From contig JAICWP010000001.1 of assembly GCA_025934735.1 (NCBI GenBank), positions 62,001 to 126,000 on the forward strand: DNA of 64,000 nucleotides, read 5' to 3'. Below, piece after piece: positions 1 to 64,000 of the stretch (within the stretch, counting starts at the first letter, position 1; every line of letters begins with the position of its first letter). The DNA comes from Terriglobales bacterium. Its GTDB lineage: Bacteria > Acidobacteriota > Terriglobia > Terriglobales > Acidobacteriaceae. A program made the translations under genes and the position numbers. The notes under the pieces were generated by a model. That model was not told where the DNA came from. It did not search any database and was given only the letters and a program-made list of their open reading frames with translations.

Positions 1-1124
1 TCTTCTGGCCGGTGTACGCCGCCGCCGGCGTGGGAAACGGGAAGCACGCGGGACAGCCCGCCGGCCAAGCGTTCCACTTCGCGCACCATTTGACCCAGAT
101 TCAACTCCGGCACCACAAATGCCTTTGTCCTCTGCGCCAGCTGGCGGATCCGGTGCTCCGGGAAGGGCCAGGCGGTGATCAGGCGGAACTTGCCCACTCG
201 CCGCCCTTGGGCCCGCGCCAGTTCGATGGCGCGCTGGGCCACGCGCGACGTGATGCCGTAGGAAACCACCACCACCTCTGCATCGTCCACCTTCTCTTCT
301 TCGTACAGGGCGATCTCATCGGCGGCGCGTTCAATTTTTTGCTGCAGGCGCCGCACCAGCTTGTCCTGAGCGGGCACGGTCATCACCGGATAGCCTCGCT
401 CGTCGTGGGTGAGGCCGGTGATGTGAAACTTGTAACCTTCGCCGGCATGCGCCATTTCCGGCACCATGTCGCCATTGGTCTCGTAAGGAAGGTAATCGGC
501 GGGAGGCTTGCTAGTGTGGCGGCGAGGGAAAATTTCAATTTGCTCGGCGGGAGGGATCACCACCTTTTCGGTCATGTGGCCGACCACTTCGTCCATCATC
601 AGCATGACGGGAACACGGAACTGCTCGGCAAAGTTGAAGGCCTGGATGGTCAGGTCGAAGCACTCCTGGGGCGAGTTGGGGCAGAGGGCGATGATTCCGT
701 AATCGCCATGCGAGCCCCAGCGCGCCTGCATCATGTCCGCCTGGGCGGGCAGGGTGGGCAGGCCGGTGGAGGGCCCGCCGCGCTGCACGTTGACGAACAC
801 GCAAGGCGTTTCCGTCATGGCGGCGTAGCCGATGTGCTCCATCATCAGCGAGAAGCCGGGGCCGGAGGTCACGGTGAAAGCCTTGGCTCCGCCCCACACC
901 GCGCCCTGCAGAGCGATGGAGGCAGCCAGTTCGTCTTCCATCTGGATGAAGATACCGCCCAGCGTGGGCACGCGCGCGGCAAAGCGCTCCACCACCTCGG
1001 TGGAGGGAGTAATGGGATAACCCGAGGCAAAACGCGCGCCCGCTGTGAGCGCGCCTTCACAGCAGGCATGGTCGCCGTCTAGAAAGTGCACGCCGGTGAG
1101 GACGCCGCGGGGATCAGCGTGCAT
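1..1124 (-). CDS. korA: 2-oxoacid:ferredoxin oxidoreductase, alpha subunit (3' end outside window)
   Basis: Oxidative decarboxylation of a 2-oxoacid (probably 2-oxoglutarate) with CoA and ferredoxin. Reading the complement from ATG at 1124 gives about 374 residues with no stop. The pyrimidine-binding signature GYPITPSTE sits at residues 35-43, followed by the family blocks VTSGPGFSLMMEH, NVQRGGPSTGLPT and RWGSHGDYG, then a C-terminal domain with a VVVSYG strand. A good AAGGAGA ribosome site lies at 1131-1137. The start overlaps the end of the upstream ferredoxin gene by 11 bases, so both are one operon; the beta subunit is expected just left of the window. Substrate (2-oxoglutarate versus branched-chain or pyruvate) cannot be settled from the alpha subunit alone. 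Confidence 0.88.
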   Translation of the reverse strand, partial: MHADPRGVLTGVHFLDGDHACCEGALTAGARFASGYPITPSTEVVERFAARVPTLGGIFIQMEDELAASIALQGAVWGGAKAFTVTSGPGFSLMMEHIGYAAMTETPCVFVNVQRGGPSTGLPTLPAQADMMQARWGSHGDYGIIALCPNSPQECFDLTIQAFNFAEQFRVPVMLMMDEVVGHMTEKVVIPPAEQIEIFPRRHTSKPPADYLPYETNGDMVPEMAHAGEGYKFHITGLTHDERGYPVMTVPAQDKLVRRLQQKIERAADEIALYEEEKVDDAEVVVVSYGITSRVAQRAIELARAQGRRVGKFRLITAWPFPEHRIRQLAQRTKAFVVPELNLGQMVREVERLAGGLSRVLPVSHAGGGVHRPE

Positions 1125-1371
1125 CAGCCGTCTCCTTGTTGGGCGTTGCCTGGGGCTGCGGCTGGCGGTAACCAAAGATTGCGAAATCGGGACAGTACAT
1201 GCCGCACAGGTCGCAACCGCTGCATTTTTCCGTTGCCACCACGTGCGGCGGGTGGTAACCCTTGGAATTGAAGGCGGAAGAGAGCGCCAGCACCTTGGTG
1301 GGACAGAATTCCACGCAGAAGCCGCACGCCTTGCAGCGTTCGACCACAATTTTGACCGCACCTTTGGCCAT
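1114..1371 (-). CDS. korD: 2x[4Fe-4S] ferredoxin subunit of 2-oxoacid oxidoreductase
   Basis: 85 residues with two complete CxxCxxCxxxCP clusters at C13/C16/C19/C23 and C50/C53/C56/C60, so two 4Fe-4S centres. This is the delta or ferredoxin subunit that carries electrons from the thiamine enzyme encoded by the overlapping korA. The ATG at 1371 is preceded by GGGG at suitable spacing; an upstream TTG at 1404 would add 11 residues and is less likely. The 11-base overlap with korA suggests translational coupling. The symbol rests on its position next to korA. Confidence 0.87.
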   Translation of the reverse strand: MAKGAVKIVVERCKACGFCVEFCPTKVLALSSAFNSKGYHPPHVVATEKCSGCDLCGMYCPDFAIFGYRQPQPQATPNKETADAR

Positions 1372-1501
1372 GATCCCCCACTTGCCGCGCATGGCGGCCG
1401 GCAATCAGGAACCATTATGAATTCGAATGTTGCAGGGTGGTGTGATGTGGGTCACGAAGCGACGTGAGGAGGGACACAGGGCGCAGCCGTGGAGCAGGTC
1501 T

Positions 1502-3328
1502 TCAGGCTTTCATTTCTTTTTTGCGCACGGCGATCCCCAGCTCCTTCAGTTGCGCTTCGCTGACCGGGGTGGGCGCGTCCACCATCAGGTCCACGGCCTT
1601 GGCCGTCTTGGGGAAGGGAATCACTTCGCGCAGGCTGTCCGCTCCCGCGAGAATCATCACAATGCGGTCCAAACCGAGCGCAATGCCGCCATGCGGCGGC
1701 GTGCCGTACTCCAGCGCCTCCAGAAAAAATCCAAAGCGGGCCTTGGCTTCCTCATCGCTCATGCCCAGCGCGTGGAAAATTTTCTTCTGAATGTCCTGGC
1801 GGTGAATACGGATCGAGCCGGAGCCCAGTTCGGTGCCGTTCAGCACCACGTCGTAGGCCAGGGCACGCACTGCCGCCGGATCGGACTCCAGCTTGTCCAT
1901 GTCCTTTTCGTGCGGCGAGGTGAAGGGATGATGCGCTGCCGCCCAGCGCTTGCCCTCCTCGTCCCACTCGAACATGGGAAAGTCGGTCACCCAGAGAAAA
2001 TGGAAATCGCCGCGCCGGAACGCGCCATGGCGCTCGGCATATTTCTGGGCCAGAGCCACGCGCAGCGCGCCCGCGGCCGTGTAAACCGCGGCATCATGCT
2101 GCTTGACCTCGGGGCCGACAATGCTCTCCGAGGGATGCTCCCCGGGGTGCTCGTTGCCGGCCACCAGCACCAGCAGGTCGTCGCCCTCGGCGCCGCTCAG
2201 TTCGCGTACCTTGGCCATGGCCTCGGGGAAGGATTTCTCCAGGCGCTTGGCGTCCTCAAACAGCTTAGCGTTCCTGCGCTCGCCGAACAGCGGCTTGATG
2301 TCGTCGCGTTCCTTGCGCGAAAGCTCGCCCACCTTGGGGATGCGGATGGCCACCACGGGCAGCCGTGGGTCCACGTTCAGCGTCTTCAGGTTTTCCGGCG
2401 CGAAGGCCTGGCGCACGTCGGTCATCGAGGGCAAGCGCAAATCGGGCTTGTCGGAGCCGTACTTGCGGATGGCCTGGTCGTAGGTCATGCGCAGAAATGG
2501 CGTCTTGATCTCCTGCCCCGCGGCGCGGAAAGCCGCCGTGAGGAATCCCTCCACTACCTCGAACACGCGGTCGGGCTGGGGGAAGGTCATCTCCAGGTCC
2601 ACCTGGGTGAACTCGGGCTGCCGGTCGGCGCGCAGGTCCTCATCGCGGAAGCAGCGCACGATCTGGAAATACTTGTCGAAGCCGGAGATCATCAGAATCT
2701 GCTTGAACAGCTGCGGCGATTGCGGCAGGGCATAGAACGAGCCCGGGTACACGCGGCTGGGCACCAGGTAGTCGCGGGCGCCCTCGGGAGTGGAACGGGT
2801 CATAAAGGGCGTTTCGATATCGAAAAATCCCTGTTCAGCCAGGTAGCGGCGAATGGCGAGGCTCACCTTGTGCCGCATTTCGATGTTGAACTGCATCTTC
2901 TCGCGGCGCAGGTCCAGGTAGCGGTACTTGAGGCGCATTTCCTCGTTGGGCAGCACCGGCTCCCCGGGCAAGAAAGGAGGCGTTTTGGAAACATTCAGGA
3001 TGCGCAGCTCTTGCGCCACCAGTTCGATTTCACCCGTGGCGATGTTCTTGTTGACCAGGTTGGGCTCGCGCTGCTTGACCAAACCGGTCACCGCGATCAC
3101 GTACTCCGAGCCCAGGTGCGCGGCCTTTTCGTGCAGCGCCGGGTTGAGCTCCTTGTTGAACACCACCTGGGTTACGCCGGTGCGGTCGCGCACGTCCACA
3201 AAAATCAGGTTGCCGTGGTCGCGCAGACGGTTCACCCAGCCCATAAGCACGGCGCGCTGGCCGGAATCCGCCGGGCGCAGCGTCCCGCAGGTATGGGTGC
3301 GTCGCAGGTCGCCTAGAAAGTCGAGCAA
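1502..3328 (-). CDS. aspS: aspartyl-tRNA synthetase, bacterial type
   Basis: 608 residues, the usual length for bacterial AspRS. Charges tRNA with aspartate in the cytoplasm. An N-terminal OB-fold anticodon-binding domain (WVNRLRDHGNLIFVDVRDR) is followed by class II catalytic motifs: the motif 1 region with TRSTPEGARDYLVPSR, then QSPQLFKQ, motif 2 FRDEDLRADRQPEFTQ, and motif 3 GGIALGLDRIVMIL near the C terminus, with the bacterial GAD insertion between motifs 2 and 3. The start is TTG at 3328, which gives the family-typical MLDFLGDLRRTHTCG opening; an ATG is absent there. Whether it is discriminating or also charges tRNA-Asn cannot be read here. Confidence 0.97.
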   Translation of the reverse strand: MLDFLGDLRRTHTCGTLRPADSGQRAVLMGWVNRLRDHGNLIFVDVRDRTGVTQVVFNKELNPALHEKAAHLGSEYVIAVTGLVKQREPNLVNKNIATGEIELVAQELRILNVSKTPPFLPGEPVLPNEEMRLKYRYLDLRREKMQFNIEMRHKVSLAIRRYLAEQGFFDIETPFMTRSTPEGARDYLVPSRVYPGSFYALPQSPQLFKQILMISGFDKYFQIVRCFRDEDLRADRQPEFTQVDLEMTFPQPDRVFEVVEGFLTAAFRAAGQEIKTPFLRMTYDQAIRKYGSDKPDLRLPSMTDVRQAFAPENLKTLNVDPRLPVVAIRIPKVGELSRKERDDIKPLFGERRNAKLFEDAKRLEKSFPEAMAKVRELSGAEGDDLLVLVAGNEHPGEHPSESIVGPEVKQHDAAVYTAAGALRVALAQKYAERHGAFRRGDFHFLWVTDFPMFEWDEEGKRWAAAHHPFTSPHEKDMDKLESDPAAVRALAYDVVLNGTELGSGSIRIHRQDIQKKIFHALGMSDEEAKARFGFFLEALEYGTPPHGGIALGLDRIVMILAGADSLREVIPFPKTAKAVDLMVDAPTPVSEAQLKELGIAVRKKEMKA

Positions 3329-3650
3329 GAGTTGGTTTCGCCTTGTGTTGGAAATGCCGCTTGCGCGGAAGGATGATTATAAATGTACGGGTGGGAACAA
3401 CCAGTGACGTGTGGCAGCAGAAGGCGTCATGCAGAGGGCCTTTAGGCCCGAAGCATCTCGCGCGCACTACAACGCTTTGTAGCGCTGCACGCGAGATCCC
3501 TCGCGGCTGAAGCCATTCGGGATGACGCCGGAAGAATACTCGGGGTTGCGGCCCTGCAAGAAATTGCTTGCTGTTGCCTTCAGCGGTATTAGCTATGTGT
3601 CGTAGGAGACTGGGAAACCTTGAATCTTTGAAACCTGAGAAACCTTGCGT
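3329..3650. other. intergenic region with dispersed repeat words
   Basis: No coding region supported. The part at about 3450-3525 contains an imperfect palindrome (arms around CTCGCG...CGCGAG, centred on a CTACAACGCTTTGTAG inner stem) ending in CGGGATGAC, a word that recurs at 6262-6310 and 36720-36740. The part at 3612-3650 has repeated GAAACCTTG-like words seen also at 10150-10210 and 47515-47590. Confidence 0.5.
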
Positions 3651-4151
3651 CTATTGCGCCGCCGTGGCCTGCTGGAACTTGAGCAGCCATTTGCCGCCCT
3701 GGTTTACCCACACCGAGCTGACGTGCTGGTAGCGGGGCGCGTGCTCGTCGCCGATGCGCATCTGCACGATCGCGTCGTAGGTGACCACGGCAGCGTTGTC
3801 ATTGAGCGGCAGGACCTTGGCATCGTATATGGAATAGTTTTCCAGGTTGACGACGTTCAATCCCTCCATCATCTCGTCCTTGCTGTAAACCTTGGCATCG
3901 GGCGCAACTTCCAGAAAATCATCGGTAGTGATGTTCTTGAAGAAATCCACATCTTTGCGCTTCTGTGCCTCAGGCAGCGACTTCTCCTTGGCCAGCAGAA
4001 GCTCGGTCAAGGAGGCGTTGGTAGCGGCTGAGCTTTCGGACTTCGCGGTCGCGGATGAGGGCGAGTTGGCTGCAGTTTTGGGCGGATCATTCGCGGCTAA
4101 AGTGGCAACTGGCAGGACAATCAGGAGCACGCAAAGAAAGGACTTGATCAC
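3651..4151 (-). CDS. secreted DUF4440 / SnoaL-like (NTF2-fold) protein
   Basis: 166 residues starting at GTG 4151, with a GGAGG ribosome site just upstream. An N-terminal signal peptide (MIKSFLCVLLIVLPVATLAA) is followed by a Ser/Ala/Thr-rich linker and an NTF2-like domain with the DUF4440 pattern: an ELLLAKEKSLPEAQKRKDVD helix, the FFKNITTDDFLEV strand, and a C-terminal SVWVNQGGKWLLKFQQ strand. Exported, probably periplasmic. Members of this fold bind small ligands or are catalytic, but no function is established for this one. It lies between aspS and hisS on the same strand. Confidence 0.8.
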   Translation of the reverse strand: MIKSFLCVLLIVLPVATLAANDPPKTAANSPSSATAKSESSAATNASLTELLLAKEKSLPEAQKRKDVDFFKNITTDDFLEVAPDAKVYSKDEMMEGLNVVNLENYSIYDAKVLPLNDNAAVVTYDAIVQMRIGDEHAPRYQHVSSVWVNQGGKWLLKFQQATAAQ

Positions 4152-4184
4152 GGCAACCTCCGGCCGGCCCGGTGCCGGGCTGGC

Positions 4185-5564
4185 TTACTTCTGTTCGCCT
4201 GATTGTATCCTGCCCGCCAGCTCAGAACGAGGCACAGACTGCTGCTGGCCGGTGCCCAGGTGCTTGAGGGCAAAGGTGCCGCCCTGCACCTCGTTTTCGC
4301 CGACGATCAAGGCGAAGCGGGCGCCCAGCTTGCTGGCTGTTTCCAGCGACTTCTTCAGTCGAAACGACTCGTCGCCCAAATCAACCACGATTCCTGCCTG
4401 GCGCAGTTCGCGGGCCAGGCGCGCCGCCTCGCGGTTCATGCCCGCCCCCAGGGGCGCAATGTAAACATCTGCCGGCTTGGCCAATTGACCCGCTGTTTCC
4501 TGCAGCGCCAGCACCACCCGGTCTTCGCCAATGGCGAAGCCAATGCCGGGCGCCTGCGGCCCGCCCAGGGCTTCGGAGAGACCATCGTAGCGGCCGCCTC
4601 CCAGGATGGCGTTCTGCGCTCCCAGCGCGCCATGGGTGAACTCGAAAGCGGTACGGGTGTAGTAATCCAGTCCGCGCACCAGGCGATCGTTGAGCATGAA
4701 AGGCACGCCCACCGCCTTCAGGACCTCTTGCACTGCGCTGAAGTGCTGGCGGCAGGGCTCATCCAGGTACTGGCTGATGCGCGGCAGTTTTTCGATGATG
4801 GGTTGGTCCTCGGGCACTTTGCAGTCAAAGACGCGCAGCGGATTCGTGACGGCGCGGCGCTGGCAGTCGGCGCACATCCGCGCCTTCACCGGTTCCAGAG
4901 CCTGGCGCAGCGCCGCATCATAGGACGCCCGATCATTGGCGCAGCCCACCGAGTTCAGCTCCAGCGTCCAGTTTTTAATGCCGAGCCTGTCAAGCAGTGT
5001 GGCCAGCATCTCCAGAACTTCGGCGTCGCGCAGCGGCGATTCGCTGCCCGCGGTGGGCGGTCCAATCGCCTCCGCCCCAATCTGATAGAACTGGCGATAG
5101 CGGCCCTTCTGCGGACGCTCCCGCCGAAATTGCGGCCCAATGTAGTAGAGCTTCTGCACTCCCGGCCGGTCCCACAGCTTGTGCTCGATGTAGGCGCGCA
5201 CCACCCCGGCGGTGTTTTCCGGGCGAAGGGCTAAGTACGTACGTTGCGTTGACCCAGCCGGCGTTTTAGTCTCAGCGCGTGCTTCGGCTGGAGCCGGTCC
5301 CACAATTGTTCCTTCTGGACTCTTTACCTCGTAAGCTTCTCGCTTAAGGCTCGGTCGATCTTCCCAAGAGAACATCTCCTTGGAGACTATGTCCGTTTCT
5401 TCTCCAACGGATCGCTGAAAAAGTTGAAGCTCTTCGATAATGGGCGTGCGGATTTCCTGGAAGTTGTAGGTGCGGAACACCTCGCGCGCCGTGCTTTCCA
5501 CAAAGTTCCACAGCGCCGTCTCCGGCGGCAGCAGGTCGCGGGTTCCTCGTATCGCTTTGATCAT
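4185..5564 (-). CDS. hisS: histidyl-tRNA synthetase
   Basis: 459 residues, slightly longer than the usual 420-430. Class II synthetase: motif 1 region RGTRDLLPPETALWNFVE, motif 2 TYLALRPENTAGVVRAYIEH, QFRRERPQKGRYRQFYQIGAEAIG, the histidine-specific GLDYYTRTAFEF, motif 3 GGGRYDGL and GIGFAIGEDRV, then a C-terminal anticodon-binding alpha/beta domain. The extra length is an insertion between motif 1 and motif 2 around residues 80-100 (VGPAPAEARAETKTPAGS). ATG at 5564 begins the canonical MIKAIRGTRDLLP. Confidence 0.97.
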   Translation of the reverse strand: MIKAIRGTRDLLPPETALWNFVESTAREVFRTYNFQEIRTPIIEELQLFQRSVGEETDIVSKEMFSWEDRPSLKREAYEVKSPEGTIVGPAPAEARAETKTPAGSTQRTYLALRPENTAGVVRAYIEHKLWDRPGVQKLYYIGPQFRRERPQKGRYRQFYQIGAEAIGPPTAGSESPLRDAEVLEMLATLLDRLGIKNWTLELNSVGCANDRASYDAALRQALEPVKARMCADCQRRAVTNPLRVFDCKVPEDQPIIEKLPRISQYLDEPCRQHFSAVQEVLKAVGVPFMLNDRLVRGLDYYTRTAFEFTHGALGAQNAILGGGRYDGLSEALGGPQAPGIGFAIGEDRVVLALQETAGQLAKPADVYIAPLGAGMNREAARLARELRQAGIVVDLGDESFRLKKSLETASKLGARFALIVGENEVQGGTFALKHLGTGQQQSVPRSELAGRIQSGEQK

Positions 5565-5605
5565 GCGGAAGCTATCTCGCTGACTGGCTGACTAGCTCAG
5601 CACGC

Positions 5606-5681
5606 AGCAGTTAGCATGTAGCACTTAGCCAGCGGCGATTCGCTTCAGGGGCTAAATGCTAACTGCTAATTGCTAAGTACT
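5606..5681. repeat. degenerate GCTAA-word inverted repeat
   Basis: The left part (AGCAGTTAGCATGTAGCAC) and the right part (GCTAAATGCTAACTGCTAAT) are imperfect inverted copies of a repeated TTAGCAN unit. The right arm runs into the stop codon of the gamma-carbonic-anhydrase-like gene (TAG at 5673-5675), so the repeat supplies that stop. Confidence 0.6.
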
Positions 5682-6194
5682 CCTTTCCTTCAAATACTCT
5701 TCTTTGTATCCCAAATAATTCCGCCCGTAGCGCAGGATCAGTTCCTGGCTATCCTTGTCCTCGATCTTCTTCCGAAACTTGCCCGGCGAGCCCATCCACA
5801 GCGAATAGGGCTCAACCACGGTGCGCTCGGGAATGAGCGTGCCCGCGGCAATGATGGAACCGGTGCCGATGCGCGCGCCGTTCAGGATGATGCAGCCCAT
5901 GCCGATCAGGCAGCGGTCCTCGATGACGCAGCCGTGCAGCGTGACCGAATGACCCACCGTCACCCAGTCACCCAGAATGACCGGGTACTGCTCCTTCATG
6001 CCGTGCAGGACACTGCAATCCTGGATGTTGGAGTTGGCGCCCACTCGAATGGAATGCACGTCGCCGCGCAGCACCGCGTTCATCCACACGCTGGCGTGCT
6101 CGCCCAGTACCACGTCGCCGATAAGCTGCGCCGACTCATCCACAAACGCCGTGCGCGGCACCTGCGGCGTCTTCCCCTTGTAGGAACGGATCAT
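5673..6194 (-). CDS. gamma-class carbonic anhydrase-like hexapeptide protein
   Basis: 173 residues made of left-handed beta-helix hexapeptide repeats with a C-terminal helix (YGRNYLGYKEEYLKE). The three expected zinc histidines are visible: H64 in NIQDCSVLHG and H82 and H87 in VGHSVTLHGC. This is the YrdA/PaaY/CaiE-type family, some members of which hydrate CO2 while others are thioesterases, so activity is not certain. The family's conserved RGD is present in AVLRGDVHSIRVG. The stop codon falls in an intergenic repeat. It lies between hisS and glgC on the same strand. Confidence 0.88.
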   Translation of the reverse strand: MIRSYKGKTPQVPRTAFVDESAQLIGDVVLGEHASVWMNAVLRGDVHSIRVGANSNIQDCSVLHGMKEQYPVILGDWVTVGHSVTLHGCVIEDRCLIGMGCIILNGARIGTGSIIAAGTLIPERTVVEPYSLWMGSPGKFRKKIEDKDSQELILRYGRNYLGYKEEYLKERST

Positions 6195-6261
6195 GTTTCA
6201 AAGGAAATTGAGCGTAACACGACGGGCGCGAACGCTTCCAGCGGAGTGCGTGCTAAGCGAC

Positions 6262-6313
6262 TGTCATCCCGAACGAATTTCGACTCGGGCATGCGCCCTC
6301 GCTCAATATGACA
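6262..6313. repeat. TGTCATCCCGAGC-type dispersed word, inverted pair
   Basis: CTGTCATCCCGAACGA at about 6260-6276 faces CAATATGACAG at 6303-6313, a weak inverted pair whose outer word TGTCAT(C/A) recurs beside other genes in the window (3515 region, 36725 region). Placed between glgC and the gamma-carbonic-anhydrase-like gene. Confidence 0.45.
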
Positions 6314-6327
6314 GTCGAAGCGTGAAG

Positions 6328-7578
6328 CTATTCCGACGTGAAGTAATCCACCGTAACGGGGTTCTCAAACAGGGAGTAGTCGCGGGTGACCACGGTGATG
6401 CCGCTATCGGTCACGAAATAACGCTGGCGGTCGGCCTCAGTGTCATAGCCGACCACGGTGCCCTCGGGAATATGCACATCGCGGTCAATAATGGCGCGGC
6501 GGATGCGGCAATGCCGGCCCACATTCACGTGGGAAAACAGAATGCTGGAATCCACCTCGCTGTAGGAGTTGATGCGCACGTCGGGAGAAAGCACGCTGTT
6601 GCGCACCACGCCGCCCGAAACGATGCAGCCGTTGGAGACGATGGAGTCCATGGCTACTCCCATGCGTCCCGGCTCGGCAAACACAAACTTGGCGGGCGGA
6701 TACTGCCGCTGATGGGTGCGGATGGGCCAGTGCTCGTCATAAAGGTTGAATACAGGAGACACCGACACAATATCCATGTTGGCTTCGTAATAAGCTTCCA
6801 GCGTGCCTACGTCGCGCCAGTACAGAGCCTCCTTCTTGTTTTCGTCAATGAAGTTGAAGGAATACACCTTGTAGTCGTCCACCATCTTGGGCAGGATGTC
6901 GTGCCCGAAATCGTGCGAGGAATTGGGATCTTCGGCGTCCTTGAGCAGCACCGGAATGAGCACATCGGTGTTGAACAGATAAATGCCCATGGAGCCCGAA
7001 ACCATGCGCGGGTTATAGGGCGAGCGGGTGTCGGTGCGCTGCGGCTTCTCCTCAAAGCCCACAATGCGGCCCTCGCGGTCCACGTCCACCACGCCGAAGC
7101 GGTAGGTCTCGCTGGGGTCAATCAGAATGGTGGCCAGGCTGACGTCGGCGCCGGAATCCTGGTGCTGCTGCAGCATCAGCCCGTAGTTCATCTTGTAGAT
7201 GTGGTCGCCGGAAAGGATGAGCACGTGCCGCGGCTGCTCCGAGCCGATGGAGTAAATGTTCTGGTAAACCGCATCGGCCGTTCCCATGTACCAGTTCTCG
7301 CTCACCCGCTTCATGGGCGGCAGAATCTCGATGAACTCGCCCATCTCCCGCGCCAGAATGTTCCAGCCCTCGCGGATGTGGCGGTTCAGGGACAAGGCCT
7401 TGTATTGGGTGAGAATGTAAACCCGGCGCAGGTCGGAGTTGACGCAGTTGGAAAGAGTGATGTCAATGATGCGGTACATGCCGCCGAAAGTGACTGCCGG
7501 CTTGGCGCGGTCGCGGGTCAGGGGGTAGAGGCGTTCTCCCGCCCCGCCCGCCAACAGCACTCCAAGGGTATCCTTCAT
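6328..7578 (-). CDS. glgC: glucose-1-phosphate adenylyltransferase (ADP-glucose pyrophosphorylase)
   Basis: 416 residues, normal length. Makes ADP-glucose for glycogen synthesis. The N-terminal nucleotidyltransferase signature LAGGAGERLYPLTRDRAKPA is near residues 9-28, followed by FGGMYRIIDITLSNCVNS, GTADAVYQN, the LSGDHIYKMNY metal site, and the sugar-phosphate loop VGFEEKPQ. The C-terminal third is a left-handed beta-helix (SIVSNGCIVSGGVVRNSVLS). ATG at 7578 follows a CGGAG ribosome site. Confidence 0.97.
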   Translation of the reverse strand: MKDTLGVLLAGGAGERLYPLTRDRAKPAVTFGGMYRIIDITLSNCVNSDLRRVYILTQYKALSLNRHIREGWNILAREMGEFIEILPPMKRVSENWYMGTADAVYQNIYSIGSEQPRHVLILSGDHIYKMNYGLMLQQHQDSGADVSLATILIDPSETYRFGVVDVDREGRIVGFEEKPQRTDTRSPYNPRMVSGSMGIYLFNTDVLIPVLLKDAEDPNSSHDFGHDILPKMVDDYKVYSFNFIDENKKEALYWRDVGTLEAYYEANMDIVSVSPVFNLYDEHWPIRTHQRQYPPAKFVFAEPGRMGVAMDSIVSNGCIVSGGVVRNSVLSPDVRINSYSEVDSSILFSHVNVGRHCRIRRAIIDRDVHIPEGTVVGYDTEADRQRYFVTDSGITVVTRDYSLFENPVTVDYFTSE

Positions 7579-7686
7579 AGCGGCTCCGCTGGACTGCGCT
7601 CAGCGGCGGCCAAGCGCCGCAGCGCAAACCTTAGATGCTAGCACAATCAACGGTACGGATAACGGATTGAGCGACTTACACCGGGG

Positions 7687-8001
7687 CTAGGCGGCATCGT
7701 CGGCGCTGATCTTCAGCGATCTGAGGAATTTCATGTCCTGAGAATTGAGCTTGAACTCGGGCATGCGGGTGCGCGCCGTGATGGTGGGGCGGCGGCGCGA
7801 GGGCTTCTCGTCCTGCTTGTTGAAGCCGATAGTAGCTTCCAACACCAGGAAAATGTCGTACCCCCCGGCCTTAATGCGGGAAATGACGTCGGCAATCTGC
7901 TCGGATTCTGTGAGCGACTCGCTGATGGCGTCGCCCAATTCTTTGATCAGCTTCTTGAGTTGTTGATCCACACTTCCCCCGCAGCGCCCAGCCTCACCCA
8001 C
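7687..8001 (-). CDS. conserved hypothetical small protein
   Basis: 104 residues from GTG 8001, which has AGGAG at 9-10 bases. An internal GTG at 7971 would give 94 residues but its purine run is too close. The N-terminal half is a predicted amphipathic helix pair (DQQLKKLIKELGDAISESL and SEQIADVISRIKAGGYD); the C-terminal half is basic (KPSRRRPTITARTRMPEF) and ends in an acidic tail. No family recognised. The coding-like composition and the lack of any better ORF on the opposite strand support a real gene. Function unknown. Confidence 0.6.
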   Translation of the reverse strand: MGEAGRCGGSVDQQLKKLIKELGDAISESLTESEQIADVISRIKAGGYDIFLVLEATIGFNKQDEKPSRRRPTITARTRMPEFKLNSQDMKFLRSLKISADDAA

Positions 8002-8042
8002 CAGGACAGGGCTCCTACATCATTCGATGCCGGAGAAGGGCG

Positions 8043-8450
8043 TTGCGTTTCGCCCCCGGGCCAAACTCCTGCCGCGCGGCTGGTAAAATGCAACCAGTGG
8101 CACAGACATCGGGGATTTCGACAGCTCGCAAGCTAGGCTTGGTGGCGCGGGTGGCCACACGGGTGGCGGTTCGGCAAGCGGGGCAGAGCCGGCGCATCTC
8201 GGCGCTGGGCCGCGCCAGCCGGGTCACTTTCTCGCATTTTCGCCGAGTACTGGGCCTGCTCTGGCTGCAGGTGACCGGCTTCTTCTTTCTGGCCCTTGCG
8301 TTCCTGGGCGGCGGGGCGCTGGCTGAGGAATATCCCAAGTACCAGGCGGGCAAGATCAGCGCTGGGCGCCTGCTGCTGGCAGCCGCTTTTATGCTCCTGT
8401 TTGCCTACTTTGGAGTAAGCTCCTTCTGGCGCGTGCGAAAAAAAACCTGA
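8043..8450 (+). CDS. hypothetical membrane protein
   Basis: Up to 135 residues. An internal ATG at 8088 (residue 16) is an equally plausible start. A basic, Arg-rich N-terminal 60 residues is followed by two transmembrane segments (VLGLLWLQVTGFFFLALAFL and LLLAAAFMLLFAYFGVSSFW) separated by a short polar loop, and a basic C terminus. It ends 12 bases before the mutase gene on the same strand, so the two may be cotranscribed. No family recognised. Confidence 0.6.
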   Translation: MRFAPGPNSCRAAGKMQPVAQTSGISTARKLGLVARVATRVAVRQAGQSRRISALGRASRVTFSHFRRVLGLLWLQVTGFFFLALAFLGGGALAEEYPKYQAGKISAGRLLLAAAFMLLFAYFGVSSFWRVRKKT

Positions 8451-8462
8451 GCGGGGGCTGAC

Positions 8463-10127
8463 ATGGCCGAGAATGGTAAGTCCGGCTCCGGACTGCAGCA
8501 GGAAGCAGGCGAGCACTCGCTCCGGGCGGAAACGCCATCGCTGCCGCAAAACCAGGAAACCTCCTCTCACATTGGAGTTCATCCCCTCTACACTCCGGCG
8601 GACCTGGCCGGCTTTGACCAGGAGCACGACGTCGGCTACCCCGGCCAGTATCCCTTTACTCGCGGCGTGCAGCCCACCATGTACCGCGGCCGCCTCTGGA
8701 CCATGCGCCAGTACGCCGGCATGGGCGATGCCGAGGAATCCAACAAGCGTTACAAGTACCTGCTGAGCCACGGCACCACCGGCTTGTCCGTCGCCTTCGA
8801 CCTACCCACGCAGATTGGGTTGGATTCTGACCATCCCCTGGCCGCGGGCGAAGTGGGCAAGGTGGGGGTGGCCATTGATTCCATCGAAGACATGGAGCGG
8901 CTCTTCCAGGACATTGACCTGGGCGCGATCTCCACCTCCATGACCATCAACGCCACGGCTTCCATCTTGCTCGCTTTGTACGTGGCGGTGGCCAAACGGC
9001 ACAGCGTGGAGCCGCGCCGGCTCGCGGGGACGGTGCAGAACGACATTCTGAAGGAATACATCGCGCGCGGCACCTACATTTATCCGCCCCAGCAGGCCAT
9101 GCGCATCGTGACCGACCTGTTCGCCTTCTGCAACCAGCACGTGCCCGAGTGGAACACCATTTCCATCTCCGGCTACCACATGCGCGAGGCCGGCTGCACC
9201 GCGGTGCAGGAGGTGGCTTTCACCCTGGCCAACGGGATCACTTATGTGCAGACGGCAATAGATGCCGGTTTGGACCCGGACCGCTTCGCCCCACGTCTGT
9301 CGTTCTTCTTCGCCTGCCACAACAATTTTCTGGAAGAAGTGGCCAAATTCCGCGCCGCCCGGCGCCTGTGGGCGCACATTATGCGGGAGCATTTCCACGC
9401 CGCCAACCCGCGCTCCTGGATGCTGCGCTTCCATACCCAGACAGCAGGCTCCACACTGACCGCGCAGCAGCCGGAGAACAACATTGTTCGCACCGCGCTG
9501 CAGGCATTGGCCGCCGTGCTGGGAGGCACGCAATCGCTGCACACCAATTCCTTCGACGAAGCCCTGGCCCTGCCCACCGAAGAGGCGGTGCGCATAGCGC
9601 TCCGCACCCAGCAGATTGTTGCCTACGAATCCGGCGTGCCTCAAACCATTGACCCGGTGGCAGGCTCGTATTACCTGGAATCGCTGACCAATGAGATCGA
9701 GAGCCGGGCCAAGGCCTACCTGGAAAAGATCGAAGCTATGGGCGGCATGCTGCGCGCCATCGAGCGCGGGTACGTGCAGCAGGAAATTCAGAATGCCGCT
9801 TACGAGTTCCAGCAGGCTGTAGATCGTTTGGAGGCAGTGGTGGTCGGCGTGAACCGCTTCACAACCGAAGAGGAGCACGCGGTTCCCATTTTCCACGTGG
9901 ACGAAGCTATTGAGCGCAAGCAGGTGGAGCGCCTGCGGGCCTTGCGCGCGCGCCGCGACGCCCAAGCATGGCGCGCCGCCCTGGGCCGGGTGGAAGCCGC
10001 CGCGCGCACCGGCGATAACCTGATGCCGCACATTGTTTCCGCGGTGGAAGCCTACGCCACGGTGGGAGAAATCTCGGATGCGATGCGCAGGGTCTTTGGG
10101 GAGTATAAGGAAACGGTGGTGATTTAA
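8463..10127 (+). CDS. methylmalonyl-CoA mutase-type large subunit (substrate-binding domain only)
   Basis: 554 residues covering only the TIM-barrel substrate domain of coenzyme B12-dependent acyl-CoA mutases; the C-terminal B12-binding domain is absent and must be a separate protein encoded elsewhere. Signatures: [87 protein letters not shown] tyrosine in RQYAG, where 2-hydroxyisobutyryl-CoA mutases carry isoleucine, favours methylmalonyl-CoA as substrate, but isobutyryl-type enzymes are not excluded. ATG at 8463 has a G-rich ribosome site. With the beta-oxidation genes nearby it would feed propionyl-CoA into the TCA cycle. Confidence 0.85.
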
Positions 10128-10205
10128 GGCCCCAAATTTCAATGTTTCACATGTCTGCTGCAACCCTGAAACCGGTGAAACTTTGAAACGCGGAACCTTG
10201 AAACC

Positions 10206-10376
10206 TTAGTCTTGCGCCTGGTAATCGCACGCCTCTCTGCACGTTCTGCAGTAATAGCACCCGTCCTGGCACAGGCGCGCGTCATCCTCGCCAAAGCAGA
10301 TGGCGCAGTAGCGGTCGCAGGTGCATTGCTTCTCGTCCTTCTCGCAAATCACGCACTGAAACCTGGTGCTTTCCAT
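10206..10376 (-). CDS. cysteine-rich 56-residue protein, putative metal binder
   Basis: Complement from ATG 10376 to TAA 10206-10208. The 56 residues contain 11 cysteines at positions 8, 11, 18, 20, 24, 27, 36, 40, 43, 46 and 50, forming CxxC pairs (CVIC, CAIC, CRTC) spaced like a multi-zinc ribbon or double treble-clef. Acidic and Tyr-rich in between; no signal peptide or membrane segment. No clear Shine-Dalgarno. It is convergent with the mutase gene and divergent from gcvT. Function unknown; the cysteine pattern is too regular to be a chance translation. Confidence 0.7.
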   Translation of the reverse strand: MESTRFQCVICEKDEKQCTCDRYCAICFGEDDARLCQDGCYYCRTCREACDYQAQD

Positions 10377-10525
10377 GGGGCCAATTTAGCGCCCGGCTCA
10401 GGCCAGCGAAAAGTTACCGAAGTGCTTGCAAAGAACTAAACCATTACTGCCGAGTACGCAGAGGACGCCGAGGCTTGAATGCTGCAGCAGCGTTCTTGTC
10501 GCGTTTGACCCTTGGAAAATCTACG

Positions 10526-10538
10526 TGTTACCGTAACA
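10526..10538. promoter_or_regulatory. perfect palindrome upstream of gcvT (candidate operator)
   Basis: TGTTAC-C-GTAACA, a perfect 13-base inverted repeat 44 bases upstream of the gcvT start. A weak TTGACC at about 10505 lies at promoter-like spacing, so the palindrome would overlap the -10 region. No glycine-riboswitch core is visible between 10380 and 10580, so this is the best candidate for control of the gcv operon. Confidence 0.45.
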
Positions 10539-10582
10539 AGTTCCACTTGGCCCCAGGTAGAATTTAGCGAGGAAGTCCGCCT

Positions 10583-11731
10583 TTGTCCTCCAGCGTCGAA
10601 ACCACTCCCGCCGTACGCAAAACCGCCCTAAATGCCGTGCACCGGCGCATGGGCGCGAAAATGGTCGAATTCAACGGCTGGGATATGCCCGTGGAGTATC
10701 CGGCCACCGGCGGCTTGATTGCTGAGCACCTGGCGGTGCGCACCCGGGCGGGCGTATTCGACGTCAGCCACATGGGCGACATTCGCATCGCCGGCCCGCA
10801 GGCCCTGGAAGCCACCCAGCACATCAGCATGAACGATGCCTCCCGGCTGGCTGTTGGGCAGGCCCAGTACTCGGCCTTGCTTTATCCTCAGGGGACCTTC
10901 GTGGACGACGTGATCGTGCACCGGTTGGGAGAGCGGGAATTCCTGCTGGTGATCAATGCGGGAACGCGCGAGAAGGATTTCAACTGGGTGCGCGACAACG
11001 TTCGCGGCTTTGACTGCACCGCCCAGAACCTGAGCGATGACTTCACCCAGATCGCCATCCAGGGACCGCAGGGGCACGCGTTACTGCAAAAGCTCACCAG
11101 CGCCGATCTGGCGGCGGTGAAATTCTACTGGTTCACGCACGGCACGGTATGCGGGTTGAAAAACATTCTGATCGCACGCACAGGTTACACCGCCGAAGAC
11201 GGGTTCGAAATCTATGTGCCTGCGGACGAAGCCACCAGCGCCCGGGTTTGGAACGAAGTTCTGGAGGCCGGCAAGGAGTTCAATGCCCTCCCCTGCGGAC
11301 TGGGCGCGCGCAACACTTTGCGCCTTGAGGGCCGGCTTCCCCTTTACGGACACGAAATTTCCGACAGCATCAATGTTTGGGAAGCGGGGCTGGACCGGTT
11401 CTGTAAGATGGAGAAGGGCGAGTTCGTCGGTCGGGCGGCGCTGGAGCGTGCCCGGGCGGCCGGTGTTAAGCGCACGCTGATCGGGCTGGAGATGGTGGAA
11501 CGCGGCATCGCCCGCGACGGCTATAAGGTGCAGGACCAAGCGGGGCAGGAGGTCGGGTACGTGACCAGCGGTTCTTACGCCCCATTTTTGAAAAAGAACA
11601 TCGCTTTGGCCTATGTGCCGCCTCGTTCGGCCGAGATGGGTACGCCGTTGAAGGTGGAGATTCGCGGGCAGGGAGTGGGCGCGAAGGTGGTGCCCACGCC
11701 GTTTTACAAGCGCCCGAAAAAGAATTTGTAG
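10583..11731 (+). CDS. gcvT: glycine cleavage system T protein (aminomethyltransferase)
   Basis: 382 residues. Transfers the methylene group from aminomethylated H protein to tetrahydrofolate, releasing ammonia. Family blocks: RRMGAKMVEFNGWDMPVEYP, GVFDVSHMGDI, TEDG-type folate loop GYTAEDGFEIY, GLGARNTLRLEGRLPLYGHE, KGEFVGRAALE and the C-terminal beta-barrel GYVTSGSYAPFLKKNIALAY. The start is TTG at 10583 with GAGGAAG at 10569-10575. First gene of gcvT-H-PA-PB; the next gene is 193 bases away, a gap filled by repeats. Confidence 0.96.
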   Translation: MSSSVETTPAVRKTALNAVHRRMGAKMVEFNGWDMPVEYPATGGLIAEHLAVRTRAGVFDVSHMGDIRIAGPQALEATQHISMNDASRLAVGQAQYSALLYPQGTFVDDVIVHRLGEREFLLVINAGTREKDFNWVRDNVRGFDCTAQNLSDDFTQIAIQGPQGHALLQKLTSADLAAVKFYWFTHGTVCGLKNILIARTGYTAEDGFEIYVPADEATSARVWNEVLEAGKEFNALPCGLGARNTLRLEGRLPLYGHEISDSINVWEAGLDRFCKMEKGEFVGRAALERARAAGVKRTLIGLEMVERGIARDGYKVQDQAGQEVGYVTSGSYAPFLKKNIALAYVPPRSAEMGTPLKVEIRGQGVGAKVVPTPFYKRPKKNL

Positions 11732-11747
11732 ACCCACTTGCTCCGTC

Positions 11748-11819
11748 TTCTTAGGGAATGACAAGAACTGGGCCGGGCACCAACTTCTCAGGGAATGAGA
11801 AAAACTGGGCCGGGCAACC
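11748..11819. repeat. two tandem 35-37 bp repeat units between gcvT and gcvH
   Basis: Unit 1 at 11748-11784 and unit 2 at 11785-11819 share AGGGAATGA and AACTGGGCCGGGCA. Directly downstream, 11830-11915 carries CCAGGGCGTAAGCCGTGGG and GAGCCCCGTAGGGGGCGGC, two hairpin-forming words. Noncoding, inside the operon gap. Confidence 0.75.
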
Positions 11820-11924
11820 ATCAGCCGCGAAGCGGCGCAAGAATGTAGCCCAGGGCGTAAGCCGTGGGAAAGTGACATAAAACGAATCGAGCCCCGTAGG
11901 GGGCGGCACATTCGCGGAGAACGC

Positions 11925-12311
11925 ATGGCTTATCCCAAAAATTTCAAATACACCAAAGAGCACGAGTGGATTAAAGCCGATGGTGGAACTGCCACTGTGG
12001 GCATCACCACGTATGCCCAGGAGTCGCTCGGCGATATCGTTTTCGTGGAACTTCCCAAGGTTGGCGCTGAGTTGAGCGCCGGCAAGAGCTTTGGCACGGT
12101 CGAGTCGGTCAAGGCGGTTTCCGATCTGTACGCGCCCGCCTCCGGTACCGTGACCGAAGTTAACCAGGATCTGGCCACTGCCCCGGAGAAGATCAACTCC
12201 GATGCCCATGGCTCCTGGATGATCAAGCTGAAATTGAAAGATCCGAAGGAACTGAACGCGCTGCTCTCGGCCGACGATTATGAAAAATTCGTGGCCGAAG
12301 AAACGCATTAG
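11925..12311 (+). CDS. gcvH: glycine cleavage system H protein
   Basis: 128 residues, standard length. Carries the lipoyl group that shuttles between P, T and L proteins. Opens with MAYPKNFKYTKEHEWIK; the lipoylation lysine is in GTVESVKAVSDLYAP (the K of SVKAV). C-terminal helix LNALLSADDYEKFVAEE. Preceded by a repeat-rich leader after gcvT. Confidence 0.97.
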   Translation: MAYPKNFKYTKEHEWIKADGGTATVGITTYAQESLGDIVFVELPKVGAELSAGKSFGTVESVKAVSDLYAPASGTVTEVNQDLATAPEKINSDAHGSWMIKLKLKDPKELNALLSADDYEKFVAEETH

Positions 12312-12446
12312 AATTGAGCAATTAAGTAATTTGGTAATGAGTTATTGTGTAATTTTGTGATGGGCATACTTGGCGCGCATCTCTGCGCCGTGGCAGATGG
12401 TTTCTAATTTACACGATTACTAAATTGCTAAATTACACAATTACCT
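12312..12446. repeat. AT-rich inverted word repeat between gcvH and gcvPA
   Basis: Left block (about 12312-12358) is built of AATT/GTAAT words such as GAGCAATTAAGTAATTTGG; right block (about 12402-12446) is its imperfect inverse, with ATTACTAAATTGCTAAATTA. The composition is far more AT-rich than surrounding DNA. No coding region. Confidence 0.65.
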
Positions 12447-12447
12447 C

Positions 12448-13824
12448 ATGCGCTATCTTCCTAAATCGCCGGCGGACCGCGAAGCGATGTTGCGCGCCAT
12501 TGGGGCGCGCTCTATTGACGACCTGTTCGCTCCTATCCCCAATGAATACCGCCTGAACCGCGACCTGCGCCTGCCGCGGCAAATGTCGGAGCCGGAAATC
12601 CTGGAGTGGTTCCAGAAGTGCTCGCGCGAGAACGGCAAGGGCCTGCCCAGTTTTCTCGGCGCCGGCGCCTACCACCATTACCGTCCGGTGGTGATTGACA
12701 CCATTATTTCTCGCGGCGAATTCCTGACCGCCTACACGCCCTACCAGGCGGAAATTTCCCAGGGCACGCTGCAGTCGATTTTCGAATTCCAGACCATGAT
12801 CTGCGAGCTCACCGGCATGGAGGTGGCCAATGCCTCCATGTATGACGGCTCCACCGCTACCGCTGAGGCCGCCACGATGGCCATGCGCGTGAGCGGCCGC
12901 CGCCGCGTGGTGATGGCTCGCAGCGTGCACCCGGAGTATCGCGAGGTATTGGCCACCTACGGCCAGCATCAGGACATGCCGCTTACCGCCGTGGGTTTCG
13001 GCGAGAATGGCCGGGTAAAGATGGCGGAGCTGGAGCGGATACTGGGTGAGGATTGCGCCTGCCTTGTGGTGCAGTCCCCCAATTTCTTCGGCACCATCGA
13101 AGACGTTCCTGCTCTGGCGGAGCTAGCCCGCAGCAAAGGCGCGCTGCTGGTGGTCGCTATTGCGGAGGCGGTTTCGCTGGGAATTGTGAAGCCTCCAGCC
13201 GAAGCGGACATTGTCGCCATGGAGGCGCAATCCTTCGGCGTGCCCCTGGGTTTCGGAGGTCCTTACGCTGGCGTGATTGCCACCCGGGAAAAGTATGTCC
13301 GCCAGATGCCCGGCCGGTTGGTGGGCGAAACCCGCGACAAGCATGGCAAGCGCGGCTATGTGCTCACCCTGGCTACGCGAGAGCAGCACATTCGCCGCGA
13401 GAAGGCCACCTCCAACATCTGCACCAACCAGGCCCTGATCGCGCTAATGGCTAACGTCTTCATGACCGTGTACGGCCGCGAAGGACTCAAGGAGTTGGCC
13501 AAGCAGAACCTCGCCAAAACCGCGTACGCGCGGCAGCACTTCGGCCGGCATGGCAAGGCGCTATTCGACGGAGCACCAGTTTTTAACGAATTCGTTCTGC
13601 AGACCGTGGAAGATCCTTACGTTATCAACAGTCGCCTGCTGGAGGAAAACATCGTCGGCGGCTTCCCGCTGAAGAAGTTCTATCCCGAGCTGGGCAATGC
13701 CGCCCTGTGGTGCTGCACCGAGACTACGACGCGGGCTTCCATCGACGCGGTCGGCGCGGTACTGGCACGCGCCCAGACCGCCGGCAAACGCCGGCCGGAG
13801 CCCGAACCGGAGGTGGTGCGATGA
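12448..13824 (+). CDS. gcvPA: glycine dehydrogenase (decarboxylating) subunit 1
   Basis: 458 residues: N-terminal half of the P protein in organisms with a split enzyme. Opens [15 protein letters not shown]; family blocks [52 protein letters not shown] and GEPQSFGVPL-type loop [17 protein letters not shown], then [20 protein letters not shown]. Forms a heterodimer with GcvPB, which carries the PLP lysine. Its TGA overlaps the ATG of gcvPB (ATGA), so the two are translationally coupled. Confidence 0.96.
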
Positions 13825-15302
13825 GCCAGGTGAAAAAAGCCACGCGCCACGTCAACCAGAACGAAGGCTTGATCTTCGAAAAGTCGTCGCCGGGGAAGGC
13901 GGCCTGGAGATTGCCCCCGCTGGATGTTCCGGAAGTGGACACGGCTGACCTTCTGGGTGAAGCTGAGCGCGCCGACCTGGGCCACATGCCCGAAGTCAGC
14001 GAAATCGAGATCATCCGCCACTTCACCCGCCTTTCGACCTGGAATTACGCCATTGACCTCGGCATGTACCCGCTGGGCTCCTGCACTATGAAGTACAACC
14101 CGCGGATCAATGAGGCGGTGTCGCGCTTTGAAGGTTTGGCCAATGGCCATCCTTACCAGCCGGAGCGCATTTCTCTCGGCGCGCTGCGCATCCTGAAGAC
14201 CCTGACCGATTGCCTGCTGGAGATCACCGGCATGCAGGCAATTACGCTGCAGCCCGCCGCCGGCGCTCACGGCGAGCTCACCGGCATCCTGCTGGTGCGC
14301 GCCTTCCTGCAGAAGCAGGGGAACCCGCGCAAGAAGATCCTGATTCCCGACTCGGCGCACGGCACCAACCCCGCGACTGCCGCCATGGCCGGCTACGCGG
14401 TGGAGAACCTCAAGTCGAATTCCGCCGGCATGGTGGACGTAGCCTCGCTGGCAGCGCAGATGAACGAAGATGTTGCCGCCCTCATGCTCACCAATCCCAA
14501 CACCCTGGGCGTGTTTGAGCAGGAGATCCACAAAATTGCCGACATTCTGCACGGCAAGGGCGGCTTGCTCTACATGGACGGCGCCAACATGAACGCGCTG
14601 GTAGGCAAGGTGCGTCCCGGCGACTTCGGCGTGGACGTGATGCACTTGAACCTGCACAAGACTTTTTCCACCCCGCATGGCGGTGGCGGTCCGGGCTCAG
14701 GTCCGGTGGCTTGCAAGAATTTCCTGGAACCTTTCCTTCCTGTGCCCGTGATTGTGACCAAAGCCGACGGCACGCTGGGCTTCGACTACAACCGGCCGCA
14801 GTCGATCGGCCGGGTGCGCGCCTTTTACGGCAATTTTGGCATGCACGTGCGCGCCCTGGCTTACATCATGGCCAATGGCCCCGACGGACTGCGCCAGACC
14901 ACCGAAGATGCCGTGCTCAATGCCAATTACATCCGCAAGGGCCTGGAGGGCGTGTACGACCTGCCCTACAAAACGCCCACCATGCACGAGGTGGTGTTCA
15001 GCGACCGCGTGCAAGCGAAAAAAGGCGTGCGCACCGGCGACTTGGCCAAGCGCCTGATTGATTACGGATTTCACCCCTACACGGTTTCATTTCCGCTGAT
15101 CGTGCCTGGCGCGATGATGATTGAGCCTACAGAGAGCGAGTCCAAGGAAGAGCTGGACCTTTTTGTGGACGCCATGAAGTCCATCGCCGAGGAATGCGAG
15201 AAGGCGCCCGACGTGGTGCTGGAAGCCCCGCACAGCACGAGGGTTTCGCGCCTGGATGAGGTAGCTGCCGCCCGCAAGCCGGTGCTGCGCTGGAAGCCGT
15301 GA
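13821..15302 (+). CDS. gcvPB: glycine dehydrogenase (decarboxylating) subunit 2, PLP subunit
   Basis: 493 residues from the ATG that overlaps the gcvPA stop; an upstream in-frame start at 13707 would overlap gcvPA by over 100 bases and is rejected. Fold type I PLP enzyme; the PLP lysine is in [20 protein letters not shown], with [12 protein letters not shown] and [16 protein letters not shown] upstream. Decarboxylates glycine and loads the aminomethyl group on GcvH. The operon has no lpd (L protein), so dihydrolipoamide dehydrogenase must come from elsewhere. Confidence 0.97.
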
Positions 15303-15308
15303 GAACTT

Positions 15309-15366
15309 TTAACGCAGAGATCGCAGAGAATCTAATTCACAATTTGCTCGGCGACCTCTGCGTTAA
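15309..15366 (+). terminator. putative terminator after gcvPB
   Basis: Perfect 11-base arms TTAACGCAGAG (15309-15319) and CTCTGCGTTAA (15356-15366) with a 36-base loop, followed on the plus strand by a T-rich run (TCTTTTCTATTTTTT). Sits between the convergent gcvPB and DUF2911 genes. The arm word ACGCAGAG is itself a recurrent intergenic word here. Confidence 0.55.
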
Positions 15367-15372
15367 TCTTTT

Positions 15373-15909
15373 CTATTTTTTCTCCGCGATATCCACATAC
15401 GCCCGCGTCTTTTCCCAGTCCACGTTCATTACGCAGGATTTTGGGTCCGCCTTCTGGAAGCTGATGGTGAAGTTCTCCACATTGGAGGGCAACTCCTGCT
15501 TCTTCATGTCCACGCGTGCCAGGTCATACTGAGCGCCGGGATACGGGATGCCCCACTCGCCCGTTTTCTTGCTGATGATCAGCTTCCACGTGCCTTCCGA
15601 AGGCAGCGTGAACAGGGTGTAATGGCCCGCAGGTATGGCGGTGCCATCAATCTGCACGTTGGCCGTGGTATCGAATGTGGTGGCCTCGTTCGCGCCGGTG
15701 CGCCATTCCTGTCCATAGGGCACCAGACCGCCATAAACCTTGCGCCCTTTCATGCGCGGGCTGCTGTAGTCCACGTTAATGGTTTTGCCGTCCGCAAACT
15801 GGCACTTGGCATTTTCCGGCGGGCTGGCGCGCTTGCTCTTATCCTGCTGGGCAAACGCTACCATCGCTAAAACTGTAAGAATCGCAACCGCAATCAATGC
15901 TTTGCGCAT
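15373..15909 (-). CDS. secreted DUF2911 family protein
   Basis: 178 residues with a signal peptide (MRKALIAVAILTVLAMVAFA) cleaved before QQDKSK. The rest is the DUF2911 domain: INVDYSSPRMKGRKVYGG, VPYGQEWRTGANEATTF, AIPAGHYTLFTLPSEGTW and FTISFQKADPKSC. AAGGAG at correct spacing before ATG 15909. Exported beta-rich domain of unknown function, frequent in Bacteroidota and Acidobacteriota. Monocistronic; convergent with the gcv operon. Confidence 0.88.
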   Translation of the reverse strand: MRKALIAVAILTVLAMVAFAQQDKSKRASPPENAKCQFADGKTINVDYSSPRMKGRKVYGGLVPYGQEWRTGANEATTFDTTANVQIDGTAIPAGHYTLFTLPSEGTWKLIISKKTGEWGIPYPGAQYDLARVDMKKQELPSNVENFTISFQKADPKSCVMNVDWEKTRAYVDIAEKK

Positions 15910-16034
15910 GATTCGCTCCTTTGAGTGCGGCGATATTATCTGCGATACACAGCGCGGTTTGCAATTCGGCGGGCATCGCTCAGCCGCTGACGCAATGGAA
16001 CTGTTATGTTTCCCGAGGCATCGTGGCGTAAACG

Positions 16035-17834
16035 CTACGCGGTTACGTACTTTCCCGACTCAATCACGCGGTTAGCAATTTGCCGCCGCAGCGCCACGGT
16101 ATTCACCGGCTCGTGCTTACCCAGGCGCCGCAGGATTGCCATCTGCGTGCGCAGCATGTCGCCCTCGGCGATGGCGGCAATCACCTTCCGACCCGCAGCT
16201 TCAATCTTCTCCATTCCATGCGCGAGGTATACCTGCGCCATGGCCACTGCCAGGCCGCTGGCCGCTTCGCCATTGCGCTCTAGCATCTTCTGCGCGCGCA
16301 GCACCGCCGACTCCATGGCGTAGACTTCCATGATCATGTCGGCCAGCGCGCCCATGATTTCCTGCTGGTCTACCAGCGCCTGCATGTATTTTTGCGAGGC
16401 CGCGCCGGCGGCAAACAGCGCCAGCTTCTTAGCATTGGCTACCAGCGTCCGCTCGGCTGCCAGTGGCCCTTCCAGGCCGTCGCCCAGGCTGGGCCCCGCC
16501 AGCACCTCATCCATCAGCTTCTTGATGGCGGGCAACAGCGGCAGTTGCCCGGTCATGGCGCGCTTGAGCAGCCATCCCGTTATAATCAGCCGGTTAATCT
16601 CGTTGGTGCCCTCGAAAATGCGGTTCACGCGCGCATCCCGGTAAGCGCGCTCCGCCGGATACTCCTCCACAAAACCGTAGCCGCCGTAAATCTGCACCAT
16701 CTCATCCACCACGTGATCCAGCATCTCCGAGCCCCAAACCTTCAACACCGAGCACTCCACCGCATATTCCTCGATCGCCTTGCGGACCTCGCCCAGGGCA
16801 TTGGCTCCCGCCTTGTCCACCTCGCCCAGCGCCACGTCCATCATCCCCACAGTGCGGTACACGATGGATTCGCCGACAAAAATTTCCGTAGCCATGTCGG
16901 CCAATTTTTCCTGGATGAGCCCGAACTCAGCAATGGATTTGCCGAATGCTTTACGCTGCTTGGCATAACTGATGGCATTGTCTAGCGAGGTTCGTGCCCC
17001 GCCCACGCACATTGCGCCCAGCTTATAGCGGCCAATGTTCAGAATATTGAACGCGATGACGTGCCCCTTGCCGATTTCACCCAGCAGGTTCTCCACGGGA
17101 ACGTGGCAGTCATTCAGAATCAGCGGGCAGGTGGAGGAGCCGCGAATGCCCATCTTGTGCTCTTCCGCTCCAATGGCGAATCCCGGGAACGTGCGCTCCA
17201 CAAGGAATGCCGTGAACTTCTCGCCGTCCACTTTCGCGAACACCGTGAATAGGTCGGCAAATCCGGCGTTGGTGATCCACATTTTCTCGCCGTTGAGAAC
17301 ATAATGCTTCCCGTCGGGCGAAAGCTGCGCGCGGGCGCGGCAGTTGAGCGCGTCCGACCCGGCGGAAGCTTCTGAAAGCGCGTAGGCGCCGATCATCTCC
17401 CCGTTCGCCAGCCGGGGCAGATACTTCTTCTTTTGCGCCTCCGTCCCGAAAAACACGATGGGCAGCGTTCCAATGCCGGTGTGCCCGCCCCAGCTCACGG
17501 CGAAGCCGGCGTACTTGGCCATATGGTCGGCCAGGATGCAGGAGCTGACCTTGTCCATCTCCGCCCCGCCGTACTCCTCGGGGATATCCACCGAGGTGAG
17601 CCCCAGGTCGGCCGTCTTCTTCAGCAGTTCGCGGGTAAGCGCCCAGTCCTTATGTTCCAGTCGGTCGGCGACGGGCAGGACTTCATTGGTCGCGAAGTCG
17701 TCGGCCGTCTGCGCGATCAGCCGGTGCTGCTCGTCGAAATCTTCCGGGGTGAAGACCTCACTGGTTGGCCGCTCTTGCAGCAGGAAGCTGCCGCCGGGAA
17801 TCTTCGCCTTAGGTGCCGCCGTAGTCGTTGCCAT
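16035..17834 (-). CDS. fadE: acyl-CoA dehydrogenase
   Basis: 599 residues, longer than the usual 380-residue enzyme because of a C-terminal extension of about 180 residues, as in Bacillus FadE. FAD-dependent first step of beta-oxidation. Conserved blocks: YALSEASAGSDALNCRARA, MWITNAGFADLFTVFAKV, the KMGIRGSSTCPLILNDCHVP loop, RKAFGKSIAEFGLIQEKLADM, QIYGGYGFVEEYPAERAYRD and the catalytic-glutamate region IFEGTNEINRLII. GGGAG precedes ATG 17834. Last gene of the fadN-fadA-fadE set. Confidence 0.95.
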   Translation of the reverse strand: MATTTAAPKAKIPGGSFLLQERPTSEVFTPEDFDEQHRLIAQTADDFATNEVLPVADRLEHKDWALTRELLKKTADLGLTSVDIPEEYGGAEMDKVSSCILADHMAKYAGFAVSWGGHTGIGTLPIVFFGTEAQKKKYLPRLANGEMIGAYALSEASAGSDALNCRARAQLSPDGKHYVLNGEKMWITNAGFADLFTVFAKVDGEKFTAFLVERTFPGFAIGAEEHKMGIRGSSTCPLILNDCHVPVENLLGEIGKGHVIAFNILNIGRYKLGAMCVGGARTSLDNAISYAKQRKAFGKSIAEFGLIQEKLADMATEIFVGESIVYRTVGMMDVALGEVDKAGANALGEVRKAIEEYAVECSVLKVWGSEMLDHVVDEMVQIYGGYGFVEEYPAERAYRDARVNRIFEGTNEINRLIITGWLLKRAMTGQLPLLPAIKKLMDEVLAGPSLGDGLEGPLAAERTLVANAKKLALFAAGAASQKYMQALVDQQEIMGALADMIMEVYAMESAVLRAQKMLERNGEAASGLAVAMAQVYLAHGMEKIEAAGRKVIAAIAEGDMLRTQMAILRRLGKHEPVNTVALRRQIANRVIESGKYVTA

Positions 17835-18000
17835 AAACTCCCTTTTTTACGTCAAGATGCAGAGGACGCACGGACATTTTAGATTCTTGTTTGCGCGCCT
17901 GTGAATTGAACGACAGTACCGTCCCTTACTGGTTACGTCTGATGCGCCGGTCAGGCCAACACGTTCCAAATTTCGCCGCGTCCTTCGCGTCGTCCGCGGT

Positions 18001-19179
18001 TCAATTCAGGTTTTCAAAGATGCCCGCGGCTCCCATGCCGCCCCCCACGCACATGGTCACTAGGCCGTAGCGGCCGTTGCGCCGCTTCAGTTCGCGGATG
18101 ATGCTGGCCGTCAGCTTGGCGCCGGTACAGCCCAGCGGATGGCCCAGCGCAATGGCGCCGCCGTTCACGTTCACGCGGTCCAGGTCCAAGCCGGCTTCTT
18201 GGATCACTGCCAGCGACTGCGCCGCGAAGGCTTCATTCAGTTCAATTACATCAATTTGCGAGAGCTGCAGCCCCGCCATCTTCAGCGCCTTCGGAATGGC
18301 GTACACCGGGCCCACTCCCATTTCTTCCGGCTTGTAGCCAGCCGTGGCGAACGATACGTACCGGGCCAGCGGCTTGATGCCCAGCGCCCGTGCGCGCTCC
18401 GCCGACATCACCACCGCCGCGGCCGCGCCATCCGACATTTGCGAGGAATTGCCCGCGGTCACCGTGCCTTTGGCGTGAAATGCCGGCTTGAGCGAGGCCA
18501 GCGCTTCCATGGAAGTCTCGGCGCGCGGCCCTTCGTCGGTCTTGAACGTGATTTCCATGCGCTTCGGCTTGGCCCCATTCGGCGTGGTGAAGCTCACTGG
18601 GACAGGCACGGTCTCGTCCTCAAACTTGCCCGCTTGGATGGCGGCCATCGCGTTCTGGTGGCTGCGCAGCGAGAATTCGTCCGCTTGCTCACGGGTGATA
18701 CCGAAGCGTTTGGCCAGGCGCTCCGCGGTCAGGCCCATGGAGAGGTAAGCGTCGGGGTAGTGGTCCACCAGCCAGGGATTGGGTGAAACCTTGTGCCCGC
18801 CCATGGGGATCATGGTCATAGACTCGGCCCCGCCGGCCACGATCACCTCAGCGCCCCCCGCCATGATGCGCTCCGCCGCCATGGCAATAGCCTGCAAGCC
18901 GGAGGAGCAGAAGCGGTTGATGGTCATGCCGGAAACTTCCACCGGCAGCCCGGCGCGCAGCGAGGCGATGCGCGCCACGTTCATACCCTGTTCCGCTTCC
19001 GGCATGGCGCAGCCCAGAATCACGTCTTCAATTTCTTTCCGATCCAGCTGGGGCACGCGTTCCAGCGCGCCCGAGATGGCTACGGCCGCCAGTTCATCCG
19101 GACGCGTGCCGCGCAGCGTGCCTTTGAATGCCTTGCCTACCGGCGTGCGAACCGAACTTGCAATTACCACTTCCCGCAT
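18001..19179 (-). CDS. fadA: acetyl-CoA C-acyltransferase (3-ketoacyl-CoA thiolase)
   Basis: 392 residues from ATG 19179, preceded by AAGGGG; an upstream in-frame start at 19206 would add nine residues. Thiolytic cleavage step of beta-oxidation. The nucleophilic cysteine is in [15 protein letters not shown]; the acid-base residues are in [16 protein letters not shown] and the C-terminal [13 protein letters not shown]. Middle gene between fadN and fadE on the same strand. About 350 bases separate it from fadN, including a repeat and a small ORF. Confidence 0.95.
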
Positions 19180-19215
19180 ACGAACCCCTTTCACCGCAAA
19201 GGACACGAAGAAAAT

Positions 19216-19374
19216 TCACAAACGGTTGTGATCCTCTCCCATGTCCGATCCCGCCACTGAGATATCGGCGATAAGAGCATTACACCATTCCAATGCTGCT
19301 AGCTCACGTTGTTCGTCGGCAGCCATTTGGAGGTAACCACGCTCAAGATCTCCATTTTCATCGCAAATCGACAT
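19216..19374 (-). CDS. small protein resembling the C-terminal part of a MazE-like antitoxin
   Basis: 52 residues from ATG 19374, with an AGAGGA ribosome site six bases upstream. The central stretch LERGYLQMAADEQRELAALE followed by WCNALIAD resembles the toxin-wrapping tail of ribbon-helix-helix MazE-like antitoxins, but the DNA-binding N-terminus is missing and no toxin gene follows. Either a remnant or an unrelated small protein. It lies inside the fadN-fadA gap. The resemblance is by eye only. Confidence 0.4.
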   Translation of the reverse strand: MSICDENGDLERGYLQMAADEQRELAALEWCNALIADISVAGSDMGEDHNRL

Positions 19375-19453
19375 AGCAGATCCTCTTTTCTTCGGTGGGC
19401 CCATCTCTACGCAGGAGCCGGTAGCCAAGAGTTGGGGCTAACCAATCGCCGAC

Positions 19454-19523
19454 AGCCGAGAGCCGAGAGCCGAGAGCCGAGAGCCGACAGCCAAGAGCCA
19501 ACAGCCAAGAGCCAACAGCGAAG
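19454..19523. repeat. 7-bp tandem repeat, 10 units
   Basis: Ten consecutive 7-mers of the form AGCC(G/A)A(G/C): four AGCCGAG, one AGCCGAC, then alternating AGCCAAG and AGCCAAC, ending in AGCGAAG. Lies immediately 3' of fadN (stop at 19532) in the fadN-fadA gap. Noncoding minisatellite. Confidence 0.9.
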
Positions 19524-19531
19524 AACTTAAG

Positions 19532-21964
19532 TTAATTTCTCAGCGCTTTCCCCGTCTTCAGCGTGTACTGGATCCGTTCCTGCGTTTTGCGCTCCCCGCA
19601 GAGCGATTTGAACGCCTCTCGCTCTAGGTCGAGCAAGTATTGTTCGCTTACCGGCGTGCCCGGCGAAATGCTCCCGCCGCAAAGTACCTCCGCCACCTTA
19701 TTGCCGATCTTCACCTCGTGATCGCTGATGTACTCGCCCTGGCGCATTAGATGTACTCCCAGCTTCAAAGTAGCAAGCATGCTTTCGCCGGGAGCGGGAA
19801 TATCGGTGCGCGGCACCGGCGGCTTGTAGCCGGCCCGGGCCAGGTCGAGGGCGCGCTGCTTGGCATCCGCCAGCACGCGTTCGCGGTTCATGGTGACCTG
19901 GTCGCCTTGGCTGAGGAAGCCCAGTCCGCGGGCCTCCTCCGCCGACATGGACACCTTCGCCATGGCGATGGTCTCGAAGGCGCGCTTCATCGCCTCCACC
20001 ATTTCCACCGACTCGCCTCGTCCTCCGGGCCGCACCGCTTCGGCGCTGTCTATCGCGCGCAGCGTCATCTCTTTGCAGCCTCCGCCACCGGGGAGCAAGC
20101 CGACCCCCACCTCCACCAGCCCCATGTAAAGCTCCGCATGGGGCTGGCGCACGGGCGCGTGCAGCGAAACCTCGCAGCCGCCGCCCAGCGTCATGCCAAA
20201 CGGCGCCACCACCACGGGTTTGGGCGAGAACTTGATAGCCTGGGTCATGCCCTGGAAGCCGCGAATGGCCATGTCAATTTCCTCCCAGTCGTCATCCTGG
20301 ATGGCCATCAGCAGCAGCATCACGTTGGCGCCCACGGAAAAGTTCTGCGCGTCATTGGTGATGACGAAGGCGTCGAAGTTGGCTCCCAGCGCCGCCGAAT
20401 CAGGCCGCCCCGGCACACCCAGGGTCTGGGTGATCAGTTGCACGATGTCGCCGCCCAGGGCGTTCATCTTGGAGTGGAACTCGATGCAGGCTACGCCATC
20501 GCCCACGTCCACCAGGGAGGCGCCTGCATTCTTCTTCACCACATGACAGGCTTTCTTCAGCGCAGGCAGTAGGATTACCCCGTGCGGCACCGGCTCCGGC
20601 TGATAATTGCTTGCGACCAGGTCGAAGTAATCGTGTCCCGAGGGCGCCTCCCGGTCCTCGCCATACCACGATTTTTTGCCCGCCGCCAGCAGGTGTTCGG
20701 CGTTCGCTGCCACCGGCCGGCCCTGCTTCTTTAACTGCGCCAGCGTCGTCTCCACGCCGGCGGCATCCCACAGCTCAAACGGACCCAACTCCCAGTTGAA
20801 ACCCAGGCGCATGGCGCGATCAATGTCAGCAATGGAGTCGGAAATTTCGCCAATGCGGTTGGCTGAATACGTCCACAGGTCCCCTAACGCGCTCCACAGA
20901 AATTCCGCGGCTTTATCGCCCTTGCGCGGACCGGAGCCATCCACACCCAGCAGCATGCGCAGGCGCTGCCCGGTGTCCTCTACGTTGCGCGCCATCTCCA
21001 GGGCAGGGAAGCTGGCCTTCTGGCGCGGCCGGTACTCCAGCGTGTGCCAGTCCAGCCCCATCCGCTCTGCCTGTTCGCCTTTGCCGGATTTCTTATAGAA
21101 GCCGCCGCCGGTCTTATCGCCCAGCCAGCGCCGTTCGAGCATCTGGCGCACGAACTCGGGCACTTGCAGATCGGAGCGCTCGTCACGCACGTTCTGCTTC
21201 AGGTTGCCGACCACGTGCGCCAGCACGTCCAGGCCAACCAGGTCGGCAGTGCGGAATGTCGCCGACTTCGGCCAGCCCACCGCCGGGCCGGTCAGCGCGT
21301 CCACCTGCTCGATGCTGAGGTCCATCTCCTGCATGATTCGCATCACGTTGAGCGCTGAGAAGGTGCCAATGCGGTTCGCGATGAAATTGGGGGTGTCTTT
21401 GGCGAAAACGATCCCTTTGCCCAGGCGCACATCGCAGAAGTGGCTGATGGCCTGCAGGGCAGCAGCATCCGTCTGTAGTGTGGGGATAATCTCCAGCAGG
21501 CGCATGTAGCGCGGTGGATTGAAGAAGTGCGTGCCGAACCAGTGGCGGCGGAAATCGTCCGAAAAGCCCTCGGCGATCTTACTCACCGGCAAGCCACTGG
21601 TGTTGGTAGTCACGATGGCGCCCGGGCGGCGCGCCGCTTCCACCTTGCGCAGCAGGGCGCGCTTGATCTCCAGGTCCTCCACCACCGCCTCAATGATCCA
21701 GTCCACGCTGGCCAATCGGCTCATATCGTCTTCAAAATTGCCGGTCGTGACCAGGCGTGCCAGGCCGGGCTCGAAGAAGGCAGCCGGCTTTGATTTGAGT
21801 GCCCCTTGCAACCCCATTTCCGCGATGCGGTTGCGCGGTTCGTTGCCCGCCGCCACCATGTCCAGCAGTAGGCAGGGGACGCCGGCATTGGCCAGATGGG
21901 CCGCTATACGGGAGCCCATGGTTCCCGCACCCAGGACTGCAACTTGTTGAATATTTTTTCCCAT
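19532..21964 (-). CDS. fadN: 3-hydroxyacyl-CoA dehydrogenase / enoyl-CoA hydratase
   Basis: 810 residues from ATG 21964 (MGKNIQQVAVLGAGTMGSRI); the longer frame to 22111 has no family support. Bifunctional beta-oxidation enzyme. The dehydrogenase comes first (Rossmann GAGTMGSRIAAHLANAG, then WFGTHFFNPPRYMRLLEI), and the hydratase domain is C-terminal (NFSVGANVMLLL, FGMTLGGGCEVSLHAPV, LLPGGGGCKEMTLR). This order is that of FadN rather than proteobacterial FadB. With fadA and fadE it gives the Bacillus-like order fadN-fadA-fadE. Confidence 0.94.
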   Translation of the reverse strand: MGKNIQQVAVLGAGTMGSRIAAHLANAGVPCLLLDMVAAGNEPRNRIAEMGLQGALKSKPAAFFEPGLARLVTTGNFEDDMSRLASVDWIIEAVVEDLEIKRALLRKVEAARRPGAIVTTNTSGLPVSKIAEGFSDDFRRHWFGTHFFNPPRYMRLLEIIPTLQTDAAALQAISHFCDVRLGKGIVFAKDTPNFIANRIGTFSALNVMRIMQEMDLSIEQVDALTGPAVGWPKSATFRTADLVGLDVLAHVVGNLKQNVRDERSDLQVPEFVRQMLERRWLGDKTGGGFYKKSGKGEQAERMGLDWHTLEYRPRQKASFPALEMARNVEDTGQRLRMLLGVDGSGPRKGDKAAEFLWSALGDLWTYSANRIGEISDSIADIDRAMRLGFNWELGPFELWDAAGVETTLAQLKKQGRPVAANAEHLLAAGKKSWYGEDREAPSGHDYFDLVASNYQPEPVPHGVILLPALKKACHVVKKNAGASLVDVGDGVACIEFHSKMNALGGDIVQLITQTLGVPGRPDSAALGANFDAFVITNDAQNFSVGANVMLLLMAIQDDDWEEIDMAIRGFQGMTQAIKFSPKPVVVAPFGMTLGGGCEVSLHAPVRQPHAELYMGLVEVGVGLLPGGGGCKEMTLRAIDSAEAVRPGGRGESVEMVEAMKRAFETIAMAKVSMSAEEARGLGFLSQGDQVTMNRERVLADAKQRALDLARAGYKPPVPRTDIPAPGESMLATLKLGVHLMRQGEYISDHEVKIGNKVAEVLCGGSISPGTPVSEQYLLDLEREAFKSLCGERKTQERIQYTLKTGKALRN

Positions 21965-22390
21965 AATGGTCCACAAGGCTGCTTCAGCCTTAAAAGCTCT
22001 CGTACTTTTTACCACTCCCAGCCGCTTTCCGTCCGTGATGCCAAGATCCCGCGGCCTTGAGCCGGTCAATGCGTCCGGGCACAGCCTGAATCTGGCCGCA
22101 CGCAGCAGCATTAAGGGATTAATGGTCGTGCTTGGTTTTTCCTTTGTGGCGTGTGGTGAAACAATTCCAGAGAGGTTTGCAGTCGCGGAAGTCCCAAAAA
22201 CAGGTCAGGCGCGTGCCGTGATAGATGTGGGGTGAGGATGGCAACGGCACGCGCCCTATTAAGTTAATTTCACTGTAGTGAAGCGGGTTCGGCGCGTCAA
22301 CAAAAATCGTAGATATTTTTTGTCCCAGTTCCGATTTAGGAACGTCAGTTTCACGCTTTGTGCAAGTGCATGGGTCACCGTTCCGTGTGA
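21965..22390. other. intergenic region upstream of fadN
   Basis: No convincing gene. Contains the hairpin at 22208-22255, a small palindrome TTCACT-GT-AGTGAA at about 22269-22282 that could be an operator, and an AT-rich stretch (22300-22325). The fadN promoter must lie here, but no clear -35/-10 pair stands out. Confidence 0.5.
22208..22255 (-). terminator. long inverted repeat, possible terminator of the outer-membrane gene
   Basis: Arms GGCGCGTGCCG (22208-22218) and CGGCACGCGCC (22245-22255), 11 perfect base pairs with a 26-base loop. On the minus strand a TTTTT run follows after seven bases. It lies 136 bases past the end of the outer-membrane gene. Confidence 0.4.
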
Positions 22391-22999
22391 CTAGAAGTGC
22401 AGCACCGGCCCGGTGGAAAAGCGGAAATAATTGGAGCTCTTGGAGAAGAGCTGGTCTTGCAGGAAATCTCCTTGCACCCGCCAGCGCAGCGGGCCCAACA
22501 GGCTGTAATCCACTCCTCCGCCCAGGGCATACGAAAACGCCGTATCGCTGGCTGAAAATGGCTGCGCCTTGGCGCTCTCGCTGAGATGAGCGGCGCCGAA
22601 CAGGGCGTGCGCGAAGGGCCGCACCCGGCCGACCGAAAACGAAAGCTGCGGCCCCACAAAGAAGTGGTACACCGTTGCATCCATCGGCTCACGAATGGTG
22701 AGACAAGGAACAGCGACAAAACCGCAGGTCGCGGTAACGCTTTGCGAACCGTAGTGGCCGCTGAAATCAGCCACGATTCCAATCAGGGGCAGCAGCTTTC
22801 CTTCCACCGAAGCGTTCCAGCCGTTCAACCCGCTGCTCCCCGAGGGTGCGACTCCCGCCACATCAGGCCGAATGGTTGGCGCCGGCACGGTGGCGTGAGC
22901 GTAGGAGTAGCCGAAGAAAAGGTTGGCGCTGGGTAGTTGGGCTGCCGCCCACCCTGTCAGCGCGCAAACTGCCACCATCGCCGCCAAAATCTTCTTCAC
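22391..22999 (-). CDS. outer-membrane beta-barrel protein
   Basis: 202 residues from GTG 22999, with GCAGGAGAG five bases upstream; the longer frame to 23233 lacks a ribosome site and signal peptide. Signal peptide VKKILAAMVAVCALTGWAAA, then alternating amphipathic strands (NLFFGYSYAHATV, WNASVEGKLLPLIGIVADFS, YHFFVGPQLSFSVG, FSYALGGGVDYSLL) and a terminal phenylalanine (TGPVLHF) typical of BamA-assembled barrels. OmpA/OmpW-like eight-strand size. Specific function unknown. Confidence 0.82.
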   Translation of the reverse strand: MKKILAAMVAVCALTGWAAAQLPSANLFFGYSYAHATVPAPTIRPDVAGVAPSGSSGLNGWNASVEGKLLPLIGIVADFSGHYGSQSVTATCGFVAVPCLTIREPMDATVYHFFVGPQLSFSVGRVRPFAHALFGAAHLSESAKAQPFSASDTAFSYALGGGVDYSLLGPLRWRVQGDFLQDQLFSKSSNYFRFSTGPVLHF

Positions 23000-23043
23000 G
23001 GAACTCTCCTGCTTAGGGTCGTGTGCCCTGAAATTCCCGGGAC

Positions 23044-23604
23044 TCAATTCGAGTTTTTCACTCGCCCCGTGTAAAAAATCCAGCCGCTGGTCAGGCGCAG
23101 TATGAACGCCAGGGCAAAAGGAACCGCCATCAAGCGCAGCGGCTTCACTGGATTCTGTGCGTAGGCGAGGAAAAATATCAGAAAAGTCGAATACATCGTG
23201 AAGCTGTGCAGAGCGGTGTACCAGCGCGACCATCGCGGCGTGGCCGTAACGCCCGCTCCCACAACCAGAGAGAAACCGATCAGCAGGATCGCAGCTGAGC
23301 TCACTGGGTTCTGTACCAGGTGCGCCCTTTCAAAACTGGCGATCAGCGCCGTCACCGCGGCGAAATGCACCAGGTGAGCCGCTACGAAGGCGTGTACCAG
23401 GCGCGCTCCCGCGGGCAAGCCGCGAATCAGTCGAGCCAGACCGGGTGCGGCAAATGCCACCAGCAACCAGAGGGAAGAGAAGCGGGCGGTGTTGCGCGCC
23501 GCCGCGTGCGCACCACCCGTGTTCCAGCCGCGCGCTGCCAGTGTCGCCAGCGCGACTAAGACGTTGCTTGCCGCCGCAACCCCAAGGAGCAGACGACTGC
23601 CCAT
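23044..23604 (-). CDS. hypothetical integral membrane protein
   Basis: 186 residues with about five or six predicted transmembrane segments (for example LLLGVAAASNVLVALATLAA, VHAFVAAHLVHFAAVTALIA, SAAILLIGFSLVVGAGVTA, STFLIFFLAYAQ). Two histidine-containing helices (VHAFVAAHLVHF and ALHSF) could coordinate heme as in ferric-reductase-like proteins, but this is speculative. Lies between the barrel protein and the Nudix gene on the same strand. Inner membrane; function unknown. Confidence 0.7.
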   Translation of the reverse strand: MGSRLLLGVAAASNVLVALATLAARGWNTGGAHAAARNTARFSSLWLLVAFAAPGLARLIRGLPAGARLVHAFVAAHLVHFAAVTALIASFERAHLVQNPVSSAAILLIGFSLVVGAGVTATPRWSRWYTALHSFTMYSTFLIFFLAYAQNPVKPLRLMAVPFALAFILRLTSGWIFYTGRVKNSN

Positions 23605-23641
23605 CTCTCACCCCCTGGCATGGCCAGGAATTATGGCATAT

Positions 23642-24175
23642 TCAGGCGCGCTCGCGCGGCTTCGGCGGCGGCGCAGGGCTGGCCTGCAACTCCGGGTGTG
23701 CCCGCACGTATTCCTGCGCCTTCCTCACCACTTCGCGCTCGCCTTTGTAGGTCAGTTTTTCCGCCGCTTCCTCCAGCGGCAGCCACAGTGCGCGCTCCAC
23801 CTCGATGCGCATCTCCTCGCTGATTTCCCCGATGCGGCCCGAGCGGTAGAGCAGCAGAAAAAAGCTCACGATTTTGAACACCCGCTGCTTGTCGCTCCAC
23901 GTGCGCACGTAGAAATATTTGATGTCCGTCAGCTTGCTGACCAGCTCAGCTTCCACTCCCGTCTCTTCGCGCACCTCGCGGACCGCGGTTTGCTCCGCCT
24001 TTTCGCCTTCGTCCACCAGTCCCTTAGGCAAGGCGAGGATCGGGGTGGCCTTGTGCCCGGAATGAACATTTTTGTCGCCCGGCGGCGGTTCGCGGCGTGG
24101 CTCGATGGCCGCCATCCACCATTTTCCTTTTCGGTGGCGTAGCACCACTCCCCCCGCGGAAAATTCTCGCGCCAT
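23642..24175 (-). CDS. Nudix hydrolase
   Basis: 177 residues. Complete Nudix box GX5EX7REUXEEXGU at residues 52-74: G52, E58, R66-E67, E70-E71, G73. Upstream AREFSAGGVVLRHRKGKWW is the usual first strand. Hydrolyses a nucleoside diphosphate linked to another moiety; an MTH/ADP-ribose or diadenosine substrate cannot be distinguished. The C-terminus is a proline-rich basic tail (ASPAPPPKPRERA). Divergent from the patatin gene. Confidence 0.92.
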   Translation of the reverse strand: MAREFSAGGVVLRHRKGKWWMAAIEPRREPPPGDKNVHSGHKATPILALPKGLVDEGEKAEQTAVREVREETGVEAELVSKLTDIKYFYVRTWSDKQRVFKIVSFFLLLYRSGRIGEISEEMRIEVERALWLPLEEAAEKLTYKGEREVVRKAQEYVRAHPELQASPAPPPKPRERA

Positions 24176-24336
24176 GTTGCTAAGCTATCAGAAACACAGC
24201 AGTTAGTCACCGCAACCCAGGCTGGGCGCCGGGGTTTATAAGAATGGGAAAGGGAATGAATGCAGCACTTTCCTGCAGCCTGGCATCGAAATTGCTTAGA
24301 TAAGGGCAGTGAGGCCGGTCCCAGGCTGTCAAGGAA

Positions 24337-25287
24337 TTGGGGTCGAACTTGGGAACTCTTAGTAAGTTGCGGCGTTCGTTGCAGGTCTTCAAGCGCGAAC
24401 TGACCCGCGTTGCTCCTCCGCTGGTCCCGTCGTTTAGTTCTCCCACACCACAAATTGGCCTGGCGTTAGGCGGCGGTTTTGCCCGCGGCCTGGCCCACAT
24501 TGGTGTTTTCAAGGTGCTGGAAGAGGAGAAAATCCCCATCGCGTGCGTCGCCGGCACCAGCGTCGGGGCGGTAATTGGAGCGGCTTATTGCAGCGGCATG
24601 TCGGCGGCGGAACTGTCGGAGATGGCGTCGGTAGTGCGCTTCCGCGATTTCGCCCGCTGGACCATTTCGCGTTACGGCTTCGCCAGCAATGAGCGCATGG
24701 TGGGATTTCTGAAGCGCATTCTGAAAGTGCGCACCTTCGAGGAACTGCGCATCCCGATGGCGGTCACGGCCACGGATTTCATCAGCGGCGAAGGCGTGGT
24801 CTTTCGTTCCGGCCAGTTGATCGAGCCGGTGCGTGCCAGTTGCGCTTATCCTGGCATGTTCCTGCCGGTGCAGATCGATGGCCGCCTGCTGGTGGATGGC
24901 ATGCTGGCCCACACCGTGCCCACGGTGCCGCTGCGCAAAATGGGGGCCAACCACGTGATTGGCGTTTACTTGCGCTCGCACTGGTGCGATGCGACAGGGC
25001 CGCGGCACGTGTTTGAAGTGATTTCGCAGTGCTTCTCCATCGCCCAGGAGCAGATGAGCGGCTTATGGCGGGCGGCGGCAGACTCCGTGATGGAGCCGGA
25101 TGTGGCCGGCTTCGGCTACGACAGCTTTGAACGCGCCACAGAACTGATTGCCGCCGGGGAAGCAGCGGCCCGTGCCGCGATGCCCCAGATCCGCGCCTGG
25201 CTGCAACCCCAGGCAGCTCCGGCGGAGGATAAAGTCAGGGAGCGCCAAGCCCTGCAACCGCACACTTCGCCTCTACCTGCCGACTGA
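24337..25287 (+). CDS. patatin-like phospholipase / esterase
   Basis: 316 residues if TTG 24337 is used; the start is uncertain because the AAGGAA upstream is too close, and a TTG at 24349 is an alternative. Oxyanion-hole GGGFARG at residues 45-51, nucleophile S75 in GTSVG, and catalytic aspartate D187 in the VDGML motif (DG dyad). Same architecture as bacterial RssA-type patatins: no signal peptide, single domain. Likely a cytoplasmic or membrane-associated acyl hydrolase. Confidence 0.88.
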   Translation: MGSNLGTLSKLRRSLQVFKRELTRVAPPLVPSFSSPTPQIGLALGGGFARGLAHIGVFKVLEEEKIPIACVAGTSVGAVIGAAYCSGMSAAELSEMASVVRFRDFARWTISRYGFASNERMVGFLKRILKVRTFEELRIPMAVTATDFISGEGVVFRSGQLIEPVRASCAYPGMFLPVQIDGRLLVDGMLAHTVPTVPLRKMGANHVIGVYLRSHWCDATGPRHVFEVISQCFSIAQEQMSGLWRAAADSVMEPDVAGFGYDSFERATELIAAGEAAARAAMPQIRAWLQPQAAPAEDKVRERQALQPHTSPLPAD

Positions 25288-25379
25288 AAGCGAGCCGCTG
25301 CTCGCCGCCCGTTGACCGCGGGCGGAGGCGCGTCTAAACTGCATCTGACTCCACTAAGTTCCATCCAGGAAAAACAGCC

Positions 25380-25862
25380 GTGAAAACTTATCGCCCGAGC
25401 CGCGAACTGCAGGCCAAGATTGATGCCGCGCTTAGCCGCCGCCCCAAGGCTTCCGCCCAGCCTCTGGACGAAGTAGCTGAAATTCTTTCCCAAGGCCGCC
25501 ATTATGCCTGGCTGGGAATTTACCTGGTGGCGGGAGCGCGCTCCGGCTCCAGCCAGCCCCCTGCCACGGCGGTTGCGGGTTCCCGGGCGCGAACTGTAAT
25601 TCCTATGCGGCTGGGACAGCACCAATTTGGCATCATCGAAGTGGAGGCGGAATCTGGCAAAACGCTTTCCTATCAAGACCGCGTTCTGCTGAAGCGCGTG
25701 GCCGCGCGGCTGGCCCTTTACCTGCACGGCCCTGGTGCCTATCTGGTCCGCAAAGCCCGCGAAGCCGCGGCGGAGCAGCAGCAGACGGCGCAAGCCCGCC
25801 ACCAGCCAGCCTCAGAGAAGCCGCAAGAGAGAACCCTGGCCGCCGGCGAAGGGCGCAGATAG
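25380..25862 (+). CDS. GAF-domain-like protein
   Basis: 160 residues from GTG 25380, preceded by AGGA. The first 120 residues look like a small GAF domain: helix LQAKIDAALS, then YAWLGIYLVAGA, RTVIPMRLGQHQFGIIEVEA and the helix YQDRVLLKRVAARLALYL. The remaining 40 residues are a low-complexity Gln/Ala/Arg tail. The central loop lacks the cysteines of free-methionine-sulfoxide reductase. Probably a ligand sensor; no partner is adjacent. Confidence 0.65.
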   Translation: MKTYRPSRELQAKIDAALSRRPKASAQPLDEVAEILSQGRHYAWLGIYLVAGARSGSSQPPATAVAGSRARTVIPMRLGQHQFGIIEVEAESGKTLSYQDRVLLKRVAARLALYLHGPGAYLVRKAREAAAEQQQTAQARHQPASEKPQERTLAAGEGRR

Positions 25863-25938
25863 TTCGTTCCTACCTCTTGCCACATCTGCAGAAACGAACC
25901 ACGTCTGCATCCGCACATGGCAACCTGCGTCCCACACA

Positions 25939-25955
25939 TGTCATCGCTGATGACA
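25939..25955. promoter_or_regulatory. palindrome upstream of small ORF 1
   Basis: TGTCATC-GCT-GATGACA, perfect seven-base arms, ending 28 bases before the GTG at 25984. A close relative occurs at 26337-26355, 26 bases before the second small ORF. The equal spacing suggests an operator duplicated with its gene. Confidence 0.5.
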
Positions 25956-25983
25956 ACTGGCCGAATACTTTTCGGGGTGCCGT

Positions 25984-26187
25984 GTGTCAGGACAGAAAGT
26001 GCGTTTCAAAATCCTGGTTCTGCCCGTGCAACATCGGTCGGCGGCTTTCAGAGTTTATCCTGCCCCGCGTCGGCGCGGTCGCGCCGCGCAGGAAAGGGAA
26101 GAAGCCGAATTCATTCAGCATTATCTGGAACTAGCGGACACCGTGCTCAAACCCGTGCCGCCCACCCGGCAGCAGAAGACCAACTGA
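25984..26187 (+). CDS. small hypothetical protein, copy 1 of a duplicated pair
   Basis: 67 residues from GTG 25984. Basic N-terminal half (RSAAFRVYPAPRRRGRAA) and a C-terminal acidic amphipathic helix EEAEFIQHYLELADTVLK. The helix matches NAADIQRYVQLADKLLEA in the ORF at 26382. The upstream DNA of both ORFs is also alike (palindrome, then CGGGGT, then GTG). No family known. Coding status rests on this duplication. Confidence 0.42.
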   Translation: MSGQKVRFKILVLPVQHRSAAFRVYPAPRRRGRAAQEREEAEFIQHYLELADTVLKPVPPTRQQKTN

Positions 26188-26336
26188 GTCGGCTAGCCAA
26201 TCTGGCTTCGGAATTATCCCCAGGCATTCATCAACTATCCGCACGCATTCATGAGCAGCCTGCTTTCTGCACCACGAACGGTGCAACTATCGGCTGATAA
26301 CCAGAGATAACCAAAGGCAACCCGTCTTGAGAGAGA

Positions 26337-26355
26337 CTGTCATCAGATGTGACAG
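26337..26355. promoter_or_regulatory. near-palindrome upstream of small ORF 2
   Basis: CTGTCA-TCAGATG-TGACAG, six-base perfect arms. It shares TGTCATC with the site at 25939 and sits at almost the same distance from the following GTG (26382). Confidence 0.5.
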
Positions 26356-26381
26356 TGCCAATTCGTCTCCCGGGGTAGGAT

Positions 26382-26624
26382 GTGAAACCAGAGAAAAGCG
26401 GTCGCGAAAGTGTACCTTCCCTGCTTCCCCCGTTACGAGCCTCTGAAGTTCACGCCAGCGTGGCCCTGATTCCACCCTCCGCCGATGGCGCGGAAGTGCA
26501 GGAAAAGACGACCGGCGAGAATGCGGCCGACATTCAGCGCTACGTTCAACTCGCGGACAAGCTTCTGGAAGCGGACAAAGAAGACGAGCAAAACAAGAGC
26601 GGCGCTGTGTCCAGTGCTGCTTGA
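26382..26624 (+). CDS. small hypothetical protein, copy 2 of a duplicated pair
   Basis: 80 residues from GTG 26382, with GTAGGA immediately upstream. A disordered N-terminal half is followed by an acidic helix ADIQRYVQLADKLLEADKED, related to copy 1, and a short Ser/Ala tail. The stop (TGA 26622-26624) overlaps an in-frame TTG of the HTH ORF, suggesting coupling to that gene. Function unknown. Confidence 0.42.
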   Translation: MKPEKSGRESVPSLLPPLRASEVHASVALIPPSADGAEVQEKTTGENAADIQRYVQLADKLLEADKEDEQNKSGAVSSAA

Positions 26625-26677
26625 ACGGTTCGTCATCGCGCAACCCACCGCAAACTTCTGCGCGTCCAACCGACTGT

Positions 26678-26890
26678 ATGAACCTATCAAGATCGTCGAA
26701 GAATACAGCCAAGTTGCATCGTATCCGCAGCTACGTCGAATCTTTGTGCGGCATCTACAGCCGGGTGGCCCGTAAGTTGGGCGTTGACCGCACCTACGTA
26801 AGCCGGGTCGCCAAAGGCGAGAGGAACTCCCCCGTGGTTGAGGCTGCCCTGATCCAGGATTTCGATCACACCGAAGAGGAACTCGGATAG
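26678..26890 (+). CDS. small HTH (XRE/Cro-like) DNA-binding protein
   Basis: 70 residues from ATG 26678; a TTG at 26621 that overlaps the previous stop would give 89. The core IYSRVARKLGVDRTYVSRVAKGER is a Cro-type helix-turn-helix (helix 2 SRVARKLGV, turn, recognition helix RTYVSRVAKG). The acidic C-terminus is ALIQDFDHTEEELG. No effector domain. Candidate regulator of the duplicated small-ORF module and its palindromes (inference from position). Confidence 0.68.
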   Translation: MNLSRSSKNTAKLHRIRSYVESLCGIYSRVARKLGVDRTYVSRVAKGERNSPVVEAALIQDFDHTEEELG

Positions 26891-26902
26891 TTCAAATTCC
26901 CG

Positions 26903-29506
26903 CTACTGCGCTTCTCTCCCGCCACCCTGCTGCTGCAGCCAGGAAGCGAGGTGGGGCTGCTGCTGCGCTTTCAAGTCTATGCAGTTTCCGATGAACTCCA
27001 GCGATTGCTGTAAGGTGCGCTGAGCAGTAGGAATGGGGTGCTCCGTAAAGAACTGCTGCACCTGCTGCTTGTGCCCGGCATCGCAGAAAGTTCCCGCGCT
27101 GTTCACTACCGAGCCCGCTGAAAAATTGGTGAGCTTGGCTTCCACCTGCGACCAGTGCTGGCGAATCCAATCCCACGCCTGGTCCTGCGTTGCGTGGTTG
27201 CTCAGCACTCGATTGATGAGGAAAGGCGCATCCTGAGAGCGGACCTGGGGCGAGATTGCATACTCCAGACTGCGCTCCACTAGACCGGGCGTGCGGAAAT
27301 CCCCGAGGACCAGAAGATAACGGAGACTAGCTTCCGGAGAGGTTGCGCTTTGGGCGCGCTTCTGCAGTTGGTCATAGAGGGCGCTATCGCCGCTGCGCGC
27401 GGCAATGCTGAGGGCAGGATAGAGCAGGGTCGGATCCACAGCTTCGCCGCGCAGCGCTTTTTCGGCCAACTGCCGCGAGAATTCGAGCAGCTTGGGATCG
27501 TGCCCAACGCCGCCCACCAGCGCCAGCAGATCAGCGCGGCGCGCCCGCTGCTCTTCGCTATCGTTGGGTTGCGGCGTCCAGCCCAGTTGTTCACCCACAG
27601 GGGCAAAGGTCTGGCGGACCCAGGCCTGGTACGCCGAGCGGTCAGGCTCGCTGGTGAGATGGTCGTCGATATATTCCAGTTCCTGGCTGATCTCGTCGCT
27701 CACCGCGCGCGTGGGATCGCTTTTGAGGACCTCCGCCAGCGACAGGAAATCGCCCACCTTGGCGCGGTCCACACGCACCTCGGCCCAGGCGTCAAACAGC
27801 AATTGCACGCGTTCCGGCGGAGAGAGGTTCTGCTCGGCGGAGCTTGCCAGCTTATTCAGGTTCTGCGCGTCATACCCGGAACGGTAATAGCCACGGGCGC
27901 CAGCATTGGCGTACACCGGCCCGCAGCCGGTCATTTCCATGGTCTGCGACTTGCCCGTGAGCAGCGCGCATTTTTCCCGATTCCCTGATTTCAGGCAGAC
28001 AGGGATGTTCCACAGCTCCTTGCTGCCGGCGTTCAGTTGTTCGCGGTTGTAGAAGTAGCGCGTCTGGCTGACTTCCGCCTTAGTCTTGCCATCGGCGCAG
28101 GAGGCGGAGACTGAAACCAGGGGCACGCCCGGCTGCATCACGAACGTGGACATTACCTTGTCCGCCGGCTTTTTGGCGGCCGCCGCAATCGTGTTCCAGA
28201 AATCCGGAGCGGTGGCGTTGCCGTAGGCGTACTTGGAAAGGTAGGCGTTCACCCCTTTGCGAAACACGTCGGTGCCGACATAGCCCTCCACCATGCGCAG
28301 CACGGCCGCGCTCTTGTTGTAGTCAATGACGTCGGCGAGTTCGAGAAATTCCTCCGGCGAGTTCACCGGCTGGTGAATCGGGCGGGTGGAGTTGAGCGAA
28401 TCAACCGCCATGGCCTGCGCCGCTGACTGGACGTCATCCGTTGCCAGATTCCACTCCGGTTTCCACGCGGCAATGGGCTTGACTGACATCCAAGTGGCGA
28501 AGCCCTCGTTGAGCCACGAATCGTCCCACCACTTCATGGTCACAAGGTCGCCGAACCACTGGTGGGCCATCTCGTGGGCCACGCCGTCCTGCGCCACTAT
28601 TTTTTGCAGGAAGTAAGAAGAACTTTTGGGGTCCACGAAATAAAGCAGGTCGCGTCCGATGATGCAGGCTGTGTTCTCCATGGCGCCGGCGGAAAAGTCG
28701 GGCACGCCGATAATGTCGAGCTTGCCATAGGGATACTTGATGCCGAAGTAGCGGTCGTAGTAATGCAGCGTGTATTCGGCGGCCTGCAGGGCGAAATGCC
28801 CGCGGCCCTTCTGCTCCGGGGTGCCGCACACGCGAACGGGGATGCCGTCGGACTCGCCCGCCTCGCATTGGAAGTCGCCCACCGCCAAGGCCACCAGGTA
28901 AGAGGACATTTTCGGTGTAATGGAAAATTTCACCGTGTGCTGGCTGGCGCCTGGACCGGGTGAATCGGAAACCACCTTGCCGTTGGAAATGGCCATGTCA
29001 CCCTTGTCCACCACCGCGGTCAGTTCGAATGTGGCCTTCATGTCGGGCTGGTCAAAGGAAGGGAAGGCGCGCCGGGCGTCGGCCGGCTCGAACTGTGTCA
29101 CCGCATACTTGCGGTTGCCGGTCTTGCTCAGATAGAAGCCGCGCAACTGGTCGTTCAGGATACCGATGTAGCGGATATGAATGGTGGCCGGGCCCGCGGC
29201 AAGGGGGTTCGGGACCGTCAGCTTCGTGGTCTCCGCCTTGGCATCGGTGGTGACCTTCGCGGTTTGCGTGGTCCCCTTCTGGGCGATCGTGGTCTCGCCG
29301 CAAGTGATTTCGGCGGCATTCAGCGTCACTGACGAAGTGGGCTGGGCCACCTGCACGCGAATGGTTTCATCGCCATCGAATTTGTCGGTTTGGAAATTGG
29401 GCGTCAGCGTGAGCTGATAATTCTCCGGAAGCACGGTGCGGGGCAGTTGTTGCGCTGCCGCCAGCGTGGCCAGGCACATCCATAACAGCAGGGGAGTCTT
29501 CTTCAT
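26903..29506 (-). CDS. M1 family metallopeptidase (aminopeptidase N-like), exported
   Basis: 867 residues with a signal peptide (MKKTPLLLWMCLATLAAA). Exopeptidase motif GAMEN at 274-278 and zinc site HEMAHQWFGD at 311-320 with the third ligand E334 in WLNEGFA. N-terminal beta-saddle (PENYQLTLTPNFQTDKFDGD), catalytic thermolysin-like domain to about residue 480, then an ERAP1-like helical domain. Periplasmic removal of N-terminal residues from peptides. Convergent with the HTH gene (12 bases between the stop codons). Confidence 0.95.
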   Translation of the reverse strand: MKKTPLLLWMCLATLAAAQQLPRTVLPENYQLTLTPNFQTDKFDGDETIRVQVAQPTSSVTLNAAEITCGETTIAQKGTTQTAKVTTDAKAETTKLTVPNPLAAGPATIHIRYIGILNDQLRGFYLSKTGNRKYAVTQFEPADARRAFPSFDQPDMKATFELTAVVDKGDMAISNGKVVSDSPGPGASQHTVKFSITPKMSSYLVALAVGDFQCEAGESDGIPVRVCGTPEQKGRGHFALQAAEYTLHYYDRYFGIKYPYGKLDIIGVPDFSAGAMENTACIIGRDLLYFVDPKSSSYFLQKIVAQDGVAHEMAHQWFGDLVTMKWWDDSWLNEGFATWMSVKPIAAWKPEWNLATDDVQSAAQAMAVDSLNSTRPIHQPVNSPEEFLELADVIDYNKSAAVLRMVEGYVGTDVFRKGVNAYLSKYAYGNATAPDFWNTIAAAAKKPADKVMSTFVMQPGVPLVSVSASCADGKTKAEVSQTRYFYNREQLNAGSKELWNIPVCLKSGNREKCALLTGKSQTMEMTGCGPVYANAGARGYYRSGYDAQNLNKLASSAEQNLSPPERVQLLFDAWAEVRVDRAKVGDFLSLAEVLKSDPTRAVSDEISQELEYIDDHLTSEPDRSAYQAWVRQTFAPVGEQLGWTPQPNDSEEQRARRADLLALVGGVGHDPKLLEFSRQLAEKALRGEAVDPTLLYPALSIAARSGDSALYDQLQKRAQSATSPEASLRYLLVLGDFRTPGLVERSLEYAISPQVRSQDAPFLINRVLSNHATQDQAWDWIRQHWSQVEAKLTNFSAGSVVNSAGTFCDAGHKQQVQQFFTEHPIPTAQRTLQQSLEFIGNCIDLKAQQQPHLASWLQQQGGGREAQ

Positions 29507-29678
29507 AATGTCTCCGACGCGCGGGGCGCAAAAACGATAGCAGAAGTTTGTTGTACGTTACCGGGCGCAGCAAAGTTCACCTTTAGTGGACGGTCTACGG
29601 CCGACGGCCGGGAAGCAAGGAGCCAAGCGTCAGCTCAGTCACAAGTCTGCGAGGTTGCGCGAGCGAAAGCGCGGTGCT

Positions 29679-30119
29679 TCACTTAGGAAGAACCCTTTCC
29701 GGATTCCCAGTCGGTAACGGATAATTTGAACTCACATTCACACTGAGCGGAGTTTCTATCTCAAACCTGGCGACAGGTGCAGCGGGTACTGGTGGACCGT
29801 GTAAAGAATAGTGAATGACAAGAGTGCCTTGCCAGTCTCGTCTATTTGAAGCATAGCGCCAGTGTTGAATCTCTCGGGCTGCCGTGACTGCAAGTGCATC
29901 CGGTCCCTCGATCTTGGACACAGAGGTGATACGACCAGCTTTATCAATTACAAGCTTGAGCTTCAGGTCGCCCTGAAGCTGCGCCAGTCTGGCGACTGTG
30001 GGATAACTCAAAGGAGTTGCCTTCCAAATTCCTTTCATATCTGAAACCTGTCCGAACGCCGCCCAACAAAACACAACAAGCACAACTGCAAAACTGGCTA
30101 CGCGAATGCATGGTTTCAT
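29679..30119 (-). CDS. TonB C-terminal domain protein
   Basis: 146 residues from ATG 30119 (GGGGAAA ribosome site); a longer frame overlaps the neighbouring ferredoxin and is rejected. Signal peptide MKPCIRVASFAVVLVVFCWA, then a TonB_C fold: SYPTVARLAQLQGDLKLKLV, IDKAGRITSVSKIEGPDALA, and AAREIQHWRYASNRRDW. There is no transmembrane anchor plus proline-rich stalk, so it is not a classical TonB; secreted single-domain TonB_C proteins of this kind are common in Acidobacteriota. Confidence 0.8.
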   Translation of the reverse strand: MKPCIRVASFAVVLVVFCWAAFGQVSDMKGIWKATPLSYPTVARLAQLQGDLKLKLVIDKAGRITSVSKIEGPDALAVTAAREIQHWRYASNRRDWQGTLVIHYSLHGPPVPAAPVARFEIETPLSVNVSSNYPLPTGNPERVLPK

Positions 30120-30219
30120 CGGTATTTCCCCAGCAAATGATAACTTCCCGCCTGCGTTTTGCGCGTCCACCGCCAGCAGTCGGCCATCGACGGTATTGCC
30201 GACCCCTTGCTCCCGGTTT

Positions 30220-30579
30220 TTAGGAATACGGCGCCGGCAGCCCCAGGCTGCGGCGGTAGGCGCGCATTTCATGCTGCTGGTGGGTGCGGATGCGCAGGTC
30301 GGAACGCGGCTTGCCTGTGCACAGCAGGACATATCCCGCTTCCCGATCTTGAGGAAAGTAGGCGTCGGAATCCGACTGGTCCACCTCGCCCGGGCCCTCC
30401 AGGCGTCCCGCGCAGGTCAGGCAACGGCCTTGGTGGCACAGGGCCGGCAGGATGATACCGGCGGCTGCTGCCGCATCCCAGATGTGCTGTTCGGAGTCAA
30501 CTACTATGGCGTGCTCGCCGCGCGGCGTCAGCAGCGTCACTCGGAACACCTGGGAAGGTGCCTGGGATTTGTCGTCCAC
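30220..30579 (-). CDS. [2Fe-2S] plant-type ferredoxin
   Basis: 119 residues. Cluster ligands C48, C53, C56 and C87 in LCHQGRCLTCAG and LLCTG, the classical CX4CX2CX~30C spacing. N-terminal beta-grasp strands RVTLLTPRGEHAIVVD and a helix IWDAAAAAGI. A basic C-terminal tail (RIRTHQQHEMRAYRRS) is unlike photosynthetic ferredoxins. Located 76 bases past the Dps-like gene on the same strand; it could donate electrons to that ferritin, but this is position-based inference. Confidence 0.9.
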   Translation of the reverse strand: MDDKSQAPSQVFRVTLLTPRGEHAIVVDSEQHIWDAAAAAGIILPALCHQGRCLTCAGRLEGPGEVDQSDSDAYFPQDREAGYVLLCTGKPRSDLRIRTHQQHEMRAYRRSLGLPAPYS

Positions 30580-30655
30580 CGATCCATTCTAAAAGAGAGA
30601 AGTCTTCCTGCCCGGCCAGGAGGGTGCCCGGCCGGACAGGAAGCGAAGAAAGGAA

Positions 30656-31279
30656 CTAAGAACCGATGTAGAAGGCCCGGTTCTTGCTGTAGGGCGCCTC
30701 GCCTGGCTCGCCGCGGCGGAAATGGCCGGAAGGGATGCTCTTCTTGTCCCGCTCCCAGCCCAGCAGTTCGATGAACCAGGCCTCGTGCTCGATTTCCTCG
30801 TTGAGGATGCGGGCAGCCATATCGTAAGTGCGCGGGTCCTTGCCGAAGGTGATATCGCATACCGCCTGCCAGCTGCGGATGGCGCAACGCTCCGACTCCA
30901 GCAGCAAGGTCAGGATGTTGACCGCGGTAGGAGGATCGGGCAGCTTGGCGGCGGCGCAACCGGCGCCGTCGTGGAACGCCTTCAGATCGTTGGGCAGCTC
31001 ACCCCCCAGCTCGTAGATGCGGGGCACGATCAGCTCCCAGTGGGCGCGGTCTTCTAGGCGCGCGTCCTCGCAGATCTCTTTGTAGTCTTCGTGACCGGCC
31101 AGGTGCATGCGGAGAATGGTGTAGTAGTAGTAAGTGCTGGCAAATTCGGCGCCCGCATTGGCGATCAGCATCTTGATGAGCTTAGCCACGTCCACGCCGC
31201 GGTTTTGAATCACTTCCACGCCCACGCGCTGGCTGATGTCGCCATGCTTGACGGTCATTTTGTCCTGCTGTTCCGGCAT
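30656..31279 (-). CDS. Dps-like / ferritin-like di-iron protein (DPSL type)
   Basis: 207 residues from ATG 31279, with a strong AGGAGG site. Four-helix ferritin-like fold with two iron-binding helices pairs: AEFAST (E45), LEDRAHWE (E76, H80), LLLESER (E128/E130) and [10 protein letters not shown] (E162, H165). Cysteines C108 and C132 could form the disulfide described for archaeal DPSL (thioferritin) proteins. Oxidises Fe(II) with H2O2 and stores iron, protecting DNA. It is divergent from oxyR with an OxyR-type site between them, so probably peroxide-induced. Confidence 0.85.
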
Positions 31280-31326
31280 ATTTCCTCCTGGCTGGCAGTC
31301 TAGCGCAGAGGTGTTGCAGAGGTCTA

Positions 31327-31363
31327 AGATATGGATTCTATAGTCGTGATAGCTTTTGCCTTT
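31327..31363. promoter_or_regulatory. putative OxyR-binding site between dps-like gene and oxyR
   Basis: The core CTAT (31338-31341), seven bases, then ATAG (31349-31352) exactly matches the inner boxes of the OxyR motif ATAGNTNNNANCTAT-N7-ATAGNTNNNANCTAT. The outer boxes are weaker (AGAT, CTTT). The distance to the oxyR ATG is 43 bases and to the dps-like ATG 48 bases, so it can control both. Confidence 0.6.
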
Positions 31364-31405
31364 GAATGAGTGGAGCAGGGCTCGGCCCTGCCTGCATCGA
31401 ATGCC

Positions 31406-32311
31406 ATGCAAGTTCACCAGCTCAAATACTTTTGCGCAGTCGCCCGGACGGGAAATTTTACCCGCGCCGCCGGGCACGAGCATGTGGCCCAACCCTCCCT
31501 TTCGCAGCAGATTCTGAAACTGGAGGACGAACTTGGCGCCAAGCTTTTTGACCGCCTGGGGCGCACGGCCCGGCTCACCCAGTTCGGGCAGGCCTTCCTG
31601 CCGCGTGCCGAAGCCATCCTGCGGCAACTGGGGGCGGCCAAGCTGGAAATCCAGGAGATGGCGGGCCTGGAGAAGGGCACGGTAGTGGTGGGCGCTATCC
31701 CTACCCTCGCTCCTTATTTTCTGCCCGATCGCCTCACCAGCTTCGCGATGAAGTATCCCGAGGTGCAGGTGAGCGTGGTCGAAGAGATCACGGCGGTGCT
31801 GCTGCAGGGACTGCACGAAGGCCGCATTGACCTGGCGGTGACGGCTCTGCCCGTCGCGGGCGAGGGCCTGGTCTGCGAAGAACTCCTGCGCGAACCGCTC
31901 TATGCAGTACTGCCGCAGCGGCATTCCCTGGCGGGGCAGGCGGCGGTTTCGCTCCGGCAAATTGAGGGCGAGCGATTCCTGCTGCTGAAGGAGGGACATT
32001 GCTTCCGCGATAACACCATTGCCGCCTGCCGCCGCGCCCGCCTGCAGCCCAACGTGGTGTTTGAGAGCGGACAGTTCGCCACCATCCTGGCCATGGTTGC
32101 CGCCGGCATGGGCGTTTCCCTGGTGCCGGCCATGGCGGTAGAGGCGCGCAAAGGCTGCAGGTTCGTGCGCGTGGCTGATCAGAGCGCCTGCCGGCGCGTG
32201 GGCATTGTGCGACTCAAGCAGCATTTCGCCACCCGGGCCCAGAGCGCCTTGCTCGAGCATTTACGGGAAAGTGTGCGCCTGCCCACCCACTTGGCCGCCG
32301 CGGGAGATTGA
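31406..32311 (+). CDS. oxyR: OxyR, LysR-family peroxide-sensing regulator
   Basis: 301 residues from ATG 31406. The LysR HTH occupies residues 1-60 ([20 protein letters not shown] then [20 protein letters not shown]). The effector domain holds [20 protein letters not shown], with cysteines at exactly C199 and C208, the pair that forms the regulatory disulfide in Escherichia coli OxyR, with the same eight-residue spacing. This is strong evidence for peroxide sensing rather than another LysR role. It is divergent from the Dps-like gene and followed after 39 bases by the selenocysteine peroxiredoxin. Confidence 0.93.
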
Positions 32312-32350
32312 GCCGTTCTGTCGGATACAATTATTTTTCAGGAGGACGTC

Positions 32351-32836
32351 ATGCCTGCGCTCAAGGCCGGAGATCCGGCGCCCGAGTTCGAATTGCCCGC
32401 GCTGAGTGGCGGCGTCAAGCAGAAGTTTCGGCTGCGTGATTACCGCGGCAAGAAAAACGTGGTCGTCGCCTTCCACCCCCTCAACTGGACGCCGGTTTGA
32501 GCCCGGCAGATGGCGGCTTACAACGCGGACCTCGCGAAATTTGCCGCCTTCGATGCCCAGGTCGTGGGCATTAGCGTGGACTCGATCTACAGCACCACCG
32601 CGTGGGAGAAGGAGATCGGCCCTCTGGAGTACGCCCTCGCGGCGGATTACTGGCCGCATGGCGAAGTGGCGCAGAAGTTCGGCGTTTTCCGCGACCAGGG
32701 CGAGTTTGCCGGCATCAGCGAGCGCGCCGTCTTTCTCGTGGACAAGAATGGCAAGCTAGCCTTCAGCAAGATCTACCCCATCGAGCAGTTGCCGGAGACG
32801 GCCGAACTCTTCGGAGTGCTGGAACAGCTTAAGTAG
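32351..32836 (+). CDS. peroxiredoxin with selenocysteine (TGA) at the peroxidatic position
   Basis: 161 residues if TGA 32498-32500 is read as Sec50; reading otherwise would stop at residue 49. The active-site pattern PxxxTxxC appears as P43-L-N-W-T47-P-V-U50, with the TGA precisely at the peroxidatic cysteine. The catalytic arginine is R125 in ISERAVFLVD. No cysteine exists anywhere, so a 1-Cys (AhpE/BCP-like) mechanism is likely. Reading frame is intact on both sides and codon use matches neighbours, arguing against decay. AGGAGG precedes ATG 32351. Placed directly behind oxyR, it is expected to reduce H2O2 and organic peroxides. Confidence 0.88.
32498..32548 (+). promoter_or_regulatory. 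candidate bacterial SECIS element
   Basis: Begins at the TGA. Lower stem GGCGGC (32512-32517) with GCCGCC (32543-32548); upper stem CGCG (32524-32527) with CGCG (32533-32536); five-base apical loop GACCT starting with G, 27 bases after the TGA. This meets the usual bacterial SECIS rules (stem of at least four pairs, loop 16-37 bases from UGA, G in the first two loop positions). The internal loop between the stems is large, so the structure is not ideal. Confidence 0.55.
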
Positions 32837-32975
32837 CTTTCGGGTTTCTGGTTTCAAATTTCGCGTTCGAACATCCCTTGAAACTCGAGACTCGAAACTG
32901 TCGCGGCTATTCCCCAAGCAGCCTCCGCTCGTGTAATCTGTCCGTTCTTTTGCGCGAATGGCGCGGGGAGCGGGC

Positions 32976-35159
32976 ATGCACCGGCGGGCCTCCACGGTTC
33001 TGGTTTTCACCACAATTTTTCTGCTCTTGGGCGCCAGCCAGGAAGGGCGCCATGCCGATGCGGCGGCTTCAAAATCCCCGTCGGCCATAACTGGCTTTTA
33101 CGATGCCGCCCAGGAGGAAAAATGGGAAAAGCTTTTCCTGGCGGTGCCGGATCCCAAACAGGCGGAAGAGCACCTGCGCATCCTGACCGCCGCGCCCCAC
33201 ATGGCGGGCACTCCTGAGGACAAGCAAACCGCCGACTACGTCGCCCAGCAGTTCCGCCAGGATGGCCTGCAAACTGAAATCATCGAATACAAAGTGTGGA
33301 TGAATTACCCCAAGGAAATCAGTGTGGACGTGGTCGCTCCTGAGGGGGTCAAAATGCACGGTCCTACCCGCGAGCGCGTCAGTGATGACCGCTTCCAGGA
33401 CGACCCCCGCGTGGTCACGCCTTTCAATGAGTATTCCCCCTCGGCCGATGTGGAAGCCGACGTGGTTTACGTAAACTACGCCCGGCCGGAAGACTTCAAG
33501 AAGCTGGAAGACATGCACGTGGATGTCCGCGGCAAGATCGTCATTGCCCGCTATGGCCAGAATTTCCGGGGAGTCAAAGCCTACGTCGCCCATGAGCACG
33601 GCGCCGCCGGGCTCATCATTTACTCCGATCCCATGGACGACGGCTACTTCAAGGGGGACTCCTACCCCAAAGGTCCGTGGCGGCCCGCCACCGGCGTGCA
33701 GCGCGGCTCCATTGGCTACATGTTTGAGTTCCCCGGCGATCCCACCACGCCGGGAGCGGCATCGGTTCCTGGCCTGCCCGACTCGGAGCGCATTCCGCCG
33801 GACAAGTCGGCGGCCATGCCCAGAATCCCCACTACGCCGCTTTCCTACGCCGACGCCGAGCCCATTCTGCAGCACTTGGCCGGCGCCATTACCCCGCGCG
33901 ATTGGCAGGGCGCCTTGCCCTTCACCTACCATGTGGGGCCCGGACCGGTGCGCGTGCGCCTTCACTTGCAGCAGGATTACCAGTACCGCACCATCTGGGA
34001 CGTCATTGGCCGCATTCCCGGCAGCCAGCAGCCCGACCAGTGGGTGGTGGCCGGCAACCACCGCGACGCCTGGGTATATGGGGCGGTGGATCCCAACAGC
34101 GGCACCACCGCGCTGCTGGAGGCGGCGCGCGGCCTCGGTGAGCTGCTGCACGCGGGTTGGCATCCCAAACGCACCATCGTGCTGGGCAGCTGGGATGGCG
34201 AAGAGCAGGGGCTGATCGGCTCCACCGAATGGGCGGAGCAGCATGCCCGCGAACTGGCCAATGCCGCTGCCTATTGCAATGTAGATGTGGCGGTTTCGGG
34301 GGAAAATTTCGGCGCCTCCGCCGTTCCCAGCCTGAAACAGTTCATCCGAGAGGTGACTACGGCCGTGCCCAGCCCCCAGGGTGGCACGGTTTTCGACGCC
34401 TGGCGCAAAGCGCCCGAAAAGCGCATGGGGCCGACCCAGGAACCCAGTTCCGCCGCCCTAAGCGGATCACAGAACCGCCCTCCAGCGGTGGAGTCGGCGG
34501 GCCCTCCCGTCGGCGACCTGGGCAGCGGCTCCGATTACACCGCCTTCCTGCAGCACCTGGGTGTGCCCTCGGTGGACATCGGGTCCAGCGGTCCTTACGG
34601 CGTCTATCACTCCACTTTTGACGATTTCGAATATTTCAAGAGACTTACCGACCCGACCTTTGCCTACGAACAGGAAATGGCGCGGGTGTACGGCCTGGAA
34701 ATCGTGCGCCTGGCCGATGCCGACGTTCTGCCCTACGACTATTCGGAATACGGAAAAGAGATAGGAGTCTACCTGCAGGCGGCGCGCACCCGGGCAGAGG
34801 CCAAATTTGGCAAGGACCTTCCCGACTTCAAGGCTGCGGTCGAGGCCGCCAGGCGCCTGGAATCGGCGGGAGCGGCTATCGCCAAAGTGCAAAAGAATGT
34901 GCACGATAACGCCGATCGCCTTAACCAGCTACTGGTAGCCGCCGAGCGGGCCTTCCTGCTGCCCCGGGGGCTGCCCAATCGCCCCTGGTATCACCATGCC
35001 ATCTACGCTCCCGGGGTTTATACCGGATATGCTGCCGTGGTCATTCCCGGGGTCAATGAAGCCATTGATGCCGGCGACCGCCAGCGCGCCCAGCAGCAGC
35101 TCACCGAACTCACGTATGTTCTTAACCAGGCGGCCCGGATGCTGCAGAATTTCCGGTAG
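32976..35159 (+). CDS. M28 family peptidase, glutamate carboxypeptidase II-like, exported
   Basis: 727 residues from ATG 32976, preceded by GGGGAG; ATG 32958 is an alternative. Signal peptide, then a PA domain (VKAYVAHEHGAAGLIIYSDP), the M28 di-zinc domain with VVAGNHRDAWVYGAVDPNSG and WDGEEQGLIGSTEWAE, and GSDYTAFLQHLGVPSVDIG; the C-terminal third is the transferrin-receptor-like dimerisation domain. Cleaves C-terminal residues, often glutamate, from peptides in the periplasm. Same strand as prxU, after 139 bases. Confidence 0.93.
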   Translation: MHRRASTVLVFTTIFLLLGASQEGRHADAAASKSPSAITGFYDAAQEEKWEKLFLAVPDPKQAEEHLRILTAAPHMAGTPEDKQTADYVAQQFRQDGLQTEIIEYKVWMNYPKEISVDVVAPEGVKMHGPTRERVSDDRFQDDPRVVTPFNEYSPSADVEADVVYVNYARPEDFKKLEDMHVDVRGKIVIARYGQNFRGVKAYVAHEHGAAGLIIYSDPMDDGYFKGDSYPKGPWRPATGVQRGSIGYMFEFPGDPTTPGAASVPGLPDSERIPPDKSAAMPRIPTTPLSYADAEPILQHLAGAITPRDWQGALPFTYHVGPGPVRVRLHLQQDYQYRTIWDVIGRIPGSQQPDQWVVAGNHRDAWVYGAVDPNSGTTALLEAARGLGELLHAGWHPKRTIVLGSWDGEEQGLIGSTEWAEQHARELANAAAYCNVDVAVSGENFGASAVPSLKQFIREVTTAVPSPQGGTVFDAWRKAPEKRMGPTQEPSSAALSGSQNRPPAVESAGPPVGDLGSGSDYTAFLQHLGVPSVDIGSSGPYGVYHSTFDDFEYFKRLTDPTFAYEQEMARVYGLEIVRLADADVLPYDYSEYGKEIGVYLQAARTRAEAKFGKDLPDFKAAVEAARRLESAGAAIAKVQKNVHDNADRLNQLLVAAERAFLLPRGLPNRPWYHHAIYAPGVYTGYAAVVIPGVNEAIDAGDRQRAQQQLTELTYVLNQAARMLQNFR

Positions 35160-35342
35160 GAAAAAAATTGTAAAGACCGTTTCCGGCTGGGCGGTAAGCG
35201 GTAAACTAGGCCTTCCTCTGGCCCCCGTTCTGCGGGATTTTTATGGCTCGTCTGGCCATCCGGCTGCCCTCGCCACGCGTCTAAGCAAGTTGCCTCGGTC
35301 GTTCGCTAGCGGTTACTGTCCAGACCAGCGCGAGGGAAGCGC

Positions 35343-36710
35343 ATGCCAGTCGCCAGAATCATTTCTTACAACTTTGAAGATGCGCTCAAGTTTGCCGACT
35401 ACTTGCGTCCGCTTTTTGACACCGTGGAAATTGCCCAACCAGGCCGCGCTTCCGCGACCCCGGTGGATCTGCAAGTCGATCTAGAACTGTGCACGCCAGA
35501 GCAAGCGTGGCAACAAGTGGCGGACATGGCCAAGCAGTCGGACACTGACATCTTCATCGCTCCCGGCGCGCTGGTACCGGCGGCCCCGTTGGAGGAGGCG
35601 GCGGAACCAGCCGCGGCGCAATCATCCGGACTGCAGCAGGAGTTCGCAGCTGCCCCCGGTGAGGTCGAGGCGGGCATTGCGCTGGCAAAAACCCGATTGA
35701 ACTGGCTGAGCCGGGCGCGAGCGTCCATGCGCGAGTGGCGGACGGTGCGCGCTCAATTGCGCGCCATTCGCCAGGTGGAGCAGGAGCGGCTACAGCAGGA
35801 GCAGCAGCGACAGCGCCAAATGGCCTTGCAGTTCGAGCGCGAGCGGCGGGAGCAGGAAGCGCAGGAGCGCGCGCTGGCGCGTGCCGCCGAGAAGCAGCTT
35901 GCTTTGCAGGAGGCGGAACGGCGGCGCTTGCAGCAGCAGGAAGCGCGGCGCCTGGAGGCGGTTCTGCAGCGGCAAGCCGAACAAGAGGCGCAGCGCCAGG
36001 CCCAAGAGGCGGTTCTGCGGCGGCAAGCGGAAGAGGAGGCGCTGCGGCGTCAGGCGCATGAAGAGCAACTTCGCCGCCAGGCACAGGAAGCGGAGGCGCA
36101 GCGTGCCGCAGCTGTGGAAGCCGCTTTGCCCAACTCGGAAGAACAAGCGCCTCAGCCTGTGGAGGCGGCCGCAACTCTGGAATCAGAACTCGTGCCCATG
36201 GAGTCTCAAGTAGCGGAGTTGGTAGCCGCCAGCCAACCGGAACCGGAACTGTCGCCGGTCAGAGCCAGGAGAGACAACCGCCTGCGTCCGGCGATGGCGA
36301 TGGCGGCAGTCACCAGCGTGCTGCTCATGGGGGCCTTGCTGGGTTATGCCCACCGCCGCCCCGCCTCGCCTGTTCCGCTTTCGGTATTGCAGCGGTCCAA
36401 TGTGGTGGAGCAGAAACTTCCATTTGGACCTGCGGTGATCCCGGCAGCGAGCCTGGGAGCTCCTGCGCTCACAGCCACTGCAACCCCGGCGCCGGCGGTC
36501 GCGCCCGCCCCCGCTCCGGAGAAGCATGACGCTCAGGGTAGTTTCCGCCGTGTCCGGGTGGGCAACCACGAAGTGGATTACGTTTCTGACGATGTGACCG
36601 TGCGCCATTTCAATATCCCGCGCCGCCGCCACGCTGTCCAGCATCCGGCCTCGGATTCTTCTGTCAGCGCCAGCACTCAGGGGGTCAAGCAGATTTCCGA
36701 CATAGAATGA
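35343..36710 (+). CDS. hypothetical protein with long Gln/Glu/Arg coiled coil and one transmembrane helix
   Basis: 455 residues. A folded N-terminal domain (1-85: ISYNFEDALKFADYLRPLFD and a second alpha/beta part) is followed by a Glu/Pro/Ala linker, then a highly charged coiled coil of about 130 residues with repeated RRQAEEEALRRQA-type units (residues about 135-260), a linker, a single transmembrane helix MAMAAVTSVLLMGALLGYAH at about 315-335, and a Pro/Ala-rich extracytoplasmic tail ending in a small beta-like domain. Could be a scaffold linking membrane and cytoplasm. No family recognised. Confidence 0.65.
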   Translation: MPVARIISYNFEDALKFADYLRPLFDTVEIAQPGRASATPVDLQVDLELCTPEQAWQQVADMAKQSDTDIFIAPGALVPAAPLEEAAEPAAAQSSGLQQEFAAAPGEVEAGIALAKTRLNWLSRARASMREWRTVRAQLRAIRQVEQERLQQEQQRQRQMALQFERERREQEAQERALARAAEKQLALQEAERRRLQQQEARRLEAVLQRQAEQEAQRQAQEAVLRRQAEEEALRRQAHEEQLRRQAQEAEAQRAAAVEAALPNSEEQAPQPVEAAATLESELVPMESQVAELVAASQPEPELSPVRARRDNRLRPAMAMAAVTSVLLMGALLGYAHRRPASPVPLSVLQRSNVVEQKLPFGPAVIPAASLGAPALTATATPAPAVAPAPAPEKHDAQGSFRRVRVGNHEVDYVSDDVTVRHFNIPRRRHAVQHPASDSSVSASTQGVKQISDIE

Positions 36711-36727
36711 CAATCATTGAGATTGTC
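36709..36727. terminator. hairpin between convergent genes
   Basis: GACAATC (36709-36715), loop ATTGA, GATTGTC (36721-36727), starting within the stop codon of the coiled-coil gene. No T-run on either strand, so termination is possible but not shown. Followed by TCATCCTGAGCGCAGCGAAAG, the genome-wide repeat word. Confidence 0.4.
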
Positions 36728-36765
36728 ATCCTGAGCGCAGCGAAAGACTTTTCACCCGCATCCGG

Positions 36766-38331
<1,566 letters not shown>

Positions 38332-38500
38332 TCACCAGGCGCCGACCTAGTCATGAGGGGGATGGACAGTGGCAATCATCTCTCGGTTGCCGACATCCCT
38401 TTGCAGTCTTCCACTCGTGATCTTCAACTTCCGTGTTCCCGACTACTCAGAATGCACAGCCCGCGGTCTGCAAGTGAAGCCTAGTACTAGCGGAGGCTTG

Positions 38501-39805
38501 TCATCGGTCTAATGGCCTTCGGAATAACCAGAGAGGAATGGCATTTCCCTCAGCGCGGCAGCCTGCATTGTTGGGATGCAGGTGGTCTCCGCTATCGTAA
38601 CTCGGGAGCAGTTGCGTGGGGTGGCTCGGATCCCGCAACACCGCGTCGAGATCCACTGCGCCATCGAATTCACCGCTGTCGAGGATCCACGCGTTGACCT
38701 TCTTGCGCACGCGTTCTTTTTCGGAAGTATAGAAAGTGATCGGAGCTTCCGAAGGCCCTAAATTCAAGAACGAATTTCCGAATGGCGGGTTAGTCGTCCC
38801 GATGATGCGAACTCCCCTTGCATGGGCCGCCGCAATGAGCTGGCGATAACCGGCGATGATGCTCTCCGCTTTGATGCTTTCGCTGTCAGGCGTCAACGAG
38901 CCGGGCATGGCGATGTCATTAATCCCGAGACCCACGATCACATATCTGACGCCTGATTGGTCAAGCACGTCGCGCTGGAAGCGTTTCAGGCCCGCTTGCC
39001 CGAGGACTGCCCCAAATCGACCGCCAGCCGCCTGCACTGGGCTGTCATTCAATAGTCGATTGCCGATGATGCCTTCATTCAGCACGCCCAGTTCCGCTTT
39101 CCCGTTGGCACTTTTCTGCAACCTCTCCGCCAGCACGTCCGGCCAACGTCCATTGCTATCCGAGTCGGTTCCATCTCCGTCGGTGAGCGATGAGCCAAAT
39201 GCGACGATCGCCGCTCCACGAGAGGAGGCCTCGACGTCCACGCCAGTGAGGAGTGGCCATGTACTAATTTTCTTGGCCACTGGAAATTTCACTTCCGCCG
39301 TGGAGTCCCCAGTCTCAGTGGAGACGTAGCTCGTCTGCTTTGGGAGAACATGTGTAGTCTTTACTTCGGTGGTCCCCGGAAGAAACAGGCTGATCGCCAG
39401 ATCCGACAAAGCTGGCACCTCCAACCCGACCGCATCGCTCACGACCATCGACCCGGCCGCGACCGTCGTGGAGGATTGTCCGTGAAACTTCAGGGTTCGG
39501 TCGGAGGTCGGATCGATCTCTGCCGCATCGGTCCGGCGGGCAATGTGGGCGCGGCCGATGTGCAAGGGATGGTCGCCAAAGATGTTTGAGATCTTGATCC
39601 GGACTTTTGTCCCGCCAGCGCTGGTATGCACGATGAGCCGCAGGGTTTGGTTGCGGAAGCTCTGGAGATGCCCTGGCGAAGGCGGCTGCGGGGCGGTCGC
39701 CCACGTTCCGATCCACTGCTTGTGGTTAGCACCGTGCGCCATCGCCGTTATGGAGAGCAGTCCAATGAGGCCGCAGGTCACGGTCTTCGCAACCAGTCTG
39801 TTCAT
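38501..39805 (-). CDS. secreted SGNH/GDSL hydrolase
   Basis: 434 residues from ATG 39805, preceded by GAGGA. Signal peptide MNRLVAKTVTCGLIGLLSIT..., then a beta-sandwich domain (NQTLRLIVHTSAGGTKVRIK) and an SGNH hydrolase domain with block I AIVAFGSSLTDGDGT (nucleophile Ser), block III YVIVGLGINDIA, and block V DHLHPNNAG (catalytic Asp-His). Probably a carbohydrate esterase acting on exported polysaccharide. The tail after block V is short. Confidence 0.9.
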   Translation of the reverse strand: MNRLVAKTVTCGLIGLLSITAMAHGANHKQWIGTWATAPQPPSPGHLQSFRNQTLRLIVHTSAGGTKVRIKISNIFGDHPLHIGRAHIARRTDAAEIDPTSDRTLKFHGQSSTTVAAGSMVVSDAVGLEVPALSDLAISLFLPGTTEVKTTHVLPKQTSYVSTETGDSTAEVKFPVAKKISTWPLLTGVDVEASSRGAAIVAFGSSLTDGDGTDSDSNGRWPDVLAERLQKSANGKAELGVLNEGIIGNRLLNDSPVQAAGGRFGAVLGQAGLKRFQRDVLDQSGVRYVIVGLGINDIAMPGSLTPDSESIKAESIIAGYRQLIAAAHARGVRIIGTTNPPFGNSFLNLGPSEAPITFYTSEKERVRKKVNAWILDSGEFDGAVDLDAVLRDPSHPTQLLPSYDSGDHLHPNNAGCRAEGNAIPLWLFRRPLDR

Positions 39806-39885
39806 GGATATCCTCGGAAAGGTCTTGCTGACATGGCTAGTAGACGGTGGACGGGGCTTAAAGTAAGCCATGCAAGAACAGATTC

Positions 39886-39915
39886 GTATCAGGGCACGCC
39901 TTCAGGCGTGCCGAA
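39886..39915. repeat. 30-bp hairpin element, copy A
   Basis: GTATCAGGGCACGCC, then TTCA loop and GGCGTGCC, ending CCGAA. Its reverse complement occurs at 58793-58822. Eight-base stem with a four-base loop; it lies between the SGNH gene and the ccm operon. Confidence 0.85.
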
Positions 39916-40076
39916 AAATGCGCACCACGATGCCGACTTCACCCGCTGTGCGCCACCAGCTACCGACTGCTTCTTTGCGGCGTCTCCGGCCTGTAACTAC
40001 TCCTCACCCAAGCCTTTACATCGCTTGACCCATGTACCGCAAGCGGGTAGAGTTTTTGCAAGGGGTATTCCCGTCC

Positions 40077-40562
40077 ATGTCCACCGTGCCCATGTCGCAT
40101 AGCAGCAAGTACGTGAAGTTCGGTATCGCCACCACCATTATCGTGGTGGCGCTCGGCTATCTGGCGTACACCGGTGTGCAGCAGAGCAAGAGCTATTACG
40201 TCACTATTAAAGAGCTGCACGGCATGGACAACAGCGTATATACCAAGCGGCTGCGGGTGGCGGGCAACGTGGAGCCGGGCTCTATCCGGCGCACCGGCCT
40301 GCGCCTGGAGTTCACGCTGGTGGAGCAGGGCAACAAGCTGCCGGTGGTGTACACCGGAACCGAAGCCCCGCCGGACACCTTCAAGGACAACGCGCAGGCG
40401 CTGGCGGAGGGCAGCTTCGGGCGCGACGGCGTTTTCCACGCCAGCGAAATCCAGGCCAAGTGCGCCTCCAAGTACGCACCCCAGCAGCAGAACGCCCCCA
40501 CGGCTCCGGCCAAAACCATGAGCCAGGCCGATCCCGGCGCCGCTACTGGTCTTAATAAGTGA
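40077..40562 (+). CDS. ccmE: cytochrome c maturation protein CcmE, Cys variant
   Basis: About 161 residues from ATG 40077; an earlier ATG at 40032 or a later one at 40092 is possible. Heme chaperone: one N-terminal membrane anchor (YVKFGIATTIIVVALGYLAY), then an OB-fold beta-barrel (RLRVAGNVEPGSI...LRLEFTLVEQGNKLPVVYTG). The usual heme-binding His is replaced by Cys in QAKCASKYAP, with Tyr at +4: the CxxxY variant known from archaea and some Deltaproteobacteria. The Pro/Ala tail follows. Stop overlaps the GTG of ccmA. Confidence 0.92.
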   Translation: MSTVPMSHSSKYVKFGIATTIIVVALGYLAYTGVQQSKSYYVTIKELHGMDNSVYTKRLRVAGNVEPGSIRRTGLRLEFTLVEQGNKLPVVYTGTEAPPDTFKDNAQALAEGSFGRDGVFHASEIQAKCASKYAPQQQNAPTAPAKTMSQADPGAATGLNK

Positions 40563-41305
40563 GTTTTTCCTCTTCGCCGGCCAATTCGACCAACGCTAAT
40601 CTCATTCAGCCCACAGCCAGCTCGGCAGTGTCGCTTTCCCACGTAAGCAAGATTTTTGGCCGTTTTGCCGCCCTGCGCGATTTGAGCGCGGAATTTGCGG
40701 CGGGCAAGCTCTACGCCATCCTAGGCGATAACGGGGCAGGGAAGACCACGCTCCTGCGTGCCATGGTTGGCCTGGCGCCGCCGACCCGCGGCACGGTGAC
40801 CGTGCTGGCTACTGAAGACCTGCGCGCCGCCACCGCCGAAATCGGCTACATGGCTCATCCCACGCTGCTTTACGAAGATATGAGCGGCATGGAGAACCTG
40901 CGCTACTTTGCCGCGCTCTACGGCATCCGCGATGACCAGCCCTGCCAGCATGCCATCCACGCCGTGGGACTGGATCCCGCGCTCACGCGGCGCGTGGGTC
41001 AGTATTCGCAAGGCATGCGGCAGCGGCTATCGCTGGCCCGCGCCCTGGTGCACGATCCCAAAATTCTTTTTCTCGACGAGCCCTTCTCCAATGTGGACGT
41101 GGTCTCGGCGCGCGAGATGGTCCATGTGCTGGCGCACATGCGCGACCTGGGCAAAACCGTTTTCATCGTGACCCACCAGGCCGCGCTGCTGCAAGGTGTG
41201 GCCGATGAATTCGTGTGCATGGCCGCGGGGCAAATCAGCGCCCGTACCCGCGACCTGCCGGTGGCGCAGGAGCGCAGCGCACCACCGGCGAGGACAACGG
41301 TATGA
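40559..41305 (+). CDS. ccmA: heme exporter ATP-binding protein
   Basis: 248 residues from GTG 40559, overlapping ccmE by four bases. ABC ATPase: Walker A LGDNGAGKTTLLR, signature YSQGMRQRLSLARAL, Walker B ILFLDEPFSNVD, H-loop VFIVTHQAALL. With CcmB and CcmC it forms the ABC complex that releases heme-loaded CcmE. Stop overlaps ccmB start (ATGA). Confidence 0.95.
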   Translation: MSFSSSPANSTNANLIQPTASSAVSLSHVSKIFGRFAALRDLSAEFAAGKLYAILGDNGAGKTTLLRAMVGLAPPTRGTVTVLATEDLRAATAEIGYMAHPTLLYEDMSGMENLRYFAALYGIRDDQPCQHAIHAVGLDPALTRRVGQYSQGMRQRLSLARALVHDPKILFLDEPFSNVDVVSAREMVHVLAHMRDLGKTVFIVTHQAALLQGVADEFVCMAAGQISARTRDLPVAQERSAPPARTTV

Positions 41306-41976
41306 GCCTGGCGGAAATCACACGCGTCTCCCTGGCCAAGGACTTGCGCCTGGAGTGGCGCTCCAAGGACGCCATCAACTCCATGCTATTTTTCGCCCTG
41401 CTGGTGGTGGTGATCTTCAGCTTTTCCTTCGATCCCACAGCCGAAGAGTCGCGCCACATTGCCGGCGGCCTGATATGGGTGGCGTTTCTGTTTGCTGCCG
41501 TGGTGGCCCTCAATCAGACCTGGGCCCGCGAGCTCCGCAACCAGGTGCTGGACGCCTACCGGGTTTCGCCCGCGCCGGCCAACGCCCTGTTCATCTCCAA
41601 GGCGGTGGGCAACTTCATTTTCGTGGCCGTGCTGGAAACACTGATGGCGCCTCTGTTCATGGTGTTCTACAACCTGCGCTCCATCGGCCCGGCGTACGAA
41701 CTGGTAGTAGTCGCGATCCTCGCCACCTGGGCCCTAGTGGCCAACGGCACCTTCTTCGCCGCCATGTCTATCCGCACCCGCAGCCGGGAAGTGATGCTGC
41801 CGCTTATCCTTTTCCCCATCTCTATTCCCGCGCTGCTGGCCATGGTTTCAGCCACCACCGCCATCCTCACAGGCGAGGGTTCGGCCCGCTTCTGGGTGGT
41901 ATTGCTTGCGGTCTACGATGTGGTGTTTACTACTGTGTGTCTGCTCCTATTTGAAACCGTGTTACACGCCGAATGA
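41302..41976 (+). CDS. ccmB: heme exporter permease CcmB
   Basis: 224 residues from the ATG at 41302 that overlaps the ccmA stop; the longer frame from 41215 runs inside ccmA and is rejected. About six transmembrane helices (AINSMLFFALLVVVIFSF, GLIWVAFLFAAVVALNQTW, LPLILFPISIPALLAMVSAT). The CcmB signature LNQTWARELRNQVLDAYRVS is present. Overlaps ccmC by four bases. Confidence 0.94.
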   Translation: MSLAEITRVSLAKDLRLEWRSKDAINSMLFFALLVVVIFSFSFDPTAEESRHIAGGLIWVAFLFAAVVALNQTWARELRNQVLDAYRVSPAPANALFISKAVGNFIFVAVLETLMAPLFMVFYNLRSIGPAYELVVVAILATWALVANGTFFAAMSIRTRSREVMLPLILFPISIPALLAMVSATTAILTGEGSARFWVVLLAVYDVVFTTVCLLLFETVLHAE

Positions 41977-42674
41977 GACGCCTATTTGTAATCCTCGCTC
42001 TGCTCACCTTCGGCCTGCTGACCTTCGCCCTCTATGAAGGCATGGTGGCGGCGCCAACGGAACAGACTATGGGCGAAGTGCAGCGCATTTTTTATTATCA
42101 CGTGCCCTCGGCCGTGACCGCCTTCACCCTGTTTCTCATCAACTTTGTGGTTTCCATCATCTACCTGGCGCGCCGCAGCCCGCGGGTGGACGCGCTGGCC
42201 GTCAGCACCGCCGAAGTCGGAGTGGTTTTCTGCACGGTGGTGCTGGTCACCGGCCCCCTGTGGGCGCGCCCGGTGTGGGGCATCTGGTGGACTTGGGACG
42301 CGCGCCTCACCAGCACACTGCTGCTCTGGCTGATTTACGTCAGCTACCTCATCCTGCGGCGCTATTCCACCAGCGGGCAGACTCCGGTGATCGCCGCTGT
42401 GCTGGCGGTGTTCGGCTTCCTCGACGTGCCTTTCGTCTACCTGGCCAACCGCCTGTTCCGCACCCAGCACCCGCAGCCGGTTTATTTTGGCGGACCGGGC
42501 TCGGGAGCCGACCCGCGCATGACCTTTGCCCTGCTCATGAACATGGCGGCCTTCTTCGCTTTTGCCGCGCTGGTGGTGTGGCTGCGTTTTCGCCTGGAGC
42601 GCGCCCGTCAGGATTTTGAAGAAACTCAGGCGCTGGAAGCTTTGCTGCAGCCCGACGTGAGGTCTCCGCGATGA
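41973..42674 (+). CDS. ccmC: heme-handling protein CcmC
   Basis: 233 residues, six helices. The tryptophan-rich WGIWWTWDARLTSTLL motif that loads heme onto CcmE is visible. Two heme-ligand histidines are expected: one in RIFYYHVPSAV and one in the later TQHPQPVYFG loop. Overlaps both neighbours by four bases. Confidence 0.95.
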   Translation: MRRLFVILALLTFGLLTFALYEGMVAAPTEQTMGEVQRIFYYHVPSAVTAFTLFLINFVVSIIYLARRSPRVDALAVSTAEVGVVFCTVVLVTGPLWARPVWGIWWTWDARLTSTLLLWLIYVSYLILRRYSTSGQTPVIAAVLAVFGFLDVPFVYLANRLFRTQHPQPVYFGGPGSGADPRMTFALLMNMAAFFAFAALVVWLRFRLERARQDFEETQALEALLQPDVRSPR

Positions 42675-42790
42675 AATTCCTCTATGCCGCCTACGCCGCC
42701 ACCTGGCTGATCCACATCACCTACCTGGCGCTCCTCAGCCGTCGTTATCGCCGCCTGCGCGATGAGATGCAGGAATTTCACAAGAAATAG
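42671..42790 (+). CDS. ccmD: CcmD-like small membrane protein
   Basis: 39 residues: one transmembrane helix (YAAYAATWLIHITYLALL) followed by a basic, amphipathic C-terminal helix (RRYRRLRDEMQEF). ATG overlaps the ccmC stop (ATGA). Size, position and topology match CcmD, which stabilises the CcmABC-CcmE complex. Last gene of ccmEABCD. Confidence 0.85.
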   Translation: MKFLYAAYAATWLIHITYLALLSRRYRRLRDEMQEFHKK

Positions 42791-42828
42791 GCTGCGGAGT
42801 CATCCTGGCCATTCCAATCCGCCGTGTG

Positions 42829-42847
42829 GCACGGGCCTTGCCCGTGC
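42829..42847 (+). terminator. hairpin after ccmD
   Basis: GCACGGGC-CTT-GCCCGTGC, a perfect eight-base stem with a three-base loop, 39 bases past the ccmD stop. No T-run, so termination strength is unclear. Related GC-rich hairpins recur in the window. Confidence 0.4.
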
Positions 42848-42930
42848 GGTGAATTGCCATCCGAGGGAAAGAAAAGCTGGCAGGAATGCCGGATGAGCGA
42901 ACCACCCGGCCGTGTAATCAGTGGCCGGTC

Positions 42931-43146
42931 TTACTGGGTGAAGAAATCCTTGAAAACCTGGAACACGCCGCTCGCGCTCTCGCCTCCCGGGCGGAAGAAA
43001 ACCCAGCACAGCCAGAGCGCGGCGCCAATCATGCCGATGCGGCCCAGCCAGTCGCCCGCCGCGGTGCTCCCTCGCGGATTGGAACCCACGCCCACGGCAG
43101 CCATTGTGGCAAACAGCACCAGCACCACGATGTCGAGCGTGTTCAT
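42931..43146 (-). CDS. small hypothetical membrane protein
   Basis: 71 residues with two transmembrane helices (TLDIVVLVLFATMAAVGVGS and RIGMIGAALWLCWVFFRPGG) and a short soluble tail. Its ATG overlaps the stop of the PilZ gene at 43143 by four bases, so it is coupled to that gene. No family recognised. Confidence 0.65.
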   Translation of the reverse strand: MNTLDIVVLVLFATMAAVGVGSNPRGSTAAGDWLGRIGMIGAALWLCWVFFRPGGESASGVFQVFKDFFTQ

Positions 43147-43523
43147 TGAGGGCTCCAGCCGGAAGTTTCGCCCTCCAGCGCCGGCTCGAAAACCTGGTGG
43201 CGCAAAAATTCATAGCCGTTGATGGCTGCCGCGACGTTCACCGGGGCGCCTGCCACATTCGGTGGCTCAACCCTGACCACGCGCGCGCTGAAGCGGACGC
43301 GCACACGCTCGGTGAGCGTCACATGGGGCGGGAAGGTGAGCGTGATGGCCACCTCGTCGCCCACCTGCAGCGGCCGCTCGAGCTGAAAGAACACCCCGCG
43401 CGCGCTCACGTTCTGGGTTTCCGTCGCCATCTCCTCCCCAGCCTCATGGGCCAGCTTCACCGCTGCCGGCAAACGCATGTCGAAGCGCCGCATGGCGCGG
43501 CGCTCAGGAATGGTCGAGGTCAT
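43143..43523 (-). CDS. PilZ domain protein
   Basis: 126 residues from ATG 43523 (an in-frame ATG at 43547 is less likely). The PilZ signature is visible: N-terminal RRAMRRFDMRLPAAV (RxxxR) and ETQNVSARGVFFQLERPL (D/NxSxxG), with beta-strands EVAITLTFP and RVVRVEPP. A c-di-GMP receptor. Coupled to the following small membrane protein gene. One of three PilZ genes in this window. Confidence 0.85.
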   Translation of the reverse strand: MTSTIPERRAMRRFDMRLPAAVKLAHEAGEEMATETQNVSARGVFFQLERPLQVGDEVAITLTFPPHVTLTERVRVRFSARVVRVEPPNVAGAPVNVAAAINGYEFLRHQVFEPALEGETSGWSPQ

Positions 43524-43680
43524 GGTTACGGGGCGTCCTAGTAACATCTTAAGCCGTTCTCAGCCGATTACTTTAGCCTAAGCGCGGAAGTGCCAGTTTC
43601 TGCACTATTGTCCTGCCGAGCTTCTGGCGTTGTCACGCTTATTAAACATTGCAACCTGGTACCAAGGGCAAAAGCCGTAC

Positions 43681-43926
43681 CTACCTGCGCTCGCTGGCGC
43701 AGCGCCCGGCTAACGCGGCGCGAACTTTGCGCGGCCGCATCCAGGCTTTTTCCGCCGTCTGGTTCGACCCGTCCAGCACTCGCGCCAGATTCAGCAGCGA
43801 GGGGCTGCCGCACACGATGCAATGCCCGTTCTTACTGTCGCTGACTACCTCGCAATTCGCACACAACACGGCCTGTTGCAACGGAATCAGATTCCGCGGA
43901 ATAAAAAATCTCACCGCTGACGACAT
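43681..43926 (-). CDS. small zinc-ribbon-like protein
   Basis: 81 residues from ATG 43926 with TAAGGAG at seven bases; the longer frame to 44157 lacks a ribosome site. Two CxxC pairs (VLCANCEV and HCIVCGSP) separated by about 12 residues form a zinc ribbon, then a basic Arg-rich C-terminus. Could be a nucleic-acid-binding or regulatory domain; function unknown. Confidence 0.68.
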   Translation of the reverse strand: MSSAVRFFIPRNLIPLQQAVLCANCEVVSDSKNGHCIVCGSPSLLNLARVLDGSNQTAEKAWMRPRKVRAALAGRCASERR

Positions 43927-44396
43927 GGCGCGCTCCTTACCTTTGTTGCTGGAAGTGCAATTGCCTTTCCATCCCCGGGACACCATAGCCCGGGCTAACT
44001 CCAACCGGCTCACTGGATACCGCCCTTTCCCGGAGCGGAACTGGCCCTTTCCGGGTGAGTGATGAAAGGAGTTGCAACCGGTGTCGCAAAGCAGTGCGTT
44101 CTCTGGCTCCGTTGTCCGGCATGCCGGGCGCGAAAATGGTCGCTGGTCCGTCCTCACAGTTGTGCATTGTTGCCCTCCTGGCGGTGGCGTTTGCCGGCTG
44201 AGCGGTCTGCCTGAAAACGGAGGGCATCCGCACGCGAGCGGCTCTTCTGCCCGCCCTTGACCCGCGTAGCTGCCGGATGATAAGTATCAAAGGCTTCTCC
44301 CAATCGGTTGACAGGTTTACCGGCTTCACGCCTGCGCTTGTCGCGGGAGCGCGTGCTCCAATTTTTCCCAGGAACCTCGTGCATGCGGAGGAATGT

Positions 44397-47300
44397 GTGG
44401 AATTGAAGTGGGCTTCGAAAGCGGGCTCTGTGGTGTGTCGAATTGTGTGGGCGCAATTGCTTTTGCTGGCGGTTGCCGGACTTAGTTTCGGCGGCGGTAC
44501 GAGAGCCATGGCGGCGGCGCGGGTGCTTCCCCAGGCTTCTTCTACTGCACCCTCCGCCAAGAAATCGCAGCGCAGTCAAGTCCTGCTTAACTATGCCCGG
44601 CTTCCGCTGAGTTTCGAGCCCAACCTGGGCCAGAGCAATCCGCAAGTAAAATTCCTGGCGCGCGGCGAAGGCTATGGCCTTTTTTTGACGTCCAACCGCG
44701 CCCTGCTGAATGTTCGCGTGCCCAGTGCCCACCAGCAACAGGCGCGAGTCTTGAGCCTGCAACTTCTGGGCGCCAATCCCGCGGCGCGCGTTTTTCCCGA
44801 AGCTAAAATGGCGGGAGTCAGCAACTATCTGTTGGGCGGCGATCCTGGCCAGTGGCACACCAATGTCCCTCATTACGCCCGCGTTCACTACGTCGAAGTC
44901 TACCCGGGCGTAGACCTGGTGTACTACGGACGGCAGCGGCAATTGGAATACGATTTCGTGCTGGCCCCCGGAGCTGATCCCAACCACATCCGCCTGCAGG
45001 TGCAGGGAGCCCAAGGATTGAGCCTGAACCGCGAAGGCGCGCTGTTCATGGCATTGCCCGGAGGCGCCATCCAGATGCTCCCGCCGGTGGCTTACCAGCA
45101 ACTCGGCAAGAAGAAGCACCTGGTGGCGGCACGTTACCTGCTTGAGAACGGAAACCAGGTGGCCCTGCGCCTGGGCGATTACGATCGCAGCCGGGCCCTG
45201 GTTATTGATCCGCAGGTGAGTTACTCCACTTATTTAGGCGGCACCGGGAGCGAGACCGCGCCCGCCGTGGCCGTGGATGCGGCCTTCAATGCTTACGTCG
45301 CCGGCACCACCGCTTCCAGTAATTTCCCCACCACCGCAGGTGCATTGCAAACCAGCCTGAAAGGCACCACCACCAACGTATTTGTTACCAAGTTCAACTC
45401 GGCGGGCACGGGAGTACTGTTCTCCACCTATTTGGGGAGCACGGGAACCGATAGCGCCGCCGGTATCGCCGTGGATTCTGCTTTCAACCCCTATGTGGCC
45501 GGAACCACCAACGCCACCGACTTCCCCATCACCACCGCGAAAGCTGTTCCGGATACGCCAACGACCGCCGGAACCAACCATGTTTTTGTGACCGAACTGA
45601 ATCCGAGCGGCACTGGGCTGATTTATTCCACGTATCTCGCCGGTAACGGCGTGGACACCGCCAAGGGGGTGGCCGTGGGTCCGCAGGCCGGGACCGTGTT
45701 TGCCACCGGCACGACCACCTCTACCAATTTTGCTGGCGTGACCAAGCCCGCCGGACGCGGCACCAGCCAGTTCTTCGTCACCAAGCTCAACACCGGCAAG
45801 CTGGGCCTCGCTAGCCTGGTGTACTCCACCTACGTTGGCGGCACCACACCCAGTGCTGCGCTCACGGATGGCGGGGGGATCGCCGTAGATGCCGCCGGCA
45901 ACGCTTATATCACCGGCGGCACCAACTACAGCGACATGCCGAGGGTGAATGCTTTCCAGGCGGGATTGAATGGCACAGAAAACGCCTTCGTTGCCAAGCT
46001 TGACGCCAACGGTCTGTTCTCCGCCAAGACGTTCTTGACCTACCTGGGTGGAAACGGCGCCGATATTGGCAATGGCATAGCCGTTGACGCTGGCGGGAAT
46101 GCCTATGTCACCGGTTCAACCACTTCCAGCACTTTCCCCGTGTTGGCGGCCACCGGAAGCAGTATTTATCAAGGCACGTTCAGCGGCACCAGCGACGCTT
46201 TCCTGACGAAAGTAGCTTCCGCGGGTACTTCTCTGATTTGGTCTACTTTAATTGGCGGAAGCGGGATAACCAGCGGCCAGGCTGTAGCCGTGGACGGCAG
46301 CCAGAACGCGTTTGTCACCGGCTCTACCGATGGGGGTCTGAACGTGATCAACGCGACGAACCTCCAGGGCACGTATGGCGGCGGCGCGACCGATGCCTTC
46401 ATAGGAAAGTTCGACATCAGCGGCGGCGCTCAATTTGTGACCTACCGTGGCGGAACTGGCGATGATCATGGCACCGGCATCGCCTTGGACAGCAGCGGCA
46501 ATCCCTACGTCGCCGGCGATACCACCTCGACCGGCTTGGCGACATTGGGAGCTTTCCAATCCGCTCTCAATGGCACTGCGAGCGATGCTTTTGTGACCCA
46601 TTACATCGGCATCAGTACTCTGACCATGGCGGCCGCAGTCAACCCTAATCCCATTGGCATCGGCAACGCCGCCGTGTTTACGTTCACTATTACGAACACG
46701 GGACCGGATGCGGCAACGGCGGTCGTGTTCACCGATACGCTGCCCGGCAACGGCACCTTCCAGAGTGCCGCCCCCAGCCAGGGGGCGTGCTCGCCGCCCG
46801 CGGGCTCTACCTTCTCCTGTAGCCTGGGACAACTGCCCAATGGCGCAACCGCGACCGTCACCGTGCACATCACGGCCACTACCGCCGGCCCGCTGAGCGA
46901 CAGCGCTACCGTGGCCAGCAGTTCGCCCACCGGCGGCTCCTCCGCCGGCGTCAGCACCACGGTGAGCGACTACACCGTCTCTCTGAGTCCCGCCACCTCT
47001 ACGGTCACGGCCGGACAGGCCGCTACCTACACCGTGACCGTCTCGCCGGTGCCGGCCAACGCAGGATTCCCCAATGGAGTTTCGCTGAAGTGCGTCGGGT
47101 CCACCGTGCCCACCGCTACCCTGTGCGCTTTTTCCACCAACCCAGTGATCCCGAATGGCACGCCCGTGACCTCGTCCTTGACGATTTCCACCACGGCCCC
47201 GATTCCGGGCACCACTGCGGCCCTGTTTTCACGGGAGTTGCGGCGTATCTACGCGGTCATGCTGCCGCTGGGCGGGATTGCTTTTCTCGGCTTCGGACTG

Positions 47301-47510
47301 GGCGGCGATGACCGCCGGCGCAAGCGCGTGGCTGGGCTCTTCCTCCTGCTGCTGGTACTGGGTGTGACCGCGCTGCAGCCGGCGTGCAGCAGTTCCAGCA
47401 ACAAGGCTACGCCGCCTCCGTTCACTCCCACAGGAACCTACAAAATTACCGTGCAGGCCATTTCCGGCCCGGTCGTTCGTTCCACCACGCTGAAACTGGT
47501 GGTGCAATAA
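44397..47510 (+). CDS. exported SBBP-repeat / DUF11 surface protein
   Basis: 1037 residues from GTG 44397 (GGAGGA just upstream). Signal-like segment WAQLLLLAVAGLSFGGG, then a conserved N-terminal block (LPLSFEPNLGQSNPQVKFLA ... VYPGVDLVYYGRQRQLEYDF) found before SBBP repeats, about seven SBBP beta-propeller repeats (YSTYLGGTGSETAPAVAVDA, YVTGSTTSSTFPV, ATGTTTSTNF), a DUF11 domain (NPIGIGNAAVFTFTITNTGP), an Ig-like domain, and a C-terminal membrane segment MLPLGGIAFLGFGLGGDDRR plus LFLLLLVLGVTALQPACSSS. Probably cell-surface or outer-membrane associated; adhesion or binding role inferred. Confidence 0.85.
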   Translation: MELKWASKAGSVVCRIVWAQLLLLAVAGLSFGGGTRAMAAARVLPQASSTAPSAKKSQRSQVLLNYARLPLSFEPNLGQSNPQVKFLARGEGYGLFLTSNRALLNVRVPSAHQQQARVLSLQLLGANPAARVFPEAKMAGVSNYLLGGDPGQWHTNVPHYARVHYVEVYPGVDLVYYGRQRQLEYDFVLAPGADPNHIRLQVQGAQGLSLNREGALFMALPGGAIQMLPPVAYQQLGKKKHLVAARYLLENGNQVALRLGDYDRSRALVIDPQVSYSTYLGGTGSETAPAVAVDAAFNAYVAGTTASSNFPTTAGALQTSLKGTTTNVFVTKFNSAGTGVLFSTYLGSTGTDSAAGIAVDSAFNPYVAGTTNATDFPITTAKAVPDTPTTAGTNHVFVTELNPSGTGLIYSTYLAGNGVDTAKGVAVGPQAGTVFATGTTTSTNFAGVTKPAGRGTSQFFVTKLNTGKLGLASLVYSTYVGGTTPSAALTDGGGIAVDAAGNAYITGGTNYSDMPRVNAFQAGLNGTENAFVAKLDANGLFSAKTFLTYLGGNGADIGNGIAVDAGGNAYVTGSTTSSTFPVLAATGSSIYQGTFSGTSDAFLTKVASAGTSLIWSTLIGGSGITSGQAVAVDGSQNAFVTGSTDGGLNVINATNLQGTYGGGATDAFIGKFDISGGAQFVTYRGGTGDDHGTGIALDSSGNPYVAGDTTSTGLATLGAFQSALNGTASDAFVTHYIGISTLTMAAAVNPNPIGIGNAAVFTFTITNTGPDAATAVVFTDTLPGNGTFQSAAPSQGACSPPAGSTFSCSLGQLPNGATATVTVHITATTAGPLSDSATVASSSPTGGSSAGVSTTVSDYTVSLSPATSTVTAGQAATYTVTVSPVPANAGFPNGVSLKCVGSTVPTATLCAFSTNPVIPNGTPVTSSLTISTTAPIPGTTAALFSRELRRIYAVMLPLGGIAFLGFGLGGDDRRRKRVAGLFLLLLVLGVTALQPACSSSSNKATPPPFTPTGTYKITVQAISGPVVRSTTLKLVVQ

Positions 47511-47514
47511 GAAA

Positions 47515-47590
47515 GGTTTCAAAGTTTCAGGGTTTCAAAGTTTCTGCGATATTTGCGGAAACCTTGAACCTTCTGAACCTTTGAAACCTA
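47515..47590. repeat. GAAACC/GGTTTC inverted word repeat
   Basis: Left: AAGGTTTCAAAGTTTCAGGG repeated; right: its inverse (GGAAACCTTGAACC ... CTTTGAAACC). Imperfect hairpin between the convergent SBBP and oxidoreductase genes. The same words occur at 3612-3650, 10150-10205 and 32845-32900. Confidence 0.6.
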
Positions 47591-47652
47591 TGGACGACTG
47601 GATGTAACACCCGCGCTGCTCCCGCTCCGCTCGTCTGAAACGCTACTTCGAG

Positions 47653-49017
47653 CTATGCGCTCTTGATCTTCTTTGCCGCCGCGTCCCATACCGCCACCGT
47701 CTTGTTGAAATACGAATAATTGGACAGGTGACAGCCGAGAGCGGCGTTGTTGCCGAATATTTCATTTTCCACCACCGGCTTCCGCGTGCGCACTGCGTTG
47801 AAGAAGTTAGCCTGGTGGTCGGCAACATCGTCGTAACCCGGCGGCACCTTGAAGCTTTCCGCTTCCTCGTCCACGTTGAAGTGCAGCGGCTCTGGCTGCG
47901 GGTGCTCCTGCTGCCACTGCTTCAAGTACTGCTCGCGCAGTCGCTTGGGCCAGCCGTAAATCGAGTACGACTCCGGCTGCGGCCGCGTGTCCTGCGGCCG
48001 GTAGGTGAGGGTGGAATCCTTGATAATCATCGTGCCCTTGGTTCCGTAGAACCCGATGAACTCCCCGCCTTCATTGTTCAGGTTGCAGCGTATGGCGGTT
48101 CGGAAGTTGGGGTAGTCGTAATAAGTCTCGATCAGGTCAGGGAAGTCGCGGCCGTCTTTCCAGCGGAACAGCCCGCCGGCGGATTGCGCCCGCTGTGCCA
48201 CCATGTTGGTGCCGGTAATGAAATGAATGCCGGAAATCAGGTGCACAAACAGGTCGCCGGCCAGGCCCTCGCCGTAGTCCTCGAAGCAGCGCCAGCGGAA
48301 GAAGCGCACCGGATCGAAAGGACGCTTGGGCGCGTCTTGCAGAAAAGCGTTCCAGTCAATCGTCTGCGGGCTGGCGTCGGGAGGGATGGGATACACCCAC
48401 GCGCCGCTGGCGGTGTTGCGGTCCCAGTAAGCCTCGATGGCGCACACCTGACCCAGCTTGCCGGAATCGTAAATTTCCTTGGCCTTGGCATACAGAATCG
48501 AGCTCACGCGCTGGCTGCCCACCTGCAGCATGCGCTTGTTCTTATGCACCGCGTCCATAATCGCGAAGCCGTCTTCCACCGTGTGCGACATGGGCTTCTC
48601 GCAATACACGTCCTTACCCGCCGCGCAGGCGTCCTCCACTACCTTGCGATGGTGGTGATCGGTAACCGCCACAATCACGGCGTCCACGTCCTTGCGGTCC
48701 AGGATCTGCCGGTAATCGCGGGTGGCGGGGACTTGCTTCTGCACCGCTTCCTGGGCGGCCTGGTGGCGCGAGTCGTACAGATCGCAGACGCCCACGCACT
48801 CAATGCCGGGAACCGACAACGACGATTGCAGGAGTTCGCAGCCGCGCACGCCCGTGCCGATGGAGGCAAAGCGCACCATGTCGCTGGGCGGCACCGGGCC
48901 TGGCGATGCCCACAACGCTCTCGGTTCCAGAATGGTGACTTTGGCGGCCAGGCCGGCTGCAGCCGCGCCCGCCCCCAGCAGCATGAAATCGCGCCGTGAT
49001 AAGGAGCTCTTATTCAT
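47653..49017 (-). CDS. TAT-exported Gfo/Idh/MocA family oxidoreductase
   Basis: 454 residues from ATG 49017; the longer frame to 49110 lacks support. The twin-arginine signal SLSRRDFMLLGAGAAAAGLA precedes a Rossmann domain (VRFASIGTGVRGCELLQSS, VGVCDLYDSRHQAAQ) with the family motif CEKPMSHTVEDG, then the C-terminal alpha/beta domain (WDRNTASGAWVYP, GLAGDLFVHLISGIHFITGT). Typical periplasmic glucose-fructose-oxidoreductase-like protein with NAD(P). Sugar substrate unknown. Confidence 0.92.
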   Translation of the reverse strand: MNKSSLSRRDFMLLGAGAAAAGLAAKVTILEPRALWASPGPVPPSDMVRFASIGTGVRGCELLQSSLSVPGIECVGVCDLYDSRHQAAQEAVQKQVPATRDYRQILDRKDVDAVIVAVTDHHHRKVVEDACAAGKDVYCEKPMSHTVEDGFAIMDAVHKNKRMLQVGSQRVSSILYAKAKEIYDSGKLGQVCAIEAYWDRNTASGAWVYPIPPDASPQTIDWNAFLQDAPKRPFDPVRFFRWRCFEDYGEGLAGDLFVHLISGIHFITGTNMVAQRAQSAGGLFRWKDGRDFPDLIETYYDYPNFRTAIRCNLNNEGGEFIGFYGTKGTMIIKDSTLTYRPQDTRPQPESYSIYGWPKRLREQYLKQWQQEHPQPEPLHFNVDEEAESFKVPPGYDDVADHQANFFNAVRTRKPVVENEIFGNNAALGCHLSNYSYFNKTVAVWDAAAKKIKSA

Positions 49018-49422
49018 GAATCGTGTGCCTCTCGAGGATTCGGCTCTGCTTGCCGGCCGGTTTGAGTGTAGCTGGCGATTGTAGCGCAGGAGGGCAGCTT
49101 GTGTTGTCATGGGGAGCTTCGCTCCGTTGCACGCTGGGGTTCTGCCCGCCGAAAACCATGGTGTTACGGGGCTCTGCCCGTCGAAGACTGTGTGGGGGCG
49201 GGGCTCTGCCCCGCCCTGCAGCAGAAGATGCCCACCAATGTCTTGTACAACGCTCTCAAACCTCCGTTGCCCCTAGTTTCTGTCTCATTCCGGGGGATGC
49301 GAAGGGAGCGCGGCGAGGCTGCGCGAACGAGAACCAATTTTTTTGGTCAGGAGAACCGGCTCGGATCGTCGTTTATACGGCGCAAGGGATGCGCGCCCGA
49401 AGTCCTGCCACTGTCAGGAAAA
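49018..49422. other. intergenic region with GGGGCTCTGCCCC hairpins
   Basis: No supported gene. Holds a hairpin GGGCGGGGC-TCT-GCCCCGCCC at 49196-49216 and a weaker relative near 49166-49182 (ACGGGGCTCTGCCCGT), plus short open frames on both strands without family or ribosome sites. Confidence 0.5.
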
Positions 49423-49827
49423 CTACCCCTGCCGCCAGCCTACGACTTCCTTCAATCCATCGCTCCGGGTCTGTTCGAAAAGCCGGACCAGGTGCCGGCA
49501 ATGCTCAAATTCATGGATGTCGGCCCAGACCTCGGCCTGCCAGCTCTTGTCATGGCTGGCGGCTTCGCCGCAGGTGGCGCAGCGGGTATAGAGTCGGACC
49601 GGGGACGGCTTCTCCACCTCGCCCGCATCCGGCAGTTCAATAAACACTACGCGCACGTCCTGGATTTCGTCGTTGTCCGCCACTTCATGCTCGTAGCGCA
49701 ATAGGTAGGGGAACCCCAGCTTGCGGGCTTCCAGTTCCGCTTCCAGACGGCTGTTGAACGGGCCATATTCCGCCCGGTTGTGTTCGATGGTGTCGCAGGC
49801 CATCCAGAACGTTTCTTTGTAGGTCAT
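49423..49827 (-). CDS. hypothetical protein
   Basis: 134 residues from ATG 49827. N-terminal helix TYKETFWMACDTIEHNRAEY and NSRLEAELEARKLGF, a beta part VADNDEIQDVRVVFIELPD, a CxxC pair (CATCGEAASHDKSW) and an acidic/His helix HEFEHCRHLVRLFEQTR. The CxxC with nearby His could bind a metal. No family recognised, but the composition is clearly coding. Confidence 0.65.
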   Translation of the reverse strand: MTYKETFWMACDTIEHNRAEYGPFNSRLEAELEARKLGFPYLLRYEHEVADNDEIQDVRVVFIELPDAGEVEKPSPVRLYTRCATCGEAASHDKSWQAEVWADIHEFEHCRHLVRLFEQTRSDGLKEVVGWRQG

Positions 49828-50138
49828 CAGGGCCTCAGAACCTTGTGTTTCACCGGATCTTCCCGGCAGAGCGTTGAAGAAGGCTCCAAAATAGCAATCG
49901 CTTTGCCGCAAGCCGAAACTCCTAAGTTGTTGAATGTGAATGGCGCTCTGCCTCGCCTTGGCACGGCGGATTGCAAGCTTTTGCGCAGTTTTGCCGAGTC
50001 CAAGCCAGCCCTTGAGCGGACCAACCTTGTCTCAGTTGGAAAACGGCCCCGTCTGGTGACTCCGGTAACTTGTGGCCGCCACCAGGTAACGTCATAACAT
50101 GGTCGAAACCAAATAGTTGTAATCAAGACAGGAGAGGC
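49828..50138. other. intergenic region, no gene seen
   Basis: Between two divergent genes. I see no supported ORF, tRNA or clear hairpin; it must contain promoters for both, but no confident -35/-10 pair stands out. Confidence 0.4.
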
Positions 50139-50831
50139 ATGGGCCGGCGCAAGCAGGAACGCACCGCGGCCAAACTCGCACTCAAGCTCTGGGGCACGGA
50201 TAGCTCCGGACAGCCCTTTATTGAGGCGGTGACCACGCGCAATATCAGCGCCGAGGGCGTGCTGCTGGAAGGCGTGCGCCACAAGCTCAAGCCCGGCGAC
50301 GCCGTGGGCTTAACCTATAAGCAGAAGAAAGCTCGATTTCGGGTCAGCTGGGTAGGCGAGGCGGGTGGCGAGGAAGAGGGTCTTCTGGGCTTGGCAAACG
50401 CCGAAACGGGCCAGTCGCTATGGGACATGCCCCTGCCCCCGCACGCGCCCGATCCCTATATGCCCGCCAAAGTTGCCGACCGCCGCCGCTTTCCCCGCTT
50501 TGAGTGCAAGGCCAGCGTGGAGGTGCGGCTGGAATCCGGTTCGCCGGTGCGCGGCAACCTGGTGGATGTCAGCCTGGGCGGTTGCTACATCGAAATGATG
50601 ATTCCCCTGCCGGTCAGCACGCAACTGAACCTGGCGATCTGGCTGGACCGTGGCAAACTGGAAACACCCGGTCTGGTGACCAGCAGCCATGCCGGTTTCG
50701 GCATAGGCGTGAAGTTCATCGGCATGGGCAAGCCTGAGCGCCAGGCGTTGGAGCAGTATCTGGCCGAGCAGGCGGTCCTGAGCCGCCCTGCCGGCAGCCG
50801 CGCGAGGGCCGCCACCACTCACCGCCGCTAG
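50139..50831 (+). CDS. tandem PilZ domain protein
   Basis: 230 residues from ATG 50139 with GGAGAG at four to five bases. First PilZ-like domain RRKQERTAAKLALKLWGT...TTRNISAEGVLLEGV (residues 3-105); second RRRFPRFECKASVEVRLESG...LVDVSLGGCYIEMMIPLPVS (residues 115-210). The second keeps the RxxxR and DxSxxGG motifs and should bind c-di-GMP; the first has RNISAEG. C-terminal basic tail. Confidence 0.85.
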   Translation: MGRRKQERTAAKLALKLWGTDSSGQPFIEAVTTRNISAEGVLLEGVRHKLKPGDAVGLTYKQKKARFRVSWVGEAGGEEEGLLGLANAETGQSLWDMPLPPHAPDPYMPAKVADRRRFPRFECKASVEVRLESGSPVRGNLVDVSLGGCYIEMMIPLPVSTQLNLAIWLDRGKLETPGLVTSSHAGFGIGVKFIGMGKPERQALEQYLAEQAVLSRPAGSRARAATTHRR

Positions 50832-50914
50832 ACGCCCCATCAGCGACACACATTCCCCGCGTAACCACTCCCAAATTACTAAGCCAGAAATTGGTCTGGG
50901 CGACCCACGCTCCG

Positions 50915-51358
50915 TCAGTTCGCCGTGTCCCACATTTCCTGCACCACATTCCAGGGCACAGTTGGGCGGCCACCACGGCTCGCCAGGCAGCGCTCCAGGG
51001 TGGCGGAAAGGTACAGGTGGCGGAAAGGTTTGGTGAGGAACTCCTGGGCTCCGCTGACGAAGGCCTCCAGCGCCTTGCGGGGATCGGGAGCCCCGGAGCA
51101 CATGATCACCTTGAGGGTAGGGCGGATCTGCAGCAGCTGGCGCAGGGTTTCCAGCCCGTCCATTCCCGGCATATTGACGTCGAGCAGGACCACATCCGGA
51201 ACCAGGCCGGAAGTCAACAACTGGACCGCTTCCAGGCCTCCATTGGCGGTTTGCACCCGATACGAGTCCAGTTCGAGCAGGGTGCGCACGTATTGCAGCA
51301 TGGCGGCATCATCGTCCACTACCAGCACGATGATCGGTGTGCTCTCGGGGGAGGGCAT
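50915..51358 (-). CDS. receiver-only response regulator
   Basis: 147 residues: a single REC domain with acidic pocket IVLVVDDDAAM, phosphoryl aspartate in VVLLDVNMPGMDG and lysine in FLTKPF, and no output domain. The stretch AMLQYVRTLLELDSYRVQTA closely matches the REC of the NtrC-type regulator at 57225 (GMLRYIRTLLEVDSYKVETA), so the two are paralogues. It follows two stand-alone LuxR HTH proteins on the same strand. Confidence 0.92.
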   Translation of the reverse strand: MPSPESTPIIVLVVDDDAAMLQYVRTLLELDSYRVQTANGGLEAVQLLTSGLVPDVVLLDVNMPGMDGLETLRQLLQIRPTLKVIMCSGAPDPRKALEAFVSGAQEFLTKPFRHLYLSATLERCLASRGGRPTVPWNVVQEMWDTAN

Positions 51359-51722
51359 AAATTAAAAAGCTGCTGCACAACAAGGGGTGCACGCTGGCTC
51401 GGTGTACGCCTGCGGACCGGCCCCGGTCAATGGCCATTCGCGGGTGACAAACGTTGGCCTCTCAGCGAGATGCACAGCATCCACAGCGCCCTGCCAGGAA
51501 ATGGTGCAGGCCGAATCCCGTCCCAGTACGGGCCGGCGCCACAGCCGCGTGTGGCAATACGCAACATCGCTTGCGCCTACGTAGATGCCGGCACGGACCC
51601 GATTCTGCCTGTGGAAAACCGGGCTAACCAGCTTTGCTCTCAACAAACCTACGCTTGCAGAGGGGGAGCGCCGCAGGCTTTCGCCAAGTCGAGTGCCTGG
51701 CCCACAGCGCCCCAGGATCAAG
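51359..51722. other. intergenic region, no supported gene
   Basis: The only long frames are antisense-like, without ribosome sites or domain signals. No hairpin of note seen. Confidence 0.35.
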
Positions 51723-52007
51723 TCAGCGGCCAGCCACCGCTTGCTTCGCCTCCAGCGGCCGCGGACGCGTTTCCGCCCCTTCCGCCAGAATCAGCCCGCG
51801 CCAGCCTTCGCCGCCGTGGTTGGCGATATAGAGCGCCAGTTCCAGGCGGCTCCACACACCCAGCTTGTCGAAAATTACGCGCAGGTAATTTTTCACCACC
51901 TGCTCCGTGGTGCCGATGGTTTGCCCGATTTCGCGGTTGGTCATGCCCTCCCATACCAGGGCGGCAACTTCGATTTCCCTTGGAGTTAAACGATTCCGTG
52001 GTTGCAT
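51723..52007 (-). CDS. stand-alone LuxR-type HTH protein 1
   Basis: 94 residues from ATG 52007 (GGGAG upstream). The GerE/LuxR HTH is at residues 7-62: RLTPREIEVAALVWEGMTNR, then EIGQTIGTTEQVVKNYLRVI. No receiver, no sensor. The 30-residue C-terminal tail is variable. Its start overlaps the end of the upstream HTH gene by 22 bases, so the two are coupled. Confidence 0.87.
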   Translation of the reverse strand: MQPRNRLTPREIEVAALVWEGMTNREIGQTIGTTEQVVKNYLRVIFDKLGVWSRLELALYIANHGGEGWRGLILAEGAETRPRPLEAKQAVAGR

Positions 52008-52225
52008 TGCACTTGCTCCCGCCACACCAGTGCTGTGGCCAGTTTGACCCGCTTGCGCCCGCCGTCAATCCCGGCGCGCTGAAACAGCGAGCGCAGGTGC
52101 TGCTTGACGGTACGCGGGCTAATGTTGAGTTCGCTGGCAATTTCCTTGTTGCTGCAGCCTTCCAGCAGCAGCCGCAGAATTTGCCCATCCCGTTGCGTGA
52201 CCTTGAATTCCTTTAAGTCCGTCAT
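51986..52225 (-). CDS. stand-alone LuxR-type HTH protein 2
   Basis: 79 residues from ATG 52225 (GTGAGGC at five bases). HTH: VTQRDGQILRLLLEGCSNKE, then IASELNISPRTVKQHLRSLF. Compared with protein 1 the tail is short. Together with protein 1 and the receiver-only gene downstream it looks like a split response-regulator set. Confidence 0.87.
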   Translation of the reverse strand: MTDLKEFKVTQRDGQILRLLLEGCSNKEIASELNISPRTVKQHLRSLFQRAGIDGGRKRVKLATALVWREQVQCNHGIV

Positions 52226-52568
52226 GATTGCCTCACAAAGCATCTTCGCTTTGCTTTCGCTACTGCCGTACCGTGGAGCAAGTCATTATCCAAAAGGAAC
52301 CTCCGGCTCGCGCTGCGCTCTACTCCATTGTGGTTGCAAGTACTTGCGGCGCTTACATAAAAAGATTGTGGATCACACACCCGGTCCGTAGATCCGGCGC
52401 ATTTCCCGAAACGGGCAGTCTTCTCCTGGAATCAATGCCCTGTTCCGGGCCACGCTTCCCGTTTTTGCCCGAGAACATCCGTGATCATGGGGCTGCTGCC
52501 GTAAATCGCCCCTTTTGGCCGGAATCCCCTCCAAATGGGGTAGGCTGGAACGCCGAGGAGGGTTAACC
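52226..52568. other. intergenic region between divergent HTH and YncE-like genes
   Basis: No gene. Contains scattered GC-rich inverted words and an AT-rich patch at about 52355-52375 (CATAAAAAGATTGTG). The ribosome site of the YncE-like gene (GAGGAGG) lies at its right end. Confidence 0.4.
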
Positions 52569-53564
52569 ATGCGCAGCTTCAGAATATTGCCTTTAGCGAT
52601 GCTGTTGCTGGCGGCTCAACTGGGCGCCCAGACCCTGAAGCCGGTGGCCACCATCAATCTGCCGGGGCCGGCGGGCAAGCGCTTCGATTACCTGACCATT
52701 GATTACCAGGACCACTACCTGCTTTCCGCCCACCTGGGCGCCGGCATTCTTTATGTGATTGACCTCAGGACCAACCGACTGCTCAAGGCCATTGCGAATG
52801 TGCCCGGGGTGGAAGGCGTGGAGTATGTGCCCGAGTTGCACAAGGTGTACACCTCTGACTGGCTCGAGAACAAAATCGGGGTGATTGACCTGCGCCAGTT
52901 CAAGGTCATCAAGAAGATTCCCACTCGCGACAAGCCCGACGGCAGCGCCTACGCCCCGCCCTTTCACAAGCTGTATGTTTCCGATGAGCGCGGGAAAACC
53001 GAGGCGGTCATTGATGTGCGCACCGACGCGGCGGTCAAGAACCTGGCCTTCGACAGCGAAACCGGCATGCCGCAATATGATCCGGTGGCCCGCAAGGTGT
53101 ACCTGAATTTGCAGGACCAGAACATTTTCGCGGTCGTTGATCCCGAGAGCGACCAGGTGGTGGCCCGCTACCCCGTGGGCAGGTGCCGGGGAAATCACGG
53201 CATGGCGCTGGACGTGGAGCATCGCCGTGCCTTTCTCTCCTGCGAAGAGAACGACCTGCTGACGGTGTTCGACCTGGAAAAGCACGTCCCCATTGCCTAC
53301 CTCGCCCTGGCCGGCGGCGGCGATGTGGTGAAGTACGATCCCGGCCTGCGCCGCATTTATGAAGCCTGCTACAGCGGCGCCATCTCCGTGTTCCAGGAAG
53401 AGGATGCCGACCACTTCCGCAAGCTGGAAGATTTCCCCGTGCAGAAGAAAGTGCACAGCCTGGCGGTGGACACGGAAACGCACCGGGTTTACGCGCCCGA
53501 GCAGGAGGAGAACGGCAAGCCGGTTGCCAAGATGGTGGTGTATGAAGCGGTGGGTAGGCGCTAG
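52569..53564 (+). CDS. exported YncE-like beta-propeller protein
   Basis: 331 residues from ATG 52569 with GAGGAGG at eight bases. Signal peptide MRSFRILPLAMLLLAAQLGA. Several NHL/YVTN-type blades: ILYVIDLRTNRLLKAIANVP, VYTSDWLENKIGVIDLRQFK, KTEAVIDVRTDAAVKNLAFD, NIFAVVDPESDQVVARYPVG, HRVYAPEQ. Periplasmic seven-bladed propeller of unknown ligand. Monocistronic. Confidence 0.87.
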   Translation: MRSFRILPLAMLLLAAQLGAQTLKPVATINLPGPAGKRFDYLTIDYQDHYLLSAHLGAGILYVIDLRTNRLLKAIANVPGVEGVEYVPELHKVYTSDWLENKIGVIDLRQFKVIKKIPTRDKPDGSAYAPPFHKLYVSDERGKTEAVIDVRTDAAVKNLAFDSETGMPQYDPVARKVYLNLQDQNIFAVVDPESDQVVARYPVGRCRGNHGMALDVEHRRAFLSCEENDLLTVFDLEKHVPIAYLALAGGGDVVKYDPGLRRIYEACYSGAISVFQEEDADHFRKLEDFPVQKKVHSLAVDTETHRVYAPEQEENGKPVAKMVVYEAVGRR

Positions 53565-53706
53565 CTGACAATTGTCCGGTGGCTTGTACTCCTGCCCCGA
53601 CCGCCTGGGCCAGGAGCGGCAGACCCATATTCTGAATGGCGTTGCCGAGATTCCCGCCTAACGTGAGGTCGTGCGGAAGGAATAGGCGTGAATCTTTGGA
53701 ATTCGC

Positions 53707-53741
53707 AGCAGGCTCCGAGGGGACGAGCCAAAGAGCCTGCT
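53707..53741. repeat. hairpin direct repeat, copy 1 (upstream of pilin)
   Basis: AGCAGGCTC ... GAGCCTGCT, nine-base arms around a loop beginning CGAGGGGACGAGCC. An almost identical copy in the same orientation is at 54216-54254, so the two bracket the Flp-type pilin gene. Confidence 0.8.
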
Positions 53742-53837
53742 CCGAAGATGCAAGCGTGGGAAAGTACCAGTAGAAGTTACCAATCCTCGTGCCTCGCCCA
53801 GAAGCGGAGTGCCACGGATTTTAGCAACGTCCGAAAC

Positions 53838-54002
53838 TTACCCAATCGAGCTGGCCGTCTGGGAAAAGACGGTATTGGCGTTGCTGCCGATCAGCCGGAT
53901 CGTGCCCACCACGATGACCAGAATAACGGCAAGCATCACCGCATATTCCGCGATGTCCTGCCCCTGATCATCGGACCACAGATTCTGCAGAAGTGCTTTC
54001 AT
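53838..54002 (-). CDS. Flp/Fap-type (class IVb) pilin
   Basis: 54 residues from ATG 54002 (GGGAG seven bases upstream). N-terminal leader with DDQGQDIAEYAVMLAVILVI: the E-Y pair following the cleavage zone and the hydrophobic helix are the Flp pilin signature. Short C-terminal stretch IGSNANTVFSQTASSIG. Subunit of a Tad-type pilus. No tad genes are in the window, so assembly genes are elsewhere. Confidence 0.85.
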   Translation of the reverse strand: MKALLQNLWSDDQGQDIAEYAVMLAVILVIVVGTIRLIGSNANTVFSQTASSIG

Positions 54003-54215
54003 GTTGTTACTCCCTTTCTGAGCTGATGCTACAGCTCACAGCCTAACTGGCTTGGAGTGCTTAGGGAATGGCACTAGAGAGCCATACCAGGCAGTATGTT
54101 GCGGGCCTTTGTTCACGTGAGACTTAAATTCAGAGAGGGGGGAGGGGCCCAGCCGAACCAGAGCCGAAATCAGAACAACGGTTGCTCCTGTTGCTGCCTG
54201 GGATCCCAGAATTCC

Positions 54216-54254
54216 GGAGCAGGCCCCGAGGGGACGAGCCAGAGGGCCTGCTCC
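54216..54254. repeat. hairpin direct repeat, copy 2 (beyond pilin)
   Basis: GGAGCAGGCCC (54216-54226) with GGGCCTGCTCC (54244-54254), 11-base arms, loop CGAGGGGACGAGCCAGA. Same orientation as copy 1 at 53707. Confidence 0.85.
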
Positions 54255-54292
54255 ACAGAAAAAACCGAAGGGATTGCTCGCGACCACAATTT

Positions 54293-55378
54293 TCAGTCGG
54301 CTGTGGCCGCGTTGCCGTTGATTCCATGGCCGTTCACGCGCGGCTGCTCGAACTTGGCGGCGCGGTTGGAGGGCAGGCCAGTATCGCGGATCTTGTAGAG
54401 CAGCGCCCGGTAACTGATGCTCAGGGCGCGCGCAGACTGCTTGCGGTTCCAGTGGTTGGCCTGCAGCACCTTGAGGATCACTTTACGTTCCAGTTCGCGC
54501 ACTGCCTGGCGAGTGAGCTTCTTGAGTGAGATCGGCCCATCCAGGGAAATTTCCGGGTTGAAGAAATCGCGCTCCTGGGCGACTAGGTCGCTGCTGATGG
54601 CTTCCTCTGTGCCCAGAATCACATATCGTTTGATCAGGTTTTCCAGTTCGCGGATGTTGCCGGGCCAGTGATACTTCTGCAGCATGCCCATCAGTTCATC
54701 GGAAACCTCGCGGGCGCGGCAGTTGTACTTGCGGTTGTAATGCTCCAGGAAATAGGCCACCAGTTCGGGAACATCGGTGGCGCGGTCGCGCAGTGGCGGC
54801 ATGTGCAGGTTCACCACGTTGATACGATAGAACAAGTCCTGGCGGAAGGTGCCGCTGGCGATTTCCTGCTCCAGTTGGCGGTTGGTGGCGCAGACCACCC
54901 GCACTTCCACTTTCTTGTCTTCCTGGGCGCCGATACGGCAGAACTGGCCATCCTGCAGCAGTTGCAGCAGTTTGGACTGCAGGGCGGAGTCAAGCTCGGA
55001 AATTTCATCCAGAAATAGGGTGCCGCGGTGCGCCATTTCCACCCGGCCCGGCTTCGAACCGTAGGCCCCGGTGAAAGCGCCCTTTTCATAGCCGAACAGC
55101 TCGCTCTCCAGCAGGGTGCCGGGGATGGCGGGGCAGTTGACCTTAACGAACGGCCCGGTGCGCCATGGCGAGAGCCCATGGATCATACGGGCGATAATGT
55201 CTTTCCCAGTGCCGCTTTCGCCCTGGATCAGGACAGGCACATTGGCGCCGGCCAGCTTCTGCAGGCGCTCGCGCAGTGCGCGCATGGTCTCGGTGCGGCC
55301 AAAAACCACCTGCTCCGGGGGAATTTCACCCAACGACTGGGCCAACGAGCTGACGGATGTTGCAGCCATTCTGGTCAC
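54293..55378 (-). CDS. sigma-54 interaction-domain transcriptional activator without receiver
   Basis: 361 residues. A short N-terminal segment (1-25) precedes the AAA+ domain: Walker A GESGTGKD, GAFTGA loop, ELDSALQSKLLQLLQDG, Walker B GTLFLDEIS. A Fis-type HTH (LQANHWNRKQSARALSISYR) is at about 310-340. No sensor domain, so it is either controlled by a partner or constitutively ready. The Fis HTH is almost the same as that of the NtrC-type gene at 57225. Monocistronic. Confidence 0.93.
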   Translation of the reverse strand: MTRMAATSVSSLAQSLGEIPPEQVVFGRTETMRALRERLQKLAGANVPVLIQGESGTGKDIIARMIHGLSPWRTGPFVKVNCPAIPGTLLESELFGYEKGAFTGAYGSKPGRVEMAHRGTLFLDEISELDSALQSKLLQLLQDGQFCRIGAQEDKKVEVRVVCATNRQLEQEIASGTFRQDLFYRINVVNLHMPPLRDRATDVPELVAYFLEHYNRKYNCRAREVSDELMGMLQKYHWPGNIRELENLIKRYVILGTEEAISSDLVAQERDFFNPEISLDGPISLKKLTRQAVRELERKVILKVLQANHWNRKQSARALSISYRALLYKIRDTGLPSNRAAKFEQPRVNGHGINGNAATAD

Positions 55379-55580
55379 TCCGCTGGAGCAAAAGACGCTC
55401 TCGGCAAGCTGGCTAAGTGCATCCCGAGCACCAAAGTACCTGCGGCTTGTCTCAAGGCCCCAATTTACATATTAAGGTTCATAATTTCAGCAACTTGGGA
55501 GATGTTTTGCGCCGCGAACCATGACCTTTGCCGGAGCCCGTAACCTACTCCACAGGGGGGAGTTGAATGAGAAAAGCTTT

Positions 55581-55943
55581 TCACAGCGAAGAAGTAACTT
55601 TCCTTCCCGCGGAGCGGAGCAGGGGACGGGAGAACTTCACGCCCACCAACTGGTGGCGGTTGGAGGAACGAATGTGGACTACACGCGCCTGCAGGCGGCG
55701 CACGGAGCGGGGTATCTGGGCGGAGTCGGAGAGGGGGGAACTGGGTATTTCCAGGGAAACCCCAGCGGAGAGCGGCAGAGCACGGGATACGGCCAGCAGA
55801 ACGCCGCCGGCGCTCAGGTTCAGAGCGGTGGCAAATTCGAGAAATTCCTTGCCCCTATCATCTCGGGCCCGCACAAACACCGGAATCGCCAGGGGCAATC
55901 TTTCCCAATTTCTTCGGTTTTTCACAACAGGTTTGCGGGTCAC
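55581..55943 (-). CDS. PilZ domain protein
   Basis: 120 residues. RRNWERLPLAIPVFVRARD (RxxxR) and FATALNLSAGGVLLAVSRAL (NxSxGG), strand RVVHIRSSNRHQLVGVKF. A single c-di-GMP-binding domain, close to the signalling genes at 54-59 kb. Start at ATG 55943. Confidence 0.82.
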   Translation of the reverse strand: MTRKPVVKNRRNWERLPLAIPVFVRARDDRGKEFLEFATALNLSAGGVLLAVSRALPLSAGVSLEIPSSPLSDSAQIPRSVRRLQARVVHIRSSNRHQLVGVKFSRPLLRSAGRKVTSSL

Positions 55944-56319
55944 GGGTTCGTTGTTTTGGCAAACAAACAGTTCTCAGTCGCACCTAAGCTGCCAAAGCCA
56001 ACCTCTCCATGTGGTTAGACGCAGCCGCACGCGGGAGGGCTCACGGCGACTTGGGATTATCGGGCAAATTGGCTTCCCGAGCGATGCTCCAGTCGAGGCG
56101 ATGTGGGCTGGGCAGGGCGGGGCGGGAACTACGTCCCAAGCTCCAGTTTTGAGGGCGGTGGCAAGCTTTTGCTCATTTATGACCAAAGATATGCATTTGG
56201 CGGTTGACAGGTTTGGCACTCTGTCTTAGCATTTGTCTCCTAGGGTTCAGAAAAACAAGCTCTTAGGTTCCTCCCCCATAGATTGACGCCACCAACCGTT
56301 TGCAGCCTGGAGATGAAGT
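55944..56319. other. promoter region upstream of the histidine kinase gene
   Basis: No gene seen. Includes the sigma-70-type promoter at 56204-56232, then an 87-base leader to the kinase GTG. Confidence 0.45.
56204..56232 (+). promoter_or_regulatory. sigma-70-type promoter for the kinase-regulator operon
   Basis: Perfect -35 TTGACA (56204-56209), exactly 17 bases, then TAGCAT (56227-56232), a fair -10. Leader of about 80 bases to the GTG at 56320, whose GGAG site is at seven bases. Confidence 0.6.
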
Positions 56320-57228
56320 GTGTCTACCGTGAAGGGGGAGTTAGTGGGAGCTAAGAGTCAGGGGCGAGCCTTGGCGGAAGAGGTGCACGCAGGCGGCAAC
56401 AGCCATCAGGAGCTGCTGCAGGCTTACATGCAGCTGCAGGAACGCTATCACCGCTGCACGGATGCGCTGGCGGCGGCGGCGCACGATCTGAAAACCCCGC
56501 TGGCTATTCTTTCCGGCTACATCGAGCTGCTGCAAAACGAAAAGGTGGGGCCGCTAAGCGAGCGGCAGCGCGGCATCCTGCAAGACATGCAGGCCAGCAG
56601 TGCGCGCCTGGAGCACTTTATCCAGGATTTTCTCACCTTCAGCGTGCTGGAAACGGGCGAGCTGAAAATGAAATATGAGGTGGGCAGTATGAATGCCTGC
56701 CTGTCGGAAATCTGCAATTTCTGGTCATCCCGCTTCCAGCAGAAGGGCATAGCCCTGTACTTTCTGGCCAACGAGAAGCTGCAGCCCTTCGTTTTTGATT
56801 TTGCCAAGGTGCAGCGGGTGATTTCCAACCTGCTGGACAACGCGGCCAAGTTCACCCCGGCAGGGGGAACGGTATGGCTACATGCTGAGCCGCACATGTG
56901 GGAGCGGCGCTCCAACTACCTGCCGGCGCCGGCGCACGAACGGCGAAAACAAAAGAGCGAGGTTGCCAACTCCGTGAAGGTCAGCGTCTCCGATACCGGC
57001 CCCGGGATCGCCCCGGAATTTCATCAGGAAATTTTTGACGACTTCTTCCGATTGGCGCAGGCCGGAGTTTCCGGCGAAGGGGTGGGGCTGGGACTGGCCA
57101 TTGCCCGGCGCCTGGTGCAGGCTTTTGGCGGGAAGATCTGGGTGGAGAGCGACCAGGGTTCGGGCAGCAAGTTTTGCTTCCTGCTTCCGCTGCTGCCCCC
57201 GGGTGTGGCCGTGGGAGGGACACGATGA
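56320..57228 (+). CDS. soluble sensor histidine kinase
   Basis: 302 residues from GTG 56320. No transmembrane segment. Coiled-coil N-terminal region (residues 20-50), HisKA dimerisation helix with H-box AAHDLKTPLAIL, N box VISNLLDNAAKF, G1 VSDTGPGIAPE and G2 GEGVGLGLAIARRLVQAFGG. The ATPase domain has an insertion of about 25 residues after TVWLHAEPHMW. Cytoplasmic signal input is unknown. Overlaps the regulator gene by four bases (ATGA), so they are a cognate pair. Confidence 0.93.
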   Translation: MSTVKGELVGAKSQGRALAEEVHAGGNSHQELLQAYMQLQERYHRCTDALAAAAHDLKTPLAILSGYIELLQNEKVGPLSERQRGILQDMQASSARLEHFIQDFLTFSVLETGELKMKYEVGSMNACLSEICNFWSSRFQQKGIALYFLANEKLQPFVFDFAKVQRVISNLLDNAAKFTPAGGTVWLHAEPHMWERRSNYLPAPAHERRKQKSEVANSVKVSVSDTGPGIAPEFHQEIFDDFFRLAQAGVSGEGVGLGLAIARRLVQAFGGKIWVESDQGSGSKFCFLLPLLPPGVAVGGTR

Positions 57229-58634
57229 GCACTTCGCCGAGAATCCTGCTGGTGGACGATGAGCCCGGCATGCTTCGCTACATCCGTACCCTGCTGGAGG
57301 TGGACTCCTACAAGGTGGAGACGGCCAACAGCGGCAACGACGCGCTGGAGCGGGTGCAGCGCGGGCTGAGTCCCGACCTGGTGCTGCTCGACCTGTTGAT
57401 GCCGGGGCTGGACGGCCTGGAGACGCTGGAGCAATTGCGGCATATGCAGCCCAGCATGAAGGTGGTGATGCTCTCCTGCGTGAGCGACACGCGCAAGGTG
57501 GTGCAGGCCATCCGGCTGGGAGCGCAGGATTATCTCACCAAGCCCTTCCAGAAGGCGGAACTGGACGCGGTGATCAAGCAGTGCCTGCGGGCGGAAACGC
57601 ATTCCGCGGGCGAGGTGGAAGAGCTGTGCGACGACGTGTTCTTCGTGGCCGCCAGCCCGGCCATGAAAAAGATTCGCGCCCAGGCGGCGCTGGTCGCGGC
57701 GGTGGATATCCCGGTGCTGCTGCTGGGCGAAAGCGGCACGGGCAAAGAGGTGCTGGCGCGCTTGATTCACAAGCTTTCGCCGCGCGCCCACCGCACCTTT
57801 CTGAAGGTGAATTGCGCCGCGGTCCCTGCCGATCTGCTGGAAAGCGAGCTCTTCGGCTACGAGGCGGGCGCATTTACCGGAGCCACCCATCCCAAGCCGG
57901 GCAAGTTCGAGCTGTGCAACAAAGGCACCATCCTGATGGACGAGATTGGGGAAATGTCGCCGGCGCTGCAGGCCAAACTGCTGCACGTGCTGCAGGACCA
58001 GCAGTTTTCGCGGCTGGGCGGGCGGTCGGTAATCAAGGTGGACGTGCGCATCCTGGCGGCCACCAACGTGAATATTCCCGAGGCAATTGCCACCAAGCGT
58101 TTGCGCGAGGACCTTTACTACCGGCTGAACGCGTTTACCCTGCAGCTGCCGCCGCTGCGTGAACGGAAAGAGGAAGTTCCGCTGCTGCTGAAGCACTTCA
58201 TGTCGCGCATGGCGGAACACTATGCGCGGCCTCCAATCACGCTCTCGTCGCGATTGCTGGAGCGCTGCCTGGAATACCCCTGGCCTGGCAACCTGCGCGA
58301 GCTGAGCAATTTCGTGAAGCGCTACCTGATCCTGGGCGATGAAGACGTGGCCATGAATGAACTGCAGGCGCAGGGGGATGGCAGCGGGCCGGCCGGCGGC
58401 GCAGCAGGCAGGGAGGGTGCGGTGAAGGTGTCGGGCGGGTTGAAGTCGCTGGCGCGCAGCGCCAAGGACGAAGCCGAGGCTGAAGCCATCACCCAGGCGC
58501 TGGAACAGACCAACTGGAACCGCAAACAGGCCGCCGCCCTGCTGAAGATCAGCTATAAGGCGCTGCTCTACAAGATCCGCCAGTACGGCATCGCCGAACC
58601 CATGCGGCACCACAAGCTGAGCGCCGGGGCGTAA
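57225..58634 (+). CDS. NtrC-family sigma-54-dependent response regulator
   Basis: 469 residues from the ATG overlapping the kinase stop. REC domain (LLVDDEPGML, LVLLDLLMPGLDG, YLTKPF), sigma-54 AAA+ domain with GESGTGKEVLA, GAFTGATHPKPGKFE, GTILMDEIGEMS and DVRILAATN, and a Fis-type HTH (LEQTNWNRKQAAALLKISYK). Target promoters are not identifiable here. The Fis helix is nearly identical to that of the receiverless activator at 54293. Confidence 0.95.
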   Translation: MSTSPRILLVDDEPGMLRYIRTLLEVDSYKVETANSGNDALERVQRGLSPDLVLLDLLMPGLDGLETLEQLRHMQPSMKVVMLSCVSDTRKVVQAIRLGAQDYLTKPFQKAELDAVIKQCLRAETHSAGEVEELCDDVFFVAASPAMKKIRAQAALVAAVDIPVLLLGESGTGKEVLARLIHKLSPRAHRTFLKVNCAAVPADLLESELFGYEAGAFTGATHPKPGKFELCNKGTILMDEIGEMSPALQAKLLHVLQDQQFSRLGGRSVIKVDVRILAATNVNIPEAIATKRLREDLYYRLNAFTLQLPPLRERKEEVPLLLKHFMSRMAEHYARPPITLSSRLLERCLEYPWPGNLRELSNFVKRYLILGDEDVAMNELQAQGDGSGPAGGAAGREGAVKVSGGLKSLARSAKDEAEAEAITQALEQTNWNRKQAAALLKISYKALLYKIRQYGIAEPMRHHKLSAGA

Positions 58635-58662
58635 GCCGTTCTGCTGCTCAGTTATTTTGTGG

Positions 58663-58683
58663 GCACGGGGCTCTGCCCCGTGC
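58663..58683. repeat. GGGGCTCTGCCCC hairpin
   Basis: GCACGGGGC-TCT-GCCCCGTGC, perfect nine-base stem, 28 bases past the NtrC-type gene; may serve as its terminator. The core recurs at 49196-49216 and (inverted) at 62163-62187. Confidence 0.75.
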
Positions 58684-58792
58684 AGGCCGGGCGCAGCCTT
58701 GCTCGCCTGTCTTTGCCTCTCAGAATTTCCATGCTGTTCTGCCGCGCTCCCTCGCGGGGTTCGGTCGCGCGCTCCAAGTTTTCAGTGCGCGG

Positions 58793-58822
58793 TTCGGCAC
58801 GCCTGAAGGCGTGCCCTGATAC
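58793..58822. repeat. 30-bp hairpin element, copy B (inverted)
   Basis: Exact reverse complement of the element at 39886-39915, hairpin GGCACGCC-TGAA-GGCGTGCC. Confidence 0.85.
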
Positions 58823-58839
58823 TAACCCGCTATCGAATG

Positions 58840-58934
58840 TACCCCATCGAAGCCTACCTCGTTGAAGCCACCCCATCGAACCAACCCCATCGAGCCCACA
58901 CGATCAAAGCATCCCGAACCGCCCCATCGTTCAG
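58840..58934. repeat. CCCCATCGA word cluster
   Basis: CCCCATCGA occurs four times with degenerate ends between 58840 and 58930, interspersed with CGTTGAAGCC and CGATCAAAGC. Low-order degenerate tandem repeat in the otherwise empty 58635-59021 gap. Confidence 0.55.
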
Positions 58935-59021
58935 TTGTGGTCTGCAGGAGGGCGAAGTCCCGCCTCGGCAGCGCGGCATCCTGCGGCTGCCGTGGGTGTT
59001 GAGGCGAGCCGTGAGCAGAGA

Positions 59022-59498
59022 TCAGGAACGCTGGTCGTAAGCTTCCTGCAGGCGGCAGATGTCAATTTTGTCCATCTGCAGCATGGCCCGCATAACGCGG
59101 TTCGCTTTTGCGCGATCGGGGTCGCCCAGCATTTTGCCGAGGGCGGTAGGGATGATCTGCCAGGAGAGGCCGAACTTGTCGCGCAGCCAGCCGCAGCGGC
59201 TTTTCTCCCCGCCGGCGGAGAGCTTCTCCCAGAGTTCGTCCACTTCGGCCTGAGTCTCACAATTCACGAACAACGAAATGGCGGGAGTGAAGGTGAATTG
59301 CGGGCCGCCGTTGAGGGCCATGAATTCCTGTCCGTTAAGCTCAAAGGCGCCGGACATGACTGTTCCTTTCGGGCTGGGGCCGGCCTCGCCATAGCGGTGA
59401 ATGGTTTTGATTTTTGAGTTCTTGAAAATCGAGACGTAGAAATTCATCGCCTCTTCGGCTTGGTCGTTGAACCAGAGAAAGGGAACGATCTTTTGCAT
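59022..59498 (-). CDS. VOC / PhnB-like (3-demethylubiquinone methyltransferase domain) protein
   Basis: 158 residues from ATG 59498 (GAGGAGC upstream). Blocks IVPFLWFNDQAEEAMNFYVS, IHRYGEAGPSPKGTVMSGAF, ELNGQEFMALNGGP and FVNCETQAEVDELWEKLS, followed by GWLRDKFGLSWQIIP. Typical PhnB fold; no enzymatic activity is established for this family, despite the older methyltransferase name. Confidence 0.92.
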   Translation of the reverse strand: MQKIVPFLWFNDQAEEAMNFYVSIFKNSKIKTIHRYGEAGPSPKGTVMSGAFELNGQEFMALNGGPQFTFTPAISLFVNCETQAEVDELWEKLSAGGEKSRCGWLRDKFGLSWQIIPTALGKMLGDPDRAKANRVMRAMLQMDKIDICRLQEAYDQRS

Positions 59499-59602
59499 GG
59501 GGGCTCCTCGCAGCAAAGATCTTAAAACGCAGAGGACGCGGAGATCACTGGGGATGAATTGATCTGGGGTCTACCCCCGCGATCAAAGAATGCGCCTCCT
59601 GA

Positions 59603-60979
59603 TCATGTTCGCACGCGGGTGAGGGCGACCCGCTCTTCCTCCGCGGAAGCGCGTGTGGGCTGACCGGCGAGCGCCTTCTTGCGCCCAAAGCGCAGGAAAC
59701 GCGGCTCCCCTTTCCAGGAACTGTGCAGCAGGAAGACCGCCAGCAGCAGCATCTCCGGGGTGATGGGATGCTGATAGCGGGGATGGCAGTGGGTGATGTA
59801 GTAAACCAAGGGGAACAGCAGGAAAAGTCCCGCAAACAGCCAGGCGGCGCTGTGTCGGCGCCGAAAGGCCAGCCATAATCCCCAAAAGGCAAGCAGGGCA
59901 AAGCCGAAGAACATGGCGTGGCGGGAGCCCATGCCGAAATGTTTGGCGACGCGCCCCTGCTCCGGAATGTCGAACCAGAAGAAGCCAACACGGCGCAGGG
60001 TGAGCTCGGCAAAGCGGCCCGGGTGCTGCCGGATCCACTGTTCGGCGATCTTCTGCTTGGCGGCCACGTAAGCCAGTTCGCCCTGCTGGGCGAAGCTCGC
60101 CATCTCATAGCGGTTCCACACCGGATGGTCCCAGAACATGCACAGGCCTTCGGAACCCTCGTGATTGCCCATGTAGAGCTCTTCGCCGAAGTCGCTGCGC
60201 GGGAAAACGAACTTGCCCATAGCGGCGTAATTGCGCGCCACCCAGGGCGAAACTACCAGCACAAATAGCAGCGCGGAAGCGGCGGCGGGAAGCAAGCGGA
60301 ACTGCTGTTGCCGCCGCAAGCTATACCACAGCCAAATGGCGGCAACCGGCAAGAACGACAGGCAGGAAGCGTTGGTCAGGGCGAGCACGCCCCAGAGCAC
60401 CCCATAAATGGCCCAAGTGCGGAGGCGGGGACGGCGGGCGAGGCGCAGGGTTAGCCAGAACAGCAGAGTCAACAGGAAGGTGGAAACCGCGGTTTCCCAG
60501 ATCCAGAAGCTCCAGTTGATGCTGTAGGGCAGGACGGCCCAGGCCCAGGCCGCAAGCAGCGCCACCTTCGAACCAAACAATTCCATGCCGAGCAGGTAAA
60601 TAGCCAGGCAAGTCAGGGCGGAAAAGACGCTGTTGATGACCATGACGGCCAGCGCCGAGGCGGGCGTGTAAATGCCGAAGATCTTGAACATCCCGGCGAC
60701 AATCAGCGGATAGACAGGACCGAGCCAGGCGGTGGGGCCCGAAGGATTGGGGAATGGCGAACTGAAGCCGTGTCCGGAGGCGAGAGCGCTGGCGATTCGG
60801 CCCACTTCGTAGCCGAAGAAGAGGTGGCCGTAGGCAGCCGGAATATCGTACAGGTGGTGCTGAACCAGGCTCCAGGCGCGGGCCAGGAAAGCCACCGCCA
60901 CAATGAACAGGGGAGAGCAGAGCAGGCGCTTGCCGAAGCCGGCAGCTGGGGCGCGGCTTGCCTGAGGAGCGGCGGGCAT
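59603..60979 (-). CDS. ArnT/PMT-like membrane glycosyltransferase family 39 protein
   Basis: 458 residues with about nine or ten transmembrane helices. The first extracytoplasmic loop holds YEVGRIASALASGHGFSSPF and SGPTAWLGPVYPLIVAGMFK, matching the GT39-like family. Probably transfers a sugar from a polyprenyl carrier. Its ATG at 60979 shares a base with the prepilin stop (TAATG), indicating coupling: it could glycosylate that pilin, but this is inference. Confidence 0.78.
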   Translation of the reverse strand: MPAAPQASRAPAAGFGKRLLCSPLFIVAVAFLARAWSLVQHHLYDIPAAYGHLFFGYEVGRIASALASGHGFSSPFPNPSGPTAWLGPVYPLIVAGMFKIFGIYTPASALAVMVINSVFSALTCLAIYLLGMELFGSKVALLAAWAWAVLPYSINWSFWIWETAVSTFLLTLLFWLTLRLARRPRLRTWAIYGVLWGVLALTNASCLSFLPVAAIWLWYSLRRQQQFRLLPAAASALLFVLVVSPWVARNYAAMGKFVFPRSDFGEELYMGNHEGSEGLCMFWDHPVWNRYEMASFAQQGELAYVAAKQKIAEQWIRQHPGRFAELTLRRVGFFWFDIPEQGRVAKHFGMGSRHAMFFGFALLAFWGLWLAFRRRHSAAWLFAGLFLLFPLVYYITHCHPRYQHPITPEMLLLAVFLLHSSWKGEPRFLRFGRKKALAGQPTRASAEEERVALTRVRT

Positions 60980-61509
60980 TACGGCATCACCGGCAGGCGC
61001 TGGCAGTCAGAATGAGTGATGGAGCCGGCGCGGGTGGTGGCGGTGGGAGCCTGCCAGCGGATCCTGGCGTCTTCCACCGCGCAGAAATCATGCTCGCCGG
61101 TCTTGTGCAACTGGGCAACGGCGGCGGCAATCACGTAGGTGCTGTTGGGTCCGGAGCCAGTGGGATTGGCCGCGGCCAGGGCGTATAAATAGCCGTCGCG
61201 GGACTGCAGTTCCGCTTCCGGCAGGTGGCAATCAATCAGGCAGGCATGCTCCGGGGTGGCCTTGCACTGGCGTTCTTTGCAGATGGCAGCCAGATGCGAA
61301 AGGGAACCGGCATAGCCGATAGCGGGATAAGCAGCCCTGTAGGAGTCTTGCGCGGAAGTGATAATATCCACGTTGGCAACCGCCGTCGCTTCGTTGGCTG
61401 CAATGCGGGAGTTCAGCAGCCGGGGCAGCAGCGCGGCGGCCAACAACATTGCCAGTCCCGTGATGATCAGGACCTCGACCAGGGAAAAGCCATGGGCACG
61501 TGAGGACAT
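60979..61509 (-). CDS. type IV prepilin-like protein
   Basis: 176 residues from ATG 61509; a longer frame starts at 61629. Class III-type leader MSSRAHG cleaved before FSLVEVLIITGLAMLLAAAL, with Glu at mature position 5: the prepilin peptidase signature. Mature part has disulfide-forming cysteines (AICKERQC, ACLIDCHLPE, HDFC, SDCQRLP). Pseudopilin or minor pilin; no secretion-system genes lie next to it. Confidence 0.85.
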   Translation of the reverse strand: MSSRAHGFSLVEVLIITGLAMLLAAALLPRLLNSRIAANEATAVANVDIITSAQDSYRAAYPAIGYAGSLSHLAAICKERQCKATPEHACLIDCHLPEAELQSRDGYLYALAAANPTGSGPNSTYVIAAAVAQLHKTGEHDFCAVEDARIRWQAPTATTRAGSITHSDCQRLPVMP

Positions 61510-61647
61510 CAACTTGTCTTCGGGCGGCAGGCTGGCCGCAATCTCGCGCCGGTCCTGGAAACGCTGCCGCAAGACCCTCATTCTAGCGGAATGCGGGATG
61601 TGGGGACAGGCAAGCCCAACCCGTTTCACCTCTGCGGAGAACCAATC

Positions 61648-62103
61648 GTGCTAATCGCCTCGCTTGTGCTGGCCCTCGTGCCGCTGCTGGGTATTGCCTA
61701 CATGGTGGCCCAGGGCTCGTTCGATACCGTAGACAATCTTTTCTACGTGCTGATCCTCTTGGCGATGTCGGGGATATTTGCCGCCAACGCGATGGCGGAA
61801 TTGCAGCGGAAACGACGCCTGGCTAAGGCCGGCGTGCTCATGCCACGCGGAAAAGTTAAGTTTGCAGCCCAAGCCATGGGCATGCGCACCGAACGCGGGC
61901 TGGTGGAAGATGTTCTATTTTTTGAAAGCCCGATCGGGCAGCCGGACAAATCCATCGTGACGTTGCGGCCCAATCGCGGCCCCGCCCAGATGCTGTTCTT
62001 CGAAGGCGACCTGCGCAACCAGTTGCCGACCGGCCACGAGGTGGAAGTCACCTATGAACCCAGGAACGGGGCCAACCGGGTGCTGGCGCTGAACTACAAA
62101 TGA
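61648..62103 (+). CDS. hypothetical membrane-anchored protein
   Basis: 151 residues from GTG 61648 (CGGAGA eight bases upstream). Two N-terminal transmembrane helices (LIASLVLALVPLLGIAYMVA and LFYVLILLAMSGIFAANAMA) and a soluble C-terminal domain with LVEDVLFFESPIGQPDKSIV and LRNQLPTGHEVEVTYEPR. The latter resembles an OB-like beta domain. Unknown function. Confidence 0.65.
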   Translation: MLIASLVLALVPLLGIAYMVAQGSFDTVDNLFYVLILLAMSGIFAANAMAELQRKRRLAKAGVLMPRGKVKFAAQAMGMRTERGLVEDVLFFESPIGQPDKSIVTLRPNRGPAQMLFFEGDLRNQLPTGHEVEVTYEPRNGANRVLALNYK

Positions 62104-62162
62104 TTTAGGTTTTTCGCCTTTCAGTTACCTAACATTCTCCAGAACGATTCTGCTGCTCAGGT

Positions 62163-62187
62163 GGAGGCGAGGCAGAGCCCCGCCTCC
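62163..62187. repeat. GGGGCTCTGCC hairpin (inverted)
   Basis: GGAGGCGAGGCAGAGCCCCG, then CCTCC; read on the minus strand it is GGAGGCGGGGCTCTGCC plus TCGCCTCC, the same core as at 49196 and 58663. Between two convergent genes. Confidence 0.7.
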
Positions 62188-62223
62188 AAGCGACCAGCGA
62201 AGAGCCAATCGTTCACAGTGCTG

Positions 62224-62568
62224 CTATTTCGCCAGGCGGTCAATTTTGGCGGCCAAGATGAAGTCGCTCTCCGTCAGCCCGTCAATCTTGTGGGTGTAGG
62301 TGGTGATGCCCACCTCGCCCCACTTGAGGACGATATCGGGATGGTGGCCCTGCTCTTCCGCCAGCTCGCCCACGCGATTCACGAATTCCAGCGCCTTGCG
62401 GAAATCGGGGAACTTGAAGGTCCGGGTGAGGTGGTGTTCGTTGACCACCGTCCAGCCGGGCAGTTGCTTCTTGTAGGATTCCAGTTCCGCACCCTTTAGA
62501 GGCGGCACGCCGCCGCGGCAAGGCACGCAGGTTTTGCTGGCGAGATCAGAGACCGCTGCATTGGACAT
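62224..62568 (-). CDS. phhB: 4a-hydroxytetrahydrobiopterin dehydratase
   Basis: 114 residues from ATG 62568 (GGGGGA upstream). Pterin-4a-carbinolamine dehydratase fold: LESYKKQLPGWTVVNEHHLT, FKFPDFRKALEFVNRVGELA, EEQGHHPDIVLKWGEVGI and TTYTHKIDGLTESDF. The catalytic HHPD...TH pattern (EQGHHPD, TYTHKIDG) is complete. A CxxC (CVPCRGG) at the N-terminus is an extension seen in some bacterial members. Divergent from the lactate oxidase-like gene. Confidence 0.95.
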   Translation of the reverse strand: MSNAAVSDLASKTCVPCRGGVPPLKGAELESYKKQLPGWTVVNEHHLTRTFKFPDFRKALEFVNRVGELAEEQGHHPDIVLKWGEVGITTYTHKIDGLTESDFILAAKIDRLAK

Positions 62569-62644
62569 GGTCGTTTTCCCCCACGACACTAATTTACTGC
62601 AATCCGGACGTGAGCGGGGCAGCGGTGTACAATCGGCCACCGTT

Positions 62645-63829
62645 ATGGATAGTAAAACAGTGCAGACGTCGTATTCGGGAATGGAGCGGCAGCTGGCGAT
62701 CTATGAGGCCGGGCTGAAAGGGTCGAAAACCGGAGTGCCGGTTTCGCCGGTTCTGCTGGAGCAGAAAGCCAAGGAAGTGCTGGAACCGCGGGCCTACGAT
62801 TACGTGGCAGGAGCCGCGGGCGGAGAGCAGACGGCGCGCGCCAACCTGGAGGCGTTTTACCGCCGGCGCATTGTGCCACGCATGCTGCGCGATGTGACGC
62901 AGCGCGAGCTGAGCATCGAGTTGCTGGGCAAGACGCTACCGGCTCCGGTCCTGCTGGGTCCGGTGGGCGTGCAGGGCATTATCCACAGCGAGGCGGAACT
63001 GGCCACGGCGCGGGCGGCGGCTTCCCTGGGCATTCCGTGCGTGCTCAGCACCCTTTCCTCGCGTCCGCTGGAAAAGGTGGCGCAGGCGAGCGGAGACGGG
63101 CCGCGCTGGTTCCAACTCTACTGGACGACGCATCCGGAGGTGACGGCCAGCCTGATACGCCGGGCGGAGGCGGCAGGCTACTCGGCCCTGGTGGTTACGC
63201 TCGATACCCCCTTACTGGGCTGGCGCGAGCGCGACCTGCAGCATCCCTACTTGCCGTTCCTGCTGGGCGAAGGCCTGGCCAATTTCTTTACTGATCCGGT
63301 GTTCTGCTCGGAGCTGCAGCGGCCGCCGCAGGAACATCCTCTGGCTGCGGTGCGGTTGTGGGGCGCAATGTGTTCCCACACAGCGCTGGGCTGGAAAGAC
63401 CTGAGCTTCTTGCGGCAGCACACGCGCTTGCCCATCCTACTGAAAGGAATCCTTCACCCCGAGGACGCAGAACGCGCGTTGGCCAGCGGGGTGGACGGCC
63501 TGATCGTTTCCAATCATGGAGGGCGCCAGGTGGATGGCGCGATTGCCGCTCTGGACGCGCTGCCGGAGGTGGTGCGGGTGGTGAATGGCCGCGTTCCCGT
63601 GCTGTTCGACAGCGGCATTCGTCGCGGGGCGGATGCGGTGAAGGCGCTGGCCCTGGGAGCGCGCGCGGTACTGCTGGGCCGGCTCTACATTTGGGGACTG
63701 GCCGTGGGCGGAGAGCAGGGCGTGCGCGAGGTGCTGCTCAACTTTCTGGCTGACCTCGACCTTACCATGGCGCTCAGCGGCTACCGCTCGTGCCGGGAGT
63801 TGGATGAAAGTGCCCTGGCCGGCTGTTGA
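62645..63829 (+). CDS. FMN-dependent alpha-hydroxyacid oxidase (L-lactate 2-monooxygenase/dehydrogenase-like)
   Basis: 394 residues from ATG 62645. TIM barrel: PAPVLLGPVGVQGIIHSEAE, then the substrate and FMN contacts FQLYWTTHPEVT, LDTPLLGWRERDL, PILLKGILHPEDAERAL and the catalytic-histidine motif VSNHGGRQVDGAIAALDALP. The SNHGGRQ motif gives the catalytic His and Arg. Overall the length and WRERDL segment resemble Mycobacterium lactate 2-monooxygenase more than LldD. Substrate uncertain among lactate, glycolate and mandelate-like acids. Confidence 0.92.
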   Translation: MDSKTVQTSYSGMERQLAIYEAGLKGSKTGVPVSPVLLEQKAKEVLEPRAYDYVAGAAGGEQTARANLEAFYRRRIVPRMLRDVTQRELSIELLGKTLPAPVLLGPVGVQGIIHSEAELATARAAASLGIPCVLSTLSSRPLEKVAQASGDGPRWFQLYWTTHPEVTASLIRRAEAAGYSALVVTLDTPLLGWRERDLQHPYLPFLLGEGLANFFTDPVFCSELQRPPQEHPLAAVRLWGAMCSHTALGWKDLSFLRQHTRLPILLKGILHPEDAERALASGVDGLIVSNHGGRQVDGAIAALDALPEVVRVVNGRVPVLFDSGIRRGADAVKALALGARAVLLGRLYIWGLAVGGEQGVREVLLNFLADLDLTMALSGYRSCRELDESALAGC

Positions 63830-63875
63830 ATTCTCGCGACCGGAAGCACCCGAGCGCAAACTGCAAAGTCAGCCG

Positions 63876-63915
63876 GAAAATAAAAAAGGGAGCGCGGAAC
63901 ATGTCCGCTGCTCCC
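63876..63915 (-). terminator. minus-strand intrinsic terminator
   Basis: GGGAGCGCGGA (63888-63898) with TCCGCTGCTCCC (63904-63915), near-perfect 11-base stem. On the minus strand it is followed by TTTTTTATTTT. It must end a transcript entering from beyond the right edge. The 85 bases to its right also fold (GGTACT ... AGTACC) and have no stop in three minus frames. Confidence 0.75.
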
Positions 63916-64000
63916 GGGCTTGTACCCTCCCCCAGGTACTTCGCCGAAACAGATAGTACCCAGAGGCGGCGCATTGCGGAATGGCACGAAAGTGGCATCT

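Follow-up and report, generated by a model that had tools for sequence, protein, structure and literature searches.

A probable selenocysteine peroxiredoxin adjoining oxyR in an Acidobacteriota genome

Overall, we believe that the gene at 32351-32836 of the window (the whole 64,000-nucleotide stretch of DNA analysed here, from a soil-type acidobacterium of the Terriglobales) is almost certainly a selenoprotein gene, in which UGA codon 50 would be read as selenocysteine (Sec) by way of SelB and an RNA hairpin, yielding a 161-residue peroxiredoxin (Prx) of the AhpC-TSA family that is probably under OxyR control. The frame and the position of its TGA, the Sec machinery of the genome, the covariation of the hairpin and the gene neighbourhood can all be read in the DNA, and the features are collected in Table 1.

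Table 1. Features of the Sec-peroxiredoxin gene and its neighbourhood (window coordinates)
Feature	Position	Strand	Basis
Sec-peroxiredoxin gene (probable), 161 codons + TAG, AhpC-TSA family, AhpE-like	32351..32836	+	frame, Pfam, homologues, predicted structure
In-frame TGA, codon 50, peroxidatic position, probable selenocysteine codon	32498..32500	+	same codon TGA in 46/109 homologous loci
Shine-Dalgarno AGGAGG before the Prx ATG	32340..32345	+	read from sequence
SECIS-type hairpin	32512..32548	+	fold z -2.9, covariation, complete upper stem confined to TGA forms
Hairpin lower stem, GGCGGC/GCCGCC	32512-32517 with 32543-32548	+	
Hairpin upper stem, CGCG/CGCG	32524-32527 with 32533-32536	+	
Hairpin apical loop, GACCU, 5 nt, first base G	32528-32532	+	
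oxyR, LysR family, Cys199 + Cys208	31406..32311	+	ordinary TGA stop; start codon inferred from homologues
Dps-like ferritin (archaeal-type DPS), divergent from oxyR	30656..31258	-	NF040955 281.8 bits, cut-off 250; PF00210; start codon inferred
[2Fe-2S] ferredoxin, downstream of dps	30220..30579	-	PF00111; TIGR02008 just under cut-off

The reading frame and its catalytic codon

The frame runs from ATG to TAG (M1 to K161) and contains a single TGA, which leaves 49 codons before it and 111 after it and completes the active-site motif P43-L-N-W-T47-P-V-U50 of the PxxxTxxU pattern. Arg125 is kept, there is no Cys elsewhere in the protein, and with the PxxxTxx(C/U) motif and the catalytic Arg the sequence has the defining features of a peroxiredoxin. 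The first-pass annotation had placed an in-frame TGA at the peroxidatic Cys of an otherwise intact gene, and this and each of its particulars (the 49 and 111 codons, Arg125, the lack of any other Cys) are borne out on the sequence. The Pfam AhpC-TSA match spans the TGA (E 9e-33), G+C at the three codon positions is nearly equal before it (0.67/0.43/0.80) and after it (0.64/0.38/0.84), and identity to homologues persists beyond it, as against locus L106 (0.65 before, 0.60 after). Among 34 aligned Prx sequences, P43, position 50 and R125 are invariant.

The homologue set comprised 80 loci from a scan of genome contigs and 30 more from 299 genomes of the class, which makes 109 with the window's own copy left out. 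The codon at the catalytic position is TGA in 46 of these, TGC in 43, TGT in 19 and AGC in one, and thus TGA or a Cys codon in 108 of the 109, the pattern that an alignment of homologues had earlier been suggested to look for; TAA, TAG or a TGA elsewhere occurs within the aligned Prx frame of none of them. With 46 loci sharing the TGA at this very codon and no other stop in the aligned frame of any locus, its position is not plausibly due to chance, and the earlier judgement that a random nonsense mutation was unlikely holds. The TGA form is found in Acidobacteriota, Myxococcota, Chloroflexota, Bacillota, Armatimonadota and Planctomycetota, where many of the hosts are MAGs and single assignments may be off. 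Sec and Cys have been swapped repeatedly during the history of this Prx, since the Sec/Cys label requires nine changes on a maximum-likelihood tree, at least seven of them forced by well-supported branches.

The closest relative of the window's Prx on this tree (L105, also L176; G251:C20:118202-118675; support 100/96) is syntenic with it, adjoining the same M28 peptidase, and carries Ser (codon AGC) where the catalytic residue would be, with the motif Thr replaced by Glu. By its sequence it is probably a dead peroxiredoxin homologue. Since this syntenic sister has Ser for Sec and has lost the Thr, the branch can apparently lose catalysis, a point that we counted against the Sec reading. The same genome (G251) keeps a TGA Prx paralogue elsewhere, at G251:C7:284503.

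A SECIS-type hairpin and the selenocysteine machinery

The RNA 3' of the TGA (fold z = -2.9) can form a hairpin that begins about 11 nt downstream of the UGA and in which an internal loop separates a lower and an upper stem. Under the published bSECIS model (PMC13188914), the apical loop lies 16-37 nt from the UGA, measures 3-9 nt, has a G within its first two positions and tops an upper stem of 4-16 bp. The Prx hairpin agrees with this model throughout, with a UGA-to-loop distance of 27 nt, the loop GACCU and the 4-bp stem CGCG/CGCG. Covariation was assessed over nine pairs in 27 TGA sequences, against 500 shuffles and against versions with the pairing partner slid. The pairs are formed in 74.9% of cells compared with 56.6% in shuffles, both sides of a pair have changed in 43 cells compared with 18.1 +/- 3.0 in shuffles and 8 to 27 with the partner slid, and the covariation score is 0.415 compared with 0.140 in shuffles; the covariation exceeds that of all 500 shuffles and of every slid version. 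The upper stem is complete in 23 of 47 TGA rows (window included) and in none of 62 Cys homologues, a contrast that is clear even though the Fisher p of 7e-11 is optimistic since the rows are related. Some TGA homologues do not match the exact stem register of the window's hairpin. An Rfam SECIS_1 search found no match in the window's genome and none in any of 14 control genomes, and is thus uninformative, and an Rfam scan of window positions 30000-34000 with E up to 1 returned nothing.

The first-pass annotation had pointed to selA, selB, selC (tRNA-Sec) and selD in the same genome as the check on its reading, and to the absence of selB and tRNA-Sec as the finding that would speak against it. 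The host genome (4.94 Mb in 50 contigs, 99.8% complete) contains all four: tRNA-Sec at 70.6 bits (cut-off 47), called tRNA-SeC with anticodon tca by ARAGORN, SelB at 351 bits (cut-off 242), SelA at 554 bits (cut-off 268) and SelD at 366 bits (cut-off 125). Because tRNA-Sec, SelB, SelA and SelD are all present in so complete a genome, that objection falls away. SelD has its own in-frame TGA near the N-terminus (AAGUASK), at what we take to be its catalytic position. There is also a second, shorter SelB-like match at a contig edge (G000:C37:39-893, L010; 196 bits, below the cut-off).

Across genomes, with SelB called at E below 1e-60, SelB occurs among the matches listed in 42 of 46 genomes with a TGA Prx and in 174 of 253 others (Fisher p 7e-4). 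Since SelB is widespread in the class (216 of 299 genomes, among the matches listed), this class-wide correlation is weak, and the comparisons at family level and after filtering for completeness therefore weigh more. Again among the matches listed, SelB is found in 25 of 25 TGA-Prx genomes that are at least 95% complete, and in the window's family in 10 of 10 TGA-Prx genomes compared with 10 of at least 30 others (p 2e-4), while none of the family's 20 SelB-lacking genomes has a TGA Prx. The four TGA-Prx genomes without SelB at the strict threshold are incomplete assemblies (75-91% complete). The Sec coding proposed at first pass is thus supported by the tRNA-Sec, SelA, SelB and SelD of the genome, by the TGA-or-Cys homologues and by the covarying SECIS-type hairpin.

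Consider, as an alternative, that a nonsense mutation or a sequencing error has struck an ordinary Cys Prx gene, leaving a pseudogene or an artefact. A single change would turn TGC or TGT into TGA, and Cys forms do occur among the close homologues, but there is no frameshift and no second stop, coding periodicity carries on, the hairpin has its complete upper stem in TGA forms alone, and TGA stands at the same codon in the 46 loci from Acidobacteriota, Myxococcota, Chloroflexota, Bacillota and others; we consider this account very improbable. Even less probable is that UGA is read as another amino acid, genome-wide or through a general suppressor. The Prx frame would be open under such codes, yet oxyR directly upstream terminates in TGA, the TSA-family, SelD and Fdh genes seen have their TGA at catalytic Cys/Sec positions, and the genome has a complete Sec system. 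We give an equally slight chance to a model wherein ribosomes terminate at the TGA and reinitiate at the ATG at 32510, where an ORF (32510-32836) for a separate 108-residue protein does exist. A protein made from it would be missing both the catalytic loop and the first strands, the restart ATG is codon 54 and is predicted to lie within the helix (residues 48-59) that bears the catalytic residue, and it is the whole frame that is conserved in homologues.

Relatives in the superfamily and in the genome

The AlphaFold2 model of the Prx has a peroxiredoxin fold (mean pLDDT 96.2), and Foldseek matches it to peroxiredoxins at TM 0.85-0.90 by query length, with 2-Cys Prx1/PrxA chains ranked first. 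By sequence, the best match among solved structures is M. tuberculosis AhpE (Rv2238c; E 1e-21, residues 4-141), in an alignment that spans the catalytic Cys and the conserved Arg. AhpE is a one-Cys peroxiredoxin with mycothiol/mycoredoxin as its reductant (PMC4360819), and it has Cys where the window's Prx would have Sec. The first-pass annotation had suggested kinship with known Sec-peroxiredoxins such as Eubacterium acidaminophilum PrxU. The kinship stands at the level of the family, PrxU being a Sec peroxiredoxin of the same superfamily, but does not extend to PrxU itself, since orthology is rejected by the NF040737 model (64 bits against a cut-off of 270) and AhpE is the nearest by sequence among solved structures. 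Sec-peroxiredoxins (Prx, PF00578, TxxU) are a known prokaryotic selenoprotein family (PMC1794560, PMC13188914), with which the window's Prx shares the AhpC-TSA domain, the Sec at the peroxidatic position of PxxxTxxU and a bSECIS within the coding sequence, and from which it differs in its Acidobacteriota host and its OxyR/Dps neighbourhood. It is a well-supported new example of this family rather than a new principle, and TxxU Prx is little described for Acidobacteriota in the literature examined.

Our in-depth examination covers the window's Prx gene, and other selenoprotein candidates in the genome come from family searches. A PF00578 search returned eight frames with one TGA each: two AhpE-like (the window's and C37:52360), one Bcp/PrxQ-like (TPGU), one AhpC-like (TGGU), three UxxC Prx-like and one deiodinase-like (SYTUPPF), where for the seven others the family names are our reading of the sequence. 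The second AhpE-like Sec-Prx paralogue (G000:C37:52360-52842; L143, L175) has the motif HPLDWTPTU and is 53% identical to the window's. The six further Trx-fold proteins (L134, L136, L138, L140, L147, L153) each have their TGA at a catalytic-type position, and one UxxC Prx domain sits at the end of a metallo-beta-lactamase-like protein. An FdoG-type formate dehydrogenase (G000:C34:233848, L181) has an in-frame TGA in RIUHSS, the established Sec position of this classic selenoprotein. SelD and this enzyme bring the selenoprotein candidates of the genome to at least ten, a minimum from a few family searches. A 2016 survey set the mark for selenoprotein-rich at six or more and named three rich groups, Acidobacteriota not among them (PMC5029168); a 2006 survey listed the phylum with four selenoproteins in three families (PMC1794560), and three known selenoprotein genes were counted for the single acidobacterium of a 2025 test set (PMC12013277).

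The OxyR/Dps neighbourhood and a proposed mechanism

oxyR ends 39 bp before the Prx start codon on the same strand. Its product has C199 in GHCFRD, C208 and LysR architecture, its nearest solved structures are OxyR, and it scores below the NCBIfam OxyR equivalog cut-off. In other Acidobacteriota, dps lies directly before a TGA Prx (L166, L169, L171, L172, L173, L174), accompanied in L169, L171 and L174 by a divergent oxyR, and in L024 a single strand carries dps, ferredoxin and TGA Prx in that order. The dps/oxyR linkage is absent from most other Prx homologues. The OxyR-linked Sec-Prx described at first pass thus holds for the window, where the genes adjoin, and only in part among homologues, so that the linkage appears recurrent but not universal. 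As a pattern of gene order, it would support a peroxide-response role for the Prx and would predict its control by OxyR. A scan for promoters and terminators found no promoter-like site and one terminator-like site, no more than chance, and among the papers searched none brought a Sec-Prx together with both OxyR and Dps.

We infer Sec insertion in the cell, along with the activity, substrate, reductant and OxyR control of the enzyme, along the following lines. SelB would deliver Sec-tRNA(Sec) to UGA codon 50, aided by the hairpin downstream, and the product would be a peroxiredoxin in which Sec is the sole Cys/Sec residue. Sec50, activated by Thr47 and Arg125, would reduce H2O2, organic peroxides or peroxynitrite and turn into selenenic acid in doing so; the Prx is without a resolving Cys, so the oxidised Sec50 would have to be reduced from outside, by a thiol or by a protein of the Trx/Grx type. 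The adjoining OxyR probably turns on the Prx together with the divergent Dps and ferredoxin.

Standard gene calling would truncate the Prx at residue 49 or begin it at residue 54, and a set of Acidobacteriota peroxidases is therefore probably misannotated. More tentatively, at what we judge to be a little short of an even chance, Acidobacteriota may possess a recurring peroxide-defence island (oxyR, dps, ferredoxin and Sec-Prx) that is controlled by OxyR and dependent on selenium. It would form part of a selenoproteome of Trx-fold peroxidases larger than expected, and OxyR-type peroxide defence in these bacteria would then depend on selenium. From the OxyR/Dps linkage, peroxide defence in Acidobacteriota would seem to hinge on the supply of selenium.

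Follow-up and report, generated by a model that had tools for sequence, protein, structure and literature searches.

The closest described relatives of the genes considered here each resemble only a part of them. GerE of Bacillus and other HTH-only LuxR-type proteins consist, like the proteins HTH-A and HTH-B of the present locus (A and B in the following), of a single GerE-type HTH without a receiver, but here there are two different HTH proteins, the genes of which overlap and follow a sigma-54-like promoter. The NarL/FixJ family has the same type of HTH but differs in that A and B are without a receiver and that the receiver encoded next to them (R) is placed in another lineage. Single-domain response regulators acting by contact or phosphorelay are represented by Osp (PMC9430884), MrrA (PMC5964349) and EpsW (PMC4671073), and R is like them a receiver only and has kept the catalytic residues, but differs from them in its apparent NtrC-receiver descent, in its HTH-only pair as neighbour and in a promoter of the type found ahead of an RNA candidate. 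VemR is a response regulator linked to the sigma-54 factor RpoN2 (PMC6637908), whereas here the predicted link is to the promoter of A-B, and BldM-WhiI (PMC4125116) is a heterodimer of atypical response regulators and as such resembles the heterodimer proposed for A and B, although the latter are HTH-only and have overlapping genes. Sigma-54 has furthermore been discussed as governing the exterior of the cell (PMC3162934). The known systems thus each cover part of the design while the combination itself is new, and we found no description of the gene set of A-B and R among the matching papers listed from the open-licence PMC literature. The locus suggests that a two-component module may be built from separate parts, namely a sigma-54-controlled HTH-only pair and a free NtrC-derived receiver, and the predictions of kinase sharing that follow below are directly testable in a phylum with little-studied regulation.

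The stretch of DNA analysed, hereafter the window, comprises 64,000 nt of Terriglobales bacterium GCA_025934735.1 (contig JAICWP010000001.1, positions 62,001-126,000), and the following genes, given in window coordinates, are of concern.

51986-52225, minus strand: HTH-A, an HTH-only LuxR/GerE-type protein of 79 aa from ATG 52225 (ORF; Pfam GerE, 2e-14)
51723-52007, minus strand: HTH-B, an HTH-only LuxR/GerE-type protein of 94 aa from ATG 52007 (ORF; Pfam GerE, 3.2e-12)
50915-51358, minus strand: R, a receiver-only protein of the NtrC-receiver lineage, 147 aa (Pfam Response_reg, 5.6e-28)
54293-55378, minus strand: a receiver-less sigma-54 activator, divergent from the kinase and NtrC genes with a PilZ gene between
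56320-57228, plus strand: a histidine kinase (HK) in which no sensor domain is recognised, a candidate donor of phosphoryl groups to R
57225-58634, plus strand: an NtrC-type response regulator, the receiver of which is the nearest paralogue of R in the same genome

The start of A at ATG 52225 was chosen by alignment of 18 sequences (alternative ATG 52243), and ATG 52007 is used for B (alternative GTG 52025; 17 sequences in the B alignment). The original prediction of two overlapping HTH-only LuxR-type proteins and a receiver-only protein on one strand is confirmed by the open reading frames and by Pfam, all three genes being on the minus strand. Pfam recognises the GerE/LuxR-type HTH (PF00196) in both A and B, with weaker general HTH models matching A as well, and finds no receiver domain in either of these chains, taken at 85-100 aa. 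In the 147 aa of R it finds no second domain beside Response_reg, and neither the AAA+ sigma-54 interaction domain nor the Fis-type HTH of the NtrC family. A and B overlap by 22 nt, whereas B and R are separated by a gap of 364 nt, which was absent from the prediction and contains a promoter of R's own. A, B and R do not form a single continuous block; their arrangement is kept more than chance would have it, as the start of B lies 19 nt ahead of the stop codon of A in 12 of 18 A-B pairs from different genera, and in 12 of the 14 genomes of the family sample that have R it follows A-B on the same strand.

A-B is a conserved coupled pair of the Terriglobales (Acidobacteriota). Of the 300 family genomes sampled, 66 have an A of the first type (A1; at least 132.7 bits, counted by hand) and 81 have any A-type match, the remainder being of a second type (A2) or partial; the named matches of A that were kept, 80 of 91, carry without exception the names of Acidobacteriota groups (Acidobacteriaceae, Terriglobia, Terriglobales, Sulfotelmatobacter and similar ones), and in a search of plasmids with A all matches stayed below 60% identity. 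In a sample of 100 relatives the orthologues of A and B are adjacent in the mapped genera, with the pair of G021 split over two contigs, and both are kept as stand-alone HTH proteins of about 70-110 aa. A GGAG-like site ahead of B, inside the coding end of A, is visible in many of the 18 pairs. Among solved structures GerE (1FSE) is the second-best match of A and is also matched by B, lower in its list. Many genomes have a second, paralogous pair A2-B2, often nearby, while the genome of the window shows the first pair only. Long open A frames across B had raised the idea of frameshifting in A2-B2, which was rejected because most B2 genes have a GGAGG-like site and an ATG and because in G005, G012 and G044 the A2 frame ends early. 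Upstream of A2-B2, TGGCATTGTGGATGCT-like elements occur in many loci (L095, L100-L105, L107, L111 and others), and CTGTGGAAAT...TCACA boxes, by eye like one box of the R promoter, occur in several.

Other genes recur around the pair. An RND efflux operon is found on the opposite strand upstream of A-B in several genera (L094, L097, L099, L105, L107), with families of the OEP, HlyD and AcrB type annotated in L099, and in some genera it is accompanied by an OmpR-type regulator and a kinase. At 49423-49911 on the minus strand the window encodes a 162-aa protein without a Pfam match, and members of its family were found in 16 of the 21 stretches mapped around A-B.

Two elements upstream of A-B bear on how the pair may be controlled.

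52277-52292, minus strand: sigma-54-like -24/-12 element TGGATAATGACTTGCT, upstream of A-B, a type of element seen in 22 of 22 genus representatives and followed with controls at 82 loci
52403-52416, minus strand: enhancer-like palindrome GCCCGTTTCGGGAA, which precedes the -24 element by about 125 nt

The consensus upstream of A, TTTGGCGAA-N4-TTGCTT-like, has the GG-N10-GC geometry of sigma-54 promoters, and all the genus representatives have an element scoring at least 6 of 12, which is a lenient cut. A score of at least 8 is reached at 74 of the 82 loci as opposed to about 19% of 200-nt stretches taken there at random and about 13% of shuffles, but since the loci are related these scores are not independent draws, and more weight attaches to the shared sequence. 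The element of the window is among the weaker versions, and another GG-N10-GC site nearer A ties with it in score; among the 82 loci the top-scoring site is not the aligned element in G000, the genome of the window (by this tie), nor in G116 and L256. A CCAATTTGG-like palindrome is found 107-135 nt upstream of the -24 element. It was discovered in 77 promoters, and a matrix built from 59 sites at 56 other loci was applied to 21 held-out genus representatives of the 22 (the upstream sequence of G008 being too short), about 20 of 80 named loci having been removed by hand from the promoter and enhancer sets as duplicates of genomes already included. The palindrome exceeds the 95th percentile of the controls in 17 of these 21 (below it are G010, G048, G027 and G047), and in the same promoters at other offsets the matrix does so in 1, 2, 2 and 6 of 21, the last of these intervals being a partly overlapping one. 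Taken alone the copy in the window is weak, since four of the 21 fall below the threshold and the matrix matches about 0.5 times per kb at score 9. With a conserved GG-N10-GC element and an upstream palindrome A-B qualifies as a putative sigma-54-dependent operon. As to the activator, a scan with the matrix found no consistent site in the HK/PilZ/AAA/NtrC block of relatives, and there is therefore nothing to tie the NtrC-type regulator at 57225 to the A-B promoter. Between the PilZ and HK genes of the window a GGGA-N-TCCC dyad was considered as a shared enhancer, but was rejected as it is not kept in relatives. The matrix also matches a site in the R promoter of the window, with a score of 13.6, for which no counterpart was seen in the sequence of G010.

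R is preceded by upstream sequences of its own.

51609-51618, minus strand: far upstream element TTTTCCACAG, 110 nt before TGCAC, recognised by eye
51395-51518, minus strand: R promoter unit with TGCAC (51504-51508), CTGTGGA, a -35 box TTGACC (51425-51430) and a -10-like TACACC (51401-51406)

A TGCAC...CTGTGGA-like stretch and a TTGAC precede R in all 13 genomes with enough upstream sequence, the distance from TGCAC to TTGAC being 78-80 nt in 12 of them (G055 deviates), and in most a -10-like GTANACA follows the TTGAC (G010, G013, G041 and G157 deviate). A profile made from these 13 promoters matches only the same 13 among 269 records at an E of 0.1 or better; both this profile and a sequence-only model used further below were trained with the copy of the window included, so that self-matches are there by construction. 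Since the promoter is conserved and absent from the other loci among these records, R is very likely transcribed on its own, and A-B and R are very likely separate transcription units. The original prediction had held that independent transcription or a strong divergence of the receivers would speak against the set; the former is now indicated by the separate conserved promoters, while the latter is not seen. Indeed the predicted closeness of R to the NtrC-type receiver at 57225 holds good, this being the best match of R in its own genome with 48-51% identity (48% over 139 aa) and 131 bits as compared with 80.6 for the next.

In a tree of 84 receivers the 14 rows of R form one clade (100/97), which is nested in a group of 38 rows together with NtrC receivers (98/95), although many forks of the tree are unresolved because of its few columns; R is thereby placed in NtrC-receiver and not NarL descent. 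Residues D16, D60, S88 and K110, which supply the acidic pocket, the phospho-Asp, the Ser/Thr and the Lys of a receiver, are invariant in eight of eight aligned R proteins, and by its domain and these phosphorylation residues R qualifies as a predicted single-domain response regulator. The alpha-5 motif HLYL[ST]A is found in seven of the eight, and such a conserved face suggests a protein partner. In alpha-1, R and the NtrC-type regulator at 57225 have nine of 15 residues in common while other receivers of the genome reach at most six (33 rows in total), four of the other R rows sharing fewer than eight of the 15 with the R of the window, and at seven specificity positions, picked by homology, the 57225 receiver leads by 4 to 3 only. 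Our reading of these comparisons is that R would have kept much of its kinase-facing side while its output side has changed.

Proteins of the R clade are present in 14 of 300 genomes of the family (at least 193.4 bits, the best NtrC receiver scoring 190.6). In the two genomes where R is not seen downstream of A-B, the contig ends just upstream of R (G144) or R is without an adjacent A1-B1 and A2-B2 lies about 3 kb upstream (G110). In a tree of 77 A+B rows R occurs in 11, which are grouped in one part of the tree (7 changes, as low in 1 of 500 shuffles), and this distribution would be compatible with one gain and repeated losses. Identical A-B pairs were merged for this tree, loci without room downstream of B were dropped (L186, L197, L250), and it omits weak matches of A or B (below 85 or 80 bits), and thus the R-bearing G157/L224/L263, as well as loci without A or B (G110, G144). 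R is hence an optional neighbour, and A-B without R is the common state.

The kinase at 56320, the NtrC-type regulator, the PilZ gene and the activator at 54293-55378 form a conserved block (40 loci in about 20 genomes, as far as the loci reach), and with the protein at 54293-55378 the kinase system may have a second activator. HK and NtrC are both present in the eight R-bearing genomes of the 100-relative sample, but most A-B genomes that lack R have them as well. Only two of the eight, the genome of the window and G041, have them within about 6 kb of R, so that their proximity is lineage-specific and the idea of a shared kinase rests on the sequence of R. On that ground it is plausible that R would share a kinase of the 56320 type with the 57225 regulator; established work on two-component specificity would have the alpha-1 surface of R dock on this kinase.

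The reading we favour, which in our judgement is evenly poised between right and wrong, is that A-B is an output pair controlled in its amount via sigma-54, and that R is a free phospho-receiver of the 56320 kinase type acting by contact. The sigma-54 promoter and some enhancer-binding protein would set the amount of A and B, which most likely act together on DNA as a heterodimer, while R most likely takes its phosphoryl group through alpha-1 and would act on a partner as a sink, an inhibitor or an adaptor, by way of its altered alpha-5 face, rather than as a DNA binder. Against this weigh the rarity of HK-NtrC near A-B-R, the absence of a consistent palindrome from the HK block and the weakness of the enhancer copy of the window; moreover the likeness in alpha-1 may be plain common descent, and the fact that R is found almost only beside A-B fits a direct link of R to A or B equally well. 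Such a link is the substance of a possible but clearly less probable account, in which the three proteins make up a split response regulator with the NarL logic working in trans, phosphorylated R binding A, B or their dimer and so switching DNA binding. It draws on the fact that 12 of 14 genomes have R directly after A-B in the same orientation, a thirteenth (G144) being cut by the contig end, and on the conserved alpha-5 face that R has of its own; it is in poor agreement with the NtrC rather than NarL descent of R, with the presence of R beside only 11 of 77 A-B rows, with the separate conserved promoter sequences, and with G110, which keeps R without an adjacent A1-B1, even though an A2-B2 lies about 3 kb away. 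That a single ancestral NarL-type regulator broke up into a receiver and one or two HTH parts and so gave rise to the three genes, a fission suggested at the outset, is highly improbable. Within the family, B-like HTHs are indeed also part of longer open frames (among the matches listed, at 59% identity in a 232-aa frame of G046 and at 56% in a 379-aa frame of G024), and seven such fused, NarL-type proteins yielded a receiver, but these seven form a clade far from R in the 84-row tree while R groups with NtrC receivers, and A-B without R is the common state. No fusion of R with A or B was apparent among the matches listed in relatives nor in 88 loci. Since R would have been copied from a different type of regulator, the locus has the look of a small assembled gene neighbourhood and not of one broken regulator.

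R may also belong to a different kinase or pathway altogether, its place beside A-B being inherited synteny and its alpha-1 likeness common descent, which we consider unlikely, though about on a par with the split response regulator. PilZ2 and a protein of the 145-aa type are likewise kept beside A-B, another kinase/OmpR-type pair adjoins A-B in some genera, and the promoter type of R is common to an RNA candidate and not to HK-NtrC, all of which would suit this explanation. It is however countered by the NtrC receiver being by far the nearest paralogue of R in its genome, and by the occurrence of HK and NtrC in all eight R-bearing genomes of the 100-relative sample, an argument that is tempered by their presence in most A-B genomes without R.

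Tracing the R promoter also yielded a covarying RNA candidate without a match in Rfam, which is reported here because R and the RNA have this promoter type in common. The sequence-only model found two further good copies of the promoter in the genome of the window (33.4 and 24.3 bits), and of 61 genomes searched 20 have copies, counting this one, no A having been found in several of the 20. Outside the R loci, a conserved RNA-like sequence is matched after 23 of 25 promoter places, two of the matches comprising only 39 nt at contig ends; of the other two places, L291 ends too soon and L293 has no such match after its promoter copy. The two copies in the genome of the window are as follows.

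L270, 1175-1495, minus strand: RNA copy 1, on contig C37, with its promoter at C37:46405-46513
L271, 1170-1493, minus strand: RNA copy 2, on contig C8, with its promoter at C8:11768-11877

The candidate is about 330 nt or longer and consists of two similar modules, and by eye boxes like TTTTCCACAG precede many of its copies. In an alignment of ten compact, complete copies 26 of 104 predicted pairs show pair-keeping changes on both sides, as compared with 12.4 (s.d. 2.1) in shuffles, of which 0 of 500 were as high, and at most 7 for slid structures, the structure having itself been predicted from this alignment. The two copies of this genome have no counterpart in Rfam at E values up to 1. A model of the module finds two matches per copy and hits 7 of 200 genomes of the class, the present one included and all of this family, with no convincing match within the window. 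The two-module covarying sequence is thus a candidate RNA, present twice in the genome. Some copies in other family members are longer, and L277 has an apparent inserted hairpin array.

A far TTTTCACA-like box, the TGCAC...CTGTGGA stretch and the 78-80 nt to TTGAC would be the marks of one regulon of R and the two-module RNA, and R, the RNA and the sigma-54-driven A-B could then be tiers of one circuit, an idea that we regard as speculative and quite improbable; its logic would be comparable to that of the Gac/Rsm systems, except that the receiver is free and the HTH proteins are split. Finally, when window positions 44000-60000 were compared with Rfam, the only outcome was a sub-threshold microRNA-like hairpin match on both strands of a 74-bp intergenic stretch at 47515-47588, and this is probably an inverted repeat or a terminator.
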